Shown: piece by piece, positions 1 through 64,000 of the stretch | Layout: every line of letters begins with the position of its first letter | Position numbering within the stretch: the first letter of the stretch is position 1 | Assembly (NCBI RefSeq): GCF_034531395.1 | Contig: NZ_JARVCO010000010.1 | Span: 496,001 to 560,000 of the forward strand | Length of the DNA stretch: 64,000 nt | Direction: 5' to 3' | Source: Pontiella agarivorans | GTDB taxonomy: Bacteria > Verrucomicrobiota > Kiritimatiellia > Kiritimatiellales > Pontiellaceae | Translations under genes and position numbers: made by a program | Notes under the pieces: generated by a model | Database searches by the model: none | Seen by the model: only the letters and a program-made list of their open reading frames with translations | What the model was told of the DNA's origin: nothing

Positions 1-186
1 GCGGCCGTGGGCATGGGCATAGCCGATCAGTTCGTCCAGCTGTTCCGCCGTCAGGTTGACGGCTTCGGCCCGCGCGGAGAAGCGGGGCAGGCCCGCAAAG
101 ACGGCGTCAGCACCATAATAAAAGGCCGCCCACGCTGCATCGGCGCTTCCTGCCGGTGCCAAAAGTTCTGCCTGAAAGTTACTCAT
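1..186 (-). CDS. Peptidase U32 family protein, N-terminal fragment
   Basis: The reverse strand reads from an ATG at 186 off the left edge for 62 codons with no stop. It begins MSNFQAELLAPAGS and continues with YYGADAVFAGLPRFSARAEA, the usual opening of U32-family proteins (ELLAPAG..., YGADAVY.G...FSAR). Known members act in tRNA or rRNA hydroxylation or are annotated as collagenase-like peptidases, and this fragment cannot tell which. It lies 104 bp downstream of thiH in the same direction, so it may be the last gene of the thiamine operon. The catalytic part is outside the window. Confidence 0.8.
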   Translation of the reverse strand, partial: MSNFQAELLAPAGSADAAWAAFYYGADAVFAGLPRFSARAEAVNLTAEQLDELIGYAHAHGR

Positions 187-199
187 GAACATAAGCTAA

Positions 200-291
200 C
201 AATTAACCACCCGCTACGCTAGAGAACACCGAGATCGCAGAGAAAAAGAGGAACACTGCGTGCTCTGTGATCGCTGTGGTGAAAAATGAAT
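200..291. repeat. Degenerate ACCAC/GAGAACAC-type intergenic repeat
   Basis: The thiH to U32 gap holds imperfect, mutually complementary repeats: aattaaccac and agagaacaccgagatcgcagag on one side, and tgctctgtgatcgctgtggtg on the other. The two halves could fold into a long imperfect hairpin. It resembles the degenerate ACCACAGAGAACACAGAG-like repeats found between genes of several environmental bacteria. No coding potential is seen. Confidence 0.45.
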
Positions 292-1418
292 CAGGCTTTG
301 GCGTAGTGAGCGGGTTCGCGATAGGCGGCGTCCCAGTTTTTGAAGACGGGTTCGAGGCCTTTTGCGCGAAGCATATCGCAGAATTCGGGAATATTGCGTT
401 CGTCGGAAATTTCGAATTGCTCGGTGGACTCCTCGGCGTCGTCGCTGTAGCCGCCGACGGTGGTTTTGCTGGCAATGCTCATTTTAGAGATGCCGAGGCC
501 GGCCATGCCGTCGCGGACGCGCCGGGGTTCGCGGGTGGAGAGCAGCAGCGGAGTTTCCGGCAGGCAGATGCGCATGGCGAAAATGTACTGGGCCAGCATT
601 TTTTCGTCGACCGGGAAATCGGGCTCGAAGCCGCCCATCTGGGGGCGGATGCGCGGAAAGGAGATGGAGACGCCGGCCTGCCAGTATTTTTTCAGGAGGT
701 ATTTGGCGTGGCGGTAGACGCAGAGCATATCGAAGCGCGGGTCGGCGAGGCCGAGAAGGGCGCCGATACCGATGGCCCGCATGCCGCCGCTGAGCGCGCG
801 GTCGGGGGCATCGATGCGGGCGTGGAAATCGCGTTTATCGCCCCAGCGGTGCATTTTTTCGTAGATGACCGGATCGTAGGTTTCCTGATAGAGGGTCACG
901 CCGGTGCAGCCGGCGTTGGCCAGCGTACGGTATTCTTCTTCGGCCATGGGAAAAACTTCCACCACCACCTGATGGATATATTCGGCGGCGATGGCGACGC
1001 ATTGTTCGAGGTAGGGCACGTCGGCTTCCGGCATGCGTTCGCCGGTGAGCAGCACCAGTTCCTCGAAGTGCATGTTTTTGATGGCCTCCATTTCGTGGCG
1101 CAGCTGGGCTTCGTTGAGTACGGCCCGTTTGGCGCGGCGATCGGCGGCGAGGCCGCAGTAGAGGCAGCCGCCGTTGCAGAAGTTGGAAAGATAGAGCGGG
1201 GTGTAGAGCGAGATGGTCCGGCCGAAGTGGCGACGGGTGATCGCCTGCGCCCGCCGGGCCATCGGCTCGAGATAGTCGGCCGCCTGCGGTGACAGCAGGG
1301 CCGCCAGCGTTTTTTCGTTCGGGGCATCGGCGCTGATCGCGCGTTCGATGTCTGCGGGACTGAATTCAAGATTCAGCCAGGGTTCGGGATTCAGCCAGTC
1401 AGGTAATTTTTTATTCAT
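291..1418 (-). CDS. thiH: 2-iminoacetate synthase (tyrosine lyase) ThiH
   Basis: This is a radical-SAM enzyme that splits tyrosine to dehydroglycine (2-iminoacetate) and p-cresol, supplying the C2-N unit of the thiamine thiazole ring. The 375-aa length is typical. The [4Fe-4S] ligands are visible as YLSNFCNGGCLYCG, a CxxxCxxC motif with cysteines at about 81, 85 and 88. The region around 'YQETYDP' and the C-terminal 'EFCDMLRAKGLEPVFKNWD' also fit ThiH. It follows thiG by 74 bp in the riboswitch-controlled operon. Use of ThiH rather than glycine oxidase (ThiO) agrees with an anaerobic or microaerophilic life, which is an inference. Confidence 0.95.
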   Translation of the reverse strand: MNKKLPDWLNPEPWLNLEFSPADIERAISADAPNEKTLAALLSPQAADYLEPMARRAQAITRRHFGRTISLYTPLYLSNFCNGGCLYCGLAADRRAKRAVLNEAQLRHEMEAIKNMHFEELVLLTGERMPEADVPYLEQCVAIAAEYIHQVVVEVFPMAEEEYRTLANAGCTGVTLYQETYDPVIYEKMHRWGDKRDFHARIDAPDRALSGGMRAIGIGALLGLADPRFDMLCVYRHAKYLLKKYWQAGVSISFPRIRPQMGGFEPDFPVDEKMLAQYIFAMRICLPETPLLLSTREPRRVRDGMAGLGISKMSIASKTTVGGYSDDAEESTEQFEISDERNIPEFCDMLRAKGLEPVFKNWDAAYREPAHYAKA

Positions 1419-1492
1419 GATTCAACCATGGAAGACGCTGAATACACGGAACAGATTGATTCTGAGTTCGTTGTGTATGCAGTGATTTTAAT

Positions 1493-2275
1493 TTAGTCAT
1501 TTGCAGAGAGGAAGCTGGTTAACGGGGAGCTGGCAACGGCGACTTCGGAGGTCGGCATGAGGCCGGCGTTGCGGGCCATACGACCGGCTTCGACACCGGT
1601 CTTGAAGGCGGCCCCCATGGCGGCGGGATCTTCTGCGGCGGCGATGGCGGAGTTGACGAGCACAGCATCGCAACCCATTTCGAGGGCGCAGGCGGCTTCG
1701 GACGGGGAGCGGAGGCCGGCGTCAACGACGACCGGGACGTTGGCATCGCGGATAATGATTTTGATCATTTCGGCGGTGGAGAGGCCTTTGCCGGTTCCGA
1801 TGGCGGCGCCGAGCGGCATGACGGCGGCGCAGCCGATATCTTCAAGGCGTTTGGCGAGCACCGGATCGGCGGGGATATAAGGAAGAACCAGAAAATCCTG
1901 TTTAACGAGTTCAATGGCGGCTTCGTAGGTTTCGATCGGATCGGGCAGCAGGTGGTGGGGGTTGGGGTGGATTTCCAGTTTCACGAAAGGGCTTTTGCTC
2001 AGTTCCCGACCGAGTACGGCTGCGCGAACGGCTTCCTTTGCATTCATGGCGCCGGAGGTGTTGGGCATGAGCCGCACCTTTTCCAGCTGAGAGAGCGGGC
2101 CGTAGAGATCGTCTTCTGCCTGATCGCGGTTGAAGCGGCGCAATGCCACGGTTACCAGTTCTGTTCCCGAGGCCTTGACGGCATCGATCATGGCCTGTGT
2201 GCCGGAAAATTTTCCGGTGCCCAGGAAGAGGCGTGAACCCAGCTCCTGATCGCCTATTTTTAAAACATCATTCAT
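1493..2275 (-). CDS. thiG: Thiazole synthase ThiG
   Basis: ThiG condenses 1-deoxy-D-xylulose 5-phosphate, 2-iminoacetate and the ThiS thiocarboxylate into the thiazole phosphate of thiamine. The 260-aa TIM barrel has the Schiff-base lysine in FVKLEIHPN (about K99), followed by [12 protein letters not shown]. The phosphate-binding [12 protein letters not shown] and the late [30 protein letters not shown] segments are diagnostic. The start has an upstream aggaaatgt stretch. It lies 89 bp downstream of thiS in the operon. Confidence 0.97.
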
Positions 2276-2364
2276 TACATTTCCTTATTTAAAACTTACG
2301 AAATACATTCTGCATACGAACGGGAGTTCCGTTTGAAATCCTTCCTTCTGAATCGGCTGCTGTT

Positions 2365-2565
2365 TTATCCGCCGCCGACGAAGACGAGCATTTCAATTTC
2401 GTCGTTTTCTTTCAGCGCGGTAGCGTTCCAGTCTTCGGAAGGAATCACTGTGCCGTTGACCATCAGGGCGGTGTGTTCCTTTTTGGCACCGAGTTCTTCG
2501 AGCAGGGTCTCGATGGATCCGTCGCCCCGGTGTTCGTGTTTATCTCCGTTTACGGTAAGTTTCAT
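2365..2565 (-). CDS. thiS: Sulfur carrier protein ThiS
   Basis: This 66-aa ubiquitin-like carrier begins MKLTVNGDKHEHRG and ends FVGGG. Its C-terminal glycine is adenylated and then thiocarboxylated to donate sulfur to ThiG. The tail has three glycines rather than the usual two. The start at 2565 is preferred over a longer reading frame because a strong GGAAGGAG ribosome site lies just upstream. The longer frame would run through the riboswitch and terminator. It is the first gene of the operon, so the riboswitch controls it directly. No thiF is seen here. Confidence 0.93.
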   Translation of the reverse strand: MKLTVNGDKHEHRGDGSIETLLEELGAKKEHTALMVNGTVIPSEDWNATALKENDEIEMLVFVGGG

Positions 2566-2605
2566 AGTATGACTCCTTCCGAGGTCCGGGCCTCGGCTGT
2601 ACCAA

Positions 2606-2637
2606 CAAAAAAAGCGTTCCCGGAAACCCGGAAACGC
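2606..2637 (-). terminator. Intrinsic terminator of the TPP riboswitch
   Basis: Read on the minus strand, a 10-bp stem (arms 2628-2637 and 2614-2623, one G-U pair, 4-nt loop) is followed by seven U residues (2607-2613). It lies between the TPP aptamer and thiS. This is the arrangement of a transcription-attenuating expression platform, in which ligand-bound aptamer allows the hairpin to form and stops thiS-G-H transcription. Confidence 0.85.
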
Positions 2638-2647
2638 CGAAAAATCG

Positions 2648-2706
2648 GACACGCTTCCTTTCGCCGGCATGATCCGGATCAGGTTCAACGGGTATAATCT
2701 CAGCAC
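2648..2706 (-). promoter_or_regulatory. TPP (THI-box) riboswitch, conserved 3' half
   Basis: The minus strand reads GCTGAGATTATACCCG, then TTGAACCTGATCCGGATC, then ATGCCGGCGAAAGGAAGCG. These are the CUGAGA, ACCUGAUC...GGAU and GCCRGCGNAGGGA blocks of the thiamine pyrophosphate aptamer, with one departure (AAAGGA for AGGGA). The matching 5' strand (CGGGGTGCC) is probably the copy at 2831-2839. That would make the P3 arm unusually long, because about 125 nt of repeat-like DNA lies between. The aptamer precedes thiS and an intrinsic terminator. Confidence 0.92.
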
Positions 2707-2715
2707 GTGGTTTAG

Positions 2716-2830
2716 AACTATTTAAATCCGAAGTACGAAATCCGAAATAAATCCGACGGTCTGAAAGGATGTGATTCAAACGTTTCGAATTTTGAGTTTC
2801 GAGTTTCGCGCTTCTCCGCAAATGCGGAAC
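2716..2830. repeat. Degenerate direct repeats between the riboswitch halves
   Basis: On the plus strand this holds tandem variants of aaatccgaa (aaatccgaagtacg, aaatccgaaataaatccgac), then tttcgaattttgagtttcgagtttcgcg. It has no coding potential. It separates the CTGAGA block of the TPP riboswitch from the only nearby GGGGTGCC block (2831-2838), so it looks like an insertion or expansion in the variable P3 arm. Confidence 0.5.
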
Positions 2831-2927
2831 GGCACCCCGGGTGACTGGTTGCAAAGGGTGCCAATGCAGGGATTTAAAGTAAAGCGGGAAGGCGGGAAAA
2901 GGCGGATATTAAAAAACTGAACTTTTG

Positions 2928-2958
2928 TTGTTGCGGGGTTCGGCCAGTCTGCTAGATT
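2928..2958 (+). promoter_or_regulatory. Possible tRNA promoter
   Basis: A TTGTTG or TTGCGG box (2928-2936) lies 16-19 nt before TAGATT (2953-2958), about 20 nt upstream of the first tRNA-Glu. This is a weak match to a housekeeping sigma-factor promoter, supported mainly by its position. Confidence 0.35.
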
Positions 2959-2978
2959 ACGCGCTCGTTTTTACCGAA

Positions 2979-3054
2979 GACCCCTTCGTCTAGTGGCCTA
3001 GGACTCCAGGTTTTCATCCTGGCAACACGGGTTCGAGTCCCGTAGGGGTCGCCA
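2979..3054 (+). tRNA. tRNA-Glu (UUC)
   Basis: The 76-nt cloverleaf has acceptor arms GACCCCT and AGGGGTC and an encoded CCA tail. The anticodon stem CCAGG/CCTGG closes a 7-nt loop TTTTCAT with anticodon TTC. The T-arm GTTCGAGTC is standard. Confidence 0.97.
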
Positions 3055-3089
3055 TTTTTTAATGGCGGTTTCGGAAAAAACATTCTAGC

Positions 3090-3165
3090 GACCCCTTCGT
3101 CTAGTGGCCTAGGACTCCAGGTTTTCATCCTGGCAACACGGGTTCGAGTCCCGTAGGGGTCGCCA
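3090..3165 (+). tRNA. tRNA-Glu (UUC), second identical copy
   Basis: This is identical over 76 nt to the copy at 2979-3054, with encoded CCA, 35 nt further on. The pair is a tandem duplication probably transcribed together and ended by the terminator at 3214-3252. Confidence 0.97.
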
Positions 3166-3213
3166 CCTTTTTTTCTTCTCATTACTCCTTAGTAATGCTC
3201 TGTGCATTGCTTT

Positions 3214-3252
3214 GAAAGCCCTGTGTTCCGAGCACAGGGCTTTCATTTTTTT
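3214..3252 (+). terminator. Intrinsic terminator after the tRNA-Glu pair
   Basis: A 12-bp perfect stem (GAAAGCCCTGTG and CACAGGGCTTTC, 7-nt loop) is followed by ATTTTTTTT. Confidence 0.9.
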
Positions 3253-3280
3253 CAGGCCAGGGTGCGGTTTTCCATTGCTT

Positions 3281-3295
3281 TTCCAGGGGTTGGAA
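3281..3295. repeat. TTCCA-N5-TGGAA palindrome, intergenic
   Basis: Exact copy with spacer GGGGT, in the leader about 55 nt upstream of the tolQ start. Flanking bases extend the arms to TTTCCA/TGGAAA. Confidence 0.75.
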
Positions 3296-3347
3296 ATATC
3301 TTAGAGACGCCGATTTTTTAAACCGCTTTTAGAGGACTGAGTGCACC

Positions 3348-4103
3348 ATGCAAAATTTCGATACACTGTTGCTTTCGCTGCCGATTGCTGACGTCAGTTC
3401 AGCATTCTGGGACAGTACACTGCCGGGCAAAGCCATTACCATTTTGCTGTTTCTGGGGTCGGCCATGGCCTGGACGATCATGTACACCAAGGGGGTGCAG
3501 CTTCGGATGGCCGGCCGGACCACCGCATATTTTCTGGAAGCCTTCCGTTCCAGTAAAAAGAATCCGACCGCGCTGTATGCGCGGGAGGAGGAGTATCCTG
3601 CCACGCCGCTTAATGAAATTTATCTGGCCGGCTGCGAGGCGCTCGGCGATGAGCTTGCCGCACGGGGGATCGACCCGGATGATGCATTGATGAGTGAAAC
3701 GTCATCGGAGCTGCATCGGCGCCTGACGCTGAATCAGCTGGAAACCATTCGATCGGTGGTGGACCGCCATGTGGCCGATGAGGCGCTGAAGCTCGAGGAG
3801 CAGATGGGGATGCTGGCCACGGCGGTTAGTGCTGCACCGTTTCTCGGGTTGCTCGGTACAGTCTGGGGGGTGATGGATGCGTTCAGCGGCATGGCGATTT
3901 CCGGTTCGGCGGCGCTGTCGGCTGTTGCTCCGGGGATTTCGGGTGCGCTGCTGACGACCATTGTCGGCCTGATTGTGGCCCTGCCTTCGATGGTGGGCTA
4001 TAATTTGCTGTCCGCGCAAATCCGCCGTATTTCGGTGCAGATGGATAACTTCGCGCAGGAGTTTACGTCTGAAATCCAGAATATGTATGTAATTGAAGGG
4101 TGA
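3348..4103 (+). CDS. tolQ: TolQ/ExbB-family proton channel subunit
   Basis: This inner-membrane component of the Tol-Pal system uses the proton-motive force with TolR to energise TolA and maintain the outer membrane at division. The 251-aa product has three predicted membrane segments at about 29-46, 156-178 and 193-217. The last two carry the family hallmark AAPFLGLLGTVWGVMDAF and the alanine/glycine-rich APGISGALLTTIVGLIVALP. A cytoplasmic loop lies between segments 1 and 2. The start has an agagga site upstream. It opens a five-gene operon, and the company of tolB and pal argues for TolQ rather than ExbB. Confidence 0.93.
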   Translation: MQNFDTLLLSLPIADVSSAFWDSTLPGKAITILLFLGSAMAWTIMYTKGVQLRMAGRTTAYFLEAFRSSKKNPTALYAREEEYPATPLNEIYLAGCEALGDELAARGIDPDDALMSETSSELHRRLTLNQLETIRSVVDRHVADEALKLEEQMGMLATAVSAAPFLGLLGTVWGVMDAFSGMAISGSAALSAVAPGISGALLTTIVGLIVALPSMVGYNLLSAQIRRISVQMDNFAQEFTSEIQNMYVIEG

Positions 4104-4173
4104 GATATTAGGCATAAGGCAATGAGCATTGGAAAATGCTGAGCACTTAAACCCCAGAACTTAAAGCGACACC

Positions 4174-4581
4174 ATGGCTCGAAGAACCAGTCTTGTTAAT
4201 CTGAATCAGATCAGCGATATCAATATGACGCCGCTGATGGACCTGACGTTTATTCTTCTGATTACGTTCATTATTACGTTTCCGTTGATTGAGCAGGGCA
4301 TTACGATCAACCTTCCGAAGGGGAAAGCGGCTGATATGATGGAGACGGAGACGCGCTCTATCAGTCTGAATCTGCAGAAACAGCTCTTTCTTGATGATGT
4401 GCCGGTTTCCGAGGATGAGCTGCGTGCGCAGATGACGCAGATCGGCATCAACGATCCGAATACCACGATTTATGTCCGTGCTGACCGTAAGCTGCCCTAT
4501 GGCGACGTCGTGGCCATTATGAAGATTCTTCACGATGCAAGCATCACAAAAATGGCGCTCGTGACGGAGGCGGATCAATAA
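4174..4581 (+). CDS. tolR: TolR/ExbD-family transporter subunit
   Basis: A 135-aa protein with one N-terminal membrane segment, MTPLMDLTFILLITFIIT. It contains the conserved Asp (in PLMDL) that carries protons in the TolQR motor. A periplasmic domain follows, typical of TolR/ExbD (RSISLNLQKQLFLDDVPVSEDEL; YVRADRKLPYGDVVAIMKILHDASI). It is separated from tolQ by 70 bp and from the TolA-like gene by only 3 bp. Confidence 0.93.
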   Translation: MARRTSLVNLNQISDINMTPLMDLTFILLITFIITFPLIEQGITINLPKGKAADMMETETRSISLNLQKQLFLDDVPVSEDELRAQMTQIGINDPNTTIYVRADRKLPYGDVVAIMKILHDASITKMALVTEADQ

Positions 4582-4584
4582 GCG

Positions 4585-5364
4585 ATGAATCGGTTTCAGC
4601 GTAAAGTCGCACTGCGCGTTCTCGGCATCCATGTCGGCGTAATCCTTTTTTTTCTGCTGATCAGTTCTCTGAAAGGGTGTTTTCGGCCTAAGGATAAGCC
4701 GGAGATCGTAACCTATATTGATTTCGGTCAGCCCGCTCCGGCGGTTGCTGTTCAGGAAGTGGAGCAGATGCAGGAACCCGAGCCGGAGCCGGCCCCGGCT
4801 CCTGAGCCGGAACCCGAGCCTGCGCCGCTTCCGGAACCGGTGAAGAAAACCCTTCCTGCGCCCGCGCCGAAAAAAGAGACGCCCAAGCCGAAACCGAAGG
4901 AGCCGGAAAAGCCGAAGTGGAAGCCGACGCCGGTGGATCAGATTAAAAAAGGTAAAAAAATTAAACCCAAAGCGCCGCCGAAACCGGCGCTGAGTCAGAA
5001 GGATCTGGAGCGGCTCAATAAAGTGCAGTCGAAAGAGGCGTTGCCGTCATCTTCGGCAAAGCCGGTGAACGGCCCGGTGGGTAATCCGAATGAAATTGCC
5101 GCTTATGATGCGGTGATTTACTCAACATTTTACAACCGATGGGACCGTTCGGGGCTTTCGCCCACATCCCGTCCGGCACAGGTGGCGCTGTCGATTAACG
5201 CGGCCGGTCGAATTCTCACTTCACGGTTGAGTCAATCCAGCGGAGATTCTAAATTTGATGCAGCAGTGATGCTGGCGGTCCGGAGTGTTACCATGCTTCC
5301 ACGGGTTCCGCCAAGAGGGTATGATCTGAATAATATTATCATTAATTTTTCTATTACAAACTGA
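4585..5364 (+). CDS. tolA: TolA/TonB-like energy-transducing protein
   Basis: The 259-aa protein has a short cytoplasmic start and one membrane anchor (about 12-29). A long Pro-, Glu- and Lys-rich stalk (about 60-150) includes repeated EPEPEPAPAPEPEPE-type and PKPKPKEPEKPK-type stretches. The C-terminal domain (AQVALSINAAGRILTSRLSQSSGDSKFDAAVMLAVRSV) is TolA/TonB-like. The stalk can span the periplasm. Its place between tolR and tolB indicates the TolA role, although the proline-rich stalk is more TonB-like than the helical stalk of enterobacterial TolA. Confidence 0.87.
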   Translation: MNRFQRKVALRVLGIHVGVILFFLLISSLKGCFRPKDKPEIVTYIDFGQPAPAVAVQEVEQMQEPEPEPAPAPEPEPEPAPLPEPVKKTLPAPAPKKETPKPKPKEPEKPKWKPTPVDQIKKGKKIKPKAPPKPALSQKDLERLNKVQSKEALPSSSAKPVNGPVGNPNEIAAYDAVIYSTFYNRWDRSGLSPTSRPAQVALSINAAGRILTSRLSQSSGDSKFDAAVMLAVRSVTMLPRVPPRGYDLNNIIINFSITN

Positions 5365-5388
5365 GTAATGATGTGTGAGGTTTCCTAA

Positions 5389-6576
5389 ATGAACAGACAG
5401 TGGTTTCTTACAGGATCAATAATTGCGGCCGGCAGTTCGGTGTTGGGGCAGCGGGTGATTGATATCACCGGTACCGGGCAGGGTAAAATTCCCATCAGCC
5501 TGGCGGCTTACCGTACGGGCAGCGATTCGGCTTCGCGGGGATTCCTAGCGGTGCTTAAAGCCGATTTGAATCGATCGGGCTATTTCCGGGTGACATCGAG
5601 CGGTGCCGCGGTGAGTGTGACGGGGCAGGCGCGAGCAGGAAGCCAGATGAAAGCCGATATACAGGTGTATAAGGTGGCCGGCCGCCGGCGGTTGCTGGGA
5701 AAATCCTATGATGCTTCTGCTAATGCTTATCGGTCTCTGGCGCACAAAGCCGCGGATGATATTCTTTATGCGGTGACCGGAAAAAAAGGCATGGCTTCTG
5801 CGAAGATTGCCATGGTAGGTACTCCTACCGGACGAAAGGAACTTTATATGGCGGATATCGATGGTAAAGGTATCCGGCAGATTACCAAAGACCGCAGTAT
5901 CGTGGTGGCACCGCGCTGGTCTCCGGATGGACGGAATATCACCTATACCTCGTATAAACGCGGCTATCCGAATGTATTTATTACGGGTCGGTCCCGGCCG
6001 ATTTCAAAGCATCCCGGGCTGAATGCAATGGGTACAATTTCTCCGGATGGAAGAACGCTGGCGGTAATTCTTTCCAAGGATGGGAATCCGGATCTGTACC
6101 TGAAAAATCTGCTGACGGGATTTACAAAACGGATTACTAAAACGCGCCGGGGAAATGAAGCCAGCCCGTGCTGGTCGCCGGATGGAAATCATTTGGTCTA
6201 CGTTTCCGACAGCAGTGGACGCCCGCATATTTATATTGTCTCTAAAAACGGGGGGACACCGAAGCGTATTTCATCATCCGGCACGGAAAATATTTCGCCG
6301 GACTGGGGGAAGAACGGATTGATCACATGGTGCAGTCGCATCGGAGGTAAATACCGCATTGTGGTGGGCAATCCGGTGCGGCGTACCAGCCGGGTGCTGG
6401 AAACGGACTGGGCTGACTATGAAGATCCGCGCTGGGCGCCGGACGGACGGCATATTGTCTGTTCGCGCACCTCAAGCTACCGTTCCGGTATCTACCTCCT
6501 TGACACTCTGAAAGATTCTCCTGTAGCTTTGATCTCAGGGTCGGGCGACTGGTATTCCCCCGCAGTGTCTCCATAA
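5389..6576 (+). CDS. tolB: Tol-Pal system beta-propeller protein TolB
   Basis: A periplasmic partner of Pal and TolA. The 395-aa product starts with a hydrophobic export signal (MNRQWFLTGSIIAAGSSVLGQ). An N-terminal D1 domain follows (IPISLAAYRTGSDS...LKADLNRSGYFRV), then a C-terminal propeller with five or so TolB blades of the form SPDGRxIxYTS (APRWSPDGRNITYTS; TISPDGRTLAVIL; PCWSPDGNHLVYVSDSSGRPHIYIV; DWGKNGLITWCS; PRWAPDGRHIVCS). It is in operon with tolA-like and pal. Confidence 0.95.
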   Translation: MNRQWFLTGSIIAAGSSVLGQRVIDITGTGQGKIPISLAAYRTGSDSASRGFLAVLKADLNRSGYFRVTSSGAAVSVTGQARAGSQMKADIQVYKVAGRRRLLGKSYDASANAYRSLAHKAADDILYAVTGKKGMASAKIAMVGTPTGRKELYMADIDGKGIRQITKDRSIVVAPRWSPDGRNITYTSYKRGYPNVFITGRSRPISKHPGLNAMGTISPDGRTLAVILSKDGNPDLYLKNLLTGFTKRITKTRRGNEASPCWSPDGNHLVYVSDSSGRPHIYIVSKNGGTPKRISSSGTENISPDWGKNGLITWCSRIGGKYRIVVGNPVRRTSRVLETDWADYEDPRWAPDGRHIVCSRTSSYRSGIYLLDTLKDSPVALISGSGDWYSPAVSP

Positions 6577-6601
6577 TTTTATAAGCGGAGTTGATGGTAT
6601 A

Positions 6602-7117
6602 ATGAAAAAAAAGTTTTTGAATCGGTTTGTGTTTCTGGCGGTAGCTTGCACGCTGGCATTCGCCGGTGGATGCCGTTCCAATAATAACGATGCCGAGCTT
6701 TATGGTTCCGACAATCTGTATGGCGATGAGCTGATGGGCGAATATGCGCTGAGCGATGTCGACGGCCTGCCGGCAGATGGTGATCGCTCAGTGGTTGATC
6801 CGGTCTATTTTGCCTACGACAGTTCTCAGGTGAACCCCGAGGAAGCCGGAAAAGTCGAAGAGGTGGCCAACCTGCTCAACAAAAATAAGTGGCAGGGAGT
6901 AATTGTTGAAGGGCACACCGATGAACGCGGAAGCCGCGAATACAACTTGGCTCTGGGTGAACGCCGTGCGCTGGCAGTTCGTGACTACCTGATCAGTCTC
7001 GGTGTTGATCCTTCAAAAATTCAGACGAAGAGTTACGGCGAAGAAATGCCCGATAATATGGGCCACGATGAAAGCGCATGGCGTGCAAACCGCCGCGCCG
7101 CATTTGCGATGTATTAA
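6602..7117 (+). CDS. pal: Peptidoglycan-associated lipoprotein Pal
   Basis: The 171-aa lipoprotein has a lysine-rich signal and lipobox AGGC (Cys about 24), a short linker, and a C-terminal OmpA domain (about 67-171) that binds peptidoglycan. VEGHTDERGSREYNLALGERRA contains the conserved Asp and Arg that grip diaminopimelate, and NRRAAFAMY closes the domain. It anchors the outer membrane to the wall and cycles with TolB. A terminator follows. Confidence 0.96.
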   Translation: MKKKFLNRFVFLAVACTLAFAGGCRSNNNDAELYGSDNLYGDELMGEYALSDVDGLPADGDRSVVDPVYFAYDSSQVNPEEAGKVEEVANLLNKNKWQGVIVEGHTDERGSREYNLALGERRALAVRDYLISLGVDPSKIQTKSYGEEMPDNMGHDESAWRANRRAAFAMY

Positions 7118-7133
7118 TCCGTTTTCCCGAAGC

Positions 7134-7163
7134 GGCGCCTCGACGATTCGGGGCGCCTTTTTT
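7134..7163 (+). terminator. Intrinsic terminator after pal
   Basis: GGCGCC pairs with GGCGCC across an 12-nt loop, followed by TTTTTT. It ends only 4 nt before the ATG chosen for the next gene, so readthrough or a promoter inside pal may be needed for that gene. Confidence 0.7.
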
Positions 7164-7167
7164 ATGT

Positions 7168-8412
7168 ATGCAGTTCTTTGTCCCAGCGCTTGCGGCTCAG
7201 CTTGATCCTGTTACCAGCATTCTCGGTGTGGTTGCAGCTGTTTGCATTTCTTTTATTAGCATCACGCTGGTTGCCAGTTATTACCGTTTCCAGAGCATCG
7301 TTGCTCAGGCTGAAGAAACGGATCCGGAAGAGATGGGCGCATCTGCCGAAGAGGTGCTTCGAGTGCAGCTCGCACGTTATCTGGCCGGATGCGCCCGGCG
7401 GGGAACCTCCTTTACTCTCGCGCTGATTCGCGTGGAGGAAGCGGACATTGCAGTCTGTATGGACTCTCCGTTTGTTCAGTCGCTTAAAGACGCTGTAAGG
7501 CGTGATGATGTGGCCTGTCTGTATGATCATCAGACCGCGGTCCTGCTGCTGGAATCCGAGCCCGAAGACGCAATAGCTATCCTGAATCGGATTGTCGGTT
7601 ATGTTGATGAGCACTGTGCAGGGGTTCAAGCGGATATGCTTCATGTGGGCCTGGCTTCATATCCGGGCCATGGGCTGAGCGGAAAAGAGTTGATCGCCGT
7701 TGCCGTGAATGCAGTGGCCGAGGCAACGTCCGAAAAACCGATCGTGCTGCCGGAAATTATCGATGAGGATTCTGAGGAGATAGAGGCGGAAGAGGATACG
7801 GGGTTCGATGAAGAGGCGGAGGAGGATGTGTCTTCCAAAGGCTGGAAAGAGCGTCGCAAAAATTCCATACTCGACGAACTGACAGGGGTGCTGAAGCCTT
7901 CAGCTGTATCGGCCTATATGCAGCGGAGCATGAGCGAGCTGCGCCGGAAAAAGAAAAACACGGCTCTTTTTTGTATCGGTCTCAACAATATGGACCATAT
8001 TGCCCGCTTCCATGGCGAAGAGGCTGCGGATGATGTCATGGCCGGAGTCAGTAAGGTGTTGCAGGCGCATCTTCGTGCGGACGATCTGATTGGCCGGCAC
8101 GAGCGTTATGCCTATCTGGTTCTTGCTGCGTGCACGCTGGAAGAGGCAGAGATTATCGGAGGTCGTATCACGAGACTGGTACAGCAGTCGGCGTATACCT
8201 CCGGACATAAAAAACTTAAAACGACAATCACCCTCGGGGTGGCCGCCTATCCTGAACACGGGCGGAATCTTCATCATCTTTATATGGCCGGACAGAAGGT
8301 GCTCGACCACAGCCGGGCGAACGATATCCGGGCATATGCGGTTTACGATCCGGAAATTCATGATAAGGTTCCAGCTAAACCCATGAAGAACATCAAGTCG
8401 GTTCAGGGTTAG
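7168..8412 (+). CDS. Membrane protein with two degenerate GGDEF-type domains
   Basis: The 414-aa product from the ATG at 7168 has one N-terminal membrane segment (about 12-34). A first GGDEF-like fold follows (LARYLAGCARRGTSFTLALIRVEE...VGLASYPGHG). After a very acidic linker comes a second (DELTGVLKPSAVSAYMQRSM...LFCIGLNNMDHIARFHGEEAADDVM...TITLGVAAYPEHGRN). Where active diguanylate cyclases have RxGGDEF, the second domain has GRHERYAYLVL, and the first has no match. It is therefore probably not a cyclase and may bind nucleotide or act as a scaffold. It follows the Tol-Pal operon, but a functional tie is only inferred. Confidence 0.7.
   Translation: MQFFVPALAAQLDPVTSILGVVAAVCISFISITLVASYYRFQSIVAQAEETDPEEMGASAEEVLRVQLARYLAGCARRGTSFTLALIRVEEADIAVCMDSPFVQSLKDAVRRDDVACLYDHQTAVLLLESEPEDAIAILNRIVGYVDEHCAGVQADMLHVGLASYPGHGLSGKELIAVAVNAVAEATSEKPIVLPEIIDEDSEEIEAEEDTGFDEEAEEDVSSKGWKERRKNSILDELTGVLKPSAVSAYMQRSMSELRRKKKNTALFCIGLNNMDHIARFHGEEAADDVMAGVSKVLQAHLRADDLIGRHERYAYLVLAACTLEEAEIIGGRITRLVQQSAYTSGHKKLKTTITLGVAAYPEHGRNLHHLYMAGQKVLDHSRANDIRAYAVYDPEIHDKVPAKPMKNIKSVQG
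7833..7847. repeat. TTCCA-N5-TGGAA palindrome inside the GGDEF-like gene
   Basis: Exact copy, spacer AAGGC, translated within SSKGWKE at the end of the acidic linker. Confidence 0.65.
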
Positions 8413-8535
8413 GGAATTGAGAATGCAGATTCTGAAATGAAAGATGGAATATCTTTCCGGGTGCTTTTCTGAAAATGTCATAGACCCGCCATTCTGCATA
8501 AACCGTTCTTAAATTTTAATTTGAGGAGAGAGAGC

Positions 8536-9255
8536 ATGAAATTAGGCGTTAATATCGACCACGTTGCCACCCTGCGCCAGGCGCGCGGAACCGTTTATCC
8601 CGACCCGCTGGATGCTGCCATCCATTGCGCCCGCGCCGGTGCCCACGGCATTACGGCCCATCTGCGGGAAGACCGCCGCCATATTCAGGATGATGATATT
8701 TACCGCCTGAAGGAGCTCCAGCCTCTGCCCCTGAATCTGGAGATGGCAAACGTGGAGTCTATTGTGGGGATTGCCCTCAGCGTCAAGCCTGCGGAAGTTT
8801 GCCTGGTTCCGGAAAAGCGCCAGGAGCTTACCACAGAAGGCGGCCTGGATGTACTCGGTCAGTTTGATCAGATGAAGGATACGGTGAGCTGCCTTTCCGA
8901 AGCCGGAATTGAAGTGAGTATGTTTATTGATCCTGATATTGAAACCATCGTGGCATGCAAGGATCTCGGTGCGCCGACGGTTGAGCTGCACACGGGAGCC
9001 TATTGTGATGCGGGGCCGAACGACCGTGCAGTATTGATTGAACGGCTGATCAAGGCGGCCGATCATGCACACGAGCTTGGACTGAAGGTCAACGCCGGTC
9101 ACGGCATCACCATGGAAACTCTGGGCGGCATACTCTGCATTCCGCATCTCGATACGCTCAATATCGGCCACAGCATCATTTGCCGTTCGGTCTTTCTCGG
9201 GCTGGAAGGTGCTGTTCATGAAATGCTTGCGGGAATGCAGGAATACGCAGGCTGA
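8536..9255 (+). CDS. pdxJ: Pyridoxine 5'-phosphate synthase PdxJ
   Basis: PdxJ closes the pyridine ring of vitamin B6 from 1-deoxyxylulose 5-phosphate and 3-amino-1-hydroxyacetone phosphate. The 239-aa TIM barrel begins MKLGVNIDHVATLRQARGT, and its conserved segments ITAHLREDRRHIQDDDI, VCLVPEKRQELTTEGGLDV, ELHTGAYCDA, NAGHGITMETL and NIGHSII are all present. The ATG at 8536 follows a TTGAGGAGAG ribosome site and is preferred to a start five codons upstream. It shares the precursor deoxyxylulose phosphate with the thiG pathway nearby. Confidence 0.97.
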   Translation: MKLGVNIDHVATLRQARGTVYPDPLDAAIHCARAGAHGITAHLREDRRHIQDDDIYRLKELQPLPLNLEMANVESIVGIALSVKPAEVCLVPEKRQELTTEGGLDVLGQFDQMKDTVSCLSEAGIEVSMFIDPDIETIVACKDLGAPTVELHTGAYCDAGPNDRAVLIERLIKAADHAHELGLKVNAGHGITMETLGGILCIPHLDTLNIGHSIICRSVFLGLEGAVHEMLAGMQEYAG

Positions 9256-9306
9256 ACAGCGAAACAGGAGTCGTGAAAAAACGGCTTAATCGGTACGGAT
9301 CTTGAA

Positions 9307-10794
9307 ATGAAAATTGTCTCTTCAGAAGAAATGCGAGAGCTGGATCGGCGTACCATCCAGGCCGGGATTCCCGGTCAGGAGCTGATGTACACCGCCGGCG
9401 AAGGGCTGGCCGGTGCCATCAGAACGCTGGCCGGAAATCATCAGTTGGTCGATTCGCCGGTCCTTTTTATTGCGGGACCGGGCAATAACGGAGGCGATGC
9501 CTTTGTGGCGGCGCAGCTCCTTTTCGAAGAAGACTGGGCGGTGGAATGCTGGCTTGCCGTGCCCGAAAATAAGGTCAAAGGCGATGCTTTGATCTGGCTG
9601 AAAAAAATGAAAAAAGCCGGAGTTCCATTCCGCACCCTGGAAACTTCCGAAGATTGGAAATCCGCCGCTGAAAGCGGAACGGATGCCGAAATTCTGGTCG
9701 ATGGACTATTGGGCACCGGGGCCGCTGGAGAGCCGCGGGGTGTAATTGCAGACGCGATTTCATTTATTGATTCTCAGGCAGATCGTGCGCTGGTGGTGGC
9801 CATCGATATTCCTTCGGCCATGTCGGTACGCGCTGATCTGACCGTCACCATGGGGCTTCCAAAGATCGAAAGTCTTGAGCCGGAACATATCGATTATGTT
9901 GGAAACATCGAAGTAATAGATCTCGGAATTCCTCCTGAATTTATTGAGGAGACTGCCGGGGATACCACCCGGGCGCTGATTCATTCATTCGATTTGTCTG
10001 AACTTTTCCCACGCCGGTCACGCGATGCGCATAAAGGCTCCTTCGGCCATGTGCTTTGTATCGGTGGAAGCAAGGGATTCAGCGGGGCTGTTACCATGGC
10101 TGCCCGAGCGGCGGTTCGTTCCGGAGCAGGACTGGTTTCTGCATTTGTTCCCGAAGCGATTCATGGGCTGGTGGCCCTCGGGGTGCCGGAAGCGATGGTG
10201 CATTCCAGTATGCCGGAAGGGGACTGGACCGCTGTGCTTGCAGGGTGCGGCATGGGACGTTCCGCCACCACAACAGAACAGGTTTTACAACTCTTGGAAA
10301 TTTCGTCCGTTCCGGTGATTCTGGATGCGGATGCCATCACCGTTATGGCCGGTCAGACGGATGCTCTGGTTTCGGCGCGATGCCCGCTTGTTCTGACTCC
10401 GCATCCCGGAGAATTTGCCCGGCTGTTCGGTTTGAAGGTGGCGGATGTTCAGGAGGATCGCTTCGGTATGGTACGGATGGCGGCCGATAAATTGGGAGCA
10501 ACAGTGGTGCTTAAGGGGGCGGGAACGCTGGTGGCGTCTCCGGACGCTCCGGTTGCGGTGAATATGACCGGTAATCCGGGAATGGCCTCCGGCGGTTCTG
10601 GCGATGTTCTGGCAGGATTGATTACGGGACTTGCGGCACAGGGGATCAGCCCGTTCGAAGCGGCATGTGCCGGGGTCTGGCTGCATGGAAAAGCCGGGGA
10701 TCTGGCTGCATCAGAAAAATCGCAGGCCACGATGGCGGCCACGGATATGATTGAAAAACTGCCGGAAGCATTCCGGGAAATCTCCTGCCGGTAA
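9307..10794 (+). CDS. nnr: Bifunctional NAD(P)H-hydrate epimerase/dehydratase
   Basis: This enzyme repairs hydrated NADH/NADPH. The 495-aa product fuses an N-terminal YjeF_N epimerase (about 1-225; IAGPGNNGGDAFVAAQLL) to a C-terminal ADP/ATP-dependent dehydratase of ribokinase fold (about 235-495; HKGSFGHVLCIGGSKGFSGA, TPHPGEFARLFG, NPGMASGGSGDVLAGLI). One oddity is visible. The epimerase motif normally DIPSGxxxDTG plus about a dozen residues is reduced to DIPSAMSVRADLTVTMG, so a substrate/cation-binding loop is missing. The dehydratase half looks intact. It follows pdxJ by 51 bp. Confidence 0.93.
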   Translation: MKIVSSEEMRELDRRTIQAGIPGQELMYTAGEGLAGAIRTLAGNHQLVDSPVLFIAGPGNNGGDAFVAAQLLFEEDWAVECWLAVPENKVKGDALIWLKKMKKAGVPFRTLETSEDWKSAAESGTDAEILVDGLLGTGAAGEPRGVIADAISFIDSQADRALVVAIDIPSAMSVRADLTVTMGLPKIESLEPEHIDYVGNIEVIDLGIPPEFIEETAGDTTRALIHSFDLSELFPRRSRDAHKGSFGHVLCIGGSKGFSGAVTMAARAAVRSGAGLVSAFVPEAIHGLVALGVPEAMVHSSMPEGDWTAVLAGCGMGRSATTTEQVLQLLEISSVPVILDADAITVMAGQTDALVSARCPLVLTPHPGEFARLFGLKVADVQEDRFGMVRMAADKLGATVVLKGAGTLVASPDAPVAVNMTGNPGMASGGSGDVLAGLITGLAAQGISPFEAACAGVWLHGKAGDLAASEKSQATMAATDMIEKLPEAFREISCR

Positions 10795-10828
10795 ACTAAA
10801 ATAGATAAAGCAGGATCCTCCGTCAGCG

Positions 10829-12127
10829 TCAGTTCATCATATTGGTCGGCTGATGCGTGGCCTGAAGAACGGTCTGCCAGAACCAGCCCCTGGGCTCAAT
10901 GGATTTACGGTCGCCGATCATATCAATCGGAAGATGCACCAGCCTGCCGTGGTGCATACCGACAATCATATTGGTGCAGCCGGCCATGGCGGCATGTACC
11001 GCGTTGTTGCCGAGCTGAAGGCAATACATCGAGTCATTGGCATTTGCGCGGCGGCTGCGGATGTTATAACTCGGGTCGAAATATTTGACATTCACTTCCT
11101 GATTCCTGCTGCTGAAGTGATTATTTATTTCATCCTTTAACAGCAGTCCGATGTCTTTCAGCCGTTTGTTGCCCGATTTATCCGTATCTGTGGTGTGGTC
11201 GGAAAAGAGATGCTGACCGGCACCTTCCGCCACGACAACGACGGCATGTTCTTTGCGTTTAAGCCGCTTTTCCAGAACTTCAAGAAATCCGTTGGGTCTG
11301 TGTAAATCGAACCCCACTTCAGGAACGAGACAGAAGTTTACGGCACTGTTGGCCAGTGCGGCCGAGGCGGCGATCCAGCCCGATTCTCGGCCCATCAGTT
11401 TCACGAGGCCGACTCCGTTTTTATAGGCGCGGGCTTCGTTGTGTGCATTTGTGATGATATCCCAGGTGGCTTCCACGGCCGTTTCGAATCCGAAGGAGCG
11501 CTGGATCAGGCTGATGTCGTTATCGATCGTTTTAGGAATTCCGACCACCGAAATCGGAAGGTTCCGTTCCCGCAGTCTGGCCACGATATCACGGGATCCG
11601 CGCTGAGTGCCGTCGCCGCCGATGGTGAAAAGAATGTCCACGCCGTAATGGACGAGCGTATTGATAATTTCATCATCGTCCTGCCGGCCGCGGGAGGATT
11701 TCAGAATGGTTCCGCCCTTTTCGTGGATTTCATCGGTATTATCGGTCGTGAGCTCAATCGGGTAGTGGTAATACTTGGCCACCAGCCCTTCGTAACCGTA
11801 TTTGAATCCGAGCACGCGTTTAACGCCATAACTCTCTTCGCAGCAGAATGTCAGGGCCCGAATCACGTCGTTCAGTCCCGGGCAGAGGCCGCCGCAGGTT
11901 ACGATGCCGACGGTGACTTCCGCCGGGTTGAAAAACAGTTTTTCGCGCGGACCGGCAAGTTCGAAATATTCAATATCCGAAATGCTTTCAAGTTTTCCGA
12001 GTTCTTTGGTTCGGTCGTTGCAGGCGATGGCTTCGCCGTTATAGAAACGCACGATGCTGTCTTTAAGCGGCGAATCGAATGTGGCTTCGCCGAGGGTTTC
12101 CACTCTGTGAATCTTCAGGTCGGCCAT
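10829..12127 (-). CDS. pfkA: 6-phosphofructokinase, group III/plant- and trypanosome-like
   Basis: This enzyme phosphorylates fructose 6-phosphate in glycolysis. The 432-aa product carries VTCGGLCPGLNDVIR (phosphate-donor loop), TIGGDGTQRGS (about 170-178) and GIPKTIDNDI (about 196-205) with the catalytic Asp. The donor is read from two positions. Gly in GGDGT favours ATP, where PPi enzymes have Asp, while Lys in PKTIDND is shared with PPi enzymes. The Gly+Lys pairing is the one seen in ATP-using plant and trypanosomatid enzymes, so ATP is the more likely donor. The gene starts 11 bp after pheS ends and is probably co-transcribed with it. Confidence 0.9.
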   Translation of the reverse strand: MADLKIHRVETLGEATFDSPLKDSIVRFYNGEAIACNDRTKELGKLESISDIEYFELAGPREKLFFNPAEVTVGIVTCGGLCPGLNDVIRALTFCCEESYGVKRVLGFKYGYEGLVAKYYHYPIELTTDNTDEIHEKGGTILKSSRGRQDDDEIINTLVHYGVDILFTIGGDGTQRGSRDIVARLRERNLPISVVGIPKTIDNDISLIQRSFGFETAVEATWDIITNAHNEARAYKNGVGLVKLMGRESGWIAASAALANSAVNFCLVPEVGFDLHRPNGFLEVLEKRLKRKEHAVVVVAEGAGQHLFSDHTTDTDKSGNKRLKDIGLLLKDEINNHFSSRNQEVNVKYFDPSYNIRSRRANANDSMYCLQLGNNAVHAAMAGCTNMIVGMHHGRLVHLPIDMIGDRKSIEPRGWFWQTVLQATHQPTNMMN

Positions 12128-12138
12128 GGGGTGCTCCG

Positions 12139-13152
12139 CTAAAACTGTGAAAGAAAGCGTACGTCGTTTTCGTAAAGGTTCCGGATATCGCTGATGCCGT
12201 AAAGGATCATAGTGATGCGTTCAATCCCCATGCCGAAAGCAAAGCCGGTAACCTTTGAGGCATCGTAGCCCACATTTCCGAAAACGTTGGGATCCACCAT
12301 GCCGGCACCGAGAATTTCAATCCATCCGCTGTTTTTACAGACACGGCATCCCTTGCCGTTGCAGACGTGGCAGGTGAAGTCGACTTCTACACTCGGTTCA
12401 GTGAACGGGAAAAAGTGCGGACGGAAACGAATGTTCACTTTTGGGCCCATCAGCTCGCGTGCAAAATAAGACAGCGTGCCTTTGAGGTCGGCCAGCGAAA
12501 CATTTTCATCCACAAAAAGGCCTTCCACCTGATGGAAGTTTGCCGAGTGGGTGGCATCCGGCGTATCACGGCGATAGCAGCGGCCGGGAGAGATAATGCG
12601 GATCGGCGGCTTGTTCTCCATCATATACCGGACCTGAACGGGGGAGGTATGGCAGCGCATCAGGTCGCCGTTATTGAGATAAAACGTATCCTGTTCGTCG
12701 CGCGAGGAATGGTCCGCCGGCGTATTCAGTGCATCAAAATTGTTGAAGACGGTTTCAATATCCGGTCCGTCGGCCACAGTGAATCCCAGCGTCTGGAAAA
12801 TCTGAGTGATGCGGTCGGTGATCTGGGTGATCGGATGCCGTGTCCCGAGACCTTGCCACTGACCTGGCTGTGTCAGATCAAAACCGGCTCCTGCGCTTGC
12901 TCCGCCGGTGGAAAATTCGGCCTGTTTGGTTTTAATCAGTTCCGTCAGCTCATTTTTGAGCTCGTTGACGGTTTTTCCGAACACCGGTTTTTCTTCCGCC
13001 GGAACATTTTTCAGCTCCTGCATTACTTTCGGAAGAAGGCCTTTGCGAGCCAGATATTCAATGCGAACCGCTTCCAGTGCGGCAGCATCTTCGGCGGCCT
13101 GCGCGGCTTCAAGTGCACGGGTTTTAATGTCGTTGAGTTCCTGTAAATTCAT
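12139..13152 (-). CDS. pheS: Phenylalanine-tRNA ligase alpha subunit PheS
   Basis: This is the catalytic alpha chain of class II phenylalanyl-tRNA synthetase. The 337-aa product has an N-terminal coiled coil (about 1-80), then motif 2 (SPGRCYRRDTPDATHSANFHQVEGLFVD) and motif 3 (GFAFGMGIERITMILYGISDIR). It also has the family C-x2-C...C-x2-C insert CHVCNGKGCRVC, a zinc-ribbon-like variant of the region. The start at 13152 is chosen over one 17 codons upstream because a GGGGGA site lies 7 nt before it, overlapped by a 12-bp hairpin (see regulatory feature). The beta subunit is not in the window. Confidence 0.96.
   Translation of the reverse strand: MNLQELNDIKTRALEAAQAAEDAAALEAVRIEYLARKGLLPKVMQELKNVPAEEKPVFGKTVNELKNELTELIKTKQAEFSTGGASAGAGFDLTQPGQWQGLGTRHPITQITDRITQIFQTLGFTVADGPDIETVFNNFDALNTPADHSSRDEQDTFYLNNGDLMRCHTSPVQVRYMMENKPPIRIISPGRCYRRDTPDATHSANFHQVEGLFVDENVSLADLKGTLSYFARELMGPKVNIRFRPHFFPFTEPSVEVDFTCHVCNGKGCRVCKNSGWIEILGAGMVDPNVFGNVGYDASKVTGFAFGMGIERITMILYGISDIRNLYENDVRFLSQF
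12523..12537. repeat. TTCCA-N5-TGGAA match inside pheS, likely coincidental
   Basis: Exact match, spacer CCTGA, but it encodes the conserved PheS motif FHQVEG. Protein constraint alone can explain it. Confidence 0.4.
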
Positions 13153-13161
13153 AGCTTTTCC

Positions 13162-13190
13162 CCCGTTCTTCCAGCCATTGGAAAAACGGG
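13162..13190 (-). promoter_or_regulatory. Hairpin over the pheS ribosome-binding site
   Basis: On the minus strand the leader forms a 12-bp stem (CCCGTTTTTCCA with TGGAAGAACGGG, one G-U pair) closed by the loop ATGGC. Its core is an exact TTCCA-N5-TGGAA palindrome (13169-13183). The 3' arm ends in GGG of the GGGGGA Shine-Dalgarno sequence just before the pheS ATG, so folding should limit ribosome access. Whether it senses anything is unknown. Confidence 0.6.
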
Positions 13191-13255
13191 CTCTATCATC
13201 CAAGCTCAGGAAAAATAGGCAATGGCTTTTTTACAGTTTCTTTGCCGAATTTGGG

Positions 13256-15484
13256 CTATTCGCCCAGATAAATCAGCAGCTTGTCGTGGGCGAGGATGAC
13301 GAGATCGCCGATGCCGTCGCCGTTGAGGTCGCCGGATTCCACATCGTGCGGTTCGGTGCCGCGGGATTTCCCGACGTCGGCGAAGTCGGAGGTCAGGAAG
13401 ACTTCGAAAATCATTTCGGTTTTCAGCTCATCGCCGTTTTGGGAGATGAGTTCAACGGCGCGATTGGAGGGATCGACCAATGCGATCATCGGGCGGGCGG
13501 GCGAGCCGAGTTTTACAAGTTTGGCGTAGGCGATCAGCGCATTTTCGGAGGGGGAGACATATTCGGCTTTTACCTCCAGGTCGAGATGGGTTCCGTTGCC
13601 CATGACTTCATTGAGACCGGTACGGTCAAGCATGATGATGATATCTCGTTTCGGATGCCGCAGTTGGACGAGATCGAAAATGGTTTGGTCGGCATCGGGA
13701 ATATGGATTTTACCCCACTGATCACCTGTTTCGGAAAAATGGACAAGATCACCGGAGTTGCGGTCGTAGAAGAATGTGCCGGCGGACCCGTCGAGCAACG
13801 TATAGGGCGTGGAGGCGATCATTTCTCCGCGAGGATTTTCCGGGTTGAACTGGCGGGTTACCTCGTAGCGGTCATCCACCCATTCAAAGCGTCGGGCGAT
13901 GGCCCCCTGAGCGACGGTGATCACGGAGCCGTCGCCGGGTTTTTGCATCCGGATGTTCGACAGGGAAATGCGCTGGGTCAGTGCACGGAACGACTCGCTG
14001 GTGAGCGGTTCAATATTTTCGCCGTCATAGAGCTTCATGCGCGGGGTGTCGTAGGCCATGAAGAAAATGATTCCTGTTTTTCCGTCCGGCAGACCGAAGG
14101 CTAGCATGTCATCGGGGTCGTTTTTCATGTCATCAAGGTAAAACACTTCGTGTTCTTCGCCATCGGACTGTTTAACGAGCAGCAGTTCTTTATCGGTATT
14201 TTTGCAGGTAAACCAGATTTCACCATTGGACTCTGCCGCGGAGGCCGCCAACACATCGCCGGGCAGTTTCTGAATGGCCGGAAATTTCCTCAGATCGCCG
14301 GCTTTGTGCAATGCCGCGATTTTCTCTTTTTTGCTGATTACCAGAACATCACCATTGGCTGTCCGGGACATTCGTACGACATCAGAGAGGGTATCTATTT
14401 TTTCCGGGGTCGGATCGAGTCCGGTTTCTGTTCCGGAGTAAAGATGCAGGCGGCTGAGTTCCGGAGCGGCCACGAGCAGATCTTCCAGACCGTCTTGGTT
14501 GAAGTCAGCTGCAATCCAGGCCGGATTGGCTTTTTTGCTGGTTCCTTCGAGCCCGATGCGGCTTGGCGAGACCTCCTGTGCTTCCATCAGCTGCGGCTGC
14601 TCTTTTTCGATAAAATCATAGAGGCGGAACGCCAGGCGGTTGCGCAGGACCATGCCGACTTTGGCGTCAATATCCGGGGACTGGAGGATGTCCATGTACT
14701 GACGAGGGGGGAGGTCGACAGGTTGTTCGGTTCCAAAGATGCCGCCGCCTTTTCCGTAGCGTACTTTGAAGGGATTGCGGGGGGTGTTGAAATGAAAGGC
14801 AAGATCGGGAATTCCGTCTTTGTTCACGTCGGCAATATCACCGAAAAAGCTTTTATCGCCGGCAAATGTCAGCGTTTTTTTGTCCATAAAGGGTTTGGTT
14901 TCCGCATTCCAGAGCAGTTCCGCTTCGCTGCGGTGGCTGGCGAGGATATCGATCAGTCCGTCCTGATTCAGGTCGCCGAGCTGGATGGTGGTCACCGTGG
15001 CGGGATTTTTAATGAAAATATGATCCGGAGTTTGAAAGCTTCCGTCTTTGTTCTGGTAGCGTACGTGGAGCCCGATAGAGGTGCCGAATGTCACAATGTC
15101 TTTCAGACCGTCTTTATTCAGATCACCGATGCGCAGGGCCTTGATACCCTGATCGACAATCATGCCGCGGTCGTCGAAGCAGTCTTCGAGTTCGGGCAGG
15201 CCTTCATTGGTTTTTCCGCTATCCGGTTTGCGCGTCAGGATTTCCAGACGCGATACATGGTTGTTGGCAAAGAGGATGTCGTCGAGACCATCGTTGTTGA
15301 TATCGGTGACGACGAGCCGGGAAGTGCCCATTTTGAATTTATAGATTTCCAAAGGCTGGAATCCGAAATCACGTGCTGTATCCCCGTTCTGGGCAGTTGC
15401 CGCCGAGCAGCATAGTCCAGCGACTAATGCCGAGGTGATGAATTTGAAGTTTCCGACAGTGGTTTTCAGATTTATGGAACGCAT
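13256..15484 (-). CDS. Secreted FG-GAP/VCBS repeat protein
   Basis: The 742-aa product has an N-terminal signal (ITSALVAGLCCSAATAQ). At least six calcium-binding FG-GAP-like motifs follow: DINNDGLDDILFANNH, DLNKDGLKDIVTFG, DLNQDGLIDILASHRS, DVNKDGIPDLAFHF, DFNQDGLEDLLVAAP and DLNGDGIGDLVILA at the C-terminus. This suggests a beta-propeller like integrin-alpha or VCBS repeats, acting outside the inner membrane. It is the last gene of a run with an exported protease and a DUF3352-like protein, the start lying 40 bp after the latter. Its ligand is unknown. Confidence 0.8.
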   Translation of the reverse strand: MRSINLKTTVGNFKFITSALVAGLCCSAATAQNGDTARDFGFQPLEIYKFKMGTSRLVVTDINNDGLDDILFANNHVSRLEILTRKPDSGKTNEGLPELEDCFDDRGMIVDQGIKALRIGDLNKDGLKDIVTFGTSIGLHVRYQNKDGSFQTPDHIFIKNPATVTTIQLGDLNQDGLIDILASHRSEAELLWNAETKPFMDKKTLTFAGDKSFFGDIADVNKDGIPDLAFHFNTPRNPFKVRYGKGGGIFGTEQPVDLPPRQYMDILQSPDIDAKVGMVLRNRLAFRLYDFIEKEQPQLMEAQEVSPSRIGLEGTSKKANPAWIAADFNQDGLEDLLVAAPELSRLHLYSGTETGLDPTPEKIDTLSDVVRMSRTANGDVLVISKKEKIAALHKAGDLRKFPAIQKLPGDVLAASAAESNGEIWFTCKNTDKELLLVKQSDGEEHEVFYLDDMKNDPDDMLAFGLPDGKTGIIFFMAYDTPRMKLYDGENIEPLTSESFRALTQRISLSNIRMQKPGDGSVITVAQGAIARRFEWVDDRYEVTRQFNPENPRGEMIASTPYTLLDGSAGTFFYDRNSGDLVHFSETGDQWGKIHIPDADQTIFDLVQLRHPKRDIIIMLDRTGLNEVMGNGTHLDLEVKAEYVSPSENALIAYAKLVKLGSPARPMIALVDPSNRAVELISQNGDELKTEMIFEVFLTSDFADVGKSRGTEPHDVESGDLNGDGIGDLVILAHDKLLIYLGE
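15347..15361. repeat. TTCCA-N5-TGGAA palindrome inside the FG-GAP gene
   Basis: Exact copy, spacer AAGGC. It encodes F-Q-P-L-E just after the signal peptide. Confidence 0.65.
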
Positions 15485-15524
15485 ACGGCTCAGGCCTTTG
15501 TTGGAATGATCGGATTTCAGGGGT

Positions 15525-17183
15525 TCAGTATTTCAGAATAATTTTCTGATGCAGGCCGTTGTTGCCGGCCTGGATGTACTGGTAGGAAACATTGAAAAAC
15601 TGGGCGATGTGTTCTGCGGTCGGCAGTTTGCTGAAATCCGGCGGGGGCAGGGCGGATCCGCTTCTGGCCCAATTTTGCATAATGAGGGCCGGAATTTCGC
15701 CGTGTTCAAGTTCTGCCACAATGATGTGCATATATTTTTTCCAGTCGATAGCGCTGAAGCCGAAGGCTTCTGAGGGCACATGTCTGCGCAGTCCCTGCAC
15801 CAGTTGTGACTGTTCGAAAGCATTATTGGCGGCGCCTGTGCTGGTAATGGCGCGGAGGGTCTGTCGCAGTCCATCCGGATTTCCGTAGAGCAGGTAATCG
15901 TCGGTGACAGCAATGCCCATCTGTTCGTCAGACGGGGCCTGTTTCAAGGTGTAGATGGAATGGTTGAGAAAGTCTGAAATGTCCAGTGCTGCGGCGACAT
16001 AGGGCTGCATGCTTGGGCTTGTCAGTGCAGATTCGAGGCCTTGTTTGAACGCCATGCCGTCCTTGAGTTCAAGTGCAATGACCGATGAAGCGCTATCGTT
16101 TTCAACGATGGAAAACGATAGATATTGAGTACCCAGATTTTCGAGCAGATCCTGCTCAAGATTGATGCCGGTCTGTTGCTGCAACATGGCCAGCATCATA
16201 TCGAACTGCGGTTTGGTTCCGGGGTCGATCTGCTGCAGAATTGCAGGGATTTCCTGCCAGAGTCCCGGCAGATCAATGCGGCCGACTTCCAGCGAGGTGA
16301 GATCTTCGGGAATAAAAGTGACGGTGGGAAGCTCAGAAGGCTCGGTGTCGAGCAGGCTGAAGAGCCCGTTTTCAAGATCGCGGGCATTCAGGGTGCTGTT
16401 CACGACCATTTCATCATCATGCATTTCAATTCTGCAGGAGAGGTAGTTTACATTCAGCAGGCCGAGAGCGTTGAAAAGTGATTGGTCTTTTGCGGCGACC
16501 TCGGCCGAGCTTCCTTTAAGGGATTGGCGGATGAGATCGTTGACTGGAAGATTCATATTAAAGACCGGAAGGCCGGCCGGTTCTGTTACGGGATCGTTTT
16601 TCAGGCGGATAATGCACTGCTCGACCCACTCGCGGTTGTAACCGAGGATAAAGGTGTTGCCGATATGGGTCTGCCAGGACGATGTTTCGTTATCGGTTCC
16701 GGGGCTGTCGATATGTTGGATGATTTCCACCCCCTGAAAGCTGCGCCGGACCACATCGAACGGATTTTCAGTGACCGTGCGCAGATTCTCATCGAGTTCA
16801 AGGCTTTGTTCAAAATCGTCATCGCTCATTGCGGCAATGATAAAAATATTTTCCGTTTCGGAGTCGAACGCAAGCACCACTTCGCCCGTCAGCATTTCCA
16901 TCTGTTCAACAAAAACGCGGGTTTCTTCATCGGTATCGCCGTCATAGAAAAAGTTATGCCAGGCCTCGAGTTCGGGATTTCCCATAAAATCCTGAAACTG
17001 CTGGTCCTGCCACAGTTGGCCGAGGGAGGATTTCTGAAGCGCTTCCCAGAAGGCGACCGTATTGGAAATGCGGAAATAGGTCTGCCCGTTCGGCGGGAGC
17101 AGTTGCGCACGCTGCAGGGCGAACGAAGCGAGCGGAAGAGCGAGAACAAGGGAAAGTGTAGAAATTTTACGGAAGAGTGACAT
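15525..17183 (-). CDS. Exported protein, DUF3352-like
   Basis: The 552-aa product from the ATG at 17183 starts with a signal peptide (MSLFRKISTLSLVLALPLASFA). No catalytic motif is recognised. The pattern of repeated 'FxQSLELDENLRTVTENPFDVVRRSFQGVEI...', 'FMLGYNREWVEQCI' and 'GIAVTDDYLLYGNPDGLRQTLRAI' resembles DUF3352-type bacterial surface proteins of unknown role. The start overlaps the end of the upstream protease gene by 17 bp, so the two are translationally coupled. A longer reading to 17288 would overlap the protease more and has no better start. Confidence 0.7.
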   Translation of the reverse strand: MSLFRKISTLSLVLALPLASFALQRAQLLPPNGQTYFRISNTVAFWEALQKSSLGQLWQDQQFQDFMGNPELEAWHNFFYDGDTDEETRVFVEQMEMLTGEVVLAFDSETENIFIIAAMSDDDFEQSLELDENLRTVTENPFDVVRRSFQGVEIIQHIDSPGTDNETSSWQTHIGNTFILGYNREWVEQCIIRLKNDPVTEPAGLPVFNMNLPVNDLIRQSLKGSSAEVAAKDQSLFNALGLLNVNYLSCRIEMHDDEMVVNSTLNARDLENGLFSLLDTEPSELPTVTFIPEDLTSLEVGRIDLPGLWQEIPAILQQIDPGTKPQFDMMLAMLQQQTGINLEQDLLENLGTQYLSFSIVENDSASSVIALELKDGMAFKQGLESALTSPSMQPYVAAALDISDFLNHSIYTLKQAPSDEQMGIAVTDDYLLYGNPDGLRQTLRAITSTGAANNAFEQSQLVQGLRRHVPSEAFGFSAIDWKKYMHIIVAELEHGEIPALIMQNWARSGSALPPPDFSKLPTAEHIAQFFNVSYQYIQAGNNGLHQKIILKY

Positions 17184-18114
17184 TGGATTTTTCCTTCTGG
17201 TCTGAGGTGAATTTACCGGGCCGGCGCGGTGCGTCCGGGTAGACAAATCCGGATTCCGGATTGGTGGCGTCATAGGCAAATGCATCAATATGGTCGAGAA
17301 TATATTTTGAATGACGTGCAGGTATGGCGAAATTGAGGCCCTCCATGGTGGGTACCCCCATGTTGATGACGCCGATCACCTGACCGCGGGCATTGAACAG
17401 CGGTCCGCCGGAGTTACCGGGATTGACGGCGGCATCGACCTGTAAGTAGAGAATTCCGCCGAAGTTGCGGTGGGTCTGGCTGAGTACCCCTTCCGTAACC
17501 GTCCGTTCCAGTCCGAGGGGGTTGCCGATGGCGAAAACAGCTTCGCCGATGCTCATTTTCTCTTCCGGGGCGAAAATCACGGGCGTGATCTCGGTATCGA
17601 AATTATTGATTTTCAAGACGGCCAGATCATGGAAGGGGGCGGTGGCGATGATGTCGACGTCTTTGTGCACCACCCTGCGCAGAATTTTATTTTCCTGTAT
17701 GAACTGGGTTACGGAGATTTTCTTTTCGCCGGCAATGACGTGAAAGTTGGTGATGAGGTAGCCTTTTTTATTGGTGAAAAATCCTGAACCCAGTCCGGAG
17801 GCGGTTTTCACGAGGGCGACGGACGGGGCGTAGAGTTCAGCCGCTTCAGCCGTGGTGATGCGCGCGGGGACCTGAATGTTGTACAGCGCGTTTGTGTCGG
17901 ACGGAACGGTGCCTTCCACTGCTTCGTCTTCATATGTGGCAAGGATTTCGTCCTTCGGAATCCGCAACACATCAAAACCGAGGTCGACCACCGTGGCTCC
18001 GTCGGTATTCTTCAGAACCGGAGCCTGAATCTTTGCGCCGCCCTTGAGGATGACGTCATCAGCGAAGACCGCAGTAACTGCGGCGAAGAGCAATAAAGCG
18101 TATACTGTTTTCAT
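17167..18114 (-). CDS. Exported trypsin-like serine protease (HtrA/Deg type without PDZ)
   Basis: The 315-aa product has a signal peptide (about 1-18) and an N-terminal beta domain, then a trypsin fold. The catalytic triad is visible as ITNFHV (His about 125), HDLAVLKI (Asp about 163) and NPGNSGGPL (Ser about 235). The Deg-type segment AIGNPLGLERTVTEGVLS lies between. No PDZ domain follows, unlike DegP/DegS, so substrate choice must come from elsewhere. It leads the operon with the DUF3352-like and FG-GAP genes, which may be partners or clients. A small palindrome lies in its leader. Confidence 0.88.
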   Translation of the reverse strand: MKTVYALLLFAAVTAVFADDVILKGGAKIQAPVLKNTDGATVVDLGFDVLRIPKDEILATYEDEAVEGTVPSDTNALYNIQVPARITTAEAAELYAPSVALVKTASGLGSGFFTNKKGYLITNFHVIAGEKKISVTQFIQENKILRRVVHKDVDIIATAPFHDLAVLKINNFDTEITPVIFAPEEKMSIGEAVFAIGNPLGLERTVTEGVLSQTHRNFGGILYLQVDAAVNPGNSGGPLFNARGQVIGVINMGVPTMEGLNFAIPARHSKYILDHIDAFAYDATNPESGFVYPDAPRRPGKFTSDQKEKSNVTLP

Positions 18115-18119
18115 ATAAA

Positions 18120-18134
18120 ATCCAAACGTTGGAA
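18120..18134. repeat. Near-match TTCCA-type palindrome in the protease leader
   Basis: ATCCA-AACGT-TGGAA, one mismatch, 6 nt upstream of the protease start. Flanks AAAATCC/GGATTTT (18117-18150) add an outer inverted repeat. Confidence 0.5.
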
Positions 18135-18170
18135 AAGTTAACGGATTTTAGACCACCGATAATAGGTCTG

Positions 18171-19421
18171 TCACCCGTAAAGCCTTTTTACTTCGTCACA
18201 GATGACTCTGACGCCTTCAGTCACAATATGTTCATCCTGCGCAAAGGAAACCCGGATGCATTCCTGTTTGTGCGGCCAGTCTTCATTCTCCAGCCCCGGG
18301 AAAAAGCAACTGCCCGGCACAACGAGTGTATTGCGGGCTTTAAGGCGTTGATAAAGTGTATCCGCGGAACAGGGCAGATCCTTGAACCACAGCCAGAGAA
18401 AGAGGGCGCCTTCGGGTTTATGAATGCGCCCGGGGACGTCGCCGAGTTCCTGCTGAAAGAGTTCCAGGGTTTGGAAGGCTTTACGTTTGTAAAATGGTTT
18501 AATGATTTCCCGGCCGATTTGTATAATTTCGCCGGTGCGCACCATTTCCATGGCCATCTGCGAACCGATGCCACCCGGGGCCAGATTCATGACACCGTTG
18601 ATGTCGGCGATGGCTGATGCAATCTCTTCGCGGGCAATCACAATGCCGGTCCGCAGGTTGGGCAGACCGAACTTGGAGAGGCTCATACAGACGACTGTAT
18701 TCGAATTGAAGAGGGGTTTGGCTTCGGTGTAGATGATGTCGGGGAACGGCGTGCCGTAGGCATTGTCGATGATGAATGGAATGCCTTTCTCTTTGGCAAG
18801 GGCGTCGAGGTGCTGCATTTCAGTATCGGTCAGCACATTGCCGGTGGGATTCGTCGGACGCGATACGCAGAGGGCTCCGATGTCGTCGCCCACCTCCAGA
18901 TCATCAAAATTCACATGGTATTTAAACAGTCTGTCATTCAGCAGTTCAATGTTTGGCCGGTGCGCGGAAAAGCAGTCATCGCTCAGCCCGGCATCCGCAT
19001 AGCCGATATATTCCGGCGTCAGAGGAAACAGGATTTTCTTTTTTGATCCGTCAGCCATTTCGCCGGCAAACAGATTGAACAGACAGAAAAAAGCATTTTG
19101 CGATCCGTTGGTCAGGGCAATGTTTTTTGACGTGATATCCCAGCCGTATTGCTCGCGGAGCAGGTCGGCGAGTGCTTCAATAAATGCTTCGTTTCCGCGC
19201 GAACCGTCATAATTGCCGATCATGCGTTCGAATCCGTGCGGTTCCGCAAGAATTTCTTCCATGCGTTCACGGAAACGCTGTTGAACTTCGGGAATATGGG
19301 CCGGGTTGCCGCCGCCGAGCATCAGCATATCGCCGCCGGCCATCGCCGCACCCAGATCGTCCATGAGCTGGGTAATCCCGGCCTTCCGCGTAAATTTTTC
19401 ACCAAATTTAGAAAATTCCAT
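18171..19421 (-). CDS. avtA: Valine--pyruvate aminotransferase AvtA
   Basis: A PLP-dependent class I/II aminotransferase that interconverts valine/alanine and their keto acids. The 416-aa product matches AvtA in its opening (MEFSKFGEKFTRKAGITQLMDDLGAAM...LMLGGGNPAHIPEV). It has IGNYDGSRGNEAFIEALA, VSRPTNPTGNVLTD, IIDNAYGTPFP and the PLP lysine in MSLSKFGLPNLRTG (about K250). It stands alone, with the protease operon 57 bp downstream. Confidence 0.94.
   Translation of the reverse strand: MEFSKFGEKFTRKAGITQLMDDLGAAMAGGDMLMLGGGNPAHIPEVQQRFRERMEEILAEPHGFERMIGNYDGSRGNEAFIEALADLLREQYGWDITSKNIALTNGSQNAFFCLFNLFAGEMADGSKKKILFPLTPEYIGYADAGLSDDCFSAHRPNIELLNDRLFKYHVNFDDLEVGDDIGALCVSRPTNPTGNVLTDTEMQHLDALAKEKGIPFIIDNAYGTPFPDIIYTEAKPLFNSNTVVCMSLSKFGLPNLRTGIVIAREEIASAIADINGVMNLAPGGIGSQMAMEMVRTGEIIQIGREIIKPFYKRKAFQTLELFQQELGDVPGRIHKPEGALFLWLWFKDLPCSADTLYQRLKARNTLVVPGSCFFPGLENEDWPHKQECIRVSFAQDEHIVTEGVRVICDEVKRLYG
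18462..18476. repeat. TTCCA-N5-TGGAA palindrome inside avtA
   Basis: Exact copy, spacer GGGTT. The coding strand reads F-Q-T-L-E. Confidence 0.7.
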
Positions 19422-19496
19422 GTATGCAGGGTAACGATGAGCGCGAACGAATACACGAAAAAATTGAAAGGCAAAGGAGCCGGCTTTTCAACCTGG

Positions 19497-20369
19497 TCAG
19501 GCGACGCTGCGGCATGCCGTTTTGCGCAGGAAGGCCAGTTGGTCCTGAATTTTCCGCACGTCGTATTCGTAATTCTGATTCACGACGAGAACCTGAATGC
19601 CCTGTTCTTCGAGAACGATCTGCTGAAATTGAATGCGGCGGTTTCTTTTTTCGTTTTGTGTTTTGGAATCTTTCAGCAAAACAACGCAGGAGACCGCAGC
19701 GTCGTGCGGATGGTGCAGTACAAAGTCGGCATACAGCGGTGTCAGGGTTTTCAGTTCGGGAACGTAGGGGACAACGTTCGGTGCATCGAAATCGATGATG
19801 CGGTCCAGAGCAATGTGGAAGGTGATCATAAATTGACCGGCCACTGCTTCATGCAGTGTTTTAAGAAAGGACATCTCATTTCTGGACAGCCGCAATGTCG
19901 TATCTTCTTGGCCCTTCTGAAGCTCCAGAGCATTGGGTGCGGATTCTGCGATCGGATGCTGGGGGTGTCGCTTCAGCCAAAAAACGATGCCGCCGAGCAG
20001 GGCCGGTAACGGGAGCAGGAGGAGGAACCACAGCGGAGAGCATGATTTTTTCGTTTCCACGGGCATCGGTTCCGGAGCCGGGACTGTTTCGGGGGCGGGC
20101 GGCGGCTTTGGTTCCGAAGCAGGTACTTCTTTGGTGACAGTAGAGGGCTGAAAATCCGACTGTATGCAGATATCATTATGGTTATAAACTTCGCGAACGA
20201 GAAAGCCATTGGCCTGAAAAACATAAACGGTTTGTTTTTCATTGGCCATTTTGCCCACCGGTTTACCGTGCTTGCTGACTGATTCGGCATAGGTATCGCC
20301 GCTTTCCGCGTCGGCCCGCATTGCAGGAAGCGTAAGCAGTGCTGCTCCAAGTAAGTAGATCTTTATCAT
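19497..20369 (-). CDS. Exported membrane-anchored protein with DUF2726-like C-terminus
   Basis: The 290-aa product starts with a signal peptide (MIKIYLLGAALLTLPAMRADA), then a small SmpA/OmlA-like stretch (SVSKHGKPVGKMANEKQTVYVFQANGFLV). A proline/glutamate-rich linker and a single membrane segment (CSPLWFLLLLPLPALLGGIVFWL) follow. The last 130 residues resemble DUF2726, a nuclease-fold domain: FLKTLHEAV, YADFVLHHPHDAAVSCVVLLKDSKTQNEKRNRRIQFQQIVLEEQGIQVLVVN. The usual acidic catalytic pattern is weak (VVLLKD in place of IELDD), so activity is doubtful. The start is set at 20369, before the signal peptide. Confidence 0.65.
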   Translation of the reverse strand: MIKIYLLGAALLTLPAMRADAESGDTYAESVSKHGKPVGKMANEKQTVYVFQANGFLVREVYNHNDICIQSDFQPSTVTKEVPASEPKPPPAPETVPAPEPMPVETKKSCSPLWFLLLLPLPALLGGIVFWLKRHPQHPIAESAPNALELQKGQEDTTLRLSRNEMSFLKTLHEAVAGQFMITFHIALDRIIDFDAPNVVPYVPELKTLTPLYADFVLHHPHDAAVSCVVLLKDSKTQNEKRNRRIQFQQIVLEEQGIQVLVVNQNYEYDVRKIQDQLAFLRKTACRSVA

Positions 20370-20573
20370 TTTCCGCACCTGCAGTCCCCTCTCTTTCACC
20401 GGGAGCAAAAGCAGCCGTCGAATCGGTTGAATATGCTCCTGATTGCTGACAACCTTCTAGCAAAGCATCGTTTTTTACCCGAGAAGGGATTGACGAACCG
20501 TGCAATTTGGTTGATGAACCGCTCATTTAAACGGGGGAATTGCTGCTGCTTCTAGGCGGGGTGACGGTTGTTT

Positions 20574-21527
20574 TCAGATTTGCGCGATCAGTACCGCCCG
20601 TTTCGGGGCGGGATAGCCTTCAATGGTCCGGGTGCAGTTGTCCGGATCCAGATAGTCGGGGAGCGACTCAAAGGTCATCCAGTCGGTGGACCGCTGTTCA
20701 TCGATCGACGTTTCATTCACGTCGACCGTTTTAATATTTTTCAGCCCGCAGCGTTTCATCCAGAGTTCCAGGGTTTGGACGGAGGGAATAAACCAGACGT
20801 TGCGCATTTTGGCGTAGCGGCCGCGGGGAATCAGGGAATAGCCCTCCGGCCCGTCCGCCACCAGCGTTTCCAGCACCAGTTCGCCGCCGGGTTTCAGAAA
20901 CGATTTTAAATGTTCAATATGTTCGATCGGTGATTTGCGGTGATACAGCACGCCCATGGAAAAGACGGTGTCAAAACTGCCGGGCGTTTTCGGAACGTCT
21001 TCAATGCCGAGCGGCAGGACCCAGACCCGCGGATTATGCAGAAAATTTTTCATGGCGAAAAACTGGCAGACAAACAGTGCGGAGGGATCAACGCCGATGA
21101 CGAGTTCCGCCCCGGCGCCGGCCATGCGCCAGCAGTGATAGCCGTTGCCGCAGCCGACATCGAGAATCGTGCGGCCTTCCAATGGCTGGATGTGCGGTTT
21201 GACCCGTGCCCATTTCCAGTCGGACCTCCATTCCGTGTCGATGTGTATACCGTGAATACGGTACGGCCCTTTTCGCCAGGGATGAAAGGTTCTGAGCAAA
21301 GTTTCCAAACCCTGGAAAACTTCGCCCTCAGCCCGGACTTCCGACTGCAGTTCCACCCGGTTTTTTCCAACCCTGGGAAATTTGTCCAGCGCGTCTTCCC
21401 ATTGCGGCAACAGACCGTGACGCTCCGGGCGAAGGCCGTGGGCAATGAGGTCCGGAAGCACACCATTCCAGTTTTCGAGGTCAGTGCCTTTCAATCGGTC
21501 GTAGAGTTCTGAATAATCAATTTTCAT
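20574..21527 (-). CDS. cmoB: tRNA U34 carboxymethyltransferase CmoB
   Basis: CmoB transfers the carboxymethyl group of carboxy-SAM to 5-hydroxyuridine at tRNA position 34, giving uridine 5-oxyacetic acid, which widens wobble decoding. The 317-aa product has the family block HIDTEWRSDWKWARVKPHI, SAM motif ILDVGCGNGYHCWRM, GVDPSALFVCQFFA and FDTVFSMGVLYHRKSPIEHI. It is downstream of cmoA in the same direction. The gene is rich in palindrome copies (21303, and near matches at 20766, 21177 and 21365). Confidence 0.95.
   Translation of the reverse strand: MKIDYSELYDRLKGTDLENWNGVLPDLIAHGLRPERHGLLPQWEDALDKFPRVGKNRVELQSEVRAEGEVFQGLETLLRTFHPWRKGPYRIHGIHIDTEWRSDWKWARVKPHIQPLEGRTILDVGCGNGYHCWRMAGAGAELVIGVDPSALFVCQFFAMKNFLHNPRVWVLPLGIEDVPKTPGSFDTVFSMGVLYHRKSPIEHIEHLKSFLKPGGELVLETLVADGPEGYSLIPRGRYAKMRNVWFIPSVQTLELWMKRCGLKNIKTVDVNETSIDEQRSTDWMTFESLPDYLDPDNCTRTIEGYPAPKRAVLIAQI
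21303..21317. repeat. TTCCA-N5-TGGAA palindrome inside cmoB
   Basis: Exact copy, spacer AACCC. The coding strand reads F-Q-G-L-E (residues about 71-75). A one-mismatch copy lies 47 bp further on (21365-21379). Confidence 0.7.
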
Positions 21528-21534
21528 AGGAAAG

Positions 21535-21630
21535 AGAGGTTAAACCACGAATAGTACAACGTGCACGAAGGCCGGTCTCGGTGGCACCATAAGGTGCTTT
21601 TTTGAAGCCCTTAGTGTATTTGTGGTGAGG
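21535..21630. repeat. Imperfect inverted repeat between cmoA and cmoB
   Basis: The gap contains aaaccacgaat and cgtgcacgaagg on one side, and agtgtatttgtggtgaggttcattt on the other. This is a degenerate ACCACGAAT...ATTTGTGGT inverted repeat of the same general style as 200-291. A small GCACC-ATAA-GGTGC hairpin with a T run (21586-21605) points along the plus strand, opposite to both genes. Confidence 0.45.
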
Positions 21631-21631
21631 T

Positions 21632-22360
21632 TCATTTTACAGCGAGCATAGACATGAAATTAAAACATTGGAACCAGACGTCAACCGAACTGAAACCGGC
21701 GGAGAGCAACCGTTCGCGGTGAGTCGGAATGGTTTCGGGAATCAGGACGTTTTCGAGCGCGGAGCGTTTCTGGCTGATCTCGAGGTCGGAATACCCGTGC
21801 GCCCGTTTAAAATCGTGATGTATTCCGGCGAGCAGCTCATCGAGATGATCATCTTTGAAGATGACTTTTTCAGAAAGGATCAGCACCCCCCCGGGCCGCA
21901 TACCGGCGCAGATTTTTTCCAACAGTTGGAATCGGTCCGACTGGGGGATAAACTGGAGGGTGAAGTTGAGCACCACAACGGAGGCATCGGCGATTTCCAC
22001 CTCCCGGATGTCGGCCGAATCAATGTGCACACCTGCGCAGGTGTGCACACTGCGTTGCATAATTTTCCGGCAGCGTTCGACCATGGCCGAGGAGTTGTCG
22101 ACGGCGTAAATGGTGCAGTTTTCCGCATTCATGCCGTTGGCCATGGCCAAGGTGGCACCGCCGAGGGAGCAGCCGAGGTCGTAGAGGTTGGAACCGGGCT
22201 GGGCATAGTGTTCGGTCAGCGTTTCGATCATGGTCAGAATCGCTCGGTAGCCGGGCACAGAGCGCTCGATCATATCGGTGAACACATCGGCCACCTGTGC
22301 ATCGAAGCTGAAATCGGCAATCTTCGCCATGGATTGATTATAGATTCGGTCTTTACTCAT
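21632..22360 (-). CDS. cmoA: Carboxy-S-adenosyl-L-methionine synthase CmoA
   Basis: CmoA converts SAM and prephenate into carboxy-SAM, the substrate of CmoB. The 242-aa product from the ATG at 22360 starts MSKDRIYNQSMAKIADFSFD and shows DLGCSLGGATLAMA (SAM loop), YAVDNSSAMVERC, VVLNFTLQFIPQSDR and GGVLILSEKV. The start is preferred to one 15 codons upstream because it matches the usual CmoA N-terminus. Residues about 106-112 (HTCAGVH) are encoded by a perfect 26-bp palindrome (22024-22049) where relatives have an unrelated sequence. The TTCCA-type palindrome at 21917 encodes F-Q-L-L-E. Confidence 0.95.
   Translation of the reverse strand: MSKDRIYNQSMAKIADFSFDAQVADVFTDMIERSVPGYRAILTMIETLTEHYAQPGSNLYDLGCSLGGATLAMANGMNAENCTIYAVDNSSAMVERCRKIMQRSVHTCAGVHIDSADIREVEIADASVVVLNFTLQFIPQSDRFQLLEKICAGMRPGGVLILSEKVIFKDDHLDELLAGIHHDFKRAHGYSDLEISQKRSALENVLIPETIPTHRERLLSAGFSSVDVWFQCFNFMSMLAVK
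21917..21931. repeat. TTCCA-N5-TGGAA palindrome inside cmoA
   Basis: Exact copy, spacer ACAGT. The coding strand reads F-Q-L-L-E-K. Confidence 0.6.
22024..22049. repeat. Perfect 26-bp palindrome, CACACCTGCGCAGGTGTG family, inside cmoA
   Basis: Arms TGTGCACACCTGC and GCAGGTGTGCACA are exactly complementary with no spacer. Translated in frame it gives V-H-T-C-A-G-V-H. Relatives lie at 37994-38011 and 58194-58217. Confidence 0.8.
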
Positions 22361-22399
22361 AAGACACAGAACATACCATACCCCCGTTTTTCGGAAAAT

Positions 22400-22414
22400 G
22401 TCCAATGGTTGGAA
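22400..22414. repeat. Near-match TTCCA-type palindrome upstream of cmoA
   Basis: GTCCA-ATGGT-TGGAA, one mismatch, in the short gap between the divergent cmoA and secreted protease genes, 40 nt from the cmoA start. Confidence 0.5.
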
Positions 22415-22483
22415 AGAAAACTGCTGGTATTATCTGCTATTTTATATGGAACCCGCGATGGAGGGAGCAGGTTGAGCAAGGAT

Positions 22484-23665
22484 ATGAAACAATTTTTTAC
22501 TGCATGGGTCATGCTCGGTTTGGTCATTAGCGCAGAAGCGGTAATTGTTGCCGATGGCGACGGAACACAGAACACGAATGCGCCGTCCGGAGGGCAGGGG
22601 TGGGACTATGTTGGCCGAATTGATAAATCAGGTATATATTCAAGCGTGACTTACATTTCTAACAACTGGTTCATCACAGCCTACCACATCAAAACATTGG
22701 ACAATCCAACCGGAGTACTGCTTGGCGGAACCGACTATTCGATTGACCCTAACAGCTGGACGCGGCTTACAAACAGCAACGATGAGAATGCAGATCTTGT
22801 TATGTTCCGAATCGTTGGCGGGTCTGTAGGCTTGCCGGGACTTATTGTGCGATCATCCGGAACACCCGTTAACGCAGAGCTGACCATGATCGGAAATGGG
22901 AGGAACCGGGCAGCGGACGAAACGACTTGGAATCACCAATGGGCAGAGGAAGGCATCCCGCCGCTATATAACGGATATAAATGGGCGTCGGGTTCCGCAA
23001 AGCGATGGGGAAGAAACAATAAAGATCTCTATTCGGGAATGGTCAATACCGGATACGGTACAACAGATGTGATGAGAACCAGTTTTGATGACAATAGCAC
23101 AAATGAAGCGCAGGGTGCTGTTTATGATTCCGGCGGCGGGGTTTTTTATGAAAATGGAAGCAACTGGGAGCTTGCGGGAATCATGCTCACAATCGGCACC
23201 TATCAGAACCAGCCGTCCAGTACCGCGGTTCATGGAAATGTGACCTACATTGCCGACATAGAATACTACGCAGAGCAGATTACCACCGTCTCCGCTATTG
23301 ATGATGTTGATGAGGATGGCATCCCCGATGATTGGGAATATGAACAAATGAACACGACGGTCGGGGTTTCTGCCTCGGAAGATCAGGATGGTGATGGTTT
23401 CGATGGCGCAGCCGAATGGATTGCGGATACGGATCCGACCGACGGGAATTCCTATTTGAAATTGGAGGCCTACACCAACGCCGCAAGCATGGTTTTCAGC
23501 AGTTCGTTAGACCGCGAATATCGGATTGAATACTGCTCGGATCTGATTGATCTGAACTGGCAGACGGAGGAGGGTTGGTTCCGTGCGACCGGCCCGATGA
23601 CCGTCCGGTCGGTCTCGACGGCCGACAGCAACCGGGTTTACCGGGTCCGGGTAAAACTGCCCTGA
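22484..23665 (+). CDS. Secreted trypsin-like protease with calcium-type C-terminal repeat
   Basis: The 393-aa product has a signal peptide ending near AEA (about 19) and a chymotrypsin-fold domain. The triad is read as FITAYHI (His about 68), ENADLVMF (Asp about 104) and AVYDSGGGVF (Ser about 216). A thrombospondin-type-3-like acidic repeat follows (DVDEDGIPDDWEYE...EDQDGDGFDGAAEWIADTDPTD). A terminal beta domain (YRIEYCSDLIDLNWQ...VYRVRVKLP) is shared with the secreted proteins at 39.6-51.8 kb. The reading frame is open far upstream, but only the ATG at 22484 precedes a signal peptide. The substrate is unknown. Confidence 0.82.
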   Translation: MKQFFTAWVMLGLVISAEAVIVADGDGTQNTNAPSGGQGWDYVGRIDKSGIYSSVTYISNNWFITAYHIKTLDNPTGVLLGGTDYSIDPNSWTRLTNSNDENADLVMFRIVGGSVGLPGLIVRSSGTPVNAELTMIGNGRNRAADETTWNHQWAEEGIPPLYNGYKWASGSAKRWGRNNKDLYSGMVNTGYGTTDVMRTSFDDNSTNEAQGAVYDSGGGVFYENGSNWELAGIMLTIGTYQNQPSSTAVHGNVTYIADIEYYAEQITTVSAIDDVDEDGIPDDWEYEQMNTTVGVSASEDQDGDGFDGAAEWIADTDPTDGNSYLKLEAYTNAASMVFSSSLDREYRIEYCSDLIDLNWQTEEGWFRATGPMTVRSVSTADSNRVYRVRVKLP

Positions 23666-23849
23666 TTTTTTTAAGGCTGAATAAAACATGCGGCGGAGTC
23701 CGGTTTCTGTATCACACTATATTATAGGGTCTTCTGAAAATTGTATAGGGATCGGAATCCGGGTTTCCCGTTGTTGAAACGGGCATTTTAAATATTTCTT
23801 TGCAATATTCTTTGTGCATGTCGGTTCTATATATTTGCACGGAGAGAAT

Positions 23850-25124
23850 ATGAAAAAGATATGGATTTTAACGGCCATGTTGGCCGCTGCAGGGACGTAT
23901 GGCCAGACGAATACCCTGCTCACGTGGGAACAGTGTCTGGAAAAAGCCAAGGCGCACAATCCGGATCTGGTGTCCGCGCGCGCGGCGATCCGGGAGCTGG
24001 AATACGGGGTGACGTCTGCGAGCTCGGGTTTCCTTCCATCGATCAGCGCGCGTGCGAGCGGCACCTATGGCCAGAATGAAAACTCGGATGACTGGTCGGA
24101 CACGAAAAATTCGAGCGGGACGCTGAGTCTGGATCAGGACCTGTTCAGCGGCGGCGGAAACGTGGCCCGGCGCGGCCGCGCATTGGCCCAGCTGGAAATC
24201 GGCAAGGAGCAATACCGCAAGATCCTTTCCGATGTGGAATTCGCGCTGCGCAGCGCCTATCTCGACGTCATTTATGCGCAGGAACTCATTAAACTGACCG
24301 AACAGATTGAGGAACGCCGGGCGGCCAACGTACGGCTGATCCAGCTGCGCTTTGACGGCGGGCGCGAAAATGCCGGATCACTGGCGCGTACGAAAGCGCA
24401 GTATTCGCAGGCGGCTTATGAATCGAAAGAGGCTCAGCGCGAGCTGGTTTATGCGTTGCGCAATCTGGCGGCGGCGATCGGCCTGATGAAACCGGTCGAC
24501 GGCGCGGCCGGCGATCTCAGCGCACTTTCGCCAGAAGAACTGGCGGATCTCGAAGGGCTGATGAAACAGACGCCTGATTACGCCATTGCCGTCACGCAGG
24601 TGGAAGCCGCGGGGCAGGGACTGAAGGTCACGCGAAGCAGCCGCTTTCCGCAGGTCAGTTTCAGTGCTTCGGCCGGACTGGGCGATGGTTCGGGTTTTGA
24701 GCGCTATGATGCAAACTGGCGAATCGGCCTTTCGGCCAGCGTTCCGCTTTTTACCGGCGGACAGCTGCGTAGCGATATTGCTGCGGCCAAGGAGCAGATT
24801 ATTCAGACGGAAATGGATCTGATCGATACCGGAAACTCGCTCATGGTTACGTTGCAGCAGCGATGGAACGACTATGTGAACGCGGTTGAAAACGAGGCGG
24901 TTCAGAACGAGTTGTTTCGGGCCGAACAGTTGCGGGCCGAAATTTCCACCGCAAAATATAAACAGGGCCTGCTCTCCTACGAAGACTGGGACACCATTGA
25001 AAGTAATTTGATCACGCAGGGAAAGACTCATCTGCAGCGCCGCCGTGCTGCGGCACGGGCTGAGGCGGGCTGGAAAAATGCATTGGGTTTGAGTGTTTGG
25101 CAGACGATTGAGAAGGGTGAATAA
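23850..25124 (+). CDS. TolC-family outer membrane efflux protein
   Basis: The 424-aa product has a signal peptide (MKKIWILTAMLAAAGTYG) and the paired helical repeats of TolC-type trimeric channels: LTWEQCLEKAKAHNPDLVSARAAIRELEYGV...SSGFLPSISARASGTYG in the first half, TRSSRFPQVSFSASAGLG...NWRIGLSASVPLFTGGQLRSDIAAAKEQI in the second. A GGAGAG ribosome site precedes the ATG at 23850, chosen over one 12 codons upstream. It heads an operon with MacA- and MacB-like genes (1-bp gap to the next), forming a complete three-part efflux pump across both membranes. Confidence 0.92.
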   Translation: MKKIWILTAMLAAAGTYGQTNTLLTWEQCLEKAKAHNPDLVSARAAIRELEYGVTSASSGFLPSISARASGTYGQNENSDDWSDTKNSSGTLSLDQDLFSGGGNVARRGRALAQLEIGKEQYRKILSDVEFALRSAYLDVIYAQELIKLTEQIEERRAANVRLIQLRFDGGRENAGSLARTKAQYSQAAYESKEAQRELVYALRNLAAAIGLMKPVDGAAGDLSALSPEELADLEGLMKQTPDYAIAVTQVEAAGQGLKVTRSSRFPQVSFSASAGLGDGSGFERYDANWRIGLSASVPLFTGGQLRSDIAAAKEQIIQTEMDLIDTGNSLMVTLQQRWNDYVNAVENEAVQNELFRAEQLRAEISTAKYKQGLLSYEDWDTIESNLITQGKTHLQRRRAAARAEAGWKNALGLSVWQTIEKGE

Positions 25125-25125
25125 A

Positions 25126-26322
25126 ATGAACAAAACAATGAAGTGGATTATAATTTTAGGAGTCATCGGTGTTGGAGCTGGCATATGGTGGTCGCGTTCG
25201 AGAGGGAGCGGCGAGGAGGGGGCTGAGACCTATTATGATGTCGAAAAAGTGGAAATAAAAGACATTCGTATTACGGTGGAATCGACCGGTGAGGTGGAGC
25301 CGAGGAACCGGCTGGATGTAAAACCACCGATCGCCGGACGTCTGGAAGAGCTGATGGTGGATGAAGGCGAAAAAGTGACGAAGGGCCAGATTCTCGGATG
25401 GATCAGCTCAACGGAGCGGGCCACGCTGCTGGATGCTGCTTTGGCAACCAGTCAGGAAGAGTATGATTACTGGGAGGATCTGTATAAACCGTCACCGCTC
25501 ATTTCACCGTTGGACGGAACGATTATTGCCCGCAACTTTGAGCCGGGGCAGTCGATTGCCTCTTCCGATTCTGTTGTGGTGATTGCCGACGATCTGATTA
25601 TTGTGGCCAACCTTGATGAAACGGATATCGGACAGATCGAGGCCGATCAGAAGGTGGTGGTTGCGCTGGAAGCCTATCCGGATAATGAGTTCCCGTGCGT
25701 AGTTGAAAAAATTGCCTACGATGCCACCACGGTCAGCAGCGTAACGATGTATGAAGTTGATGTCCGTGCAAGCAGAAAGCTTCCACCGTTTGCCCGCAGC
25801 GGCATGACGGCCAATCTTGAGTTTATTGTGGAAGAAAAAGAGGGGGTGCTCACGCTTCCGGTATCCGCCATTCTGCAGAAAAGCGTGAAAGGCAGCGGAG
25901 GATTTGGCGAAGACCGCCCGGATTTTGCATCCATGACGGAGGATCAGCGCAAGGCTTTTATGGTTGAACGGATGAAAGAGCGCGGTTTATCTGATGCTGA
26001 AATTAAAGAGCGTATGGCGAATTTCGGTCAGGGCGGGCGTCGTCCCGGCGGTGCACCGGGAGGGCAGAATACAAATCAGGGAGCCGCCCGTCGTTCTGCC
26101 GGCGGATCCTCTGTTGAGAGCTATGTGCTTGTGGCCTCTAACAATCCGGATGAACCGGAAAAGAAAACCATCAAGGTCGGTGTGAGCGACGGTTCGTATA
26201 CCGAAATTCTCGAGGGTCTTGAAGAAGGGGATGAGGTTTTGATTAAGCAGGTCAGTCTGGGATCGAAAAAGTCCGGTGGAGGAAGTCTTTTCTCCCCGAC
26301 CATGGGGAGGGGGCCGCGCTAA
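25126..26322 (+). CDS. macA: MacA-like periplasmic adaptor (membrane fusion protein)
   Basis: The 398-aa product has one N-terminal membrane segment (about 6-23) and a biotinyl-lipoyl-like hairpin domain (GEVEPRNRLDVKPPIAGRLEELMVDEGEKVTKGQILGWI...SPLDGTIIARNFEPGQSIA). A beta-barrel domain follows (LIIVANLDETDIGQIEADQKVVVALEAYPDNEF). Unusually, a charged and Gly/Pro-rich insert of about 70 residues (RPDFASMTEDQRKAFMVERM, then GQGGRRPGGAPGGQ) sits in the C-terminal membrane-proximal part. The helical hairpin is short. It bridges TolC and the MacB transporter, and its stop overlaps the macB start (TAATG). Confidence 0.88.
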   Translation: MNKTMKWIIILGVIGVGAGIWWSRSRGSGEEGAETYYDVEKVEIKDIRITVESTGEVEPRNRLDVKPPIAGRLEELMVDEGEKVTKGQILGWISSTERATLLDAALATSQEEYDYWEDLYKPSPLISPLDGTIIARNFEPGQSIASSDSVVVIADDLIIVANLDETDIGQIEADQKVVVALEAYPDNEFPCVVEKIAYDATTVSSVTMYEVDVRASRKLPPFARSGMTANLEFIVEEKEGVLTLPVSAILQKSVKGSGGFGEDRPDFASMTEDQRKAFMVERMKERGLSDAEIKERMANFGQGGRRPGGAPGGQNTNQGAARRSAGGSSVESYVLVASNNPDEPEKKTIKVGVSDGSYTEILEGLEEGDEVLIKQVSLGSKKSGGGSLFSPTMGRGPR

Positions 26323-28274
26323 TGATCAAGGTTGAAAATCTCCGAAAGACCTATCAGATGGGGGAGGTGGAAGTCCGCGCCCTGGATGGCGTCTCCCTTT
26401 CGGTTGAGCGGGGTGAATATGTGGCGATTATCGGGGCATCAGGATCCGGAAAATCGACTTTGATGCATATTCTGGGTCTGCTCGATGTTCCGGATTCCGG
26501 AACATTTGAGATCGACGGTACGGACGTAACGAAATTTTCTGAAAATCAGCTGGCTGCTTTTCGTAACCGTGTGATGGGTTTTGTTTTTCAGCAGTTTAAT
26601 CTGCTCAAACGGACCAGCGCATTGGAAAATGTCGGACTTCCGCTGATCTATGCCCGCAACGGTAAAAAAACGGACATCGCCGATAAAATGCTGGATCTCG
26701 TGGGGCTGGCTAATCGCAAGTCGCACCATACCAACGAGCTTTCGGGCGGTCAGCAGCAGCGCGTGGCGATTGCCCGTGCTCTGGTGAACAGTCCGTCGCT
26801 CATTTTTGCCGATGAACCGACCGGAAACCTCGACTCGAAAAGTGCGAAAGAAATTATGGAAGTCATGAGCGAGCTGCACGCCAGCGGGCTCACCATTATT
26901 CTGGTTACTCATGATGCTGATGTGGCCAATCACGCTCAGCGCATCATTGAAATCCGCGATGGAAAAATACTCTCCGACGCACCGAATCCGCATGCACCTG
27001 AAGTGCCGCAGGTTGAAACGCGGGAGGTGGAGGAAGAAGGTAAGGGCGGTTTCAGCCTGAGGACGATTCGTGAAGGGCTGGTGCTGGTTAAGCAGTCCAT
27101 CCGTTCGCTGGCCGCCAACAAAGTCCGTACTGCGCTGTCGGCACTGGGGATCATGATCGGTGTGGCTGCTGTGATCGCCACCGTTGCGGTGGGTAATGGT
27201 GCAAAAGCAGCGGTGGAGGATCAGATGAGCCGGTTGGGTTCGAACCTGCTGATGCTTATGCCGCAGCGTCGTTCCCGCGGCGGAGTGGCGCAGGCGCAGG
27301 GAACGGTTTCGCGTTTGTCGCGCGACGATGCCCAGGCCATCCGTGAAGAGGTCGGTCATGTGGTGGGGGTCAGCTCGACGGTTGATGGAAATGTTCAGCT
27401 CAAAGTCGGAAATCTGAACTGGAGCTGCCGGGTGACCGGAGTTGATCCCGATTATGAATTCATGCGTTCGTATGAACCGCAGCTCGGGCGTTTTTTCACC
27501 GATGAGGAAATCAACTCGAAGGCGATGGTCTGTCTGCTGGGCGTGACCCCGGTTCGTGAACTTTTCGGGGGAGAGAATCCGGTCGGGAAAAAAGTGAAAA
27601 TGAACCGCAGGACCTATACGGTGATCGGTGTACTTCCTGAAAAAGGAAGCAGCGGGTTTCAGGATTATGATGATGCCGCATTTGTTCCAGTCACCACCGC
27701 CATGCGCCGGATGTTCGGCCGTGATTATGTGGAGCGTATCGAAATCCAAATTGATGCGCCCGAAAATATGGATCGGGCTCAAATGGACATTCTGGCTCTG
27801 CTGGCTCAGCGCCACCGGACAGCGAGCGGTTCGTTCGAAATCCGGAACCTGGCCGAAATTCAGGATGCCGTTTCTTCTACCAGCCGTGTGATGTCATTGC
27901 TGCTCTCCAGTATTGCATCGATTGCTCTGGTGGTCGGTGGCATCGGGATTATGAATATTATGCTGGTATCGGTGACAGAGCGTACACGTGAAATCGGTCT
28001 GCGTAAGGCACTGGGTGCACGAGGTGGCGATATCATGTCGCAGTTCCTCATCGAAGCGCTGGTCATCAGCTTTTTCGGCGGGTGCCTGGGTATTGCGCTG
28101 GGAACGGCTGTGGGCTATGCCGCGGAGCGTTTTGCGAATATGACCGTGGTTTTCACACAGGATTCCATCTATATGGCTTTCGGCTTCTCTGCGATTATCG
28201 GTATTCTCTTCGGAATTTGGCCGGCCCGCAAAGCGGCCCGGCTCAACCCGATTGAAGCATTACGCTACGAATAG
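26322..28274 (+). CDS. macB: MacB-like ABC transporter, fused ATPase and permease
   Basis: The 650-aa product has the MacB plan. An N-terminal ATPase (about 1-225) carries GASGSGKST (Walker A), LSGGQQQRVAIARAL (signature) and IFADEPTGNLDS (Walker B). Then come a first membrane segment (about 270-295), a large periplasmic domain, and three C-terminal membrane segments beginning near LLLSSIASIALVVGGIGIMNIMLVSVTERTREIGLRKALGA. MacB proteins are mechanotransmitters that drive export of macrolides, peptides or lipids through TolC. The cargo here is unknown. Confidence 0.93.
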   Translation: MIKVENLRKTYQMGEVEVRALDGVSLSVERGEYVAIIGASGSGKSTLMHILGLLDVPDSGTFEIDGTDVTKFSENQLAAFRNRVMGFVFQQFNLLKRTSALENVGLPLIYARNGKKTDIADKMLDLVGLANRKSHHTNELSGGQQQRVAIARALVNSPSLIFADEPTGNLDSKSAKEIMEVMSELHASGLTIILVTHDADVANHAQRIIEIRDGKILSDAPNPHAPEVPQVETREVEEEGKGGFSLRTIREGLVLVKQSIRSLAANKVRTALSALGIMIGVAAVIATVAVGNGAKAAVEDQMSRLGSNLLMLMPQRRSRGGVAQAQGTVSRLSRDDAQAIREEVGHVVGVSSTVDGNVQLKVGNLNWSCRVTGVDPDYEFMRSYEPQLGRFFTDEEINSKAMVCLLGVTPVRELFGGENPVGKKVKMNRRTYTVIGVLPEKGSSGFQDYDDAAFVPVTTAMRRMFGRDYVERIEIQIDAPENMDRAQMDILALLAQRHRTASGSFEIRNLAEIQDAVSSTSRVMSLLLSSIASIALVVGGIGIMNIMLVSVTERTREIGLRKALGARGGDIMSQFLIEALVISFFGGCLGIALGTAVGYAAERFANMTVVFTQDSIYMAFGFSAIIGILFGIWPARKAARLNPIEALRYE

Positions 28275-28287
28275 CAGTCAGCGGCCT

Positions 28288-28884
28288 TTATTTCACCAAA
28301 CCGGCTTTATGGATGTCCAGCACGAGGTTGTTCATGAGCCGGTCGGTGCTTTTCTCCAGTTCCGCGCCGTGCGGTTTAAACGGGGCCAGCAGCCCGAGCA
28401 GCAGCTGCTGGCGACGGATGACGCCATCCTGAAGTTGAATCCGGTGTGATTCTCCGGTAGCGGAATCTTTGACACTGGCCAGCAGCCGGAAGGTATCGGT
28501 TTCCGTATTGGGATAAAGGAAAAGCGTCAGTGCGGCGAGTGTCGCATCCGATGAGCTCATCGTTTTGTCATTAATGACGGCCACCAGCAGTTGAAGGTCT
28601 GTATTCCGGTCTCGGGTGCTGATGCGCGAAAACATACCGCTCTCTTCAAGGCTTCGAATCAGCGTATCCGCAAGAAAGGCCTGGTTGTTGGCATCGGTCT
28701 GGGGCCAGGGTTCGCCGTTAACCCGGCCGGAAAAGGCGAGGTCCACATAAACCGATTTTTTAGCGCGAACCGTTGGGAACGATGAAATATCGCTCAGTTC
28801 CCCTTCATGGTATGACGATGCACAGCCGCACAGCAGACCGGCGCAGAGTATGGATGCCGCCGAAAGTAAAATATTGATTTTCAT
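28288..28884 (-). CDS. Putative lipoprotein of unknown function
   Basis: The 198-aa product has a lipoprotein signal with lipobox LLCGC (Cys about 21), followed by about 175 residues with no recognised motif (VRAKKSVYVDLAFSGRVNGEPWPQTDANNQAFLADTLIRSLEESGMFSRI...LQLLVAVINDK). The pattern suggests a small mixed alpha/beta domain. It is the last gene of the hemY-hemH-hydrolase run, 9 bp after the hydrolase, and converges on macB with a 13-bp gap. Confidence 0.65.
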   Translation of the reverse strand: MKINILLSAASILCAGLLCGCASSYHEGELSDISSFPTVRAKKSVYVDLAFSGRVNGEPWPQTDANNQAFLADTLIRSLEESGMFSRISTRDRNTDLQLLVAVINDKTMSSSDATLAALTLFLYPNTETDTFRLLASVKDSATGESHRIQLQDGVIRRQQLLLGLLAPFKPHGAELEKSTDRLMNNLVLDIHKAGLVK

Positions 28885-28893
28885 GATGTCTCC

Positions 28894-29721
28894 CTAAAGT
28901 CGGTCGTTGAGCCAGTTCAGTATGAGCTCAAAGACCTGTTTTTTCAGCGGCGCATTATGGGGTTCATGTAATACGCCTGAAAGCATTTTAAAGGTGCAAT
29001 TCCCGCCGGCGTTTTCGGCGAACTGCCGGGTGATCACCGGATCGGTGATCCGGTCGTCGGATCCGTGAAAAAGCAAGGCGGGAACCGACAGCTCCGCAGC
29101 TTGTTTCCGGCACCGCTTTCCGGCTTCAATCATCCCCAGCGCCAGCGCGGGTGTGATTCGGTTGTGCGTCAATGGATCGTTCCGATAGGCCCGAATCACA
29201 TTGAGGTCGCGCGAAAGTTTCCGGTCATCCAGCCCGCTGGAAACCGCCGGATGCAGGTGCAGGTTCCGGAGCAGTTTCACCATACCCAGTTTCCAGGCCG
29301 AAGGGGGATCACAGATCTGCAGTGCCGGGGCCGATGAAATGATGCCTGCCACCTCCAATTTTCGGTTCAGAGCGAAATCAAGCACGATCAGACCGCCCAG
29401 ACTGTGGCCGTAAAGAAAAAGCGGAAGTCCGGGAAAAGCTATACCGGCTTTTTCCAGGGTTTGGAAAAGGTCGTCAAGTAAAGTTCCAAAGGTTGGAACA
29501 TGTCCGCGTCGGCCTTCCGAATTTCCATGTCCGCGCAGGTCCGTACCGAGTACGGCAAAGCCGGAATTTTCCAGCATCCGGGCAACATGATCGTATCGTC
29601 CGAGGTGTTCACCCAGACCGTGGACAAGCAGAATAACTCCTCTGATTGGCCCTTCCGGAGTCCGGCATCCTCCTCTCAGCAGGAGGCCGTCTGTGGTCTG
29701 GACACTGAACGGTTCAATCAT
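28894..29721 (-). CDS. Alpha/beta hydrolase, monoacylglycerol lipase/lysophospholipase type
   Basis: The 275-aa product matches the 'Hydrolase_4' (lysophospholipase/monoglyceride lipase) branch. It has GVILLVHGLGEHLGRYDHVARML (oxyanion region), GTDLRGHGNSEGRRGH, the nucleophile elbow LYGHSLGG, the acid in LLFHGSDDRITDP, and the C-terminal His in LSGVLHEPHN. The start at 29721 avoids overlap with hemH, whose stop is 4 bp upstream. Two exact TTCCA-type palindromes (29452, 29484) lie within its first third, encoding F-Q-T-L-E and V-P-T-F-G-T. Confidence 0.86.
   Translation of the reverse strand: MIEPFSVQTTDGLLLRGGCRTPEGPIRGVILLVHGLGEHLGRYDHVARMLENSGFAVLGTDLRGHGNSEGRRGHVPTFGTLLDDLFQTLEKAGIAFPGLPLFLYGHSLGGLIVLDFALNRKLEVAGIISSAPALQICDPPSAWKLGMVKLLRNLHLHPAVSSGLDDRKLSRDLNVIRAYRNDPLTHNRITPALALGMIEAGKRCRKQAAELSVPALLFHGSDDRITDPVITRQFAENAGGNCTFKMLSGVLHEPHNAPLKKQVFELILNWLNDRL
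29452..29466. repeat. TTCCA-N5-TGGAA palindrome in the hydrolase gene
   Basis: Exact copy, spacer GGGTT. It encodes F-Q-T-L-E, the same peptide as in avtA. Confidence 0.7.
29484..29498. repeat. TTCCA-N5-TGGAA palindrome in the hydrolase gene, second copy
   Basis: Exact copy, spacer AAGGT, 17 bp from the previous one but in a different codon phase (V-P-T-F-G-T). Arms extend to GTTCCA/TGGAAC. Confidence 0.7.
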
Positions 29722-29725
29722 TCGT

Positions 29726-30733
29726 TTACGTTGACGCCGGCCAGTTCCCGGCATTGGAAATCAGGGTTTCCAGGCAGTGGAACGCGGCGGGGGAGTCATT
29801 CAGGCAGGGAATCATGCGGAAGGATTCGCCCCCGGCTTTTTTAAACGTTTCCTGCCCGCGGATTTGAATTTCCTCCAGTGTTTCAAGGCAGTCGCAGAAA
29901 AAGGCGGGACAAATGACCGCGAGTTCTTTGATGCCTTTTTTCGGGAGCTCTTCAAGGACTTTGTCGGTGTAGGGTTCCAGCCAGGGATCGCGGCCGAGCC
30001 GCGATTGAAAAGAGATGGAGTAGCGGTCTTTTTCAAGGCCCGCTTTTTCGACGACGAGCCGGGTGGTCTCGAAGCACTGGTGCCGGTAGCAGGTGGCGTG
30101 GGCCGGCGATGCGGTCCGGCAGCAGTCGGCTGATTGCATACAGTGCGATCCGGTGGGATCGGTTTTTTTGAGGTGTCGTACCGGCAGACCGTGATAGCTG
30201 AACAGAATGTGCTCTTTTACATCCTTCAATGATTCTGCAATAGGATCGATGAGTTCCGGAATATTGTAGAAGGGCGGAGCCACTCGCAGTTTTGCCCGGC
30301 CTTTCAGAACTTTTTTAACCAGTGCGGTACAGCCGCCGGTGGTGGCCATGGCATAATGCGGGAACATCGGCAGCAACCCGATTTCCTCTACACCCTGAGC
30401 AAGCAGTTTATCGATGGCCGACGCAACGGAGGGATTGCGGTAGGCCATGCAGACTTCGAGCGGTTCCTGTAGTTTTTTATTCAGCCCCCGGGCGAGGGTG
30501 CTGCAGTAGTGAACCAGCGGCGAGCCGTTTTCTGTCCAGATGGCTTTGTAGGCTTCGGCCGATTCGGCCGGACGTTTCGGAAGGATAAGCCAGTGTACCA
30601 GTGCATAGCGCAGCGGAAAGGGCAGGTCGATGACATAAGGATCCATCAGAAACTCTTTGAGATAAACCCGCAGAGCCTCCTCCGATGTGTCGTCCGGCGA
30701 ACCGGTATTCATCAGCAGAAAACCACGTTTCAT
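29726..30733 (-). CDS. hemH: Ferrochelatase HemH
   Basis: HemH inserts ferrous iron into protoporphyrin IX, the last step of the protoporphyrin-dependent heme pathway. The 335-aa product begins GFLLMNTGSPDDTSEEALRVYLKEFLMD and has GLLPMFPHYAMATTGG and the catalytic His in ILFSYHGLPVRH. The cysteine-containing stretch around CMQSADCCRTASPAHATCYRHQCFETTR may be an iron-sulfur or metal site. The start overlaps hemY by 4 bp. A TTCCA-type palindrome near the C-terminus (29768) encodes F-H-C-L-E. Confidence 0.95.
   Translation of the reverse strand: MKRGFLLMNTGSPDDTSEEALRVYLKEFLMDPYVIDLPFPLRYALVHWLILPKRPAESAEAYKAIWTENGSPLVHYCSTLARGLNKKLQEPLEVCMAYRNPSVASAIDKLLAQGVEEIGLLPMFPHYAMATTGGCTALVKKVLKGRAKLRVAPPFYNIPELIDPIAESLKDVKEHILFSYHGLPVRHLKKTDPTGSHCMQSADCCRTASPAHATCYRHQCFETTRLVVEKAGLEKDRYSISFQSRLGRDPWLEPYTDKVLEELPKKGIKELAVICPAFFCDCLETLEEIQIRGQETFKKAGGESFRMIPCLNDSPAAFHCLETLISNAGNWPAST
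29768..29782. repeat. TTCCA-N5-TGGAA palindrome in hemH
   Basis: Exact copy, spacer GGCAG. It encodes F-H-C-L-E. Another half-site pair (ATTGGAAA...TTTCCAGG) flanks it. Confidence 0.6.
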
Positions 30734-32058
30734 GAGATCATCTTTTTTGCGATATTGAGGCCGGAGAGCAGCGAATTGGAGACGGAGATGCCGTCGCGAT
30801 AGTGACCGGCAAAGTGGATGCCTTTGTATTGTGATTCAATCTCATTCATTCGGTTCAGGAACCTTTCATAGCCAATCGTGTACTGCGGAATCGCCTTCGG
30901 CCAGACCGTGCTGTGCACAAAATCCGGCTCCGTATTAATTCCGAGCAGTTCGCGGAGATCGTCCATAACTTTCACGAGCATTTCATCTTTATCCATCAGG
31001 GCGCGTTCCGGAGAGCGCGCACCGCCGATAAATACGGTCAGCAGCGCCATTCCGCCGGGGGCGCGATCCGGGAAGATCGAAGAGGGAAAGAGGGCTCCGA
31101 GGGAAAATTTATGTTCCACTTCCGGAATCAGCATGCCGAAGCCGTCGAGTGCATGCATGATCGAATTGAGTTCAAATCCGAGGGATAGGCTGGTGACGGC
31201 GGGGTATTCGATTTCCTCAAACAGATCAAGGTCGAACGGGGTATTCAGCTCCGGCATTTGATGGGCGGGAATCGCTAGCAGTACATCACTGAATTCCTCG
31301 CGGTTTACCAGCCAGATATCCTCTTCCATCATCTGGATGGAAGAGACGGGCGTGTTGAGACGAACGCGGTATCCCAGTTTTTCCGCCAGTCGCAGGGGCA
31401 GCACCTCCATACCGTCATCAAAGCTGTACATCCGGGCATCATGCACATTTTTTTCTGCGCGTTTTTTCCGTTCTCTGGAACCTTTGATTGCACCTTTTAT
31501 GAGTGATCCATACTTCTCTTCCAGTGCATAGAGTTTTGGAAATGCATGCTTTACCGAGAGCCGGGAAGGTTCCCCGGCATAGACGCCGCTGACAAAAGGA
31601 TTGATGGCATAGTCGAGAAATTCTTTCCCGATTCTGCGCAGAACAAAATCGGCTAGACTTTCCTGTTCGCTGCTTCTGGATTGAATAAACGGTTCCTTCA
31701 GCAACCGCAGTTTGGCTTTGGAGGAAAAGGCTTTCGATTTTAAAAAGGCAGCGGGCGATGAAGGCAGGGCGAGCGGTTTCCCGTTTCGGACAATATATCG
31801 GTTTTTCGCGGCGAGGCTGGCGGGCAGTTTATTGCCTTCGAGCCCGAGGCGCGTAATCAGGTTTCCGACGTCCGGGTGTGTTTCCAGAATCGAATTGGGG
31901 CCGCATTCCACCAGGTAGCCATCTTTCCGGAGGCTTGAAATACAGCCGCCGACCCGGCCTGATGCTTCAAAGACGGCACAGTCGATACCTTTTTCCTGCA
32001 ATTCATATGCTGCACTCAATCCCGTAATGCCCGCACCGATAATCGCTACTTTTTTCAT
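30730..32058 (-). CDS. hemY: Protoporphyrinogen oxidase HemY
   Basis: A FAD-dependent enzyme that oxidises protoporphyrinogen IX (or coproporphyrinogen III in the coproheme route). The 442-aa product begins with the dinucleotide-binding fold VAIIGAGITGLSAAYELQEKGIDCAVFEASGRVGGCI and ends with the FAD site SQYKGIHFAGHYRDGISVSNSLLSGLNIAKKM. It has the usual PPO segments (FVSGVYAGEPSRLSVKHAFPKLYALEEKYGSLIKG). It uses O2, unlike the oxygen-independent HemN found nearby. First gene of a four-gene run with hemH, a hydrolase and a lipoprotein. Confidence 0.93.
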   Translation of the reverse strand: MKKVAIIGAGITGLSAAYELQEKGIDCAVFEASGRVGGCISSLRKDGYLVECGPNSILETHPDVGNLITRLGLEGNKLPASLAAKNRYIVRNGKPLALPSSPAAFLKSKAFSSKAKLRLLKEPFIQSRSSEQESLADFVLRRIGKEFLDYAINPFVSGVYAGEPSRLSVKHAFPKLYALEEKYGSLIKGAIKGSRERKKRAEKNVHDARMYSFDDGMEVLPLRLAEKLGYRVRLNTPVSSIQMMEEDIWLVNREEFSDVLLAIPAHQMPELNTPFDLDLFEEIEYPAVTSLSLGFELNSIMHALDGFGMLIPEVEHKFSLGALFPSSIFPDRAPGGMALLTVFIGGARSPERALMDKDEMLVKVMDDLRELLGINTEPDFVHSTVWPKAIPQYTIGYERFLNRMNEIESQYKGIHFAGHYRDGISVSNSLLSGLNIAKKMIS

Positions 32059-32176
32059 ACCGTTGATTTAACCGTGAAGAGCGGCTTATGGCCACATCAA
32101 ATAACGGTTCCTTTTTATGCCTGAAGCGGGATCAGAAAGAAATAATGCTGGCTGGATAACTATTTTCTTGCCGGTA

Positions 32177-32198
32177 AAAGAATGTGTCCCTATTCTTT
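32177..32198. repeat. Small inverted repeat in the hemY/lipoprotein divergent gap
   Basis: AAAGAAT and ATTCTTT flank an 8-nt spacer in the 236-bp gap between hemY (leftward) and the LPP20-like gene (rightward). It could be a hairpin or an operator. Nothing else stands out in the gap. Confidence 0.35.
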
Positions 32199-32294
32199 CT
32201 CTTGTAAAGGGAACCTGATACATCAGTCGTTAAATTACGGACGGGTGCCCGTGGCGCCTGAGAAGCAGGCCTGAGTTAAATTGAGGGATATGAG

Positions 32295-33140
32295 ATGTAT
32301 ACATATAGATATCCGAAGTTTCTCGCCGTCGCACAAGCGTTGCTTGTTGCATCGGTATTTTTGACCGGTTGCCAAACGGCCAAAACCCCATCACAGGAAC
32401 AAGACGCAATGGCTCCGGCCGAAGCGGAAAGTACGGCCGGGATGGATCAGCAGGAAGGTGCCGCCGTCGGTCGCGAATCAATGACCATCCAGATCGATGG
32501 AGCCGATGCCTCACATGAAGGCGATACTCTGACACTCACCTATCCGGTGTTGCAGGATAAAAACAACCGCCTGCCAGACTGGGCTATAAATCCGGCCATG
32601 GGCGGAGTCGTTGGCTCAGTTGGCGTTGCTTCTGTAAAGGGGCTGGGAACGCGTGAACAGCTGGACGAAGCCCGGCTTTCCGGAAGGCTGGAGCTGGCCA
32701 GCATGCTGGAAACCCGGTTGCAAACCGTCGGCCGTTCAGCACTTGAGGAAAACCTGATGGCCAATGCAGAGGGACGCGGGGAAAACTCACGTCGTAATAC
32801 CCTGGGTGTAGATCGGGATATTCTCGACATTGTTCTGGCCGGAAGCCGGCAACGGGCATTGTGGTTTGATCCGGAGAGCGGTGAGTGCTTTGTCTGGATG
32901 GTTCTGGATGGCGGAGTGCTGGACAAAGCGTTGCACTATGTCGAGGATGAGGTATCGGTTTTTATTGCCAATACACCGATCGCTGTGGAATATGCGCCGG
33001 CCCGTGCGAAACTGGAGCCGCCAACGGTCGTCGTGGAAGCGGCGGAACCACCTCCACCACCGCCGAAAGAACCGGTTGAGCAGCTGGAGGAAAATCTCAA
33101 GCCGATTGCAACGGTTCCGATTAATTCCTCAGACTCATGA
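32295..33140 (+). CDS. LPP20-like lipoprotein
   Basis: The 281-aa product has a lipoprotein signal with lipobox LTGC (Cys about 26). The central domain (DWAINPAMGGVVGSVGVASVKGLGTREQLDEARLSGRLELASMLETRLQTV) follows the LPP20 family pattern (an alanine-rich helix beginning with DEAR). The C-terminus is Pro/Glu-rich. LPP20 proteins are outer-membrane lipoproteins of unclear role. A second, smaller lipoprotein gene follows 41 bp downstream. Confidence 0.78.
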   Translation: MYTYRYPKFLAVAQALLVASVFLTGCQTAKTPSQEQDAMAPAEAESTAGMDQQEGAAVGRESMTIQIDGADASHEGDTLTLTYPVLQDKNNRLPDWAINPAMGGVVGSVGVASVKGLGTREQLDEARLSGRLELASMLETRLQTVGRSALEENLMANAEGRGENSRRNTLGVDRDILDIVLAGSRQRALWFDPESGECFVWMVLDGGVLDKALHYVEDEVSVFIANTPIAVEYAPARAKLEPPTVVVEAAEPPPPPPKEPVEQLEENLKPIATVPINSSDS

Positions 33141-33181
33141 ACGTTGGAGTCGCAGTAGAAAACTGAACCCAGGTAACTGTT

Positions 33182-33562
33182 ATGATGCTAAAACAAAAAT
33201 CGTATACTGCAGGGTATATGCTCGTGCTGGCGGGGGTGCTGTCGCTCCCGCTTCTGACCGGGTGTGCCAGCCCTCAGTCGGCGGATGGAGAGAACCCGGC
33301 GGAGGACCCCGTCCGGAAAGCTGATGGGGCGGAAACTGCTGCAGATGTGTCGGCAGAGGAAGGTGCGGTTGCGGCAGCCGAAGTTCACCAGCCGGATGAT
33401 GGGGAAGCCAGCAGCCAGCAGGCACCGGGAAGTACAGCTGTGGCCTCAAATGCGGGGCCTGGCGATGGGCCGCCTCCACATGCCGAGACGCAGCAAAAGG
33501 TTGAAGAAATGGAGCAGAGTCTGGCACCTTTGAAGGCCATCCCGGTTTTGCCGTCTTCCTGA
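33182..33562 (+). CDS. Small low-complexity lipoprotein
   Basis: The 126-aa product has a signal and lipobox LLTGC (Cys about 28). The rest is Ala/Glu/Pro-rich, probably disordered, with a C-terminal 'EEMEQSLAPLKAIPVLPSS' that resembles the tail of the upstream LPP20-like protein (QLEENLKPIATVPINSS). The likeness suggests a partial duplication or a shared anchor motif. A terminator follows. Confidence 0.65.
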   Translation: MMLKQKSYTAGYMLVLAGVLSLPLLTGCASPQSADGENPAEDPVRKADGAETAADVSAEEGAVAAAEVHQPDDGEASSQQAPGSTAVASNAGPGDGPPPHAETQQKVEEMEQSLAPLKAIPVLPSS

Positions 33563-33591
33563 TTCAGCGGAGGCAGAACGAGCACGCCGAA

Positions 33592-33623
33592 AACCCGGCT
33601 GTTTCATTCAGCCGGGTTTTTGT
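33592..33623 (+). terminator. Intrinsic terminator after the lipoprotein pair
   Basis: A 10-bp stem (AACCCGGCTG with CAGCCGGGTT, 7-nt loop) is followed by TTTGTTT. Confidence 0.85.
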
Positions 33624-33624
33624 T

Positions 33625-34080
33625 TACAATAACCGATGGGTTTGAATGCCAGAGGCCTGCTTCCCTGGCCGGAGTCCTATTCTGCAGTCTAATTTTTTGG
33701 CGTCGGGAAGGTCCTGTTTTCTGGTAGAAGGTACAGCTCCTCTTGTCGAAGATTTTTCCTGAGTGACGCGGGGCGGGACTCGGCGAGCGAGTCGATTGCA
33801 ATATATTCATGCAGACTGCACTGCCGCCCTCGAAGGTGAGCCGGCCCCGCCGCTATCAGGATATAGATGAGTCTCGTTTGGTTATTTTTGTATCTTCGGT
33901 TTGTTGGTTTCTGTTTTTCCGCATTGCGCGGTGTAACCGGAAAGAAGTCGGGACAGGAACTTTTTTTCAATGAAAACGGGGCGGGGAGTTCGTGCATATT
34001 CTTTTTAAAGAACTTTTTTATTCATAGATGTTTTAATTGTTTTGTTTTCGAAAAGTTATAGAGTTCCTTTCTGGAGGAGC
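33625..34080. other. Gene-free interval before the hybrid kinase
   Basis: About 455 bp with no supported gene. The right half is unusually A/T-rich. A GACTCG-GCGAG-CGAGTC hairpin lies at about 33778-33794. A minus-strand open stretch (33689-33997) reads HEYIAIDSLAESRPASLRKN but has no start signal or recognised homology. It could be a decayed gene. The last 20 bp hold the GGAGGAG ribosome site of the kinase. Confidence 0.5.
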
Positions 34081-34085
34081 CGGAA

Positions 34086-36770
34086 ATGCTGAAGAGTCAG
34101 TCAGTTCTGCGGATAATACGATCTATTCTTTTTGGCCTGTGGCTCTGCCCCTTTCCGGTTCTGGCGGACTCTGTTCGGCAGCCGCGGGTGTTGCTGATTC
34201 ATTCCTATCACGCGGGCTTTGAGTGGACGGACAGTATTACCGCCGGGGTAATGGGTGGTTTCAAAGATAACGGTGAACAGGTCCGTCTGTTCATCGAATA
34301 CATGGATTCGAAACAGTTTAGGTCGGAAGAGCTCGCGGAACAATTTCGCACACTTATTGCTTTTAAATACAGCAGTTCTCCGCCCGATGTCATTCTCTGT
34401 GCCGATAATAATGCGTTGAACTTCATGCTGGAGCACCGCGCATCTCTTTTTTCGGAGGTACCGATCGTGTTCTGCGGCATCAATCATTTCATGCCCGAAA
34501 TGCTTGGCGGCGCATCGAATATCACCGGAGTCATTGAAGAGCCATCCTATCGGGAGACCGCTGAGCTGGCGCTGAAGATTCATCCGACTGCGAATCGAAT
34601 TTATGTGGTGGCCGGCAGCTCGCGGACCTCAATTCTGCATGTTGAGCATTTTTTGCAGAGTGTCCGGAATCTGGAAAAGCCGGTAGAGATTATTCCCCTG
34701 CAGAATCTGACGAAGCAGGAGTTTGCCGAAGCTCTTGATCAGGTGAAGAAGACGGATATTCTGCTTCTTTTCGGGCTCCATCGAACACGCGATGGCATAT
34801 CGCTTTCCCCGCGCGAATCCTATGTTTTCATCCGCGAACATACGGAGGCACTAATCTATACGTACTGGTCGGTTTACCTCCGAGGTCACACCGAGTTCAT
34901 CACCGGTGGAGTGATGATCGACGGTGAGGTACAGGGGCGCTGGGTGGCGCAGACCGCCCTGAAAATTATCAGGGGAACACCGGCTTTCCGGATCCCGATC
35001 GTGACCGTCAGTCCGAATGTGGCCATTATCAATTTCCAGGAATTGGAACGGCTGGGGCTGGCTGACCGGCCGCTTCCGGAAAAGGTGACGGTAATCAACC
35101 GTCCGTTTTCTTTCTTCGAAACGTACCGGCTGCTGGTGTGGAGTGTGCTGATTGTGGTTGCGGGTATGGGCGCGCAGATTCTGTTTCTGGCTATGAGTAT
35201 CCGGAAGCGGCAGCGGGTGGAGATCGAGCTGCGCGAACGCGAGGAAAAGATGCGTGTTACGCTAAATTCCATTGCCGAGGCAGTTATCGCTACGGATGTC
35301 GACGGGCATGTACTGCAGCTCAACCCGGTGGCTGAAGACCTGATCGAATGGCCGGCCGCCGAAGCGGTCGGTCGGTCGATTGATGATCTTTTCAGTTTGG
35401 TGGATGTCAGGACACAGAAACCGATGGAGAATCCGGTGCAGGAGGTGTCGGACAAAGGCTGGTGCCATATACGGACGAATCAGGTGTTGCTCGTTACCCG
35501 AAACAGGGACGAATACCGGATCGCGGGATCCGGTGCGCCGATCCGGGACCCGCAGGGCAGGATTATGGGAGTGGTTCTGGTCTTTCGGGATGTAACCGAG
35601 GACATTCTCCTTCAGGAAAAGCTGCAGCAGGGACAGAAGATGGATGCCATCGGTCAGCTCGCCGGTGGTGTGGCGCACGATTTCAATAATATGCTTGGGG
35701 GAATCATTGCCTCGACCGAAATGGCACAGATCGAATTGAGGAATAAGAAGGATCCATCCGATCTGCTGGAGCTGATTCTTGGTGCGGCAGACCGTGCGTC
35801 TTCGCTGACCTCGAAGCTGCTGGCCTTCGCGCGCCGGCAGCCACTTTCCCCCGAGCCTGTTGAAATTCACCAGCCGTTGCGTGAAGCTCTGAACCTCTTT
35901 TCCCATACGGCGGATAAGCGGATCCGTATTCACGAGAAGATGCCGGATAAGAGCCTGTGTGTGAACGGCGACTTTTCTCTGCTCCAGGCGGCATTTCTCA
36001 ATCTTTTTATTAATGCTTCGCACGCGATGCCGGAGGGCGGTGATCTCTATATCTCTTCACGTACCGTCAATCTGGACCGGGCCTATTGCGATGCGTCAGT
36101 CTTTGAGTTGGAACCCGGCGACTATATTGAAATTGAAATTCGCGATACCGGTGTCGGCATGCCCGAATCGGTTTTGGGGCGTATTTTTGAGCCATTCTTT
36201 ACGACCAAAGGCGTTGGAAAAGGTACCGGACTGGGGTTGTCCGCCGTTCTCGGAACCCTGCAACAGCATGGTGGAATGATTGCGGTGTACAGCGAGCTGG
36301 AGATCGGAACCGCTTTCACGGTCGCGCTGCCGCTGACCGAGCAGGAGCCGGAAGAGGAGGAGGGGATGCCGACGGAGAAACTCTGCGGCAGCGGAACCAT
36401 TCTGGTTGTGGACGATGAACCCATCATGCGCATTACCTGTCGGGCGATTCTTGAGGGCTACGGGTATGAAGTCCTGGTGGCCGGCGACGGGATCGAAGGG
36501 ATGGAGCTTTTTAAGCAGGAGGCCGGTCGCATTGATCTCGTCATTCTCGATATGGTCATGCCGGAAATGAACGGGAGGGACTGCTTCCTGGAGATCCGCC
36601 ATCTCAGCAAAAATGTGCCGGTCATTATATCCACCGGGTTTTCGCATCTTGAAGAACTTGCGGATCTCCGGGAAAAGGGTCTTTTCGATATCATTCGTAA
36701 ACCGTTTCGGCGAACGGAACTTGGAACGATGGTTTTAAAGGCCCTCCAAGAGGGTTCTCGCGGTGGCTAA
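34086..36770 (+). CDS. Hybrid sensor histidine kinase with ABC-type periplasmic sensor
   Basis: The 894-aa product has a signal segment (about 10-28) and a periplasmic ABC substrate-binding-like sensor (about 33-330; RVLLIHSYHAGFEWTDSITAGV, PPDVILCADNNALNFM). A membrane helix (about 348-370), a coiled coil and a PAS domain (about 385-505) follow. The kinase core has the phospho-acceptor H531 in GGVAHDFNNML and N-box ATPase motifs (FINASHAMPEGG; RDTGVGMP; GKGTGLGL). A C-terminal receiver has D822 in VILDMVMPEMNG. No DNA-binding output domain is present, so a partner regulator must act elsewhere. Its 3' end overlaps hemN by 4 bp on the opposite strand. The ligand is unknown. Confidence 0.9.
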   Translation: MLKSQSVLRIIRSILFGLWLCPFPVLADSVRQPRVLLIHSYHAGFEWTDSITAGVMGGFKDNGEQVRLFIEYMDSKQFRSEELAEQFRTLIAFKYSSSPPDVILCADNNALNFMLEHRASLFSEVPIVFCGINHFMPEMLGGASNITGVIEEPSYRETAELALKIHPTANRIYVVAGSSRTSILHVEHFLQSVRNLEKPVEIIPLQNLTKQEFAEALDQVKKTDILLLFGLHRTRDGISLSPRESYVFIREHTEALIYTYWSVYLRGHTEFITGGVMIDGEVQGRWVAQTALKIIRGTPAFRIPIVTVSPNVAIINFQELERLGLADRPLPEKVTVINRPFSFFETYRLLVWSVLIVVAGMGAQILFLAMSIRKRQRVEIELREREEKMRVTLNSIAEAVIATDVDGHVLQLNPVAEDLIEWPAAEAVGRSIDDLFSLVDVRTQKPMENPVQEVSDKGWCHIRTNQVLLVTRNRDEYRIAGSGAPIRDPQGRIMGVVLVFRDVTEDILLQEKLQQGQKMDAIGQLAGGVAHDFNNMLGGIIASTEMAQIELRNKKDPSDLLELILGAADRASSLTSKLLAFARRQPLSPEPVEIHQPLREALNLFSHTADKRIRIHEKMPDKSLCVNGDFSLLQAAFLNLFINASHAMPEGGDLYISSRTVNLDRAYCDASVFELEPGDYIEIEIRDTGVGMPESVLGRIFEPFFTTKGVGKGTGLGLSAVLGTLQQHGGMIAVYSELEIGTAFTVALPLTEQEPEEEEGMPTEKLCGSGTILVVDDEPIMRITCRAILEGYGYEVLVAGDGIEGMELFKQEAGRIDLVILDMVMPEMNGRDCFLEIRHLSKNVPVIISTGFSHLEELADLREKGLFDIIRKPFRRTELGTMVLKALQEGSRGG
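35034..35048. repeat. TTCCA-N5-TGGAA palindrome in the kinase gene
   Basis: Exact copy, spacer GGAAT. It encodes F-Q-E-L-E (residues about 317-321), near the end of the sensor domain. Confidence 0.55.
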
Positions 36771-38122
36771 ACCGTTTGGGAATAGCGGCCTTTGCGCTGT
36801 TCTTGTTGCAGATAGGCATCGAAGCGCATGGCAATGATCCGGATAAAGAGCCGGCCGAGCGGGGTAACGCGCAGTCCGCTTTCCTCGCGCTGCAGCAGAC
36901 CGTCGGCTTCGAGGTCGTCGAGCGAAGCGAGATCGGCCTTGAAATAATCCGTAAAATCAACACCCAGCTCCGTGGACAGGGCGGCGTAGTCGATGTAGAG
37001 ATTACACATGATATGCATGATGGCCGCATAGCGGATTTTATCGTCACTTGTCATGGTGTAACCGCGCACCAGCGGAAGTCTGCCGTCGTCGAGGGCCTGA
37101 TAGTAGGCTCCGATCTCTTTTTCGTTCTGGAAATACTGTCCGGCTGCGTGTGAAATGGAGGACATACCGAAGCCATGCAGATCAACCCCCTTCAGCGTGC
37201 TGTAACCCTGGAAGTTGCGTTGCAGTGTGCCGTCGGCCAGAGCAACGGCCATGGCATCGTCCGGCTTTGCAAAATGATCCATGCCGATATAAACGTAACC
37301 TGCACCGGTCAGTTTTTCGATGGCCAGCTGCAGGAGCTGAAGTTTGGTTTCTGTATCTGGAAGTTTGTCTTCCAGCGTTTTCTGGAACGGTTTGATCCAG
37401 GGGATATGCGCATAACTGTAAACCGCCAGCCGATCCGGCGAAAGAGTCAGCACGTCATCAATGGTTTGTTCGAAGGAGTGCAGCGTCTGTGTGGGCAGGC
37501 CGTAGATGAGGTCAAAATTGACGGAGCTCATACCGCAATCGCGTACCCACTGATTCGCCTGGGCAACCACTTCCAGAGGCTGGATGCGGGCAATGGTTTT
37601 CTGCACATCCGGATGGGTATCCTGAACGCCGAGGGAGGCGCGATTGAACCCGGCATGCTGCAGCGCCTGAACTTTTTCAAGGGTCAGACCGCGCGGATCG
37701 ATTTCAACACCGGCTTCGACGTTCGGGCTCACAGAAAAATTGCCGTGAATCAGTTTGCCGAGTTGTTCGAGTTCCTCTTCAAGCAGAAAAGTCGGAGTTC
37801 CTCCACCCAGCTGGATCTGTACGACACCGGATTCGGCATTGATGAACGGGCGCCGCAACTCGATTTCTTTCTGCAGATAGTCGAGATAGACCGCGCTGCG
37901 GTCCTGCTGTCCGGTTACAATATTGGTGCAGCCGCAGTAAAGGCATTGCCGTTTGCAGAACGGCAAATGGAAATAAAGAGACAGCGGGGAGTGCACACTT
38001 GCGCAGGTGTGATCCAGGCTGAAGTCTTCGGTGAAGTGCGTGGCCGGGGGATAGGAGGTATAGCGGGGCCCCGGCTGGTTATATTTGCGAAGCTGATTGA
38101 GACTGACATTGATACCGGTCAT
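36767..38122 (-). CDS. hemN: Oxygen-independent coproporphyrinogen III dehydrogenase HemN
   Basis: This radical-SAM enzyme decarboxylates coproporphyrinogen III to protoporphyrinogen IX without oxygen. The 451-aa product has the HemN opening RYTSYPPATHF. The cluster motif FCKRQCLYCGC has cysteines at about 56, 60 and 63 plus the HemN-typical following Cys. VQIQLGGGTPTFL, GVEIDPRGLTLEKVQ, NRASLGVQD and FDLIYGLPTQTLHSF are also present, so it is true HemN rather than HemW. Residues about 38-44 (HTCASVH) come from an imperfect copy of the CACACCTGCGCAGGTGTG palindrome. It overlaps hemE by 4 bp. Confidence 0.95.
   Translation of the reverse strand: MTGINVSLNQLRKYNQPGPRYTSYPPATHFTEDFSLDHTCASVHSPLSLYFHLPFCKRQCLYCGCTNIVTGQQDRSAVYLDYLQKEIELRRPFINAESGVVQIQLGGGTPTFLLEEELEQLGKLIHGNFSVSPNVEAGVEIDPRGLTLEKVQALQHAGFNRASLGVQDTHPDVQKTIARIQPLEVVAQANQWVRDCGMSSVNFDLIYGLPTQTLHSFEQTIDDVLTLSPDRLAVYSYAHIPWIKPFQKTLEDKLPDTETKLQLLQLAIEKLTGAGYVYIGMDHFAKPDDAMAVALADGTLQRNFQGYSTLKGVDLHGFGMSSISHAAGQYFQNEKEIGAYYQALDDGRLPLVRGYTMTSDDKIRYAAIMHIMCNLYIDYAALSTELGVDFTDYFKADLASLDDLEADGLLQREESGLRVTPLGRLFIRIIAMRFDAYLQQEQRKGRYSQTV
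37994..38011. repeat. CACACCTGCGCAGGTGTG-family palindrome inside hemN
   Basis: CACACTTGCGCAGGTGTG, one mismatch from a perfect 18-bp palindrome. In frame it encodes H-T-C-A-S-V, close to the H-T-C-A-G-V of the cmoA copy. Confidence 0.75.
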
Positions 38123-39162
38123 TTGAAATCCTGAACCGCTTCCGTTACAGCCTGAATGGCGGCAAGGTCGGCATCGGGCGGAACGCCGTGGCCTAGGTTG
38201 AAAATAAAGCCGTTACGTCCCCGCATACGTTCACAGATCCGGCGGGCCTCTTCAGCCGCGGAATTGGGGCGGGCAATCAGAAGCGCGGGGTCGAGATTGC
38301 CTTGGACGGCGACATCGGCGGGGAGACCGTCAGCCACTTCGCGCAGGTCGATACTCCAGTCGATGCTGAGTACATTGCCGCCGGTCTGGACCACCTGTTT
38401 CCAGTTATGGTGCACATTGCGGGCAAATACAATGGTTGGAACTGCGCCGCCGACGGCATCGATGATTCGCTGCATCCATAGTCCGGAATAGCGCCAGAAC
38501 AGATTCGGGGCCAGTGTGCCGCCCTGACTGTCGAAAATCTGAATTACATCCGCTCCGGCATCGATCTGGGCCTTAATGTAAACAATCGTGGCTTCGGTGA
38601 TTTTTTCGAGCAGAGAGAAAAAGAGTTTAGGCTCATCATGCAGGGCTGCGCGCGACCTTAGATTCTCCCGGGAGCTTCCACCTTCGACCATGAACGAGGC
38701 AAGCGTCCAGGGGGAGCCGGCAAACCCAATGATGGCGCGTTCGTCGCCGAGTTCTTTCCGGGCAACTTTGATGGCTTCCGGGGTGTAGCCAATGTGATCG
38801 AGCACATTTTTCGGGTTCAGCCGGTCTACATCGGCTTTGGAATTCAGTGCAAAATCGACTTCCACACCGCCCTTTTCGAGCAGTTCATATTTGGCGCCCA
38901 TGGCTTCGGAAATCACGAGGATGTCGGAGAAGATGACGGCGGCGTCGTAGCCGAAACGACGAATCGGCTGGAGGGTCACCTCCGCCGCCGTTTCCGGGTT
39001 TTGCACCAACTCGGTAAATTTCCGGGTTTCTTTCAAGGCCATGTATTCTGGCAGAGAACGTCCGGCCTGGCGCATCATCCAGATGGGCGGCCGGTCAACG
39101 GGTTCGCATTTGCAGGCACGCAAAAAGCGCTCACGGCAGGTCATAGTGTTTTCTTCGCTCAT
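38119..39162 (-). CDS. hemE: Uroporphyrinogen decarboxylase HemE
   Basis: HemE removes four carboxyl groups from uroporphyrinogen III to give coproporphyrinogen III. The 347-aa TIM barrel has the N-terminal signature RPPIWMMRQAGRSLPEY, the catalytic Asp region GYDAAVIFSDILVISEAMG, FAGSPWTLASFMVEGGSS and the C-terminal FNLGHGVPPDADL. A second ATG six codons in (MTCRERFL) is an alternative start. It is first in a two-gene run with hemN, which takes its product. Confidence 0.96.
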   Translation of the reverse strand: MSEENTMTCRERFLRACKCEPVDRPPIWMMRQAGRSLPEYMALKETRKFTELVQNPETAAEVTLQPIRRFGYDAAVIFSDILVISEAMGAKYELLEKGGVEVDFALNSKADVDRLNPKNVLDHIGYTPEAIKVARKELGDERAIIGFAGSPWTLASFMVEGGSSRENLRSRAALHDEPKLFFSLLEKITEATIVYIKAQIDAGADVIQIFDSQGGTLAPNLFWRYSGLWMQRIIDAVGGAVPTIVFARNVHHNWKQVVQTGGNVLSIDWSIDLREVADGLPADVAVQGNLDPALLIARPNSAAEEARRICERMRGRNGFIFNLGHGVPPDADLAAIQAVTEAVQDFK

Positions 39163-39200
39163 GCGGGGGTTTATGGCACAAATCCGGTCTGGTATTCGAT

Positions 39201-39237
39201 AAAAAAAGCCCCGACACCGTTTCCGGTCGTCGGGGCT
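39201..39237 (-). terminator. Intrinsic terminator of the secreted-protein operon
   Basis: Read on the minus strand, a stem of about 12 bp (AGCCCCGAC...GTCGGGGCT with inner pairs, arms 39207-39219 and 39224-39237) is followed by seven U residues (39201-39207). It follows the pseudogene at the end of the leftward operon and separates it from hemE. Confidence 0.88.
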
Positions 39238-39279
39238 GCCATCCTGTTTCCGGATAAATCGGAATCCGATTTCAGTTCC

Positions 39280-39606
39280 TCATTCTGAATGGACGCGGAA
39301 GAAGGCGGCTCCGTTGGAGGCAGGAATCTCCCAGGTGACGGCATCGGTGATATCTTTGGTGATAACGACGCGGTTCGGCATCGTGTATCCCGGCGTCACG
39401 GTTTCGCCAGCTTCATAAACGCCGTCATTCACCATCACCGTGTCGCCGTCTGAGGCGGCGTCGACCGCCGACTGAATGGTCGTGGAGGCTTTGGCCTACG
39501 TTTCATAGGGCGGCGTGTCTGAACCCGTTGGTGAAACATAGTAGGTCGTGGATAACGCGCTGGACGCTAGTATGGACAAGGCGATGCTATAGGCTGTTTT
39601 TTTCAT
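39280..39606 (-). pseudogene. Internally deleted, stop-interrupted copy of a beta-helix gene
   Basis: The minus strand from ATG 39606 encodes a signal peptide and TTYYVSPTGSDTPPYET, then a TAG stop (39496-39498), then AKASTTIQSAVDAASDGDTVMVN...PNRVVITKDIT. It jumps straight to DAVTWEIPASNGAAFFRVHSE and a stop. Both ends closely match the intact neighbour at 43846-46014 (first about 90 residues; last about 21). The middle 600 residues are missing and the Trp codon of 'WGTAAT' corresponds to the TAG. This is a paralog reduced to its two ends by an internal deletion. It keeps a normal operon position. Confidence 0.85.
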
Positions 39607-39645
39607 AATGAAGTCTCCTCATGAATACTAATCGGTAGGCCGAAG

Positions 39646-40761
39646 TTATTTTTTAATGGGGGTCACTCGGTAGTAACACGCATTGGTGCCGGATGGGTCG
39701 ATGGCGTGTTCGGAGGAACCGCCTTCTCCGGCCAGATAAAACCAGGTGGTCCAGTCGGTTAGATTGGTGGAGGTTTCAACCTGATAGGTGATGCCTTCTT
39801 CGCCAGCGAGCACGAGGCTCAGGTCGCCGGGGTTTTTGCCGGGGCCGATGGTTCCTGCAGGTTCTGCTTCGGGCGGGGTGTTCTCGCCATAAGGCAGGAA
39901 AGTGCCATTGCCCGCGATGACTTCGACGGTGTATTCCACTTTCTTGTTTGTGAAATCTGGTGGTGTTACGTAGCCATTCCCTCCTGTGGCGCACGGACCG
40001 GCCATGGTTCCGAGGTAGCCCCGTCCGGAGCCATCGCCCAGCCACTTCCCCGCGCTTGACGAGTTGCTCAGGAGTGTATCGATCGCAACCATGGCTCCGT
40101 TGGTGACGGTGAAGGAAAGCTCAAAGTCGGTCATGGAAGTTGTACCCGAATTTTCGTCACTCTGACTGAATGTCCGCTCATAACCCAGTTGGTTCTCGAA
40201 GGGGAGCTGGTCGTATTCGGGTAGCATAAAACAACCTTCGGCAATATTCATTAGGTCGCCAACGATGGGAAGAATGCTTCCGTGGGTGTCGGTGATCATG
40301 GAGTAGACTCCGCCATACGCGTCAGCACTACCGATGGATTGGATCCAGTCGTTCACGGTATAGCTGACGCGAATGGTTAGTTCGTCGTCGCAGGTGGCGC
40401 GGTAATAATCGCGCATCCCGACGGTAACCCGCATGCAAGAGTGTTCGACGGTATTGTTGATGGTGGATGCGCCGCAGTATGATCGCAAGACACGGTTGGT
40501 GGGATCGACGGAAAACTGGCCGCGGATTTCGGCCATGTTTTTAACTGAGCCGGTGCCTGCGCTACTTCCGCTACCCCAGCTGCCTTCGTCATACACGTTG
40601 CTTTCATAGGGGTTACTGGTTCCGGAAAAAGCGCAGCGAATGCTGATGGGCTGGTCTTTGTGGTGACCGGAGCCCTCCATCTCCGCCTGCCAGAAGCAGG
40701 TGTTGGCGTAGGTGAGTGCGGGGAGGGCCAGCGCGGTGATTATTAGGTTTTTTAAATGCAT
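39646..40761 (-). CDS. Secreted protein of unknown function
   Basis: The 371-aa product has a signal peptide (MHLKNLIITALALPALTYA) and no recognised catalytic domain. The mature part is rich in Gly, Ser, Thr and Asn with several cysteines (TCFW, IRCAFSG, SYCGAS, HSCMR, ATCDDE, EGCFML), suggesting disulfides. The last about 75 residues (YQVETSTNLTDWTTWFYLAGEGG...YYRVTPIKK) match the terminal beta domain of other secreted proteins in the window. It is the fifth gene of the operon, 30 bp after the GWI-repeat gene. Confidence 0.7.
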   Translation of the reverse strand: MHLKNLIITALALPALTYANTCFWQAEMEGSGHHKDQPISIRCAFSGTSNPYESNVYDEGSWGSGSSAGTGSVKNMAEIRGQFSVDPTNRVLRSYCGASTINNTVEHSCMRVTVGMRDYYRATCDDELTIRVSYTVNDWIQSIGSADAYGGVYSMITDTHGSILPIVGDLMNIAEGCFMLPEYDQLPFENQLGYERTFSQSDENSGTTSMTDFELSFTVTNGAMVAIDTLLSNSSSAGKWLGDGSGRGYLGTMAGPCATGGNGYVTPPDFTNKKVEYTVEVIAGNGTFLPYGENTPPEAEPAGTIGPGKNPGDLSLVLAGEEGITYQVETSTNLTDWTTWFYLAGEGGSSEHAIDPSGTNACYYRVTPIKK

Positions 40762-40791
40762 GGTTTTGGATTTCGTTGAGTTGGTGTTTTT

Positions 40792-41643
40792 TTAATTCGA
40801 GAGCGGTGGACGAGCGATGATTCGGTAGAAACGCGCGTCGCGTGTCGGGCCCCCTTTGATGGACTGGCTGGCGGTGGTTCCGGTTGGATAGGTTGCCGTA
40901 TGTTGGATCCAATTGGTTCCAAGGTCGGAGCTGTATTCAATATTATATTGCCGGCTTGGTTTACTGGTCCAGGTGAGCTTTTGGCTGAAGGAGGTTAGCG
41001 CCAGGTCGGTGATCATGAGCTGATCATCGGCATCCTTCGGGTTGGTGTCGGCCAAATATTCATCGCGGTCCGAAACGCCATCGCCATCCTTGTCGCCATT
41101 GCGAGAGAGCACCGTCAAGGCGTTGCGTCCAAAGGTGACGTAGCGATATTCCCACGCATCGGGGATGCCGTCGAAATCGTTGTCATTTCCGGGAGCCAGC
41201 GAAGTGGTTCGAATGGAGTTGAGATCAATCCACCCCATGTTGGCACTCCAGATATGACCCGTGAGTTCGCCGGTCTTCAGATTGATGGCGGGCTTCCCAT
41301 AGGTTTGCTCAAAGTTGATCCAACCAATATTTGCGCCATAGGCATAGCCGGTCAGGTGACCCTGCCCGTCGTGGTTGACGCCATAGTCGGAAGCATAGTT
41401 TTGAGCGTAGTTTTTTCCGTTCATCGGCGAACCATCGCCCAGATGAATCCAGCCGACGTTGGCGCTGTAGAGATAGCCAGAGCAGTAAAACTCGCCGACG
41501 ATCATGCCGTTGGTTCCATCGGCCCGCGCATCCACCCAGCCAATATTGGCGCCATAAGCTTCGCTGTTGACGGGAGCGATGGTGCTTTCCGAGAAAGCGG
41601 TTGAAACGGAAAGAATGGATAAAAGCATAATAAGCCTTTTCAT
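40792..41643 (-). CDS. Secreted protein with four (Y/W)xAN(I/V/M)GW(I/V) repeats
   Basis: The 283-aa product has a signal peptide (about 1-18), then four copies of a motif: YGANIGWVD (about 30), YSANVGWIH (about 59), YGANIGWIN (about 102) and WSANMGWID (about 132). The copies are separated by glycine-rich turns with G(D/E)L/HLTG(Y/H) between the later copies. A thrombospondin-3-like segment follows (DNDFDGIPDAWEY...NGDKDGDGVSDRDEYLADTNPKD), then the terminal beta domain (YNIEYSSDLGTNW...RFYRIIARP). The repeat may form a small beta solenoid or propeller. Start set at 41643, before the signal, 10 bp after the upstream gene. Confidence 0.72.
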   Translation of the reverse strand: MKRLIMLLSILSVSTAFSESTIAPVNSEAYGANIGWVDARADGTNGMIVGEFYCSGYLYSANVGWIHLGDGSPMNGKNYAQNYASDYGVNHDGQGHLTGYAYGANIGWINFEQTYGKPAINLKTGELTGHIWSANMGWIDLNSIRTTSLAPGNDNDFDGIPDAWEYRYVTFGRNALTVLSRNGDKDGDGVSDRDEYLADTNPKDADDQLMITDLALTSFSQKLTWTSKPSRQYNIEYSSDLGTNWIQHTATYPTGTTASQSIKGGPTRDARFYRIIARPPLSN

Positions 41644-41653
41644 GCGTCGTTTC

Positions 41654-43810
41654 CTAGAAGCTGAGATTGTCTGAAGGCGCAACAGTACCGGATACCAGCG
41701 GGACATGGTTTCCGGCGGTATCGCTGTAGTTTGTCGAGCAGTTCCATACTCGGTTGTTGAGTAGGATATTATCTGCTTGTTGGAGATTGATACCGATCCC
41801 ACATTCGTAAATTCGGTTTCCTTCCAGCATGTTATTGCCGGATTCATAGTCGGAATACTGCAATAGTATTCCTTCCTGACACTGCCGCACGGTGTTGTTC
41901 ATCAGTGTGACATCATCAAATAAAACTTCAATTCCAGCACGGGTGTAACGCCCTTCGTAATTCTGACCTTCAACTAGGCAATCTTCGATTAAAGCGTCAT
42001 CCCATATATCGATACCGCACAGCGTGTTATATCTTGCTGTACACTGCCTCAAGTTTCCATTGTAGACCAAAAAACCATTTTCCGCGTTGTATGCGCTGTT
42101 GCAGTTCAGCGCCTCAGCATTATTCTCCAAGCGCAGTCCGTCCTCTGTGTTGGATGACGTGCTGCAGTTTTTTGCAACAGAGTTTAGAAGATATATTCCG
42201 ACGTTATTTCCTCTTGATTGGCTGTCTTTGACAAAAGAACCGCCTAAAGACATACCGTATAAGGCATTGTTTATTGTCCGGCAGGCCTCAATACGGCCTC
42301 CTGAATCAACGCAGATGCCATACGCCTGATTTGATGACACATTGCATTCGGAAAGCGTTCCGTATTTTTTCACATAGACTCCGCCGCCCTTGTTGTCCGA
42401 AATATTCAGCCTTTTGAGATTGGAATATTCTCCGGCAATGGCAACTGCCGCTGGTTCAGGGGAAAAAGTTGCATACGATGTGGTCCCTTCCCAGTTTGAA
42501 ATATTTCCATTCGAGAGACTAAAGTTATTAAAACCGGGAAGCTGATGGACAGCATGGCCGCTACCGGTTCCTGGGCCGATCAGGCTATGTCCGGCCATGT
42601 CGATTGACACATTGTCGGCTTGGACAGTAATGCCATTTACACCTTGTTCGCTTACGGTTAATGATCCCGTAAGACGCACCGTAGATGGCCAGTCCAGCGT
42701 TTCCGGAATTTCGCTCAAAAGGAGGTTGAGTTGGTTGCCGGCGGCCATGTCGTAGTTATCTTCGGTGCCGGAGACCTGATTTTCAAAAACGCGGTTTTCG
42801 GTGCCGGTTATATAAAGACCTTTTTCCGTGTTTTCGCCGCCAATGATATTATGACCGATGGCGTTGCGCTCGCTGGCAACGTGAATGCCCCACATATTGT
42901 CTTGAACTGTGTTGCCCTTTACCAAGTTGTCGCTTCCTGTGATTTGGATGCCTGCACCGTCTTGGTGGGTGGTGGGGCGGTTGCCGTTGGAGGAGGCGGA
43001 GCAGTTTTCAATGGAACATTTTTCGGTAATCTCAAAGCCGCTACGCTCATTGCTGGAGGCGTTGCAATTGATGATCTGTGTTCCGGCCTCGCCCTTAATG
43101 CCAGAGTGCTGATTTGCAAATGAGGTGCAGTTGCGGACGATTGAATTGTATTGAGCGAGAATGCCTTCGGATCCGTTATAATAGACCGAACAGTTTTCGA
43201 TGACGTTGGCTTGGCCGGAAGAGATGCCCCACGTGCCATTTTCAGAGGCTTTGCAGTTCAGGATCGAACCCGCGAATCCGCCATAGATACCCGCCGTTGT
43301 ATTACGCACCGCTTGGCAATCTTTGATCTGAACCCCGTAGAGCCCTCGCTCATTTTCAATCGCGATAACGTTTTGAATTTGGCTCTCAAAACCGGCGCTC
43401 ACCGCATAGCCGCCAAGCCAATTGCGGATGGTGCCACTAAAGACGCGGCAGCCCTTGTTGAACGTTCCCGTTTTGATGGCCGATCCGCTGCTTTCGCCGG
43501 GGCCGGTGAGGGTGAAGCCCATTAGATCGATCGTTACATCATCTGCCTGAACATAAATTCCGTGGGCTCCGGTCGCCGTCATTGTCAGGTTGCTGACGAC
43601 ATAGTAGGAGCCGGATTCGCTTATGGTGAACGGTAGGCTGGAAATGGGGGTGCGTACTTCGGCACTGGCGCTGCCTGATACCGCTGAATAGATTTCGTCG
43701 AGCGATTTCATGGTGGGGGCCGGAGCGCCCGGAGGGGTTAAACTGCCTTGGCCGAAAACCATTCCGGTTATCGACATGAGGATGAGTGTGCTGAGGATTC
43801 TTTTTTTCAT
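41654..43810 (-). CDS. Secreted right-handed parallel beta-helix protein (NosD/pectate lyase-like fold)
   Basis: The 718-aa product has a signal peptide (MKKRILSTLILMSITGMVFGQ). It contains two tandem beta-helix units, each starting with the same opening: GIYVQADDVTIDLMGFTLTGPGESSGSAI and GITVQADNVSIDMAGHSLIGPGTGSGHAV. Many rungs follow of the type IENCSVYYNGSEGILAQYNSIVRNCTSFANQHSGI. Rungs alternate N-C-x(S/T) turns typical of PbH1 repeats. No lyase catalytic triad was recognised, so a carbohydrate-binding or adhesive role is as likely as an enzyme. The start at 43810 is chosen by the signal peptide. Confidence 0.82.
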   Translation of the reverse strand: MKKRILSTLILMSITGMVFGQGSLTPPGAPAPTMKSLDEIYSAVSGSASAEVRTPISSLPFTISESGSYYVVSNLTMTATGAHGIYVQADDVTIDLMGFTLTGPGESSGSAIKTGTFNKGCRVFSGTIRNWLGGYAVSAGFESQIQNVIAIENERGLYGVQIKDCQAVRNTTAGIYGGFAGSILNCKASENGTWGISSGQANVIENCSVYYNGSEGILAQYNSIVRNCTSFANQHSGIKGEAGTQIINCNASSNERSGFEITEKCSIENCSASSNGNRPTTHQDGAGIQITGSDNLVKGNTVQDNMWGIHVASERNAIGHNIIGGENTEKGLYITGTENRVFENQVSGTEDNYDMAAGNQLNLLLSEIPETLDWPSTVRLTGSLTVSEQGVNGITVQADNVSIDMAGHSLIGPGTGSGHAVHQLPGFNNFSLSNGNISNWEGTTSYATFSPEPAAVAIAGEYSNLKRLNISDNKGGGVYVKKYGTLSECNVSSNQAYGICVDSGGRIEACRTINNALYGMSLGGSFVKDSQSRGNNVGIYLLNSVAKNCSTSSNTEDGLRLENNAEALNCNSAYNAENGFLVYNGNLRQCTARYNTLCGIDIWDDALIEDCLVEGQNYEGRYTRAGIEVLFDDVTLMNNTVRQCQEGILLQYSDYESGNNMLEGNRIYECGIGINLQQADNILLNNRVWNCSTNYSDTAGNHVPLVSGTVAPSDNLSF

Positions 43811-43845
43811 GGTTGTGATCCTGTTTAATTTAACTGAAAGATGAT

Positions 43846-46014
43846 CTAATCGGCGTGGACGCGGAAGAAGGCGGCTCCGTTGGTGGCGGGGATTTCCCAT
43901 TCAACGGCATCCCCGACTTCGTTCCAAACATTGGAAGCGAGGTTGTCGGTTTGTTTAAGCTGCAGGCTGAGTTCGAGCATATTGCCGGACGTCTGAAGCA
44001 TGAGGTTCCCCAGATTTAAATCCTGTATAGAGTCGGCGGTATAGAGACCATGCGCGGCGGGATCGTCGGTCACGTTGGCTTCGCCCTGGGCAATCGCCGC
44101 AGATTCATCGAACGTGGGGCAGAAGCCCATTGCAGCCTCATCGCCGTCTTCTCGGCCATCGCCATCGCTGTCGGTGTTGTTCACGCCGGAGCCGAAGGCC
44201 ACCTCTTCGGCATCGGTCAGACCATCATCGTCGTAGTCGCCCGCGCCCGCGAATTCGTAGGCGCCCATGTCGGCAATGGCAGACCCATCCCCATTGCCAT
44301 CCAGCCAGCGGGGGAGCCCGTCGATATCGGTCATAATGGCTCCCGATTGAGTGACGGCTGCATCAATGCAGGGGGAGTCCGGTTGAAGGCGCAGTGAAAG
44401 ATACTCAAAGTCGGGTGCGTTGGTGGTGCCGGTTTGTCCGGCCTCTAAGACCGAGGTGCAGCAGGCAAGAACGGTGTCCATTTGGGACAGATCATCGCCG
44501 GAACCATTTCCATCCTCATTCGTGTCGGCCAGATTGTCGACGATGATGCTGTTGTAGATGTGCCCTTTGCTGCACCCGCCGCCGTCGTTCACGGCGCTGT
44601 TTCCTTTCAGCGTGCAATGGTGCAGCTCGCTATCATAGGTGCCGCCTCCCCAGATGGCGGTATTGTCGATGAAAACAGCATTGTGAATGGTCCCGTCGTA
44701 CGCGCCTCCGCCTTTGGATGCCGTATTTCCGGAAAGGGTACAGCGGGAGAGCGTATCGAAATAGCTCCCGCCTCCTGAGCCTCCTCCGTCATTGCCGATG
44801 AGGGTGCACCCGGTAAGGGTGGCATAAGCACTTCCGCCTCCATGGGTGGTGGCGACGTTTTCGGTAAGCGTACAATCGGTCAGGGTGCCACCGTAAACGC
44901 CGGCGCCTCGATCAGCGCGGTTTCCATCGAGTACGCAGTCCGTCAGCGTGCTGTTACTGTTACCTCCTCCCGAACCCGTGGCGATGTTGTTCTTAATGGT
45001 GCATTTTTCCAAGGTGCTGCTGGAGGTTCCCCCGCCCGAACCCGCCGTATTTTGCGAGAGGGTGCAGTTGGTTAGATCCGATTGATAGGCTCCTCCGCCG
45101 TTGGTCGCAACATTCCCGGTGATCAGGCAGTCGTTCAGTGTGGCGGACCGGCAGCCGCCGCCGTGCCGCGCAGTATTGTTCGAAAGCGTGCAGGCCGACA
45201 GGGTGGAGTGATGGCTGCCGCCGCCGGAATCAGCCTGGTTACCCGAAAAGGTGCAGTTTGAAAGCACACCAAAATGGCTTCCGCCTCCCAGTGAAAGGGC
45301 TTCGTTGCCGGTCAGGGAACAGTCGGTGAGACTGCCCACCGAGCTGCCGCCGCCATTGTTCGCTGTGTTGCTGGTCAGGGTGCAGTTCTGCAACGTGCTG
45401 GAGCAACTCCCGCCGCCCTGATTGTCGGTTGCATTGCCGATGAATTCACAATTGACCAGTTGGCCGCCATAACTTCCGCCTCCGCTATACGTGGCCGTGC
45501 AGTTTTTGATGATGCAGTTGCTCACGATGCCGGACCCGCTGGCCCCGCCGTTACCGCTCAGCAGGTTGATGCCGCCACCGGACTGATCATATGCGGTATC
45601 TCCATCGGTCGTGTTGGCGTGGCCGTTTTGGAGAGTGAACCCGATCAGTTCACCTTTGGTCATATAGACGCAGCGAACCAGCACATCATTCCGGCCCAAT
45701 AAGATGTTGTTTCCGGCAATAAAGGTGTTCGCCGCCCCGCCTAAAGATTGGACGGTTATATCTTTGGTGATCACCACCCGGTTGGGCATGCTGTATCCGG
45801 GCGTCACCGTGTAGCCCAGATTATACGTGCCGCTGTTCACCAGCACGGTATCGCCGTCTGAGGCGGCGTCAACGGCGGTCTGAATCTTGGTGGCAGCGGT
45901 GCCCCAGTCGGAGTAGGGCGCCGTGTCGGAGCCGGTGAGTGAAACATAGTAGGTCGCGGCCATCGTACTGGCGGCCGTAATAAGCAGTGACAATCCGAGT
46001 GCAGCTGATTTCAT
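43846..46014 (-). CDS. Secreted beta-helix protein with Pmp/GGGS-type rungs
   Basis: The 722-aa product has a signal peptide, an opening shared with several neighbours (TYYVSLTGSDTAPYSDWGTAATKIQTAVDAASDGDTVLVNSGTY) and about sixteen rungs of roughly 23 residues. These have the form GGGSxxSTLxNCTLSGNTAxx (for example SGGGSYGGQLVNCEFIGNAT), like chlamydial polymorphic membrane protein repeats. An acidic thrombospondin-3-like segment (GDYDDDGLTDAEEV...TDSDGDGREDGDE) and a terminal domain ending FFRVHAD follow. The pseudogene at 39280-39606 is a deleted copy of it. It is 35 bp from the next gene and 21 bp from the giant gene upstream. Confidence 0.83.
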   Translation of the reverse strand: MKSAALGLSLLITAASTMAATYYVSLTGSDTAPYSDWGTAATKIQTAVDAASDGDTVLVNSGTYNLGYTVTPGYSMPNRVVITKDITVQSLGGAANTFIAGNNILLGRNDVLVRCVYMTKGELIGFTLQNGHANTTDGDTAYDQSGGGINLLSGNGGASGSGIVSNCIIKNCTATYSGGGSYGGQLVNCEFIGNATDNQGGGSCSSTLQNCTLTSNTANNGGGSSVGSLTDCSLTGNEALSLGGGSHFGVLSNCTFSGNQADSGGGSHHSTLSACTLSNNTARHGGGCRSATLNDCLITGNVATNGGGAYQSDLTNCTLSQNTAGSGGGTSSSTLEKCTIKNNIATGSGGGNSNSTLTDCVLDGNRADRGAGVYGGTLTDCTLTENVATTHGGGSAYATLTGCTLIGNDGGGSGGGSYFDTLSRCTLSGNTASKGGGAYDGTIHNAVFIDNTAIWGGGTYDSELHHCTLKGNSAVNDGGGCSKGHIYNSIIVDNLADTNEDGNGSGDDLSQMDTVLACCTSVLEAGQTGTTNAPDFEYLSLRLQPDSPCIDAAVTQSGAIMTDIDGLPRWLDGNGDGSAIADMGAYEFAGAGDYDDDGLTDAEEVAFGSGVNNTDSDGDGREDGDEAAMGFCPTFDESAAIAQGEANVTDDPAAHGLYTADSIQDLNLGNLMLQTSGNMLELSLQLKQTDNLASNVWNEVGDAVEWEIPATNGAAFFRVHAD
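43922..43936. repeat. TTCCA-N5-TGGAA match in the beta-helix gene
   Basis: Exact match, spacer AACAT, encoding SNVWNE. It may be coincidental coding sequence. Confidence 0.35.
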
Positions 46015-46035
46015 GGTGATTTCTCCTTTAGAACG

Positions 46036-49000
46036 TTAGTCGATCCAGACGTTAATTTTGTAGAAGGCGGCGGTGTTGGTGTTTTCGACGGTATAGCTCT
46101 CTTCTGGGTAGTGGACGGCGGGATAGATGGGCTGGAAGGAATTGGTCAGGCTGTCGGTCCAGAGCACCTGATAAGCGCGGTTGTAGACAGAATCCCAGTG
46201 CAGCACCGTGATGTCGTTGGTCAGTTCCTGCTGCGTGATGCGGAAGTAGGAGTCGGAATCGAACGGATCGGTTCCGGCCACATATTCTTCGTAGTTGCTA
46301 TGCGGGTCGGTGTCGGCGTTTTCTGAAGCGATGGCATTGGTTACGCCGCCGAAGTTTTCAAGCTCCCAGGCATCGTCCATTTCATCGCCGTCGGAATCGC
46401 CGGTCAGCCACATTTCGCAGGCGCCCATATCCACGGTTCCGTATCGGATGCGATACAGGCCGTTATAATCGATGTCGGTGGAAACGTAGGAATTCTCGCC
46501 GGCGTTGATGCACGGCGAGAGGTTGCTCAGGTAGTAGTCGCCGCCGCGAATGAGAATATCCGGAGCCATAGCCACAAACAGCGGCGCATTGGTGATGTTG
46601 CCGTAATAGGTGCTGGGGGTGAGATCGGGGCTGCAGCTGTTTCGCGCTGAAGCAGAGGCGAGGTCGGCCTTGTTTTCAGCGTTAAAGGCCACATTACTCC
46701 AAACGATGGAGTTATAAACACTGGATCCATAAACGCCGCCGCCGTTCTCCGCTCCGTTTTCTGCAACGGTGCAGTTGTAGAGCGTGGTGCTGTAGGTACC
46801 ACCGCCATATTGAATGGCTGCATTGTTGTGGATCGTGCAGTTGTGGGCCGTTCCTTTATGCGTTCCGCCGCCATGTGCTGAGGTGGCATAGTTGAAGAAA
46901 ATATCGCATCGATCGCTGGTGCAGCTGGCCAACCCGCCGCCGGACGGCGCGGTGTTGTCTGTGAGGGTGGAGAAGGAGACTGTACTGTAATAGGCCCCGC
47001 CGCCCACTGTTGTGGCGGTATTGTTCGAAAGCATACATTCGTTCGCGATTCCGCCGTAAATGCCGCCGCCATATTGAGCGGAGTTGCTGCTGATCGTGGA
47101 TTGGGTCAACGAGCTTTCGTAGGCTGCACCTCCGCTGGAGGAGGCCACATTGTTGGATAAGGTGCAGTGTTCGAGGGTGCCTTTATAGACCCCGGCTCCG
47201 TTGTAGGCCACGCAGCCTTCGATGGTGGAAGAGGTGATGAGCGGTGCGCTGTTGGCACAATAGATTCCGCCGCCTTCGTTGTTGCTGTAGCCGAGTGTAG
47301 AAGCTGCGCCGCTGCGGATGGTTAGATACTCAAGCACACATTCACTGTAGCCGAGGTTGAAGCAGCGATTGCTGCTGCCCGCGTCAACCGTTGCCGCGCT
47401 GTCGAACGCGCCGGAAACGCAGATCGACTTATCAATGTTGACGGTGGCGGTGATGTGGTTGATGCCGCGGACAAAGACGTTGCCGCCATAGACGTTCTGT
47501 GCATCGACGGCCGCCTGGATGGTGGCTTTCGGTGCGTCCCAACTGAGGCCGTGGTTAGCGTCGTCGCCGGTGACGGGATCGACGTGCAGAGAGCTGGTGA
47601 AGGCCGAGGCCACCATCACCTGCTGCGTGAAGGCGGTGCCCTGCTGGTTGTCGAGGTTGTAGCCGGTCAGCACCACGTCGTAGGTGCCCGGGTCGGCCCA
47701 GGTGTGGATGATCGTTCCGAGTGCGTTGGTGATGCGTGTGCCGTCGGCGAAGTCGATGATTGTCTGTTTGGTTTCGCCGTTGAAGCTTGCGATGTAGGGG
47801 GCGGCAACATCTTCCAGTACGTGGGTCGGGCCGATCAGTCCAATCTCAATGTCGGGCGAGAGGGCCATATCGGGTTCATCGCACCCCATGGGAGGTGCGT
47901 TGAGCCAGACCGCGCCGTCGATGTCGGTTCCGACCGCAGTTGCCGGATCGCCGAGGTCGCGGCAGGGCGATTCAACCGCGAGGTGCGAGGCGGACACCAG
48001 CGCCGGTTGATTGGTGATGCAACCGTCCTCACCGTGCGTGGCGTCGGGCGAGCAGGTGTAGTCGGGGTTGGCGCTGTACAAATCGTTGCCTTCGTCATCC
48101 GCGGTGTTGAACCACGCGATGCAGCTGTTGGCTTTTCCGGAGAACATGCCGCCGCCCTTGGTGCCGGAATGGTTGGCGGTGATGGTGCAGTGGTTGGCGG
48201 TGGTGTAGGCCATCGCGCCGCCATAGTCGGTGGCTTTATTGCCGGTAAAGCAGCAGCTGTTGGCCGTGCCGTTAAGCATGCCGCCTCCTTGCCTCAAGGT
48301 GCGGTTGCCATAGAAATAGCAGCGGTTAGCGGTGCCATAGCGCATGCCGCCGCCTCCGTTCAGCGCCATGTTTCCGTTGAAGCGGCAATCATGTGCGTTG
48401 CCGTCGGCCAAGCCGCCGCCATAGCTTGCGGTGTTGTTTTCGAAGACGCAGCGGTTGGCGGTGCCATAGCGCATGCCGCCGCCATAGTTGGAGTCGCAGC
48501 GGTTTTCGCGGAAGATACAGTCGGTCGCGATGCCGGCGTACATGCCGCCGCCCGCGTCGCGCGCATAGTTACCGATAAATTCGCAGCCGTTGGCGCGGCC
48601 CATGTAGAGCCCGCCGCCGGAGCCATTCCAGCTCCAGTTATTGGTGAAGAGACAGTCGGTCGCCGTGCCGTAGGCCAGAGCGCCGCCCTTGGTGGCGGAG
48701 TTGCCGTCAAATACGCAGTTGGAGATTTGTGGACTGAGTGAATAGTTGCAAAAGATGCCGCCGCCGGAATAATACTTGGTGCTGTTACGATCTCTGCCGT
48801 TGCGGAAGGTGATGTCGCGAACGGTGGTGTGGTTATCGGCGATATCGAGGCAGCCGACGCCGGTGTAGTCGTTGGTGGAGCCGCCGTCAATGATGGTGTG
48901 TTCTGCGCCGTTGGCACTGAGCAGCTGGATGTCTTTATCGATGCTGATGGTTTCTGTCAGCGTGTACGTGCCATTGCTGACCACAACACGCCCGCCGTGC

Positions 49001-51831
49001 AGCTCCTGAGCATCGACGGCAGCCTGAATCGTCTGCTTGGCGTTAAACCAGCTGCGGCCATTGTTGTTGTCGTCTCCATCGGTCCGCACATAAAGGGTAC
49101 TGAAGTCGGCGTCGAATACGGTGATGGTGTTGGTGATTGAATAGCGGTCCTGGTGATTGTTGTTCCAGGCAGTGACGATCAGGTCGTACGTTCCCGGCGT
49201 GCTCCAGCTGTGTCCGAACGGAATAACGCCGGAGCCCGTGGCGATGAATCCGTCGCCAAAGTCGATTTGATCCCGCTCAAACGCCCCTTGGAAGTCGACG
49301 GTATAGAAGGCGTTGAATCCGGCCGGAATTTCGGTGGGGCCATTCAGCGTAATGGTAACGGCTCCTGTTGGCGGGTCGGCGGGTTCATCGCAGCCGATGG
49401 CGGGAGCACTGCGCCAATGTTCGCCATCAATATCGAGGGTATCGCGCAGAATATCGCCCGTGCCGGTGCAGGGGGAACTCAACTTAATGTGCGAAGCGGA
49501 GACCAGCTGCGGATTGTTGGTGATGTTGCCGTCCACGCCGTGCTCCAGGTCGGGAGAGCAGGAGGTGGTGATGGTTCCATATGCAATGTTGTCGAACGAT
49601 TGCAGGGCCTCGTTATACCAGATAATGCAGTGGTCGAGGGTCGAGGAATAGGTGCCGCCGCCATTCACGGCCCGGTTGGCCGTTAAAGTGCAGTGCGTGG
49701 CTGATCCTCCATACAGGCCGCCGCCGTACTGATTCGCTTTGTTTCCGTTAAAGACGCAGTTATACGCATCGGTGCCATACGCGCCACCACCGTAGGAGGT
49801 GGTGCTGTTTCCAATGAATTGGCAGTCGTAGGCCGTGCCTTCATACATCGCGCCGCCATTCTTTAGATTGGTGTTGTTTTTGAAGACGCAGCGTGTTGCC
49901 ACACCGCCGGACATGGCACCGCCGCCCGATCCGCCGCCGAGGCCTCGGTTGTTTTCAAAGAGACAGTCGACCGCAATTCCGCTTAGCATGGCACCGGGGC
50001 CGTTGCCGGCCGCATTGAACGAGAAGGTGCAGTTCGTTGCCGTGCCGCGCCACATGATGCTGCCGCTGTTTCCGGTGTTTCCTGTAATCAGACAGGCTTC
50101 GACCACGGGGTCGTGTGAGGAACTGTAAATTGTTCCTCCGCTGGTGCCTTCGGGTTCGTAATGGCCGCCATTGCGAATGGTGAAGCCTTTGATGCGGCAG
50201 TGCTGGTTGCCCAAGTGGAAAATGCGGTGGTAGGCATCGCCTTGGATGATGGTCTGCTCGGCTCCGTTGAGGCTTTCAATGCGGATGTTTTTATTCACGT
50301 TGATTTGTTCGGTAACTGAATAGGTACCGTTGGAAACCAGCACGAGGCCGCCAACATAGTCCTGCGCATCCACGCCGGCCTGAATGGTTTTCCTGGCGGT
50401 CGCCCAGCTGAGGCCGTCGTTGGAGTCATCGCCGTCGGCATCGGAGACATAGATGGTTTTGGTTTCGTCCTTGCGAACATAGATGGTGTTGGTGATGGAG
50501 GTGGAATACCCGCTCTTGCCGGTCAGGACCACGTGATAGTTTCCGTAGGCCCAGGTGTGGGATTGGGTAAGGCTGGTTGAGTTGGTGAGGGCGCTACCGT
50601 CTCCGAAATCCAGAATGGTTTGGGTGACCGGACCTTCCACGTAGGCATCAAAGAAAATTTCCTGCCCTGCGGTAATGAACTGAGGCAGATTGTTGTGTGC
50701 ATGAATTAATCCTTCTGAGGTCACTTCATCACATCCGATGGATGGGGGGGTTGCCCAGGCCGCACCCTCAATATCCGTCAGCGCGGCATAGGCGGCGTCT
50801 CCTGCTCCGACGCAGGGAGAGGCTGCGGCAAGGTGGAAGAGTGAAACCAGCTGCGGATTGTTGGTGATGCTGCCGTTGGTCGTGCTGTCCGGCGTACAGC
50901 AGGAATAGATTTGGGTCCCGTAAACGTTCGGGCTGTTATCGCTGGCGGTGTTGTTCCAAAGGATGGAATTATAGGCCCTGCCATAAGTCATGCCGCCGCC
51001 AATGTTCGCTGTGTTTTCGGTGATGGTGCAGTGGGTTGCGGTGACCTGATAGAGGCCGCCACCATAATTGGAGGAGTGGTTCCCGGAAATGGCGCAGCCT
51101 ACTGCGCTGCCCGAAATCATTCCGCCGCCGCTTCCGCTGGCCGTGTTGGCCAGGATAAGGCTGTTGGTGGCCGTGCTGTTATACAGGCCGCCGCCTTCTC
51201 TTGAGGAAACATTATTCTGAAAGGTGCAACCTGTTGCCGTGATTTGATAGCCGCCTCCTCCCTGAGTGGCCTCGTTGTTGAGAAAAGAACAGTCGGTTGC
51301 AATGGTGCTGTTGGCACCGCCGCCGTAATACGCGCCGGTATTATTTTGGAAGGTGCATTTCGAAGCACGGCCTTTCACCATGCCGGTGCCGTCGGTCTTT
51401 TCAATGATGCAGGAGTTCACCAAGGGCTGTGTGCCGGAGCAGCGAACGGCCGGATCCTTGCCGTTGCGGATTGTGAAGTTATACAGATCGGAGTCGGTAT
51501 CACCCAGATCAAAGCAGGTATAGAGGCCCTGTCCGTCAAACACAACATCCTCGGGGCCATCCACCCAGAAGCCCTGGATGGAAATGTCGTTTGTCACGAC
51601 AATCGAAGAGGTCAGTGTGTAGGTTCCTTCCGCGACAAAAATCTGATCCCCGTCCTCCACGTAGGGCAGCACTTGCTGAACCGTGTGTGCCGCCTCGGTC
51701 CAGTCGTTGGTATAGGGTGGAATTTGGACCAGACTGTTGACATTGACCCAGTAGGTTTGATTCGCCTGCGCCAGACCCGCAAGAGAAAGAAGCAGAGTTA
51801 TGACCCAATGCTTAGTGTTTAATATATTCAT
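46036..51831 (-). CDS. Giant secreted protein: four beta-helix modules joined by PKD domains
   Basis: The 1931-aa product has a signal peptide (HWVITLLLSLAGLAQA) and four repeated modules starting near residues 25, 455, 908 and 1412. Each opens with a line like LYVRTDGDDNNNGRSWFNAKQTIQAAVDAQ...VSNGTYTLTETI, followed by GGG-type rungs (ATNCTFxNNxAxxGGGxY). Modules 1-3 each end in a conserved SPC.G.GD......DI.GA.W...P.IGCDE block and a PKD-like domain (SWAYGNYHVVLTG; SWSTPGTYDLIVTA; TWADPGTYDVVLTG). A thrombospondin-3-like segment and terminal beta domain close the protein. Such a protein is probably displayed or released as an adhesin or polysaccharide binder. It is first in the operon. The ATG at 51831 is chosen over one 23 codons upstream. 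Confidence 0.82.
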   Translation of the reverse strand: MNILNTKHWVITLLLSLAGLAQANQTYWVNVNSLVQIPPYTNDWTEAAHTVQQVLPYVEDGDQIFVAEGTYTLTSSIVVTNDISIQGFWVDGPEDVVFDGQGLYTCFDLGDTDSDLYNFTIRNGKDPAVRCSGTQPLVNSCIIEKTDGTGMVKGRASKCTFQNNTGAYYGGGANSTIATDCSFLNNEATQGGGGYQITATGCTFQNNVSSREGGGLYNSTATNSLILANTASGSGGGMISGSAVGCAISGNHSSNYGGGLYQVTATHCTITENTANIGGGMTYGRAYNSILWNNTASDNSPNVYGTQIYSCCTPDSTTNGSITNNPQLVSLFHLAAASPCVGAGDAAYAALTDIEGAAWATPPSIGCDEVTSEGLIHAHNNLPQFITAGQEIFFDAYVEGPVTQTILDFGDGSALTNSTSLTQSHTWAYGNYHVVLTGKSGYSTSITNTIYVRKDETKTIYVSDADGDDSNDGLSWATARKTIQAGVDAQDYVGGLVLVSNGTYSVTEQINVNKNIRIESLNGAEQTIIQGDAYHRIFHLGNQHCRIKGFTIRNGGHYEPEGTSGGTIYSSSHDPVVEACLITGNTGNSGSIMWRGTATNCTFSFNAAGNGPGAMLSGIAVDCLFENNRGLGGGSGGGAMSGGVATRCVFKNNTNLKNGGAMYEGTAYDCQFIGNSTTSYGGGAYGTDAYNCVFNGNKANQYGGGLYGGSATHCTLTANRAVNGGGTYSSTLDHCIIWYNEALQSFDNIAYGTITTSCSPDLEHGVDGNITNNPQLVSASHIKLSSPCTGTGDILRDTLDIDGEHWRSAPAIGCDEPADPPTGAVTITLNGPTEIPAGFNAFYTVDFQGAFERDQIDFGDGFIATGSGVIPFGHSWSTPGTYDLIVTAWNNNHQDRYSITNTITVFDADFSTLYVRTDGDDNNNGRSWFNAKQTIQAAVDAQELHGGRVVVSNGTYTLTETISIDKDIQLLSANGAEHTIIDGGSTNDYTGVGCLDIADNHTTVRDITFRNGRDRNSTKYYSGGGIFCNYSLSPQISNCVFDGNSATKGGALAYGTATDCLFTNNWSWNGSGGGLYMGRANGCEFIGNYARDAGGGMYAGIATDCIFRENRCDSNYGGGMRYGTANRCVFENNTASYGGGLADGNAHDCRFNGNMALNGGGGMRYGTANRCYFYGNRTLRQGGGMLNGTANSCCFTGNKATDYGGAMAYTTANHCTITANHSGTKGGGMFSGKANSCIAWFNTADDEGNDLYSANPDYTCSPDATHGEDGCITNQPALVSASHLAVESPCRDLGDPATAVGTDIDGAVWLNAPPMGCDEPDMALSPDIEIGLIGPTHVLEDVAAPYIASFNGETKQTIIDFADGTRITNALGTIIHTWADPGTYDVVLTGYNLDNQQGTAFTQQVMVASAFTSSLHVDPVTGDDANHGLSWDAPKATIQAAVDAQNVYGGNVFVRGINHITATVNIDKSICVSGAFDSAATVDAGSSNRCFNLGYSECVLEYLTIRSGAASTLGYSNNEGGGIYCANSAPLITSSTIEGCVAYNGAGVYKGTLEHCTLSNNVASSSGGAAYESSLTQSTISSNSAQYGGGIYGGIANECMLSNNTATTVGGGAYYSTVSFSTLTDNTAPSGGGLASCTSDRCDIFFNYATSAHGGGTHKGTAHNCTIHNNAAIQYGGGTYSTTLYNCTVAENGAENGGGVYGSSVYNSIVWSNVAFNAENKADLASASARNSCSPDLTPSTYYGNITNAPLFVAMAPDILIRGGDYYLSNLSPCINAGENSYVSTDIDYNGLYRIRYGTVDMGACEMWLTGDSDGDEMDDAWELENFGGVTNAIASENADTDPHSNYEEYVAGTDPFDSDSYFRITQQELTNDITVLHWDSVYNRAYQVLWTDSLTNSFQPIYPAVHYPEESYTVENTNTAAFYKINVWID
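50954..50968. repeat. TTCCA-N5-TGGAA match in the giant gene
   Basis: Exact match, spacer AAGGA, encoding SILWN of a recurring beta-helix segment. Protein constraint may explain it. Confidence 0.35.
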
Positions 51832-52022
51832 GTATAATTTCCGCTCTCGGGTTGTTCTTAATCTTGCAATAAAAGAGGGAAAGATTTTTAAGACATCCAA
51901 ATCCTAAGATACAGGTAAATCCGTACAATAATATACGTCTATATACTAATCCGCATATGCGTATATAGATTCCTGGTTAGGGTTTCCCGCCCAGGCGTCA
52001 TGGTTTTGCATTGAAGGTTTTG

Positions 52023-52068
52023 CAAAAAAAAAGTTCCAGCGGTTGGAAAAACTCAACCATTGGAACTT
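52023..52068 (-). terminator. Terminator built from a TTCCA-type palindrome, after the RidA-like gene
   Basis: The minus strand reads a 16-bp arm pair (AAAGTTCCAATGGTTG and CAACCGCTGGAACTTT, two mismatches; loop AGTTTTTC), followed by eight or more U residues (52023-52032). It lies 20 bp past the stop of the RidA-like gene. An exact TTCCA-GCGGT-TGGAA palindrome (52034-52048) forms one arm, and a partial copy forms the other. Confidence 0.8.
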
Positions 52069-52087
52069 TAGGAGGAGGAAGATAAAT

Positions 52088-53203
52088 CTACTTGGTTTTC
52101 ACGGCATCGAGTTCAATTTCAAACAGGAGGTCGTGACGGCAGACATCTGCGTGGGAAATCGCTACGGGCAATTCCGGCAGACCATTGGCCAAACAGTATT
52201 TTTCGAGCAGATGCGCATCGCCGGCGTCTTTGAAATAAGCGATAGCGCGGGCGGTGTTTTTCCAGTCCATGTCGCGCGATTTCAGGATTTCGTGGACGAC
52301 GGCCATCGTTAACTCGATCTGCTTTTCGGTATTGCCGAGATGGACGGTTTCGCCGCCGGGTTCAATGCTGGCGGTTCCGGAGATGGTCAGCAGGCGGGAG
52401 CCGGGCTGATCGATTTCCACGGCGCGGGCGAAGGATGATTTGTAGTCGAGCGCCGGGCACTGCAGCGGGGAGGGAACGGGGAATACTTTCACATTGTCGT
52501 TTTTCGGTTTCACGGCGAGCAGCGCGGCCACCATTTCTTCGCCGGCGGCGGTGCCGGCGCCAATGCCGGTGGAGGCCGGTACCATTTTGTCGAACGTGCC
52601 TTTTTCCTTGAAGAAGTTCGTGCGGACCACATTAAATTCGTCGTACCACTCCAGCAGGTTGTTGAGATAGAGCCACGTGCGGGCAATATCGGTAAATTTC
52701 ATGTCGGCCTGTTTGAGGAGGGTTTCCATTTTTTCAAAAACCGCCTGGGCCTGTTTTTCGCGGCCGAGGCTGAGATCATCAGCTCGAAGATCGCCGAGCA
52801 GGCAGTAGCGGGCGTCATCCGTCTCGTACCAGTTGCCGACTTTTCGGTCGCCGTCCATGACGGGGTGAAGGTCGGCCCCGGAGAGGGCGATAAACTGGGT
52901 GCCGGTAATGGTGGATCCGGAGCAGGCATCGCCGTGCAGCAGGGTGAGCGGCCAGTCCAGTTTTTCGATGGAGGAAACCGCCTGCGGGTAAAATTTACGC
53001 CCGCCGAAGACATATTGAAATGCAATGCGGGCATTGCGTGCCGCCATTTCGGCGGTGACCTGATCGACGACCTCATTAATCGTTTCTTCGGAGGCCTGAG
53101 CGGTGATGATGTGTGCCGTAACTCCGCCGTGCGGGAATTCGACAATCTGCAGGCTGTGGTCTGCTGTTACATCTGACTTATCCATTTCCAGAATTCCATT
53201 CAT
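52088..53203 (-). CDS. Two-domain RidA/YjgF-superfamily protein, possibly chorismatase-like
   Basis: The 371-aa product has the RidA fold in its C-terminal half (LLTISGTASIEPGGETVHLGNTEKQIELTMAVVHEILKSRDMDWKNTARAIAYFKDAGD...DVCRHDLLFEIELDAV). A related N-terminal half (TQFIALSGADLHPV...AQAVFEKMETLLKQADMKFTDIARTWLYLNNLLEWYDEFN) precedes it, joined by a PASTGIGAGTAAGEEMVAALLAV segment. Tandem RidA halves with a central STGIG stretch and a terminal Glu are also features of FkbO/Hyg5-type chorismatases, which cleave chorismate. That assignment is tentative. A simple RidA enamine/imine hydrolase is the alternative. Stand-alone gene between two terminators. Confidence 0.72.
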   Translation of the reverse strand: MNGILEMDKSDVTADHSLQIVEFPHGGVTAHIITAQASEETINEVVDQVTAEMAARNARIAFQYVFGGRKFYPQAVSSIEKLDWPLTLLHGDACSGSTITGTQFIALSGADLHPVMDGDRKVGNWYETDDARYCLLGDLRADDLSLGREKQAQAVFEKMETLLKQADMKFTDIARTWLYLNNLLEWYDEFNVVRTNFFKEKGTFDKMVPASTGIGAGTAAGEEMVAALLAVKPKNDNVKVFPVPSPLQCPALDYKSSFARAVEIDQPGSRLLTISGTASIEPGGETVHLGNTEKQIELTMAVVHEILKSRDMDWKNTARAIAYFKDAGDAHLLEKYCLANGLPELPVAISHADVCRHDLLFEIELDAVKTK

Positions 53204-53366
53204 GTTGCATTCCTCATGTAGTTTGCATAGATCATGCCTGAATGAGGGTTTTTTACCTTGATGCAGGTCAAGAGTCTACAGATTGAGGTTCATACAGAAG
53301 ACGCATGCCGCAAAGGCCGTTGGACAAACAAGTGCTGGCGGTACGCATTTCCAAGCTCCGAAAACA

Positions 53367-53397
53367 GAAACCCCGCCAAAAAGACGGGGTTCTGTGG
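53367..53397 (-). terminator. Terminator after the PEP carboxykinase gene
   Basis: CAGAACCCCG pairs with CGGGGTTTCTG across a U-rich loop on the minus strand (one bulge), and CTGTTTTC follows. The U tract is short, so termination may be partial. Confidence 0.6.
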
Positions 53398-53398
53398 A

Positions 53399-53413
53399 TT
53401 CCAGGGTCTGGAA
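53399..53413. repeat. TTCCA-N5-TGGAA palindrome, intergenic
   Basis: Exact copy, spacer GGGTC, 4 nt beyond the stop of the PEP carboxykinase gene and just before its terminator hairpin. Confidence 0.75.
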
Positions 53414-53416
53414 AAT

Positions 53417-56400
53417 TTAAACGGCGATCGGGTCTGCACCGATTGTGCCGACGAGGTCTTCGATGTAGGCATCGGTTTCCACGTAGGCCAGTCGTTTTTC
53501 AACCGTTTCAAGGCGGGCTTTACAGTCGAGGCGCTCGACTTCGGCAGTATTATGTTTCTGGCTGATGAAGTTGTTGAGATACTCGATATGTTTCCGGCAG
53601 GCGTCGGCTTTGCGCTGCTGTTTGAGTTTGAGGCGTTCCTTGTACCAGTCACTTGCAAGGACCGCATCGCGCTCGAACATACTGCGGAATGTCGGGTCGG
53701 CGGCGTCCATTCCTTCGCAGGTTCCTTCGGCCATGATGTAGATCAGGGCTTTGAGCGGAGGAATAAAGCTTTCAACCGATCCGTCTTCGATGTAGCGCCG
53801 GGCAATCATCTGCTGGGTTTCCATAATGTTGTTGATGCCATCGACATACTCATCCATCCCTTGGAGTTCGGGTTTGAGCATATCGGGTTCAAACACTGTT
53901 TTCGGTGCTTCGAATACTTTGCCGATAAAGTCATTCACGAAGCGTTTGGTGATCCGGTAACCGAGACGGCTGGCCAGCACCGGTTTGCCTTCGTGTTCGA
54001 AGTCTTCGAGTTTTTCAAGCTGTCCGGCGGCGATCATATGTTTCGGATCGCGTTCGGCTACACTGAGCCGGCACCAGAGTTCCGGAATCAGGATGCTGAT
54101 GTCGTGTTCGACTTTGTGTTTGGTTCCGATGTACCCGGCCGCAGTGCTGAACCCGTTGCTGCCGGTCAGGATGAACGAGAGCAGGGCGTTGTTCAGGTCG
54201 GCCGTGGCCGGAAGGGCGTTGAACGGGCCTTTGGTCAGTGCGCCCTCGGTGCCTGCGCCGGTGGTGGACGGTGACTTGCCGGTCAGGGAGCAGATGAAGT
54301 CCATGAACAGTTCCGGCAGTTCCTGGTAGTGGATCGGTCCATACACCGCCAATGGGCGAATGCCTGGTTCGGCCGGATTGTTGCGGCGACCCGGGAGGAC
54401 GGCGTTTACCGGCGTGAACAGTGGGTTTCCGGCTTTGATTTTCCGGAACAGGCAGGTGGATGTGAGAGCCAGATATTTCGGCATGCCGTCCACGAGGTCG
54501 GGCCGGGTCTGCAGATAACGCGGATTCTTCGTCGGTTTTCCATCGACGATGCGCGGCTGGGCGCTGTCGACAAAAAGCTGATCCGGGTTTTTGGACTCTG
54601 CGGCTTTTTTGATCAGTTTCCGCATCGGCTTGGTGTACTGATGGTACATCACCGAATGGTCCATAATCTCCTGCGCAACACTTTTGTGCAGCGGGGCAAA
54701 GTTGGAGAGGAAGTTATTCGGAGCCGCCATATCCGCTTCCGCCGCTTTGTCGAAACCGCGGTTGATCGCTTCGTCCGGCCGCTGGAACAGGCGGGATTCG
54801 CAGTTGTCCACAATTTTGACGGATTTGCATTCGGCATAGTCCGGATTCAGGTCAGTCAGTTTGTCAGACGGCACCACGATGGATGCGGAGATATCATCTT
54901 CCCACTGAATTTTTTCCGCCGGAATAAAATCGGTACGCAGTTTAGACGTCCGCCAGATACCATCGGTGTCCATGCCGACGCGCAGGTAGTTGCCTTTGAC
55001 TTTTTTGCCGTCGAACTTCAGTTCATGCCCTTTTTCACCATTAATGAAGTCCACGCTGAGATGCGAGCGCCAGTCATCGCCCCATTCCGGTTTGTAGAAG
55101 CGCTTGAGCAGGAACACGAGGCCTTTGATACGGTTGGGTACAGAAGCCAGCCATTCGTTGAATTCATCGGTATTTTCTTCCGACGGATTAAGCAGTTTGA
55201 TGACCGAACCGAGCGAACGTTCGTTTCCAAGAATTGGACGGGTTTTATGTCCTTCTTCTCGCGGGACTTTGAAGCGCACGCTGTAATCCTTATCAAGGAT
55301 TTCCTGAACCGCGTTCAAGTCGTTTTCGATGTCCGCCACAAAAATAGAGCCGGAAATCATGGCATCGGTCAGCGATTTTGAAATTTCCGATTTTCCGCCG
55401 CCGGAAACGGTGCACGGTTTGTGGCAGAGCGTGCCTTCTGCCATGGTGCCGACGAGGCGCCAGGTGCCGGCGGTGGGGCTCTGCTTCAGGGCGACGCGGT
55501 AACCGGATGGGTAGATGAAGACGCGGTCTTCCAGAAGTTTAAGGCTTTGTGTTTTTCCTGATTTGGACCAGGTGACGCTTTGGTCCGGAATGCTGAATTC
55601 AGCGGTTTCCGGAACAAAAAAGACATTCGGGTGTTCGTTATCGGTGGCATAGCCCTCCGGGTGAATCGTCACTTTATCGCCCAGCACATGCATGACATTG
55701 GCCATCGTGTGATCAAGTTGGGTAAGCGTGCCGTCCGGTGAGAAGCGTTCCGCCAGATTGTACTGGGGCAGAGCAAGTGCGCCGCCGGCATGTTCCTCTT
55801 CGCAGAGTCCGTAGAGATTGGCGGCAAAACCGATTTGGGTTTTTACTTCTTTTTTGCAATAGCCGAAGTAGTTGTCGCCAATAATGGTCACCATTACGCC
55901 GGATTCATCGCGTGCAGTAATTTTGAACGGGGTACCGCCGTTGTAGAGCTCATCCGGTGAGGCCCAGCACATACCGTCGCGCTTCTGGCGTTCGGTGGCG
56001 TCGTCAATATAAGGCAGGCCGAGATCTTTCTTCTTCAGTCCGCAGATATGCGGAGCAAGAATAACGCAGCCGGTGTAGCCCGTCCAGCTGTCCGGGTCCA
56101 GAGCGGCATCGTTTTCCGGCAGGTAGGGATCGCCGGCATTACCGAAAATGGATTCCACAAAGTCGAGATTACAGACAAAATTTCCCGGAACAAAGAAACG
56201 CACTTCCATGTTCTTTTCCGGCAGAAATCCGGGGACCTCCGGGCTGACCATCGGGCGAAGCAGCAGAGAGACCTGTGTGGCCGCTTTTTTCTCCTGCGCC
56301 GAAGTGAAGGGAAGCTGCATGTGCTCTTCCGGTGGGTTCAGTGCAACTTCGAGCAGTTTTGCGTAGGTTTGTTTCGGCACTTCGAGCTTATCGGCCGGTA

Positions 56401-56866
56401 CAGGAAATCCGCCTTCACAGATGTGGAAAACACCTTTGGTCGTGCGGCGGTCGTGTTTCGGGTTGTGCAGTACGCCCTGCTGAATGCGATACGATTCCAC
56501 TCCGTTTGCAATAAACTCATCTTTGTGTGGCGGGAGCGAAAGTTCTCTCGCCAGACCATGGCGGTCGAGGGTGAGCGTTTTATTCGGAAGGGTCGGAACC
56601 TCGTCGCAGGCATCGCTCAGGTATTCATTGAGAAAGTGTTGAATACGCTGGTCCACCGGACAGAGGTAGTCATGCAGAATGCGGTTCTTTTCCTTGATGT
56701 TGTTGATCAGGTCGAACGCAATATCGAGCTCTTTTCCGTCTGTTTTTTCATAGATCGGCTGATCCAGAGCGGAAAGTTTTAAATTCAGGTAGGAAACCAG
56801 AGATTTCCGATGGCTTTTTGAGGCCTGATCAACCCCGATGCCTAATGATTTTTTCAAGTCTTTCAT
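53417..56866 (-). CDS. Pyrophosphate-type phosphoenolpyruvate carboxykinase
   Basis: This enzyme would interconvert oxaloacetate plus pyrophosphate with PEP, phosphate and CO2. The 1149-aa length is far above ATP- or GTP-PEPCK (about 540-620 aa) but equals the PPi-using family known from Entamoeba and propionibacteria. Two PEPCK hallmarks are visible: GDNYFGYCKKEVKTQIGFAANL (about 330-351; compare G-T-E-Y-A-G-E-M-K-K), which holds the metal-binding lysine, and CTVSGGGKSEISKSL (about 485-499) in place of the nucleotide P-loop, followed by IFVADIENDLNAV. It has an AGGAG ribosome site and stands alone. The assignment comes from family knowledge and motif reading, without a database search. Confidence 0.75.
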   Translation of the reverse strand: MKDLKKSLGIGVDQASKSHRKSLVSYLNLKLSALDQPIYEKTDGKELDIAFDLINNIKEKNRILHDYLCPVDQRIQHFLNEYLSDACDEVPTLPNKTLTLDRHGLARELSLPPHKDEFIANGVESYRIQQGVLHNPKHDRRTTKGVFHICEGGFPVPADKLEVPKQTYAKLLEVALNPPEEHMQLPFTSAQEKKAATQVSLLLRPMVSPEVPGFLPEKNMEVRFFVPGNFVCNLDFVESIFGNAGDPYLPENDAALDPDSWTGYTGCVILAPHICGLKKKDLGLPYIDDATERQKRDGMCWASPDELYNGGTPFKITARDESGVMVTIIGDNYFGYCKKEVKTQIGFAANLYGLCEEEHAGGALALPQYNLAERFSPDGTLTQLDHTMANVMHVLGDKVTIHPEGYATDNEHPNVFFVPETAEFSIPDQSVTWSKSGKTQSLKLLEDRVFIYPSGYRVALKQSPTAGTWRLVGTMAEGTLCHKPCTVSGGGKSEISKSLTDAMISGSIFVADIENDLNAVQEILDKDYSVRFKVPREEGHKTRPILGNERSLGSVIKLLNPSEENTDEFNEWLASVPNRIKGLVFLLKRFYKPEWGDDWRSHLSVDFINGEKGHELKFDGKKVKGNYLRVGMDTDGIWRTSKLRTDFIPAEKIQWEDDISASIVVPSDKLTDLNPDYAECKSVKIVDNCESRLFQRPDEAINRGFDKAAEADMAAPNNFLSNFAPLHKSVAQEIMDHSVMYHQYTKPMRKLIKKAAESKNPDQLFVDSAQPRIVDGKPTKNPRYLQTRPDLVDGMPKYLALTSTCLFRKIKAGNPLFTPVNAVLPGRRNNPAEPGIRPLAVYGPIHYQELPELFMDFICSLTGKSPSTTGAGTEGALTKGPFNALPATADLNNALLSFILTGSNGFSTAAGYIGTKHKVEHDISILIPELWCRLSVAERDPKHMIAAGQLEKLEDFEHEGKPVLASRLGYRITKRFVNDFIGKVFEAPKTVFEPDMLKPELQGMDEYVDGINNIMETQQMIARRYIEDGSVESFIPPLKALIYIMAEGTCEGMDAADPTFRSMFERDAVLASDWYKERLKLKQQRKADACRKHIEYLNNFISQKHNTAEVERLDCKARLETVEKRLAYVETDAYIEDLVGTIGADPIAV

Positions 56867-56975
56867 TGTTAATCTCCTGTGTAAACGAAAGGCAATCGAG
56901 CTGTGAAAAATAGGGGACCTCGCCCAATATCCAAGTCTAATACCTAAGTTTTATTCTCTTATTTTACTTAAAGGA

Positions 56976-58577
56976 TTATCCGTCTAGAAACTGTCCACCC
57001 CGTAATGCTGTATCTTTTCCGTTCTCAAGGCAATGGACACCATTGGTAAAAACATGGACCATTCCCGCAGAGAGACGATGAGGATCCGCGTATGTGGTCT
57101 CTTCTTTGATGCGTGCGGGATCAAATACCAGAATATCAGCGGCATAGCCTTCTTTCAGCAGACCGCGTTTTTTCAGATTAAACTGTTTGGCCGGAAGCGC
57201 GGTCATTTTATGGATCGCCTCCGGCAGCGGGACGGTTTTGCCATCCAGTGCCGCGCGCAGGAATTTGGTGTGGCTTCCGTAGGCTCGCGGATGAGGATGG
57301 TCATGACTCAGCGGCCCCCAGGGGGCGCGCATCGAGCCGTCCGACCCGATCGAAACATAGGGCTCGGCCAGAACCCGCCATAAATTCTCTTCGGACATGC
57401 TGAAAAAAATGCCGCCGGTTTTCAGGTCGTCTTCATCAATCAGATATAGAAGTGCATCGACGGGGCTCCGTTTCAGGTCCTCCGCAACTTCAAGCAGGTA
57501 TTTTCCCTTATAGGGTTCAAATTTTGTCGAGCCGATCATGACGTTGTCCCAGTGGTCGTCCGGTTTATCCATAAGTTCGGCACGGATTTTTTCCCGGGAG
57601 TCGCTGTTACGCAGACGTTCGAGGATGGCATCGCGCCCGCCATAGGTGGCCCAAAGCGGGAGAACAATATCGAGGTCCGTGCAGCCGGCGGTATACGGAT
57701 ACCGATCAGAGCCGATCTCCATATGCTGCTGTGCCGCGCGGATTTTTGCGAAAGCGGTATCGATTTTGTTCCAGTTTTCGGAACCGGATGCCTTGAGGTG
57801 GGAAATCTGTAAGCGCGCGCCGGACCGTTCGGCAATATCGAACGATTCATCAATCGCTTCGAGCAGGTTGTTGGATTCTGAGCGCATATGCGTGGTGTAA
57901 AGTCCGCCTTTTTTCGCGACGATCTTGCAGAGTTCAATAATTTCCTCCCGCGGAACCGCGGAACCCGGTGGATAAGCCAGACCGGAGCTTAGGCCGATCG
58001 CGCCGTCGTCGAGCGCGGTTTCCAGCGTCCGGAACATCGCGTTGAGTTCTTCAGGCGTGGCGGCCCGCGGTTCGTAACCGCAGATTCCGGCATGCAGTGT
58101 GTTATGGCCGACCAGCAGGGCCGCGTTGATGGCGGGTTTGATTGTATCGTAGAGCTTCCGGTATTCCGCAACCGTTTTCCAGGGTATGAATGATTTCACA
58201 CCTTCGAAGGTGTGAAAGGAGTTCAGGCTGCTGTAATCCTTGTCGAGCCAGTCCGAGGGCATTTTATACCCGCCGTTTAGCGGGGCGGCGGAGGCCCCGC
58301 AATTGCCGCAGATTTCGGTGGTGATGCCCTGATAGACCTTGGAGGCTGCGCTGGGTTCGAGCAATAGATAGGTGTCGGAATGGGAATGGGTGTCGATAAA
58401 ACCCGGGCAGATGGCCAGATCCGTTGCATCTATCGTTTTTTCAGCCGTTGCGGCGGAAAGTTCGCCCATTTTTGTAATAGTATTTTTGTTAATGCCTATA
58501 TCGCAATGTTTTGGATTGTTTAATGATCCATCGTAAACGGTGCCGTTGATAATCTTTACGTCAAAATTCATGCCCAT
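56976..58577 (-). CDS. N-acyl-D-amino-acid deacylase / D-aminoacylase-like amidohydrolase
   Basis: The 533-aa product is a metal-dependent amidohydrolase. It has the N-terminal beta domain (VKIINGTVYDGSLN), the metal site CPGFIDTHSHSD (His about 64 and 66) and GNCGASAAPL with the D-aminoacylase metal cysteine (about 93). HMRSESNNLLEAIDES, QISHLKASG and SDGSMRAPWGPLSHDHPHPRAYG follow, giving the later His and Asp ligands. It probably releases D-amino acids from N-acyl derivatives or acts on a related cyclic amide. Residues about 121-128 (FHTFEGVK) are encoded by a perfect 24-bp palindrome. No clear ribosome site is seen, and the second Met (58571) is an equal candidate start. Confidence 0.85.
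   Translation of the reverse strand: MGMNFDVKIINGTVYDGSLNNPKHCDIGINKNTITKMGELSAATAEKTIDATDLAICPGFIDTHSHSDTYLLLEPSAASKVYQGITTEICGNCGASAAPLNGGYKMPSDWLDKDYSSLNSFHTFEGVKSFIPWKTVAEYRKLYDTIKPAINAALLVGHNTLHAGICGYEPRAATPEELNAMFRTLETALDDGAIGLSSGLAYPPGSAVPREEIIELCKIVAKKGGLYTTHMRSESNNLLEAIDESFDIAERSGARLQISHLKASGSENWNKIDTAFAKIRAAQQHMEIGSDRYPYTAGCTDLDIVLPLWATYGGRDAILERLRNSDSREKIRAELMDKPDDHWDNVMIGSTKFEPYKGKYLLEVAEDLKRSPVDALLYLIDEDDLKTGGIFFSMSEENLWRVLAEPYVSIGSDGSMRAPWGPLSHDHPHPRAYGSHTKFLRAALDGKTVPLPEAIHKMTALPAKQFNLKKRGLLKEGYAADILVFDPARIKEETTYADPHRLSAGMVHVFTNGVHCLENGKDTALRGGQFLDG
58194..58217. repeat. Perfect 24-bp palindrome, CACACCTTCGAAGGTGTG core, inside the amidohydrolase
   Basis: Arms TTTCACACCTTC and GAAGGTGTGAAA pair with no spacer. 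In frame it encodes F-H-T-F-E-G-V-K. It differs from the cmoA copy at the two bases flanking the central CG and in the outer arms. Confidence 0.8.
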
Positions 58578-58739
58578 GATTTTACTTCAAAACCGGTATA
58601 TCCATAGGAAAAAGAAGGCTTTATTGCGTTTATCTGCGGCTTAATCAACAAAATTGTACATCACGATAATAATAAAACATTAATGACACATGCGTCTATA
58701 AAAAATCAAATGTGTATATCGCAATGAGAATATTATATC

Positions 58740-58756
58740 CCCTTTAATATAAAGGG
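58740..58756. repeat. CCCTTTA-ATA-TAAAGGG inverted repeat upstream of amt
   Basis: A perfect 7-bp inverted repeat with 3-nt spacer, 35 bp upstream of the sigma-54 promoter. Its place is where an activator or integration-host-type protein could bind, but it does not match the NtrC consensus. Confidence 0.4.
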
Positions 58757-58790
58757 TATGCGTAATTTGTTGGCGCTTAAAAATCACCGT

Positions 58791-58806
58791 TGGCATACCT
58801 GTTGCA
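58791..58806 (+). promoter_or_regulatory. Sigma-54 promoter of amt-glnK
   Basis: TGGCATA-CCTG-TTGCA matches the -24/-12 consensus TGGCACG-N4-TTGCW, with the invariant GG and GC correctly spaced. It is 67 nt upstream of the amt start. Sigma-54 control of ammonium transport is the rule in many bacteria. Confidence 0.85.
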
Positions 58807-58872
58807 TTAAGGGCGGCATAGTCTTGGACATGGTGTTCAGGACAGGTGAGTAAACCTCAGAAGGGTGTAAGG

Positions 58873-60234
58873 ATGAAAATGAAGTGGTTGAAAATTCCAA
58901 CATTGATCGCGGCAGCGTTGGTGTTCGGGTTGGCGTCTCCGGCACTGGCGCAAGAAGCTGCCGATGCACAGCCAGTCTTTGACGCAGCGGCAACAGCCGG
59001 TGAGTGGGCTTATGCAATTGATAATATGTTTCTGATGTTCTGTGCGGTGCTGGTGTTGTTCATGCAGGCTGGTTTCGCTTTGGTGGAATCCGGTTTCAAC
59101 AGCGCAAAGAACACCGTGAACATTCTGTTTAAAAACCTGATGGACCTCTCCATCGGTATGGTTCTGTATTTCATTATCGGCTACGGTCTGATGTATCCGG
59201 GCGACGGTAACGGCTTCCTGGCATTCGGGCAGTTCGGGATCGGCGGCAACGGTGCAGATGTTGCGGAAGCCGGTGCGTTGACGCTGCAGGTGGACTGGCT
59301 TTTTCAGGTGGCCTTCGCAGCAACAGCGGCCACGATTGTATCCGGCGCGGTGGCCGGACGTCTCAAGTTCAGCGCCTACCTGGTTTACTCCGCGGTACTG
59401 ACAGCGATCATTTATCCGATTTCCGGTTACTGGAAATGGGGGGGCGGCTGGTTGGACCAGATGGGCTTCTACGATTTCGCCGGTTCGCTGGTGGTGCACG
59501 CCTGCGGTGGTTTTGCCGCTCTGGCCGGTGCGATTGTGCTCGGTCCGCGTATTGGACGTTTCACTAAAGAAGGAAAAGCCAAAGCCATGCCGGGACATTC
59601 GCTTCCGCTGGCCACGCTGGGTGTATTTATCCTGCTGATCGGCTGGTTCGGTTTTAACCCGGGGTCGCAGCTTGCGATTGTAGGCAAAGGCAACACTGAA
59701 GCGGTTATGCTCATTGCGGTTAACACACTGCTGGCTGCCGGTGCGGGTGCGGTTCTGGCCATGGTGGCCACCTGGATTATGCACAAGAAGCCTGATTTGA
59801 CGATGGCGGCCAACGGTGTACTGGCCGGTCTGGTGGGTATTACTGCAAACTGCGATGGTGTGACTAACGTGGAAGCCATCATTATCGGCGCGATTGCCGG
59901 TGTTCTGGTGGTTGCCGGTGTGAAACTGCTTGATAAATTGAAAATCGACGATCCGGTGGGTGCGTTCCCGGTTCACGGTCTCTGCGGTGTATGGGGCGGT
60001 ATTGCCACTGCTCTCTTCGGTGAATATTCCGACGGTTACGGTAACTGGATTGCCCAGATCACCGGTTCCATCGCCATTCCGCTCTGGGCCTTTGCGACCA
60101 TGTTCATTCTCTTCACGATCCTGAAAGCGGTCGGCATGCTGCGCGTCAGCAAGGAAGAAGAGCTGCGCGGTCTGGACATCGGTGAACACGGCGAAGAAGC
60201 CTACAACGGCTTCCAGATCTTCACCACTAACTAA
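58873..60234 (+). CDS. amtB: Ammonium transporter Amt
   Basis: The 453-aa inner-membrane channel conducts ammonium/ammonia. It has a cleavable signal-like N-terminus (LIAAALVFGLASPALAQ) followed by eleven predicted membrane segments. Family motifs are GFALVESGFNSAKNTVNI, DFAGSLVVHACGGFAALAGAIVLGPRIGRF (first conserved pore His) and DPVGAFPVHGLCGVWGGIATALFG (second pore His). The ATG at 58873 follows aagggtgtaagg. It is 26 bp upstream of the P-II gene, which blocks the channel when nitrogen is plentiful. Confidence 0.97.
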   Translation: MKMKWLKIPTLIAAALVFGLASPALAQEAADAQPVFDAAATAGEWAYAIDNMFLMFCAVLVLFMQAGFALVESGFNSAKNTVNILFKNLMDLSIGMVLYFIIGYGLMYPGDGNGFLAFGQFGIGGNGADVAEAGALTLQVDWLFQVAFAATAATIVSGAVAGRLKFSAYLVYSAVLTAIIYPISGYWKWGGGWLDQMGFYDFAGSLVVHACGGFAALAGAIVLGPRIGRFTKEGKAKAMPGHSLPLATLGVFILLIGWFGFNPGSQLAIVGKGNTEAVMLIAVNTLLAAGAGAVLAMVATWIMHKKPDLTMAANGVLAGLVGITANCDGVTNVEAIIIGAIAGVLVVAGVKLLDKLKIDDPVGAFPVHGLCGVWGGIATALFGEYSDGYGNWIAQITGSIAIPLWAFATMFILFTILKAVGMLRVSKEEELRGLDIGEHGEEAYNGFQIFTTN

Positions 60235-60260
60235 TCGGCTGATACGAAAGGATACGAACA

Positions 60261-60602
60261 ATGAAATTGATTATCGCATACGTACAGCCCGAACAGCTCA
60301 ATGAAGTCAAACAGAGTCTGTACGAAAAAGAAGTCTACAAAATGTCAGTGACCAACGCCATGGGCTGCGGTCAGCAGAAGGGCTACCACGAAACTTACCG
60401 CGGCGCGGATATCGAGGTGAACCTGTTAAAGAAGGTCCGTATTGAGATTGCTGTGAACGACGATTTTGTTGACATGACGATCGATGCCGTCATTGCCGGT
60501 GCCCGCACCGGGAATATCGGCGACGGAAAAATCTTCGTGCTGGACCTTCCGGAATGCATCCGGATCCGTACCGGTGAAAAAGGTCCCGAGGCCGTTGGTT
60601 AG
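60261..60602 (+). CDS. glnK: Nitrogen regulatory protein P-II (GlnK type)
   Basis: A 113-aa trimeric signal protein that senses 2-oxoglutarate and ATP/ADP and gates Amt. [40 protein letters not shown] opens the fold. The T-loop carries the modifiable tyrosine in [10 protein letters not shown]. The B-loop region is [20 protein letters not shown]. The pairing with amt marks it as the channel regulator. Confidence 0.96.
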
Positions 60603-60616
60603 TCCTTAAAACTTTA

Positions 60617-60683
60617 GGCGGCCGGTTCCCGTGCAATTTCCTTTTGCATCCTCGAGGAACTTCTTTCGGGGCCGGCCGCCTTT
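60617..60683 (+). terminator. Stem-loop after glnK
   Basis: GGCGGCCGG (60617-60625) pairs with CCGGCCGCC (60672-60680) around a 46-nt loop, followed by TTTC. The short U tract suggests a partial terminator or a processing/stabilising stem before the porin gene. Confidence 0.6.
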
Positions 60684-60728
60684 CAAATCTCGAGTGAATA
60701 AGTAAACAAGCAGAAGGAGAAATACAAC

Positions 60729-61472
60729 ATGAAGAAAATTATTATTGCATCCCTCGCAGTCGGACTGGCTGCATCATCTGCCCTGGCGGTAGATGTTACC
60801 CTTGATCTGGCTTCGGCCTATGTTTTTCGTGGTGTGACGCTCAGCGATAAAGCGAGCTTCCAGCCGGGGATCGAAGTTTCCGGTTTCGGTCTGGCCGAAG
60901 AATACGGTTCTGTCGCATTCGGCGCATGGGCGGCCTATGACCTGGATGATTCTTATACAGGAGCCAGTAGTTCCACATTCCAGGAAACCGACTGGTATGT
61001 ATCGTACGGTCTGCCGACGTTCGTTGAAGGCCTTGATCTGTCGCTTGGATACTGTGAATACGCTTACGGTGCCGGTTCTTCCGACGAAGAACTCAGCATC
61101 GGTGCCGGATATACGATTGCCGGTGTCGGGCTGGGGGCCACCTATTATCAGGGCGTCGGCGGTGCCATCAGCACGTCCGCATACTACGAACTGGCTGCCG
61201 GGTATGACCTGGATGTGACTGAAGAACTGGTTGTTTCTCTGGGTGCCCGGGTGGGTTATGCCGATCCGGACGGTGGAGAGGCCGGTTTCTCGGACTACGA
61301 TTTGTCTGCCGCGGTCAGCTATCCGCTGACGGACGTGTGGAGCATCGGTGCGTCGGCTACTTACATCGGTCAGATCGACGACGATGTGCTGGGTGATGCC
61401 GTTGAAGCAACCGGTACGCTCGGATATGATGTCGATTTCGTCGGCATGCTGAGCCTGGCCGCTTCTTTCTAA
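60729..61472 (+). CDS. TorF-like outer membrane beta-barrel (putative porin)
   Basis: The 247-aa product has a signal peptide (MKKIIIASLAVGLAASSALA), then alternating beta strands. The opening VDVTLDLASAYVFRGVTLSDKASFQPGIEVSGFG is typical of the Gcw_chp/TorF family, and the product ends in Phe (LSLAASF), as expected for a BAM substrate. It is acidic and aromatic-poor. Its place after amt-glnK suggests it lets ammonium or other nitrogen solutes through the outer membrane. An AGAAGGAG ribosome site precedes it. Confidence 0.83.
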   Translation: MKKIIIASLAVGLAASSALAVDVTLDLASAYVFRGVTLSDKASFQPGIEVSGFGLAEEYGSVAFGAWAAYDLDDSYTGASSSTFQETDWYVSYGLPTFVEGLDLSLGYCEYAYGAGSSDEELSIGAGYTIAGVGLGATYYQGVGGAISTSAYYELAAGYDLDVTEELVVSLGARVGYADPDGGEAGFSDYDLSAAVSYPLTDVWSIGASATYIGQIDDDVLGDAVEATGTLGYDVDFVGMLSLAASF

Positions 61473-61500
61473 GCCTCATCGCTTGGATTCAAGCTTGATA

Positions 61501-61527
61501 AAGCGTCCCTTCGGGGGCGCTTTTTTT
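61501..61527 (+). terminator. Intrinsic terminator after the porin gene
   Basis: AAGCGTCCC-TTCG-GGGGCGCTT stem (9 bp with a G-U pair, stable UUCG tetraloop) followed by TTTTTTT. Confidence 0.9.
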
Positions 61528-61810
61528 GTGCACGCGCCTCGTCGGCCGTCACACTGCTTGTGGTGCTGCGCGTCTTACCGGTCCGCATGAGCGGTACGAC
61601 TTCTGAACGGCTTAGTATGACGGGAAGTTCAGGCCGCGTCAGAGCATTCAAAAATGCATTCAGTAACTCCTTAAAAATACAAATATGTTTACATTAAATT
61701 GCGGAATGTTCGTCTCCCTATTTAGGTATAAATTTCTATGACATTCTATAAGTGCATTAAAACGAAGTAATAAGAATGGTTTATGCCTGTTTTTACATGC
61801 CCGGAAAGAT
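61528..61810. other. Gene-free leader of the ABC uptake operon
   Basis: About 280 bp with no supported gene, becoming A/T-rich to the right. No clear NtrC-type operator was recognised, although this is where one would lie for the sigma-54 promoter at 61816. Confidence 0.5.
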
Positions 61811-61815
61811 GGGGG

Positions 61816-61830
61816 TGGCACGTTCGTTGC
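61816..61830 (+). promoter_or_regulatory. Sigma-54 promoter of the ABC uptake operon
   Basis: TGGCACG-TTCG-TTGC is an exact match to the -24/-12 consensus. It lies 80 nt upstream of the substrate-binding protein gene, so the transporter should be under the same nitrogen-responsive sigma factor as amt-glnK. Confidence 0.9.
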
Positions 61831-61909
61831 GTATAGCGCTGATAATACTAATAAATATATTAGTAATATTTTGAGGATGAGTAACCCAAACCCAGGAGAT
61901 TAAACCGAG

Positions 61910-62884
61910 ATGAAACGGACAACCCTTATAAAACCAGTCGCTGCGATCATGGCGCTGATGGCAGTAACAACGATGGCGGAACCGCTTAAAATTGCCTACA
62001 GCGATTGGCCGGGCTGGGTGGCCTGGGATATCGCCAAGGAAAAAGGATTTTTTGAAAAGCATGATGTGGAAGTGGAGCTGCTCTGGTTTGAGTATGTGGC
62101 TTCCATGGATGCCTTCGCGGCGGGTAAAGCCGATGCGGTCTGTGTGGCCAACGGCGACTCGGTGGTGCTCAATGCCACCGGCGCCCGCAACGTGATGATT
62201 CTGGTGAATGATTATTCGAACGGGAATGACAAGATTGTGGCCCGGTCGGGGATTACCGATGTGAAGGCGCTGAAAGGAAAGAAGATCGGTGTCGAAATCG
62301 GTTTTCTCAGCCACGCGCTGCTGATCAAGGCGCTGGAGGATAACGGCATGACGGAAAAGGATGTGGAGCTCATCAATATGCCGACGCATCAGGCGGCGCA
62401 GGTGCTGGCCTCCGGCGATGTGGATGCCATTGTGGCCTGGCAGCCGCATTCCGGTATGGCGCTGAAAGCTTCCGAAGGATCCTCGGCTGTTTACACCACT
62501 GCCGACGCCCCGGGCATCATCTACGACACGCTCGCTGTGGCACCGGGCAGTATTCTGAAACGTAAAGCCGACTGGCAGAAAGTCGTGGCGGCCTGGTATG
62601 ACGTGATCGATTACATGGCCGACCCCGCCAACGAAGAAGAAATGCTCAAAATTCTTTCGGCCCGCGTCGGTCTCTCGCCGGCGGAATATAAACCCTTTCT
62701 CTCCGGCACCTACATGATGAGCAAAGACGAAGTGCTCAAGGCGCTGAAGCCCGTCTCCGGATTTGAATCGCTCTACGGCTCCTGCGACGTGGTGAATAAT
62801 TTCTTTGTGGCCAACAAGGTCTATGAAGAACCGGTGGCGGTTAAGCGCACCATCGATCCGTCGTTCACTAAATCCGTGAAATAA
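61910..62884 (+). CDS. ABC transporter substrate-binding protein, NMT1/SsuA-TauA type
   Basis: The 324-aa product has a signal peptide (about 1-24) and the NMT1-like periplasmic fold: PLKIAYSDWPGWVAWDIAKEKGFFEKHDVEVELLWFEYVASMDAFAAGKADAVCVANGDSVV, then KGKKIGVEIGFLSHALLIKALEDNGM and DVDAIVAWQPHSG. Relatives bind taurine, sulfonates, nitrate, pyrimidine precursors or urea-like amines. The sigma-54 promoter and the nearby amt-glnK favour a nitrogen compound, but the sequence does not name it. The next gene encodes the permease. Confidence 0.88.
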   Translation: MKRTTLIKPVAAIMALMAVTTMAEPLKIAYSDWPGWVAWDIAKEKGFFEKHDVEVELLWFEYVASMDAFAAGKADAVCVANGDSVVLNATGARNVMILVNDYSNGNDKIVARSGITDVKALKGKKIGVEIGFLSHALLIKALEDNGMTEKDVELINMPTHQAAQVLASGDVDAIVAWQPHSGMALKASEGSSAVYTTADAPGIIYDTLAVAPGSILKRKADWQKVVAAWYDVIDYMADPANEEEMLKILSARVGLSPAEYKPFLSGTYMMSKDEVLKALKPVSGFESLYGSCDVVNNFFVANKVYEEPVAVKRTIDPSFTKSVK

Positions 62885-62993
62885 TCTCTCCTCAAACCTC
62901 CTGGCGGGCCGGCGCAAGCCGGCCTGCCGAACTTTTGCCGGCATTTTGCCGGCCGGTTACCAAACTTCGGGAAAGCCGAAGAACAGGGGTGTT

Positions 62994-64000
62994 ATGTCAA
63001 AACAGGAAAAATGGTTCAGATTCGGAAAGAGCCTTTCGCCAAGGCGCGTCAGGGGGCTGACCGTTGCGTCGTTTGTTCTTCCGCTCGTGCTCTGGTCGCT
63101 GATCAGTTACGTCCCCGCGCTGTGGCATCCGGAAGTGCAGATTCAATCGGTCGGCGATACGATCTATTTTGATGCGGGCGACCGGGTCGACGTAGAGACG
63201 TTTGCGCTGGAAAATAACAATCTGCTGGAAAGCGACGGCGTTCCAATGGTTGGAAAACGCGTGAACCCGGTTTATTTCCCGGCACCGCACGAAGTGACCC
63301 GGGCGCTCTATTCAGCCTTTTTCACCGAGCCGCGTCGCGATGGCGAACCGTGGTTTCATGAAAGCGTGGCCCACAGTGTGCGGGTGGTCTTCTGGGGCTT
63401 TCTGCTCTCTTCGCTGTTCGGGGTTCCGCTCGGGATTCTTTGCGGCGTCTTCAGTTATTTTTCGAAACTGATCGAACCGTTTGTTGAATTTTTCCGTTAT
63501 TTCCCGGCCCCGGTTTTCGGTGCGCTGGCGGTGGCGATTCTGGGCATCAACGATGCGCCGAAGGTAGCGATCATTTTTATCGGAACGTTTTTCCAGCAGG
63601 TGCTGGTGATTGCCAACACGACGCGTACGGTCGATTTCAGTCTGGTCGAAGCCGCGCAAACGCTGGGAGCCAAACCGGGACGACTGCTTTTCAAGGTCGT
63701 GATTCCGGCGGTCCTTCCGAAGCTGTATATGGATATGCGCATTCTGCTGGGCTGGGCCTGGACCTATCTGATTGTGGCGGAGGTTGTCGGCACCAGCACC
63801 GGCATCAGCTGGTTCATCAACCAGCAGGCCAAATACCGTATGTTCGACAATGTCTATGCCGCGATCCTGGTGCTCGGTTTTATCGGCCTGGGCACCGACA
63901 TGCTGCTCGGTGCGCTCGGGAAACAGCTGTTTGCCTGGGAGGACGGGCGGCGTTCAGGATTCGGCAAAATGCTGCGAAAAATAAAACCTGCACCGGTGGA
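62994..64000 (+). CDS. ABC transporter permease, partial at the right edge
   Basis: From ATG 62994 (AGGGG ribosome site) the frame stays open for 335 codons to the window end. A first membrane segment (about 21-41) is followed by an unusual periplasmic stretch of about 90 residues. Then come five BPD_transp_1 membrane segments with the ATPase-contacting EAA loop EAAQTLGAKPGRLLFKVVIPAVLPKLYMDMRILLGWAWTYLIVAEVVG. The extra region between segments 1 and 2 is longer than in SsuC/TauC. An exact TTCCA-type palindrome (63241) lies inside that insert, encoding V-P-M-V-G-K. The stop lies beyond the window. Confidence 0.88.
   Translation, partial: MSKQEKWFRFGKSLSPRRVRGLTVASFVLPLVLWSLISYVPALWHPEVQIQSVGDTIYFDAGDRVDVETFALENNNLLESDGVPMVGKRVNPVYFPAPHEVTRALYSAFFTEPRRDGEPWFHESVAHSVRVVFWGFLLSSLFGVPLGILCGVFSYFSKLIEPFVEFFRYFPAPVFGALAVAILGINDAPKVAIIFIGTFFQQVLVIANTTRTVDFSLVEAAQTLGAKPGRLLFKVVIPAVLPKLYMDMRILLGWAWTYLIVAEVVGTSTGISWFINQQAKYRMFDNVYAAILVLGFIGLGTDMLLGALGKQLFAWEDGRRSGFGKMLRKIKPAPV
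63241..63255. repeat. TTCCA-N5-TGGAA palindrome in the permease gene
   Basis: Exact copy, spacer ATGGT. GCG and CGC flanks nearly extend the hairpin (63238-63260). It lies in the non-conserved periplasmic insert. Confidence 0.7.

Follow-up and report, generated by a model that had tools for sequence, protein, structure and literature searches.

Does a tight run of genes for exported proteins in Pontiella agarivorans encode one dedicated surface assembly, as the original prediction proposed from the letters alone, or a locally gathered set in which only some members belong together? The run lies in a window of 64,000 nucleotides, the whole stretch of DNA analysed here, from the genome of strain NLcol2T (12 contigs, 4,436,865 bp, N50 contig 1,265,434 bp; PMC10880615).

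Layout and products of the gene run

Open reading frames and their translations on the minus strand between positions 51,831 and 39,201 gave five intact genes and one broken gene (Table 1), separated, from P0001 to the pseudogene, by 21, 35, 10, 30 and 39 bp. The single direction with gaps of 10-39 bp, the terminator closing the run and the signal peptide on every product had all been predicted, and all were recovered here, each product opening with a signal-peptide-like stretch as judged by eye. Neither a lipobox nor an LPxTG motif was found in the run's products. Separate promoters and terminators for each gene had been named as evidence against an operon; inside the run neither sigma-70-like promoters nor minus-strand terminators exceeded expectation, and the genes may be co-transcribed. 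In GC content and GC3 the genes were similar to their neighbours, with the exception of P0003, whose GC3 is lower (0.56 vs 0.60-0.72).

Table 1. Positions in the window of the gene run, its terminators and the flanking genes
Feature	Positions	Strand	Description	Basis
Upstream neighbour	52088..53203	-	Rid/FkbO-Hyg5-like; conserved, outside the island	profiles, relatives
Upstream terminator	52025..52070	-	intrinsic terminator of the FkbO-like gene; upstream edge of the island	-18.8 kcal/mol, z -4.6
P0001	46036..51831	-	secreted, 1931 aa from ATG	domain profiles; orthologs in G005, G017, G002
P0002	43846..46014	-	secreted, 722 aa, glycine-rich beta-helix-type	choice-of-anchor Q; short FN3-tail-like C-terminus
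P0003	41654..43810 (ATG at 43810)	-	secreted right-handed beta-helix; first half of the conserved pair	profiles, model
P0004	40792..41643	-	secreted; forms the conserved pair with P0003	four GANIGWI-type repeats, TSP3 (calcium-type) linker, FN3-like C-terminal domain
P0005	39646..40761	-	secreted 371-aa orphan	weak FN3-like tail
Pseudogene	about 39281..39606	-	P0002-like	N-terminal ~87 codons fused to last ~19 codons; in-frame TAG
Run terminator	39205..39238	-	intrinsic terminator of the run	-25.6 kcal/mol, z -4.6
hemE	38119..39162	-	downstream neighbour; conserved, outside the island	profiles, relatives

P0001 carries PMP-like GGG/FxxN repeats in its beta-helix blocks, together with three PKD domains, a choice-of-anchor Q domain, a TSP3-like segment and an FN3-like C-terminal tail, and its Pfam/NCBIfam matches include Beta_helix and NosD. 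Its start is supported by the ortholog in G017, which opens with an identical MNILNTKHW. P0002 is a shorter relative of P0001, with a weak match of its tail to the FN3-like tail. The choice-of-anchor Q profile (NF041518) scored above its cut-off of 25 in both proteins (38.3 bits in P0001 and 32.0 bits in P0002). With chlamydial PMP proteins and autotransporter passengers P0001 shares a beta-helix bearing GGG and FxxN repeats of PMP type (Chlam_PMP 40.8 bits, cut-off 20.6). Unlike autotransporters, however, no island protein carries the barrel PF03797, and this absence is meaningful because seven real barrel autotransporters are encoded elsewhere in the genome. The prediction that the run contains no enzyme active site, autotransporter barrel or secretion gene was supported: profile searches found no catalytic family in it and neither of the other two was present. 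For type IX secretion, the SprA translocon (PF14349) had no match in the genome, a search in which the control genome was likewise silent.

The broken gene is a real pseudogene, the remnant of a P0002-like gene: its N-terminal part is 77% identical to P0002 at the DNA level, after which 1842 bp of P0002 coordinates are skipped. P0005 had no domain match and no repeats apart from its FN3-like tail, and the description of the products as repeat proteins thus held for four of the five and failed for P0005. No relative of P0005 was found in the 387 other genomes of the phylum, and none in plasmid records. The genome itself holds a second copy of its C-terminal half (G000:C12:1114724-1115266; L055:9722-10264) with 75% amino acid identity, which lacks the N-terminal half and the signal peptide. 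Sequence searches of the PDB with P0001, P0005 and the P0003 family returned nothing meaningful.

The P0003-P0004 pair across the phylum

The part of the run worth following is the pair P0003-P0004. The survey covered 80 named loci in Verrucomicrobiota, Kiritimatiellae and Lentisphaerae that encode a P0004 homolog, 76 of which lay away from a contig edge. A P0003 homolog stood on the same strand within two genes of the P0004 homolog in 60 of these 76 loci, directly upstream in 48, when compared with 7 of 374 among genes lying farther away in these loci; the Fisher test gave 2e-51, a value that overstates independence as the loci are phylogenetically related. The genes around the pair varied from locus to locus. 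Clustering of the neighbours without the P0003 profile singled out one family, present in 64 loci, whereas the runner-up occurred in 5, and no further gene family accompanied the pair frequently. Across 40 related genomes, full-length P0004 was present in eight of the nine with P0003 and in none of the 31 without it. By its gene neighbourhoods, the pair is an old conserved two-gene unit kept across families and orders. P0004 itself is patchily distributed (35 of 388 phylum genomes) and was absent from phage records. Its matches at 13 places in its own genome and in 39 of 40 relatives fell mostly over the TSP3/FN3-like tail, and the FN3-like part was also scored in P0001 and P0005.

Several loci differed in detail from the simple pair. 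Six tandem P0003-like genes followed by a single P0004 were found in L059 (G003 C33), with a P0001-type C-terminus upstream, and two P0003-P0004 pairs stood together in L056 (G004 C67), the second followed by a protein with a strong match to BspA-type LRR. In L057, L060 and L061 (G014, G006 and G001) the pair adjoins a TetR and TolC-like efflux locus. These RND-efflux neighbours, seen in three genomes, were rejected as a partner of the pair and judged to be a shared ancestral locus, the position being probably common to the three.

P0003 matched NosD and para_beta_helix, and its family NosD and Beta_helix, in the manner of NosD/CASH-type beta-helix proteins. The NosD equivalog TIGR04247, however, fell far short of its cut-off of 300 bits in P0001 (72.9 bits) and had no P0003 match listed, and P0003 is instead paired with P0004. 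The model of P0003 was a beta-helix (pLDDT 83) with tails of low confidence. The most conserved stretch of the family was the predicted mature N-terminus (QGSLTPPGAPAPTMKSL in P0003), which is unstructured in the model: majority identity was 83% at residues 21-38 versus 26% in the helix, an apparent conservation inflated by the part of the sampling that demanded the N-terminal motif. The 16 members outside the strict N-terminal pattern were mostly recognisable variants, and the C-terminal tail (...PSDNLSF in P0003) was conserved too. A variable rod whose flexible ends are conserved points to a role of these ends as docking or sorting peptides.

The PDB folds nearest to P0003 were mostly enzymes or tailspikes, with PL6 alginate lyases, the epimerases AlgE4 and AlgG, and Pel9A as the closest. 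P0003 might thus be a polysaccharide-modifying enzyme of lyase or epimerase type, with P0004 as a binding or anchoring subunit and the run as an accessory polysaccharide locus. Such an activity would suit P. agarivorans, which degrades algal polysaccharides (PMC10880615), and two of its relatives are reported to make sulfated glycosaminoglycan-like exopolymers (PMC7356697). We nevertheless regard the enzyme reading as unlikely. The right-handed beta-helix is common to P0003, PL6 lyases and AlgE/AlgG mannuronan epimerases, but the TM-scores were at most 0.56, as expected of any right-handed beta-helix, and the invariant residues of P0003 are either part of the tails or apparently structural (glycines, rung Asn/Cys). 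Because P0003 matched no PL, GH or epimerase family in Pfam/NCBIfam and lacks the epimerase motif DPH[DE], we favour a structural or glycan-binding role over catalysis.

The model of P0004 had a pLDDT of 92. Its TSP3 linker scored below the Pfam cut-off in P0004 itself and was detected in 37 of the 58 family members, and no Pfam family covered the GANIGWI part in any of the 58. With the model of the whole protein as query, Foldseek matched nothing for this part at E 0.001, either in the PDB or among viral folds; the top PDB matches were mostly FN3 domains of about 80 residues, restricted to an FN3-sized stretch. Comparison of the family with the PDB by sequence detected only marginal matches of the calcium-binding (TSP3/EF-hand) type. 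A literature search, poor in subscription papers, found no description of the pair or its motifs.

A slot with variable content between the FkbO-like gene and hemE

The slot that holds the run measures 12.9 kb in P. agarivorans. In four genus-mates the matches to the FkbO-like gene and hemE were 108-190 bp apart (G009, G001, G014 and G003; in the last two, a contig end interrupted the FkbO-like match or the match was spread over two contigs). The short intergenic sequence of this empty site was read for G009 and G001, and a terminator like that at the upstream edge of the island is present in both. G005, an 8.7-Mb Pontiella, has nothing in the slot but a P0001 ortholog and a predicted lipoprotein. 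The slot of G017 (C131; L162:2345-3631) holds a different 1.4-kb insert, whose ORF (447 aa, or 428 aa if an inner start is used) has no Pfam match, so the slot takes different cargo in different strains.

The pieces of the run were also found apart. Orthologs of P0001 (50-58% identical) occur in G005, in the same slot, and in G017 and G002, and a scan of the named genomes returned no relative. In G017 the P0001-P0002 pair sits away from the slot, on C88, where the P0002 ortholog (56% identical) lies 21 bp downstream of that of P0001, and G005 and G002 carry P0001 without P0002. The island was thus assembled locally from pieces, namely P0001 alone or with P0002, the P0003-P0004 pair, P0005 and the P0002-like remnant, and the empty site in the four genus-mates favours gain of P0002-P0005 here over loss elsewhere. 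An origin from a mobile element found no support: no border repeat was longer than 8 bp, and inspection of the island ORFs revealed no transposase or integrase.

Two further observations concern the surroundings. Two genes upstream of the island, an ORF of 1149 aa (53417-56866, minus strand) had no Pfam/NCBIfam match. A sensor kinase with ABC_sub_bind, PAS, HisKA, HATPase and response-regulator domains (34086-36770, plus strand) is placed between hemE-hemN and an amine-oxidase (HemY-like)/ferrochelatase pair (29726-32058).

The original prediction had read the run as one dedicated operon for a single multi-protein surface assembly. Its tandem layout, with short gaps, one orientation and terminators at both edges, and its secreted, repeat-rich products stood; its unity was not supported, as the full set occurs in no relative examined, P0005 is an orphan and one member has decayed. 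Linkage in relatives, which had been proposed as a test, splits the run: P0003-P0004 are strongly linked and P0001-P0002 are linked in G017, whereas P0005 was found in no other genome searched and four genus-mates have an empty slot. We consider a single dedicated assembly about as unlikely as the enzyme reading. Similarly unlikely is that redundant adhesin-type genes were collected neutrally and that not even P0003-P0004 share a function in this strain, a reading for which the patchy distribution, the pseudogene and the half-copy of P0005 would speak, but against which stand five long intact frames and a pair held together across families and orders.

A possible role at the cell surface or in the matrix

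On balance, the run is probably a strain-specific array of exported, presumably non-enzymatic surface or matrix proteins, built from existing pieces in a variable slot, with P0003-P0004 as one unit in a glycan-binding complex. P0001 and P0002 would be long beta-helix proteins resembling autotransporter passengers without the barrel. The FN3-like tail on most products, preceded by TSP3 in P0001 and P0004, recurs widely in the genus and may reflect a genome-wide route of export or attachment, in which case no secretion gene would be needed in the island. P0003 would form a beta-helix rod, with its flexible, strictly conserved N-terminus and its C-terminal tail serving as docking or sorting peptides, and P0004, with its GANIGWI domain, calcium-type linker and FN3 tail, would be its partner or cap. 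The two together may build one complex at the cell surface or in an exopolymer matrix that binds glycans. More tentatively, the pair could represent an undescribed two-protein surface system of the whole phylum, assembled from a beta-helix rod, whose N-terminal docking peptide (QGxLTPPGAPxPTMKTL) is strictly conserved, and a GANIGWI partner of unclassified fold or family, to which lineages add different beta-helix proteins.

Large secreted proteins of unclear role are numerous in Verrucomicrobiota and their relatives. The filled, part-filled and empty states of the slot give a view of how such arrays get assembled, and the pair kept across orders, with its unclassified domain and conserved peptide tail, offers a small and specific target for the study of how surface or matrix is built.

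Follow-up and report, generated by a model that had tools for sequence, protein, structure and literature searches.

A two-ended stub at the end of a secreted-protein gene cluster in Pontiella agarivorans is very probably a pseudogene of an old paralog

Introduction

Interrupted coding sequences of the Mycobacterium tuberculosis complex (PMC2277376) and pseudogenes of Rickettsia (PMC2374718) are marked by in-frame stops, truncation and an intact homolog in the genome. The locus described here, a 108-codon stub in a 64,000-nt window of Pontiella agarivorans DNA (the whole stretch that was analyzed, to which all positions refer unless another sequence is named), shares these three features. It differs from them in that the whole repeat middle is missing while both ends stand in frame, and is otherwise unremarkable among them. 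A superficial literature search found nothing on this locus.

The second comparison is with right-handed beta-helix repeat proteins. The 1954-aa protein encoded in the same gene cluster matches PF13229 (Beta_helix), PF05048 (NosD) and PF02415 (Chlam_PMP) above their cut-offs, and the 722-aa protein, the intact relative of the stub, is related to it (40% identity over residues 302–639). The 722-aa protein itself matched no Pfam family at E <= 0.1, and the stub matched PF22842 alone, with 15.9 bits under a cut-off of 25.2; thus, neither is a beta-helix protein by Pfam cut-off. The stub further differs from such proteins in that nearly all of the repeat region is gone.

Results

The stub was compared with the 722-aa gene at the protein and DNA levels (Table 1). 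Stub residues 1–87 and 83–107 each matched the 722-aa protein (66% identity, E 2.3e-30, and 68% identity, E 3.6e-6, respectively), and these E values exclude a chance resemblance of the two ends. In the reverse comparison, residues 1–87 and 700–721 of the 722-aa protein matched the stub, and the in-register identities were 57/87 for the first part and 17/21 for the last. The DNA sequences agreed at 161 of 209 positions (77%) in the local 5′ match and at 48 of 56 (86%) in the 3′ match, with exact-match stretches of 18, 20, 14 and 28 nt. Relative to the 722-aa gene, the stub lacks nt 262–2103, that is, 1842 nt or 614 codons, and the frame is kept. The first-pass annotation, made from the letters alone, had estimated about 90 and about 21 matching residues and about 600 lost; the alignment gives 87, 21 and 614, in agreement with these figures. 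That annotation named no strand; the stub lies on the minus strand. The DNA-level alignment that it had proposed for placing the junction was run, and the junction falls between stub codons 87 and 88.

Table 1. Positions of the stub, its parts and the related features in the window
Feature	Position	Strand	Basis
Stub, very probably a pseudogene; 108 codons + TGA	39280..39606	-	Translation; two matches to the 722-aa gene
Stub 5′ part, codons 1–87; signal-peptide-like start and first beta-helix-like stretch	39346..39606	-	57/87 identical to the 722-aa protein
TAG in frame (codon 37), where Trp is conserved	39496..39498	-	Translation; Trp in 11/11 other aligned sequences
Deletion junction, codons 87/88	39345..39346	-	Global alignment: stub nt 261/262
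Stub 3′ part, last 21 codons + TGA	39280..39345	-	17/21 identical to the end of the 722-aa protein; 28-nt exact run
Terminator-like hairpin with U tail, between stub and hemE	39201..39237	-	-26.9 kcal/mol (value for the whole folded stretch containing the hairpin), z -4.5, 0/200 shuffles as stable
Intact gene for the 722-aa secreted-type repeat protein, paralog of the stub's probable parent	43846..46014	-	Homology; ortholog in sister genome G030
Part of the 722-aa gene without stub counterpart, 1842 nt	43912..45753	-	DNA alignment

The TAG at codon 37 is the only internal stop among the 108 codons of the stub frame. It stands where a Trp was expected, as had been noted before, and Trp occupies this position in each of the 11 other aligned sequences, the 722-aa protein and its 734-aa ortholog included.

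We then considered how the middle was lost. Within the 722-aa gene, the breakpoints carry no direct repeat, with at most 1 nt common to both. Deletion at shared repeats, by recombination or slippage, as first suggested, is not borne out by this comparison, since the breakpoints agree at a single base beside the junction. With ~25% of positions differing between the stub and the 722-aa gene, however, a short repeat in the lost parent could be hidden.

On the minus strand, the gene order is 1954-aa, 722-aa, 748-aa, 351-aa, 371-aa, stub, hemE (PF01208) and hemN (PF06969). The stub begins 39 nt past the 371-aa gene (39646–40761), and a ribosome-site-like GAGGAG precedes its start. Since a strong hairpin with a U tail separates the stub from hemE, the cluster ends with the stub, in keeping with its description as operon-terminal; the layout suggests that the cluster genes form one transcript. 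A simple pattern scan of 39140–39720 listed no promoter-like site, nor did it list the hairpin (39237–39201). Because of this terminal position before the hairpin, no cluster gene downstream is harmed by the loss of the stub.

The origin of the stub was addressed with a tree and with G030, a sister genome within the genus. The tree was built from a 68-residue N-terminal segment of 12 sequences, including the stub and the 722- and 734-aa proteins; stop-free matches covering residues 8–64 or more of the 68-residue query were kept as rows, and shorter ones and duplicates were dropped. In this short segment the stub branches outside the 722/734 pair with moderate support (UFBoot 80 for protein and 87 for DNA; FastTree 0.878 and 0.928), and the group of three received UFBoot values of 89 and 93. 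This placement would put the duplication before the split of the two species. On the simplest reading of these sequences, the stub would be the remnant of an old paralog and not a copy of today's neighbor. The proposal that it is a pseudogene of that neighbor is thereby revised in its source, which the trees place in an older paralog, and stands as to the lost middle and the nonsense codon.

In G030, the 734-aa ortholog of the 722-aa gene adjoins the ortholog of the 1954-aa gene (56% and 53% tblastn identity, respectively), and the pair sits away from the hemE region. The latter region holds hemE and relatives of two further genes, the 1149-aa gene and the L-PSP-like 371-aa gene (window 52088–53203), with a single 447-aa gene in the place of the cluster. 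The 748-aa and 371-aa cluster genes had no match in G030 at E <= 0.001. Of the cluster, the 1954- and 722-aa orthologs alone are kept there, at another place. The secreted-protein cluster, which here lies between the L-PSP-like gene and hemE, is thus an inserted or relocated block relative to G030 (window 39280–51900; G030 L045 11658–15221 and L038 8371–16452).

We next evaluated selection on the retained codons. Pairwise over codons 20–87, dN and dS were 0.204 and 0.733 between the stub and the 722-aa gene, and 0.147 and 0.763 between the 722- and 734-aa genes. Among the 39 differences private to the stub, 22 were non-synonymous or stop changes, against 30.4 ± 2.4 under neutrality (4000 throws, P 0.001), a test that makes the stub look more constrained than it is, since it scores changes on the 722/734 ancestor branch as stub-private; one of its two scored "stops" (TAC to TAA) is an artefact of base-by-base scoring, the real codon being GAA. 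For the last 21 codons alone, the same test was not significant (P 0.16). Because of this overstatement, a branch-wise test on the fixed tree was added, in which the stub branch measured 0.053 at positions 1+2 versus 0.48 at position 3. Of 100 codon bootstraps, 92 gave a ratio of the two under 1 and the other 8 did not; the test is noisy, with the 722 branch itself beyond measurement at third positions. The predominance of third-position changes indicates that the gene probably still worked through most of its time as a separate gene and was broken late. The relaxed-selection test gave a constraint-like pattern over the whole stub branch, the interval after inactivation being too short to show relaxation, and such a pattern would require a late inactivation. 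These sequence comparisons suggest that the gene, at whatever length, was constrained through most of its own history.

The locus carries several of the marks by which a pseudogene is recognized, namely clear homology to an intact gene, a premature stop, a loss of 614 codons and a short form that is not conserved in the relatives sampled. We consider it very probable that the stub is a pseudogene of an old 722-aa-type paralog that was once the last gene of the cluster. Several points speak against decay and would be matched by a kept short gene: the frame is otherwise open, a ribosome-site-like sequence precedes it and the retained codons look constrained. The leading alternative is that the stub is a mini-gene kept for a small secreted peptide, with a TAG that arose by recent mutation, varies between strains or reflects a sequencing error. 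The codons that follow this stop, together with the tail, carry 17 non-synonymous or stop changes versus 23.4 ± 2.0 expected from neutral throws, as such a gene would predict, but this signal is equally expected of a gene that was full-length until recently. Likewise, a kept short gene would show a frame-preserving deletion, which has a 1 in 3 chance of arising anyway. The 21-residue tail, moreover, preserves only part of the 722-aa end region, and a stub copy beside hemE was sought in G030 and not found.

The search for the short form in relatives also argues against a mini-gene. The order-wide search, over 43 genomes, gave 42 matches at E <= 1e-8, distributed over 14 genomes, and the stub is the only one that spans both ends in one short frame, the next shortest frame being 233 aa. 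The first-pass annotation had suggested looking for mini versions in sister strains; at this threshold, none of the 42 other genomes (0/42) has a short two-ended form, the genomes compared all being from other species of the order. In the genus search (28 genomes, E <= 0.001), two shorter N-terminal frames were found, of 119 aa in G010 and 118 aa in G027, and neither has a stub-like tail. A wider search of genome contigs returned two loci, both partial relatives in Krumholzibacteriota records. Taking both sides together, we regard a kept mini-gene as unlikely.

We consider it more doubtful still that the stub is alive in another way, either as a minimal secreted peptide of start plus end read through the TAG or as a silent cassette recombining with the 722-aa gene. 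If the cassette reading were true, the exact-match stretches would serve this recombination.

That the TAG is read through or recoded, so that a 108-residue protein is made, is highly improbable. The presence of only one stop in 108 codons would suit such a protein, but TAG is the terminal stop of 4 of 19 window gene calls that were checked, two of these being the 722- and 748-aa genes. Nothing in the genome (~97% complete) exceeds the cut-off for PylS; the PylS C-terminal family gave one weak match (24.9 bits versus a cut-off of 178.15 bits), and a similar sub-cut-off match occurs in 12 of 14 control genomes. With the short form absent elsewhere, TAG an ordinary stop and PylS below cut-off, a short gene that is kept or read through is unlikely, and the earlier alternative of a kept mini-gene read through at the TAG finds no support. 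As for an assembly artefact, in which a copy of a gene from this repeat-rich family was collapsed, we give it almost no credence, since collapse requires sequence common to both sides of the join, where 1 nt is shared, and the stub and the 722-aa gene differ at about a quarter of their bases.

Discussion

The pseudogene reading can be put as a course of events. The terminal gene of the cluster would have been an old paralog of the gene for the 722-aa beta-helix-like secreted protein, constrained for most of its separate existence, and this duplicate was probably functional for a long time before its repeat middle went. About 614 internal codons would then have been lost, most simply through a single in-frame deletion whose breakpoints carried no notable repeats. 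A G-to-A nonsense change would have struck the conserved Trp codon, in an order relative to the deletion that we do not assign. The remaining product would have at most 36 residues, mostly signal peptide, and function would thereby probably have been lost.

On this reading, the stub is ordinary bacterial gene decay and matters little. It illustrates clearly how changeable clusters of repeat-rich secreted-protein genes lose members, in this case at the end of a cluster, where the loss has no downstream cost.

Genes have been gained, partly copied and lost in this cluster, a pattern into which the stub fits. Residues 191–371 of the 371-aa cluster gene occur alone on another contig of the same genome (G000:C12:1114724-1115266; L056 2724–3266, minus strand; 75% identity); this C-terminal half has no recognizable 5′ half and is a second truncated relic of the cluster. 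In G027, a 114-aa frame (L055 403–747, G027:C62) contains the N-terminal part of the family only, with Arg in place of the Trp, and is probably another broken family member.

Two observations concern the surroundings. The 1149-aa protein (53417–56866, minus strand) is 85% identical in G030 and matches no Pfam family at E <= 0.001, and is thus conserved and unnamed. In G030, a 153-aa gene (L045 15473–15934), whose putative product resembles a PIN/VapC-type protein, lies between hemE and hemN; in the window, these two genes overlap directly.
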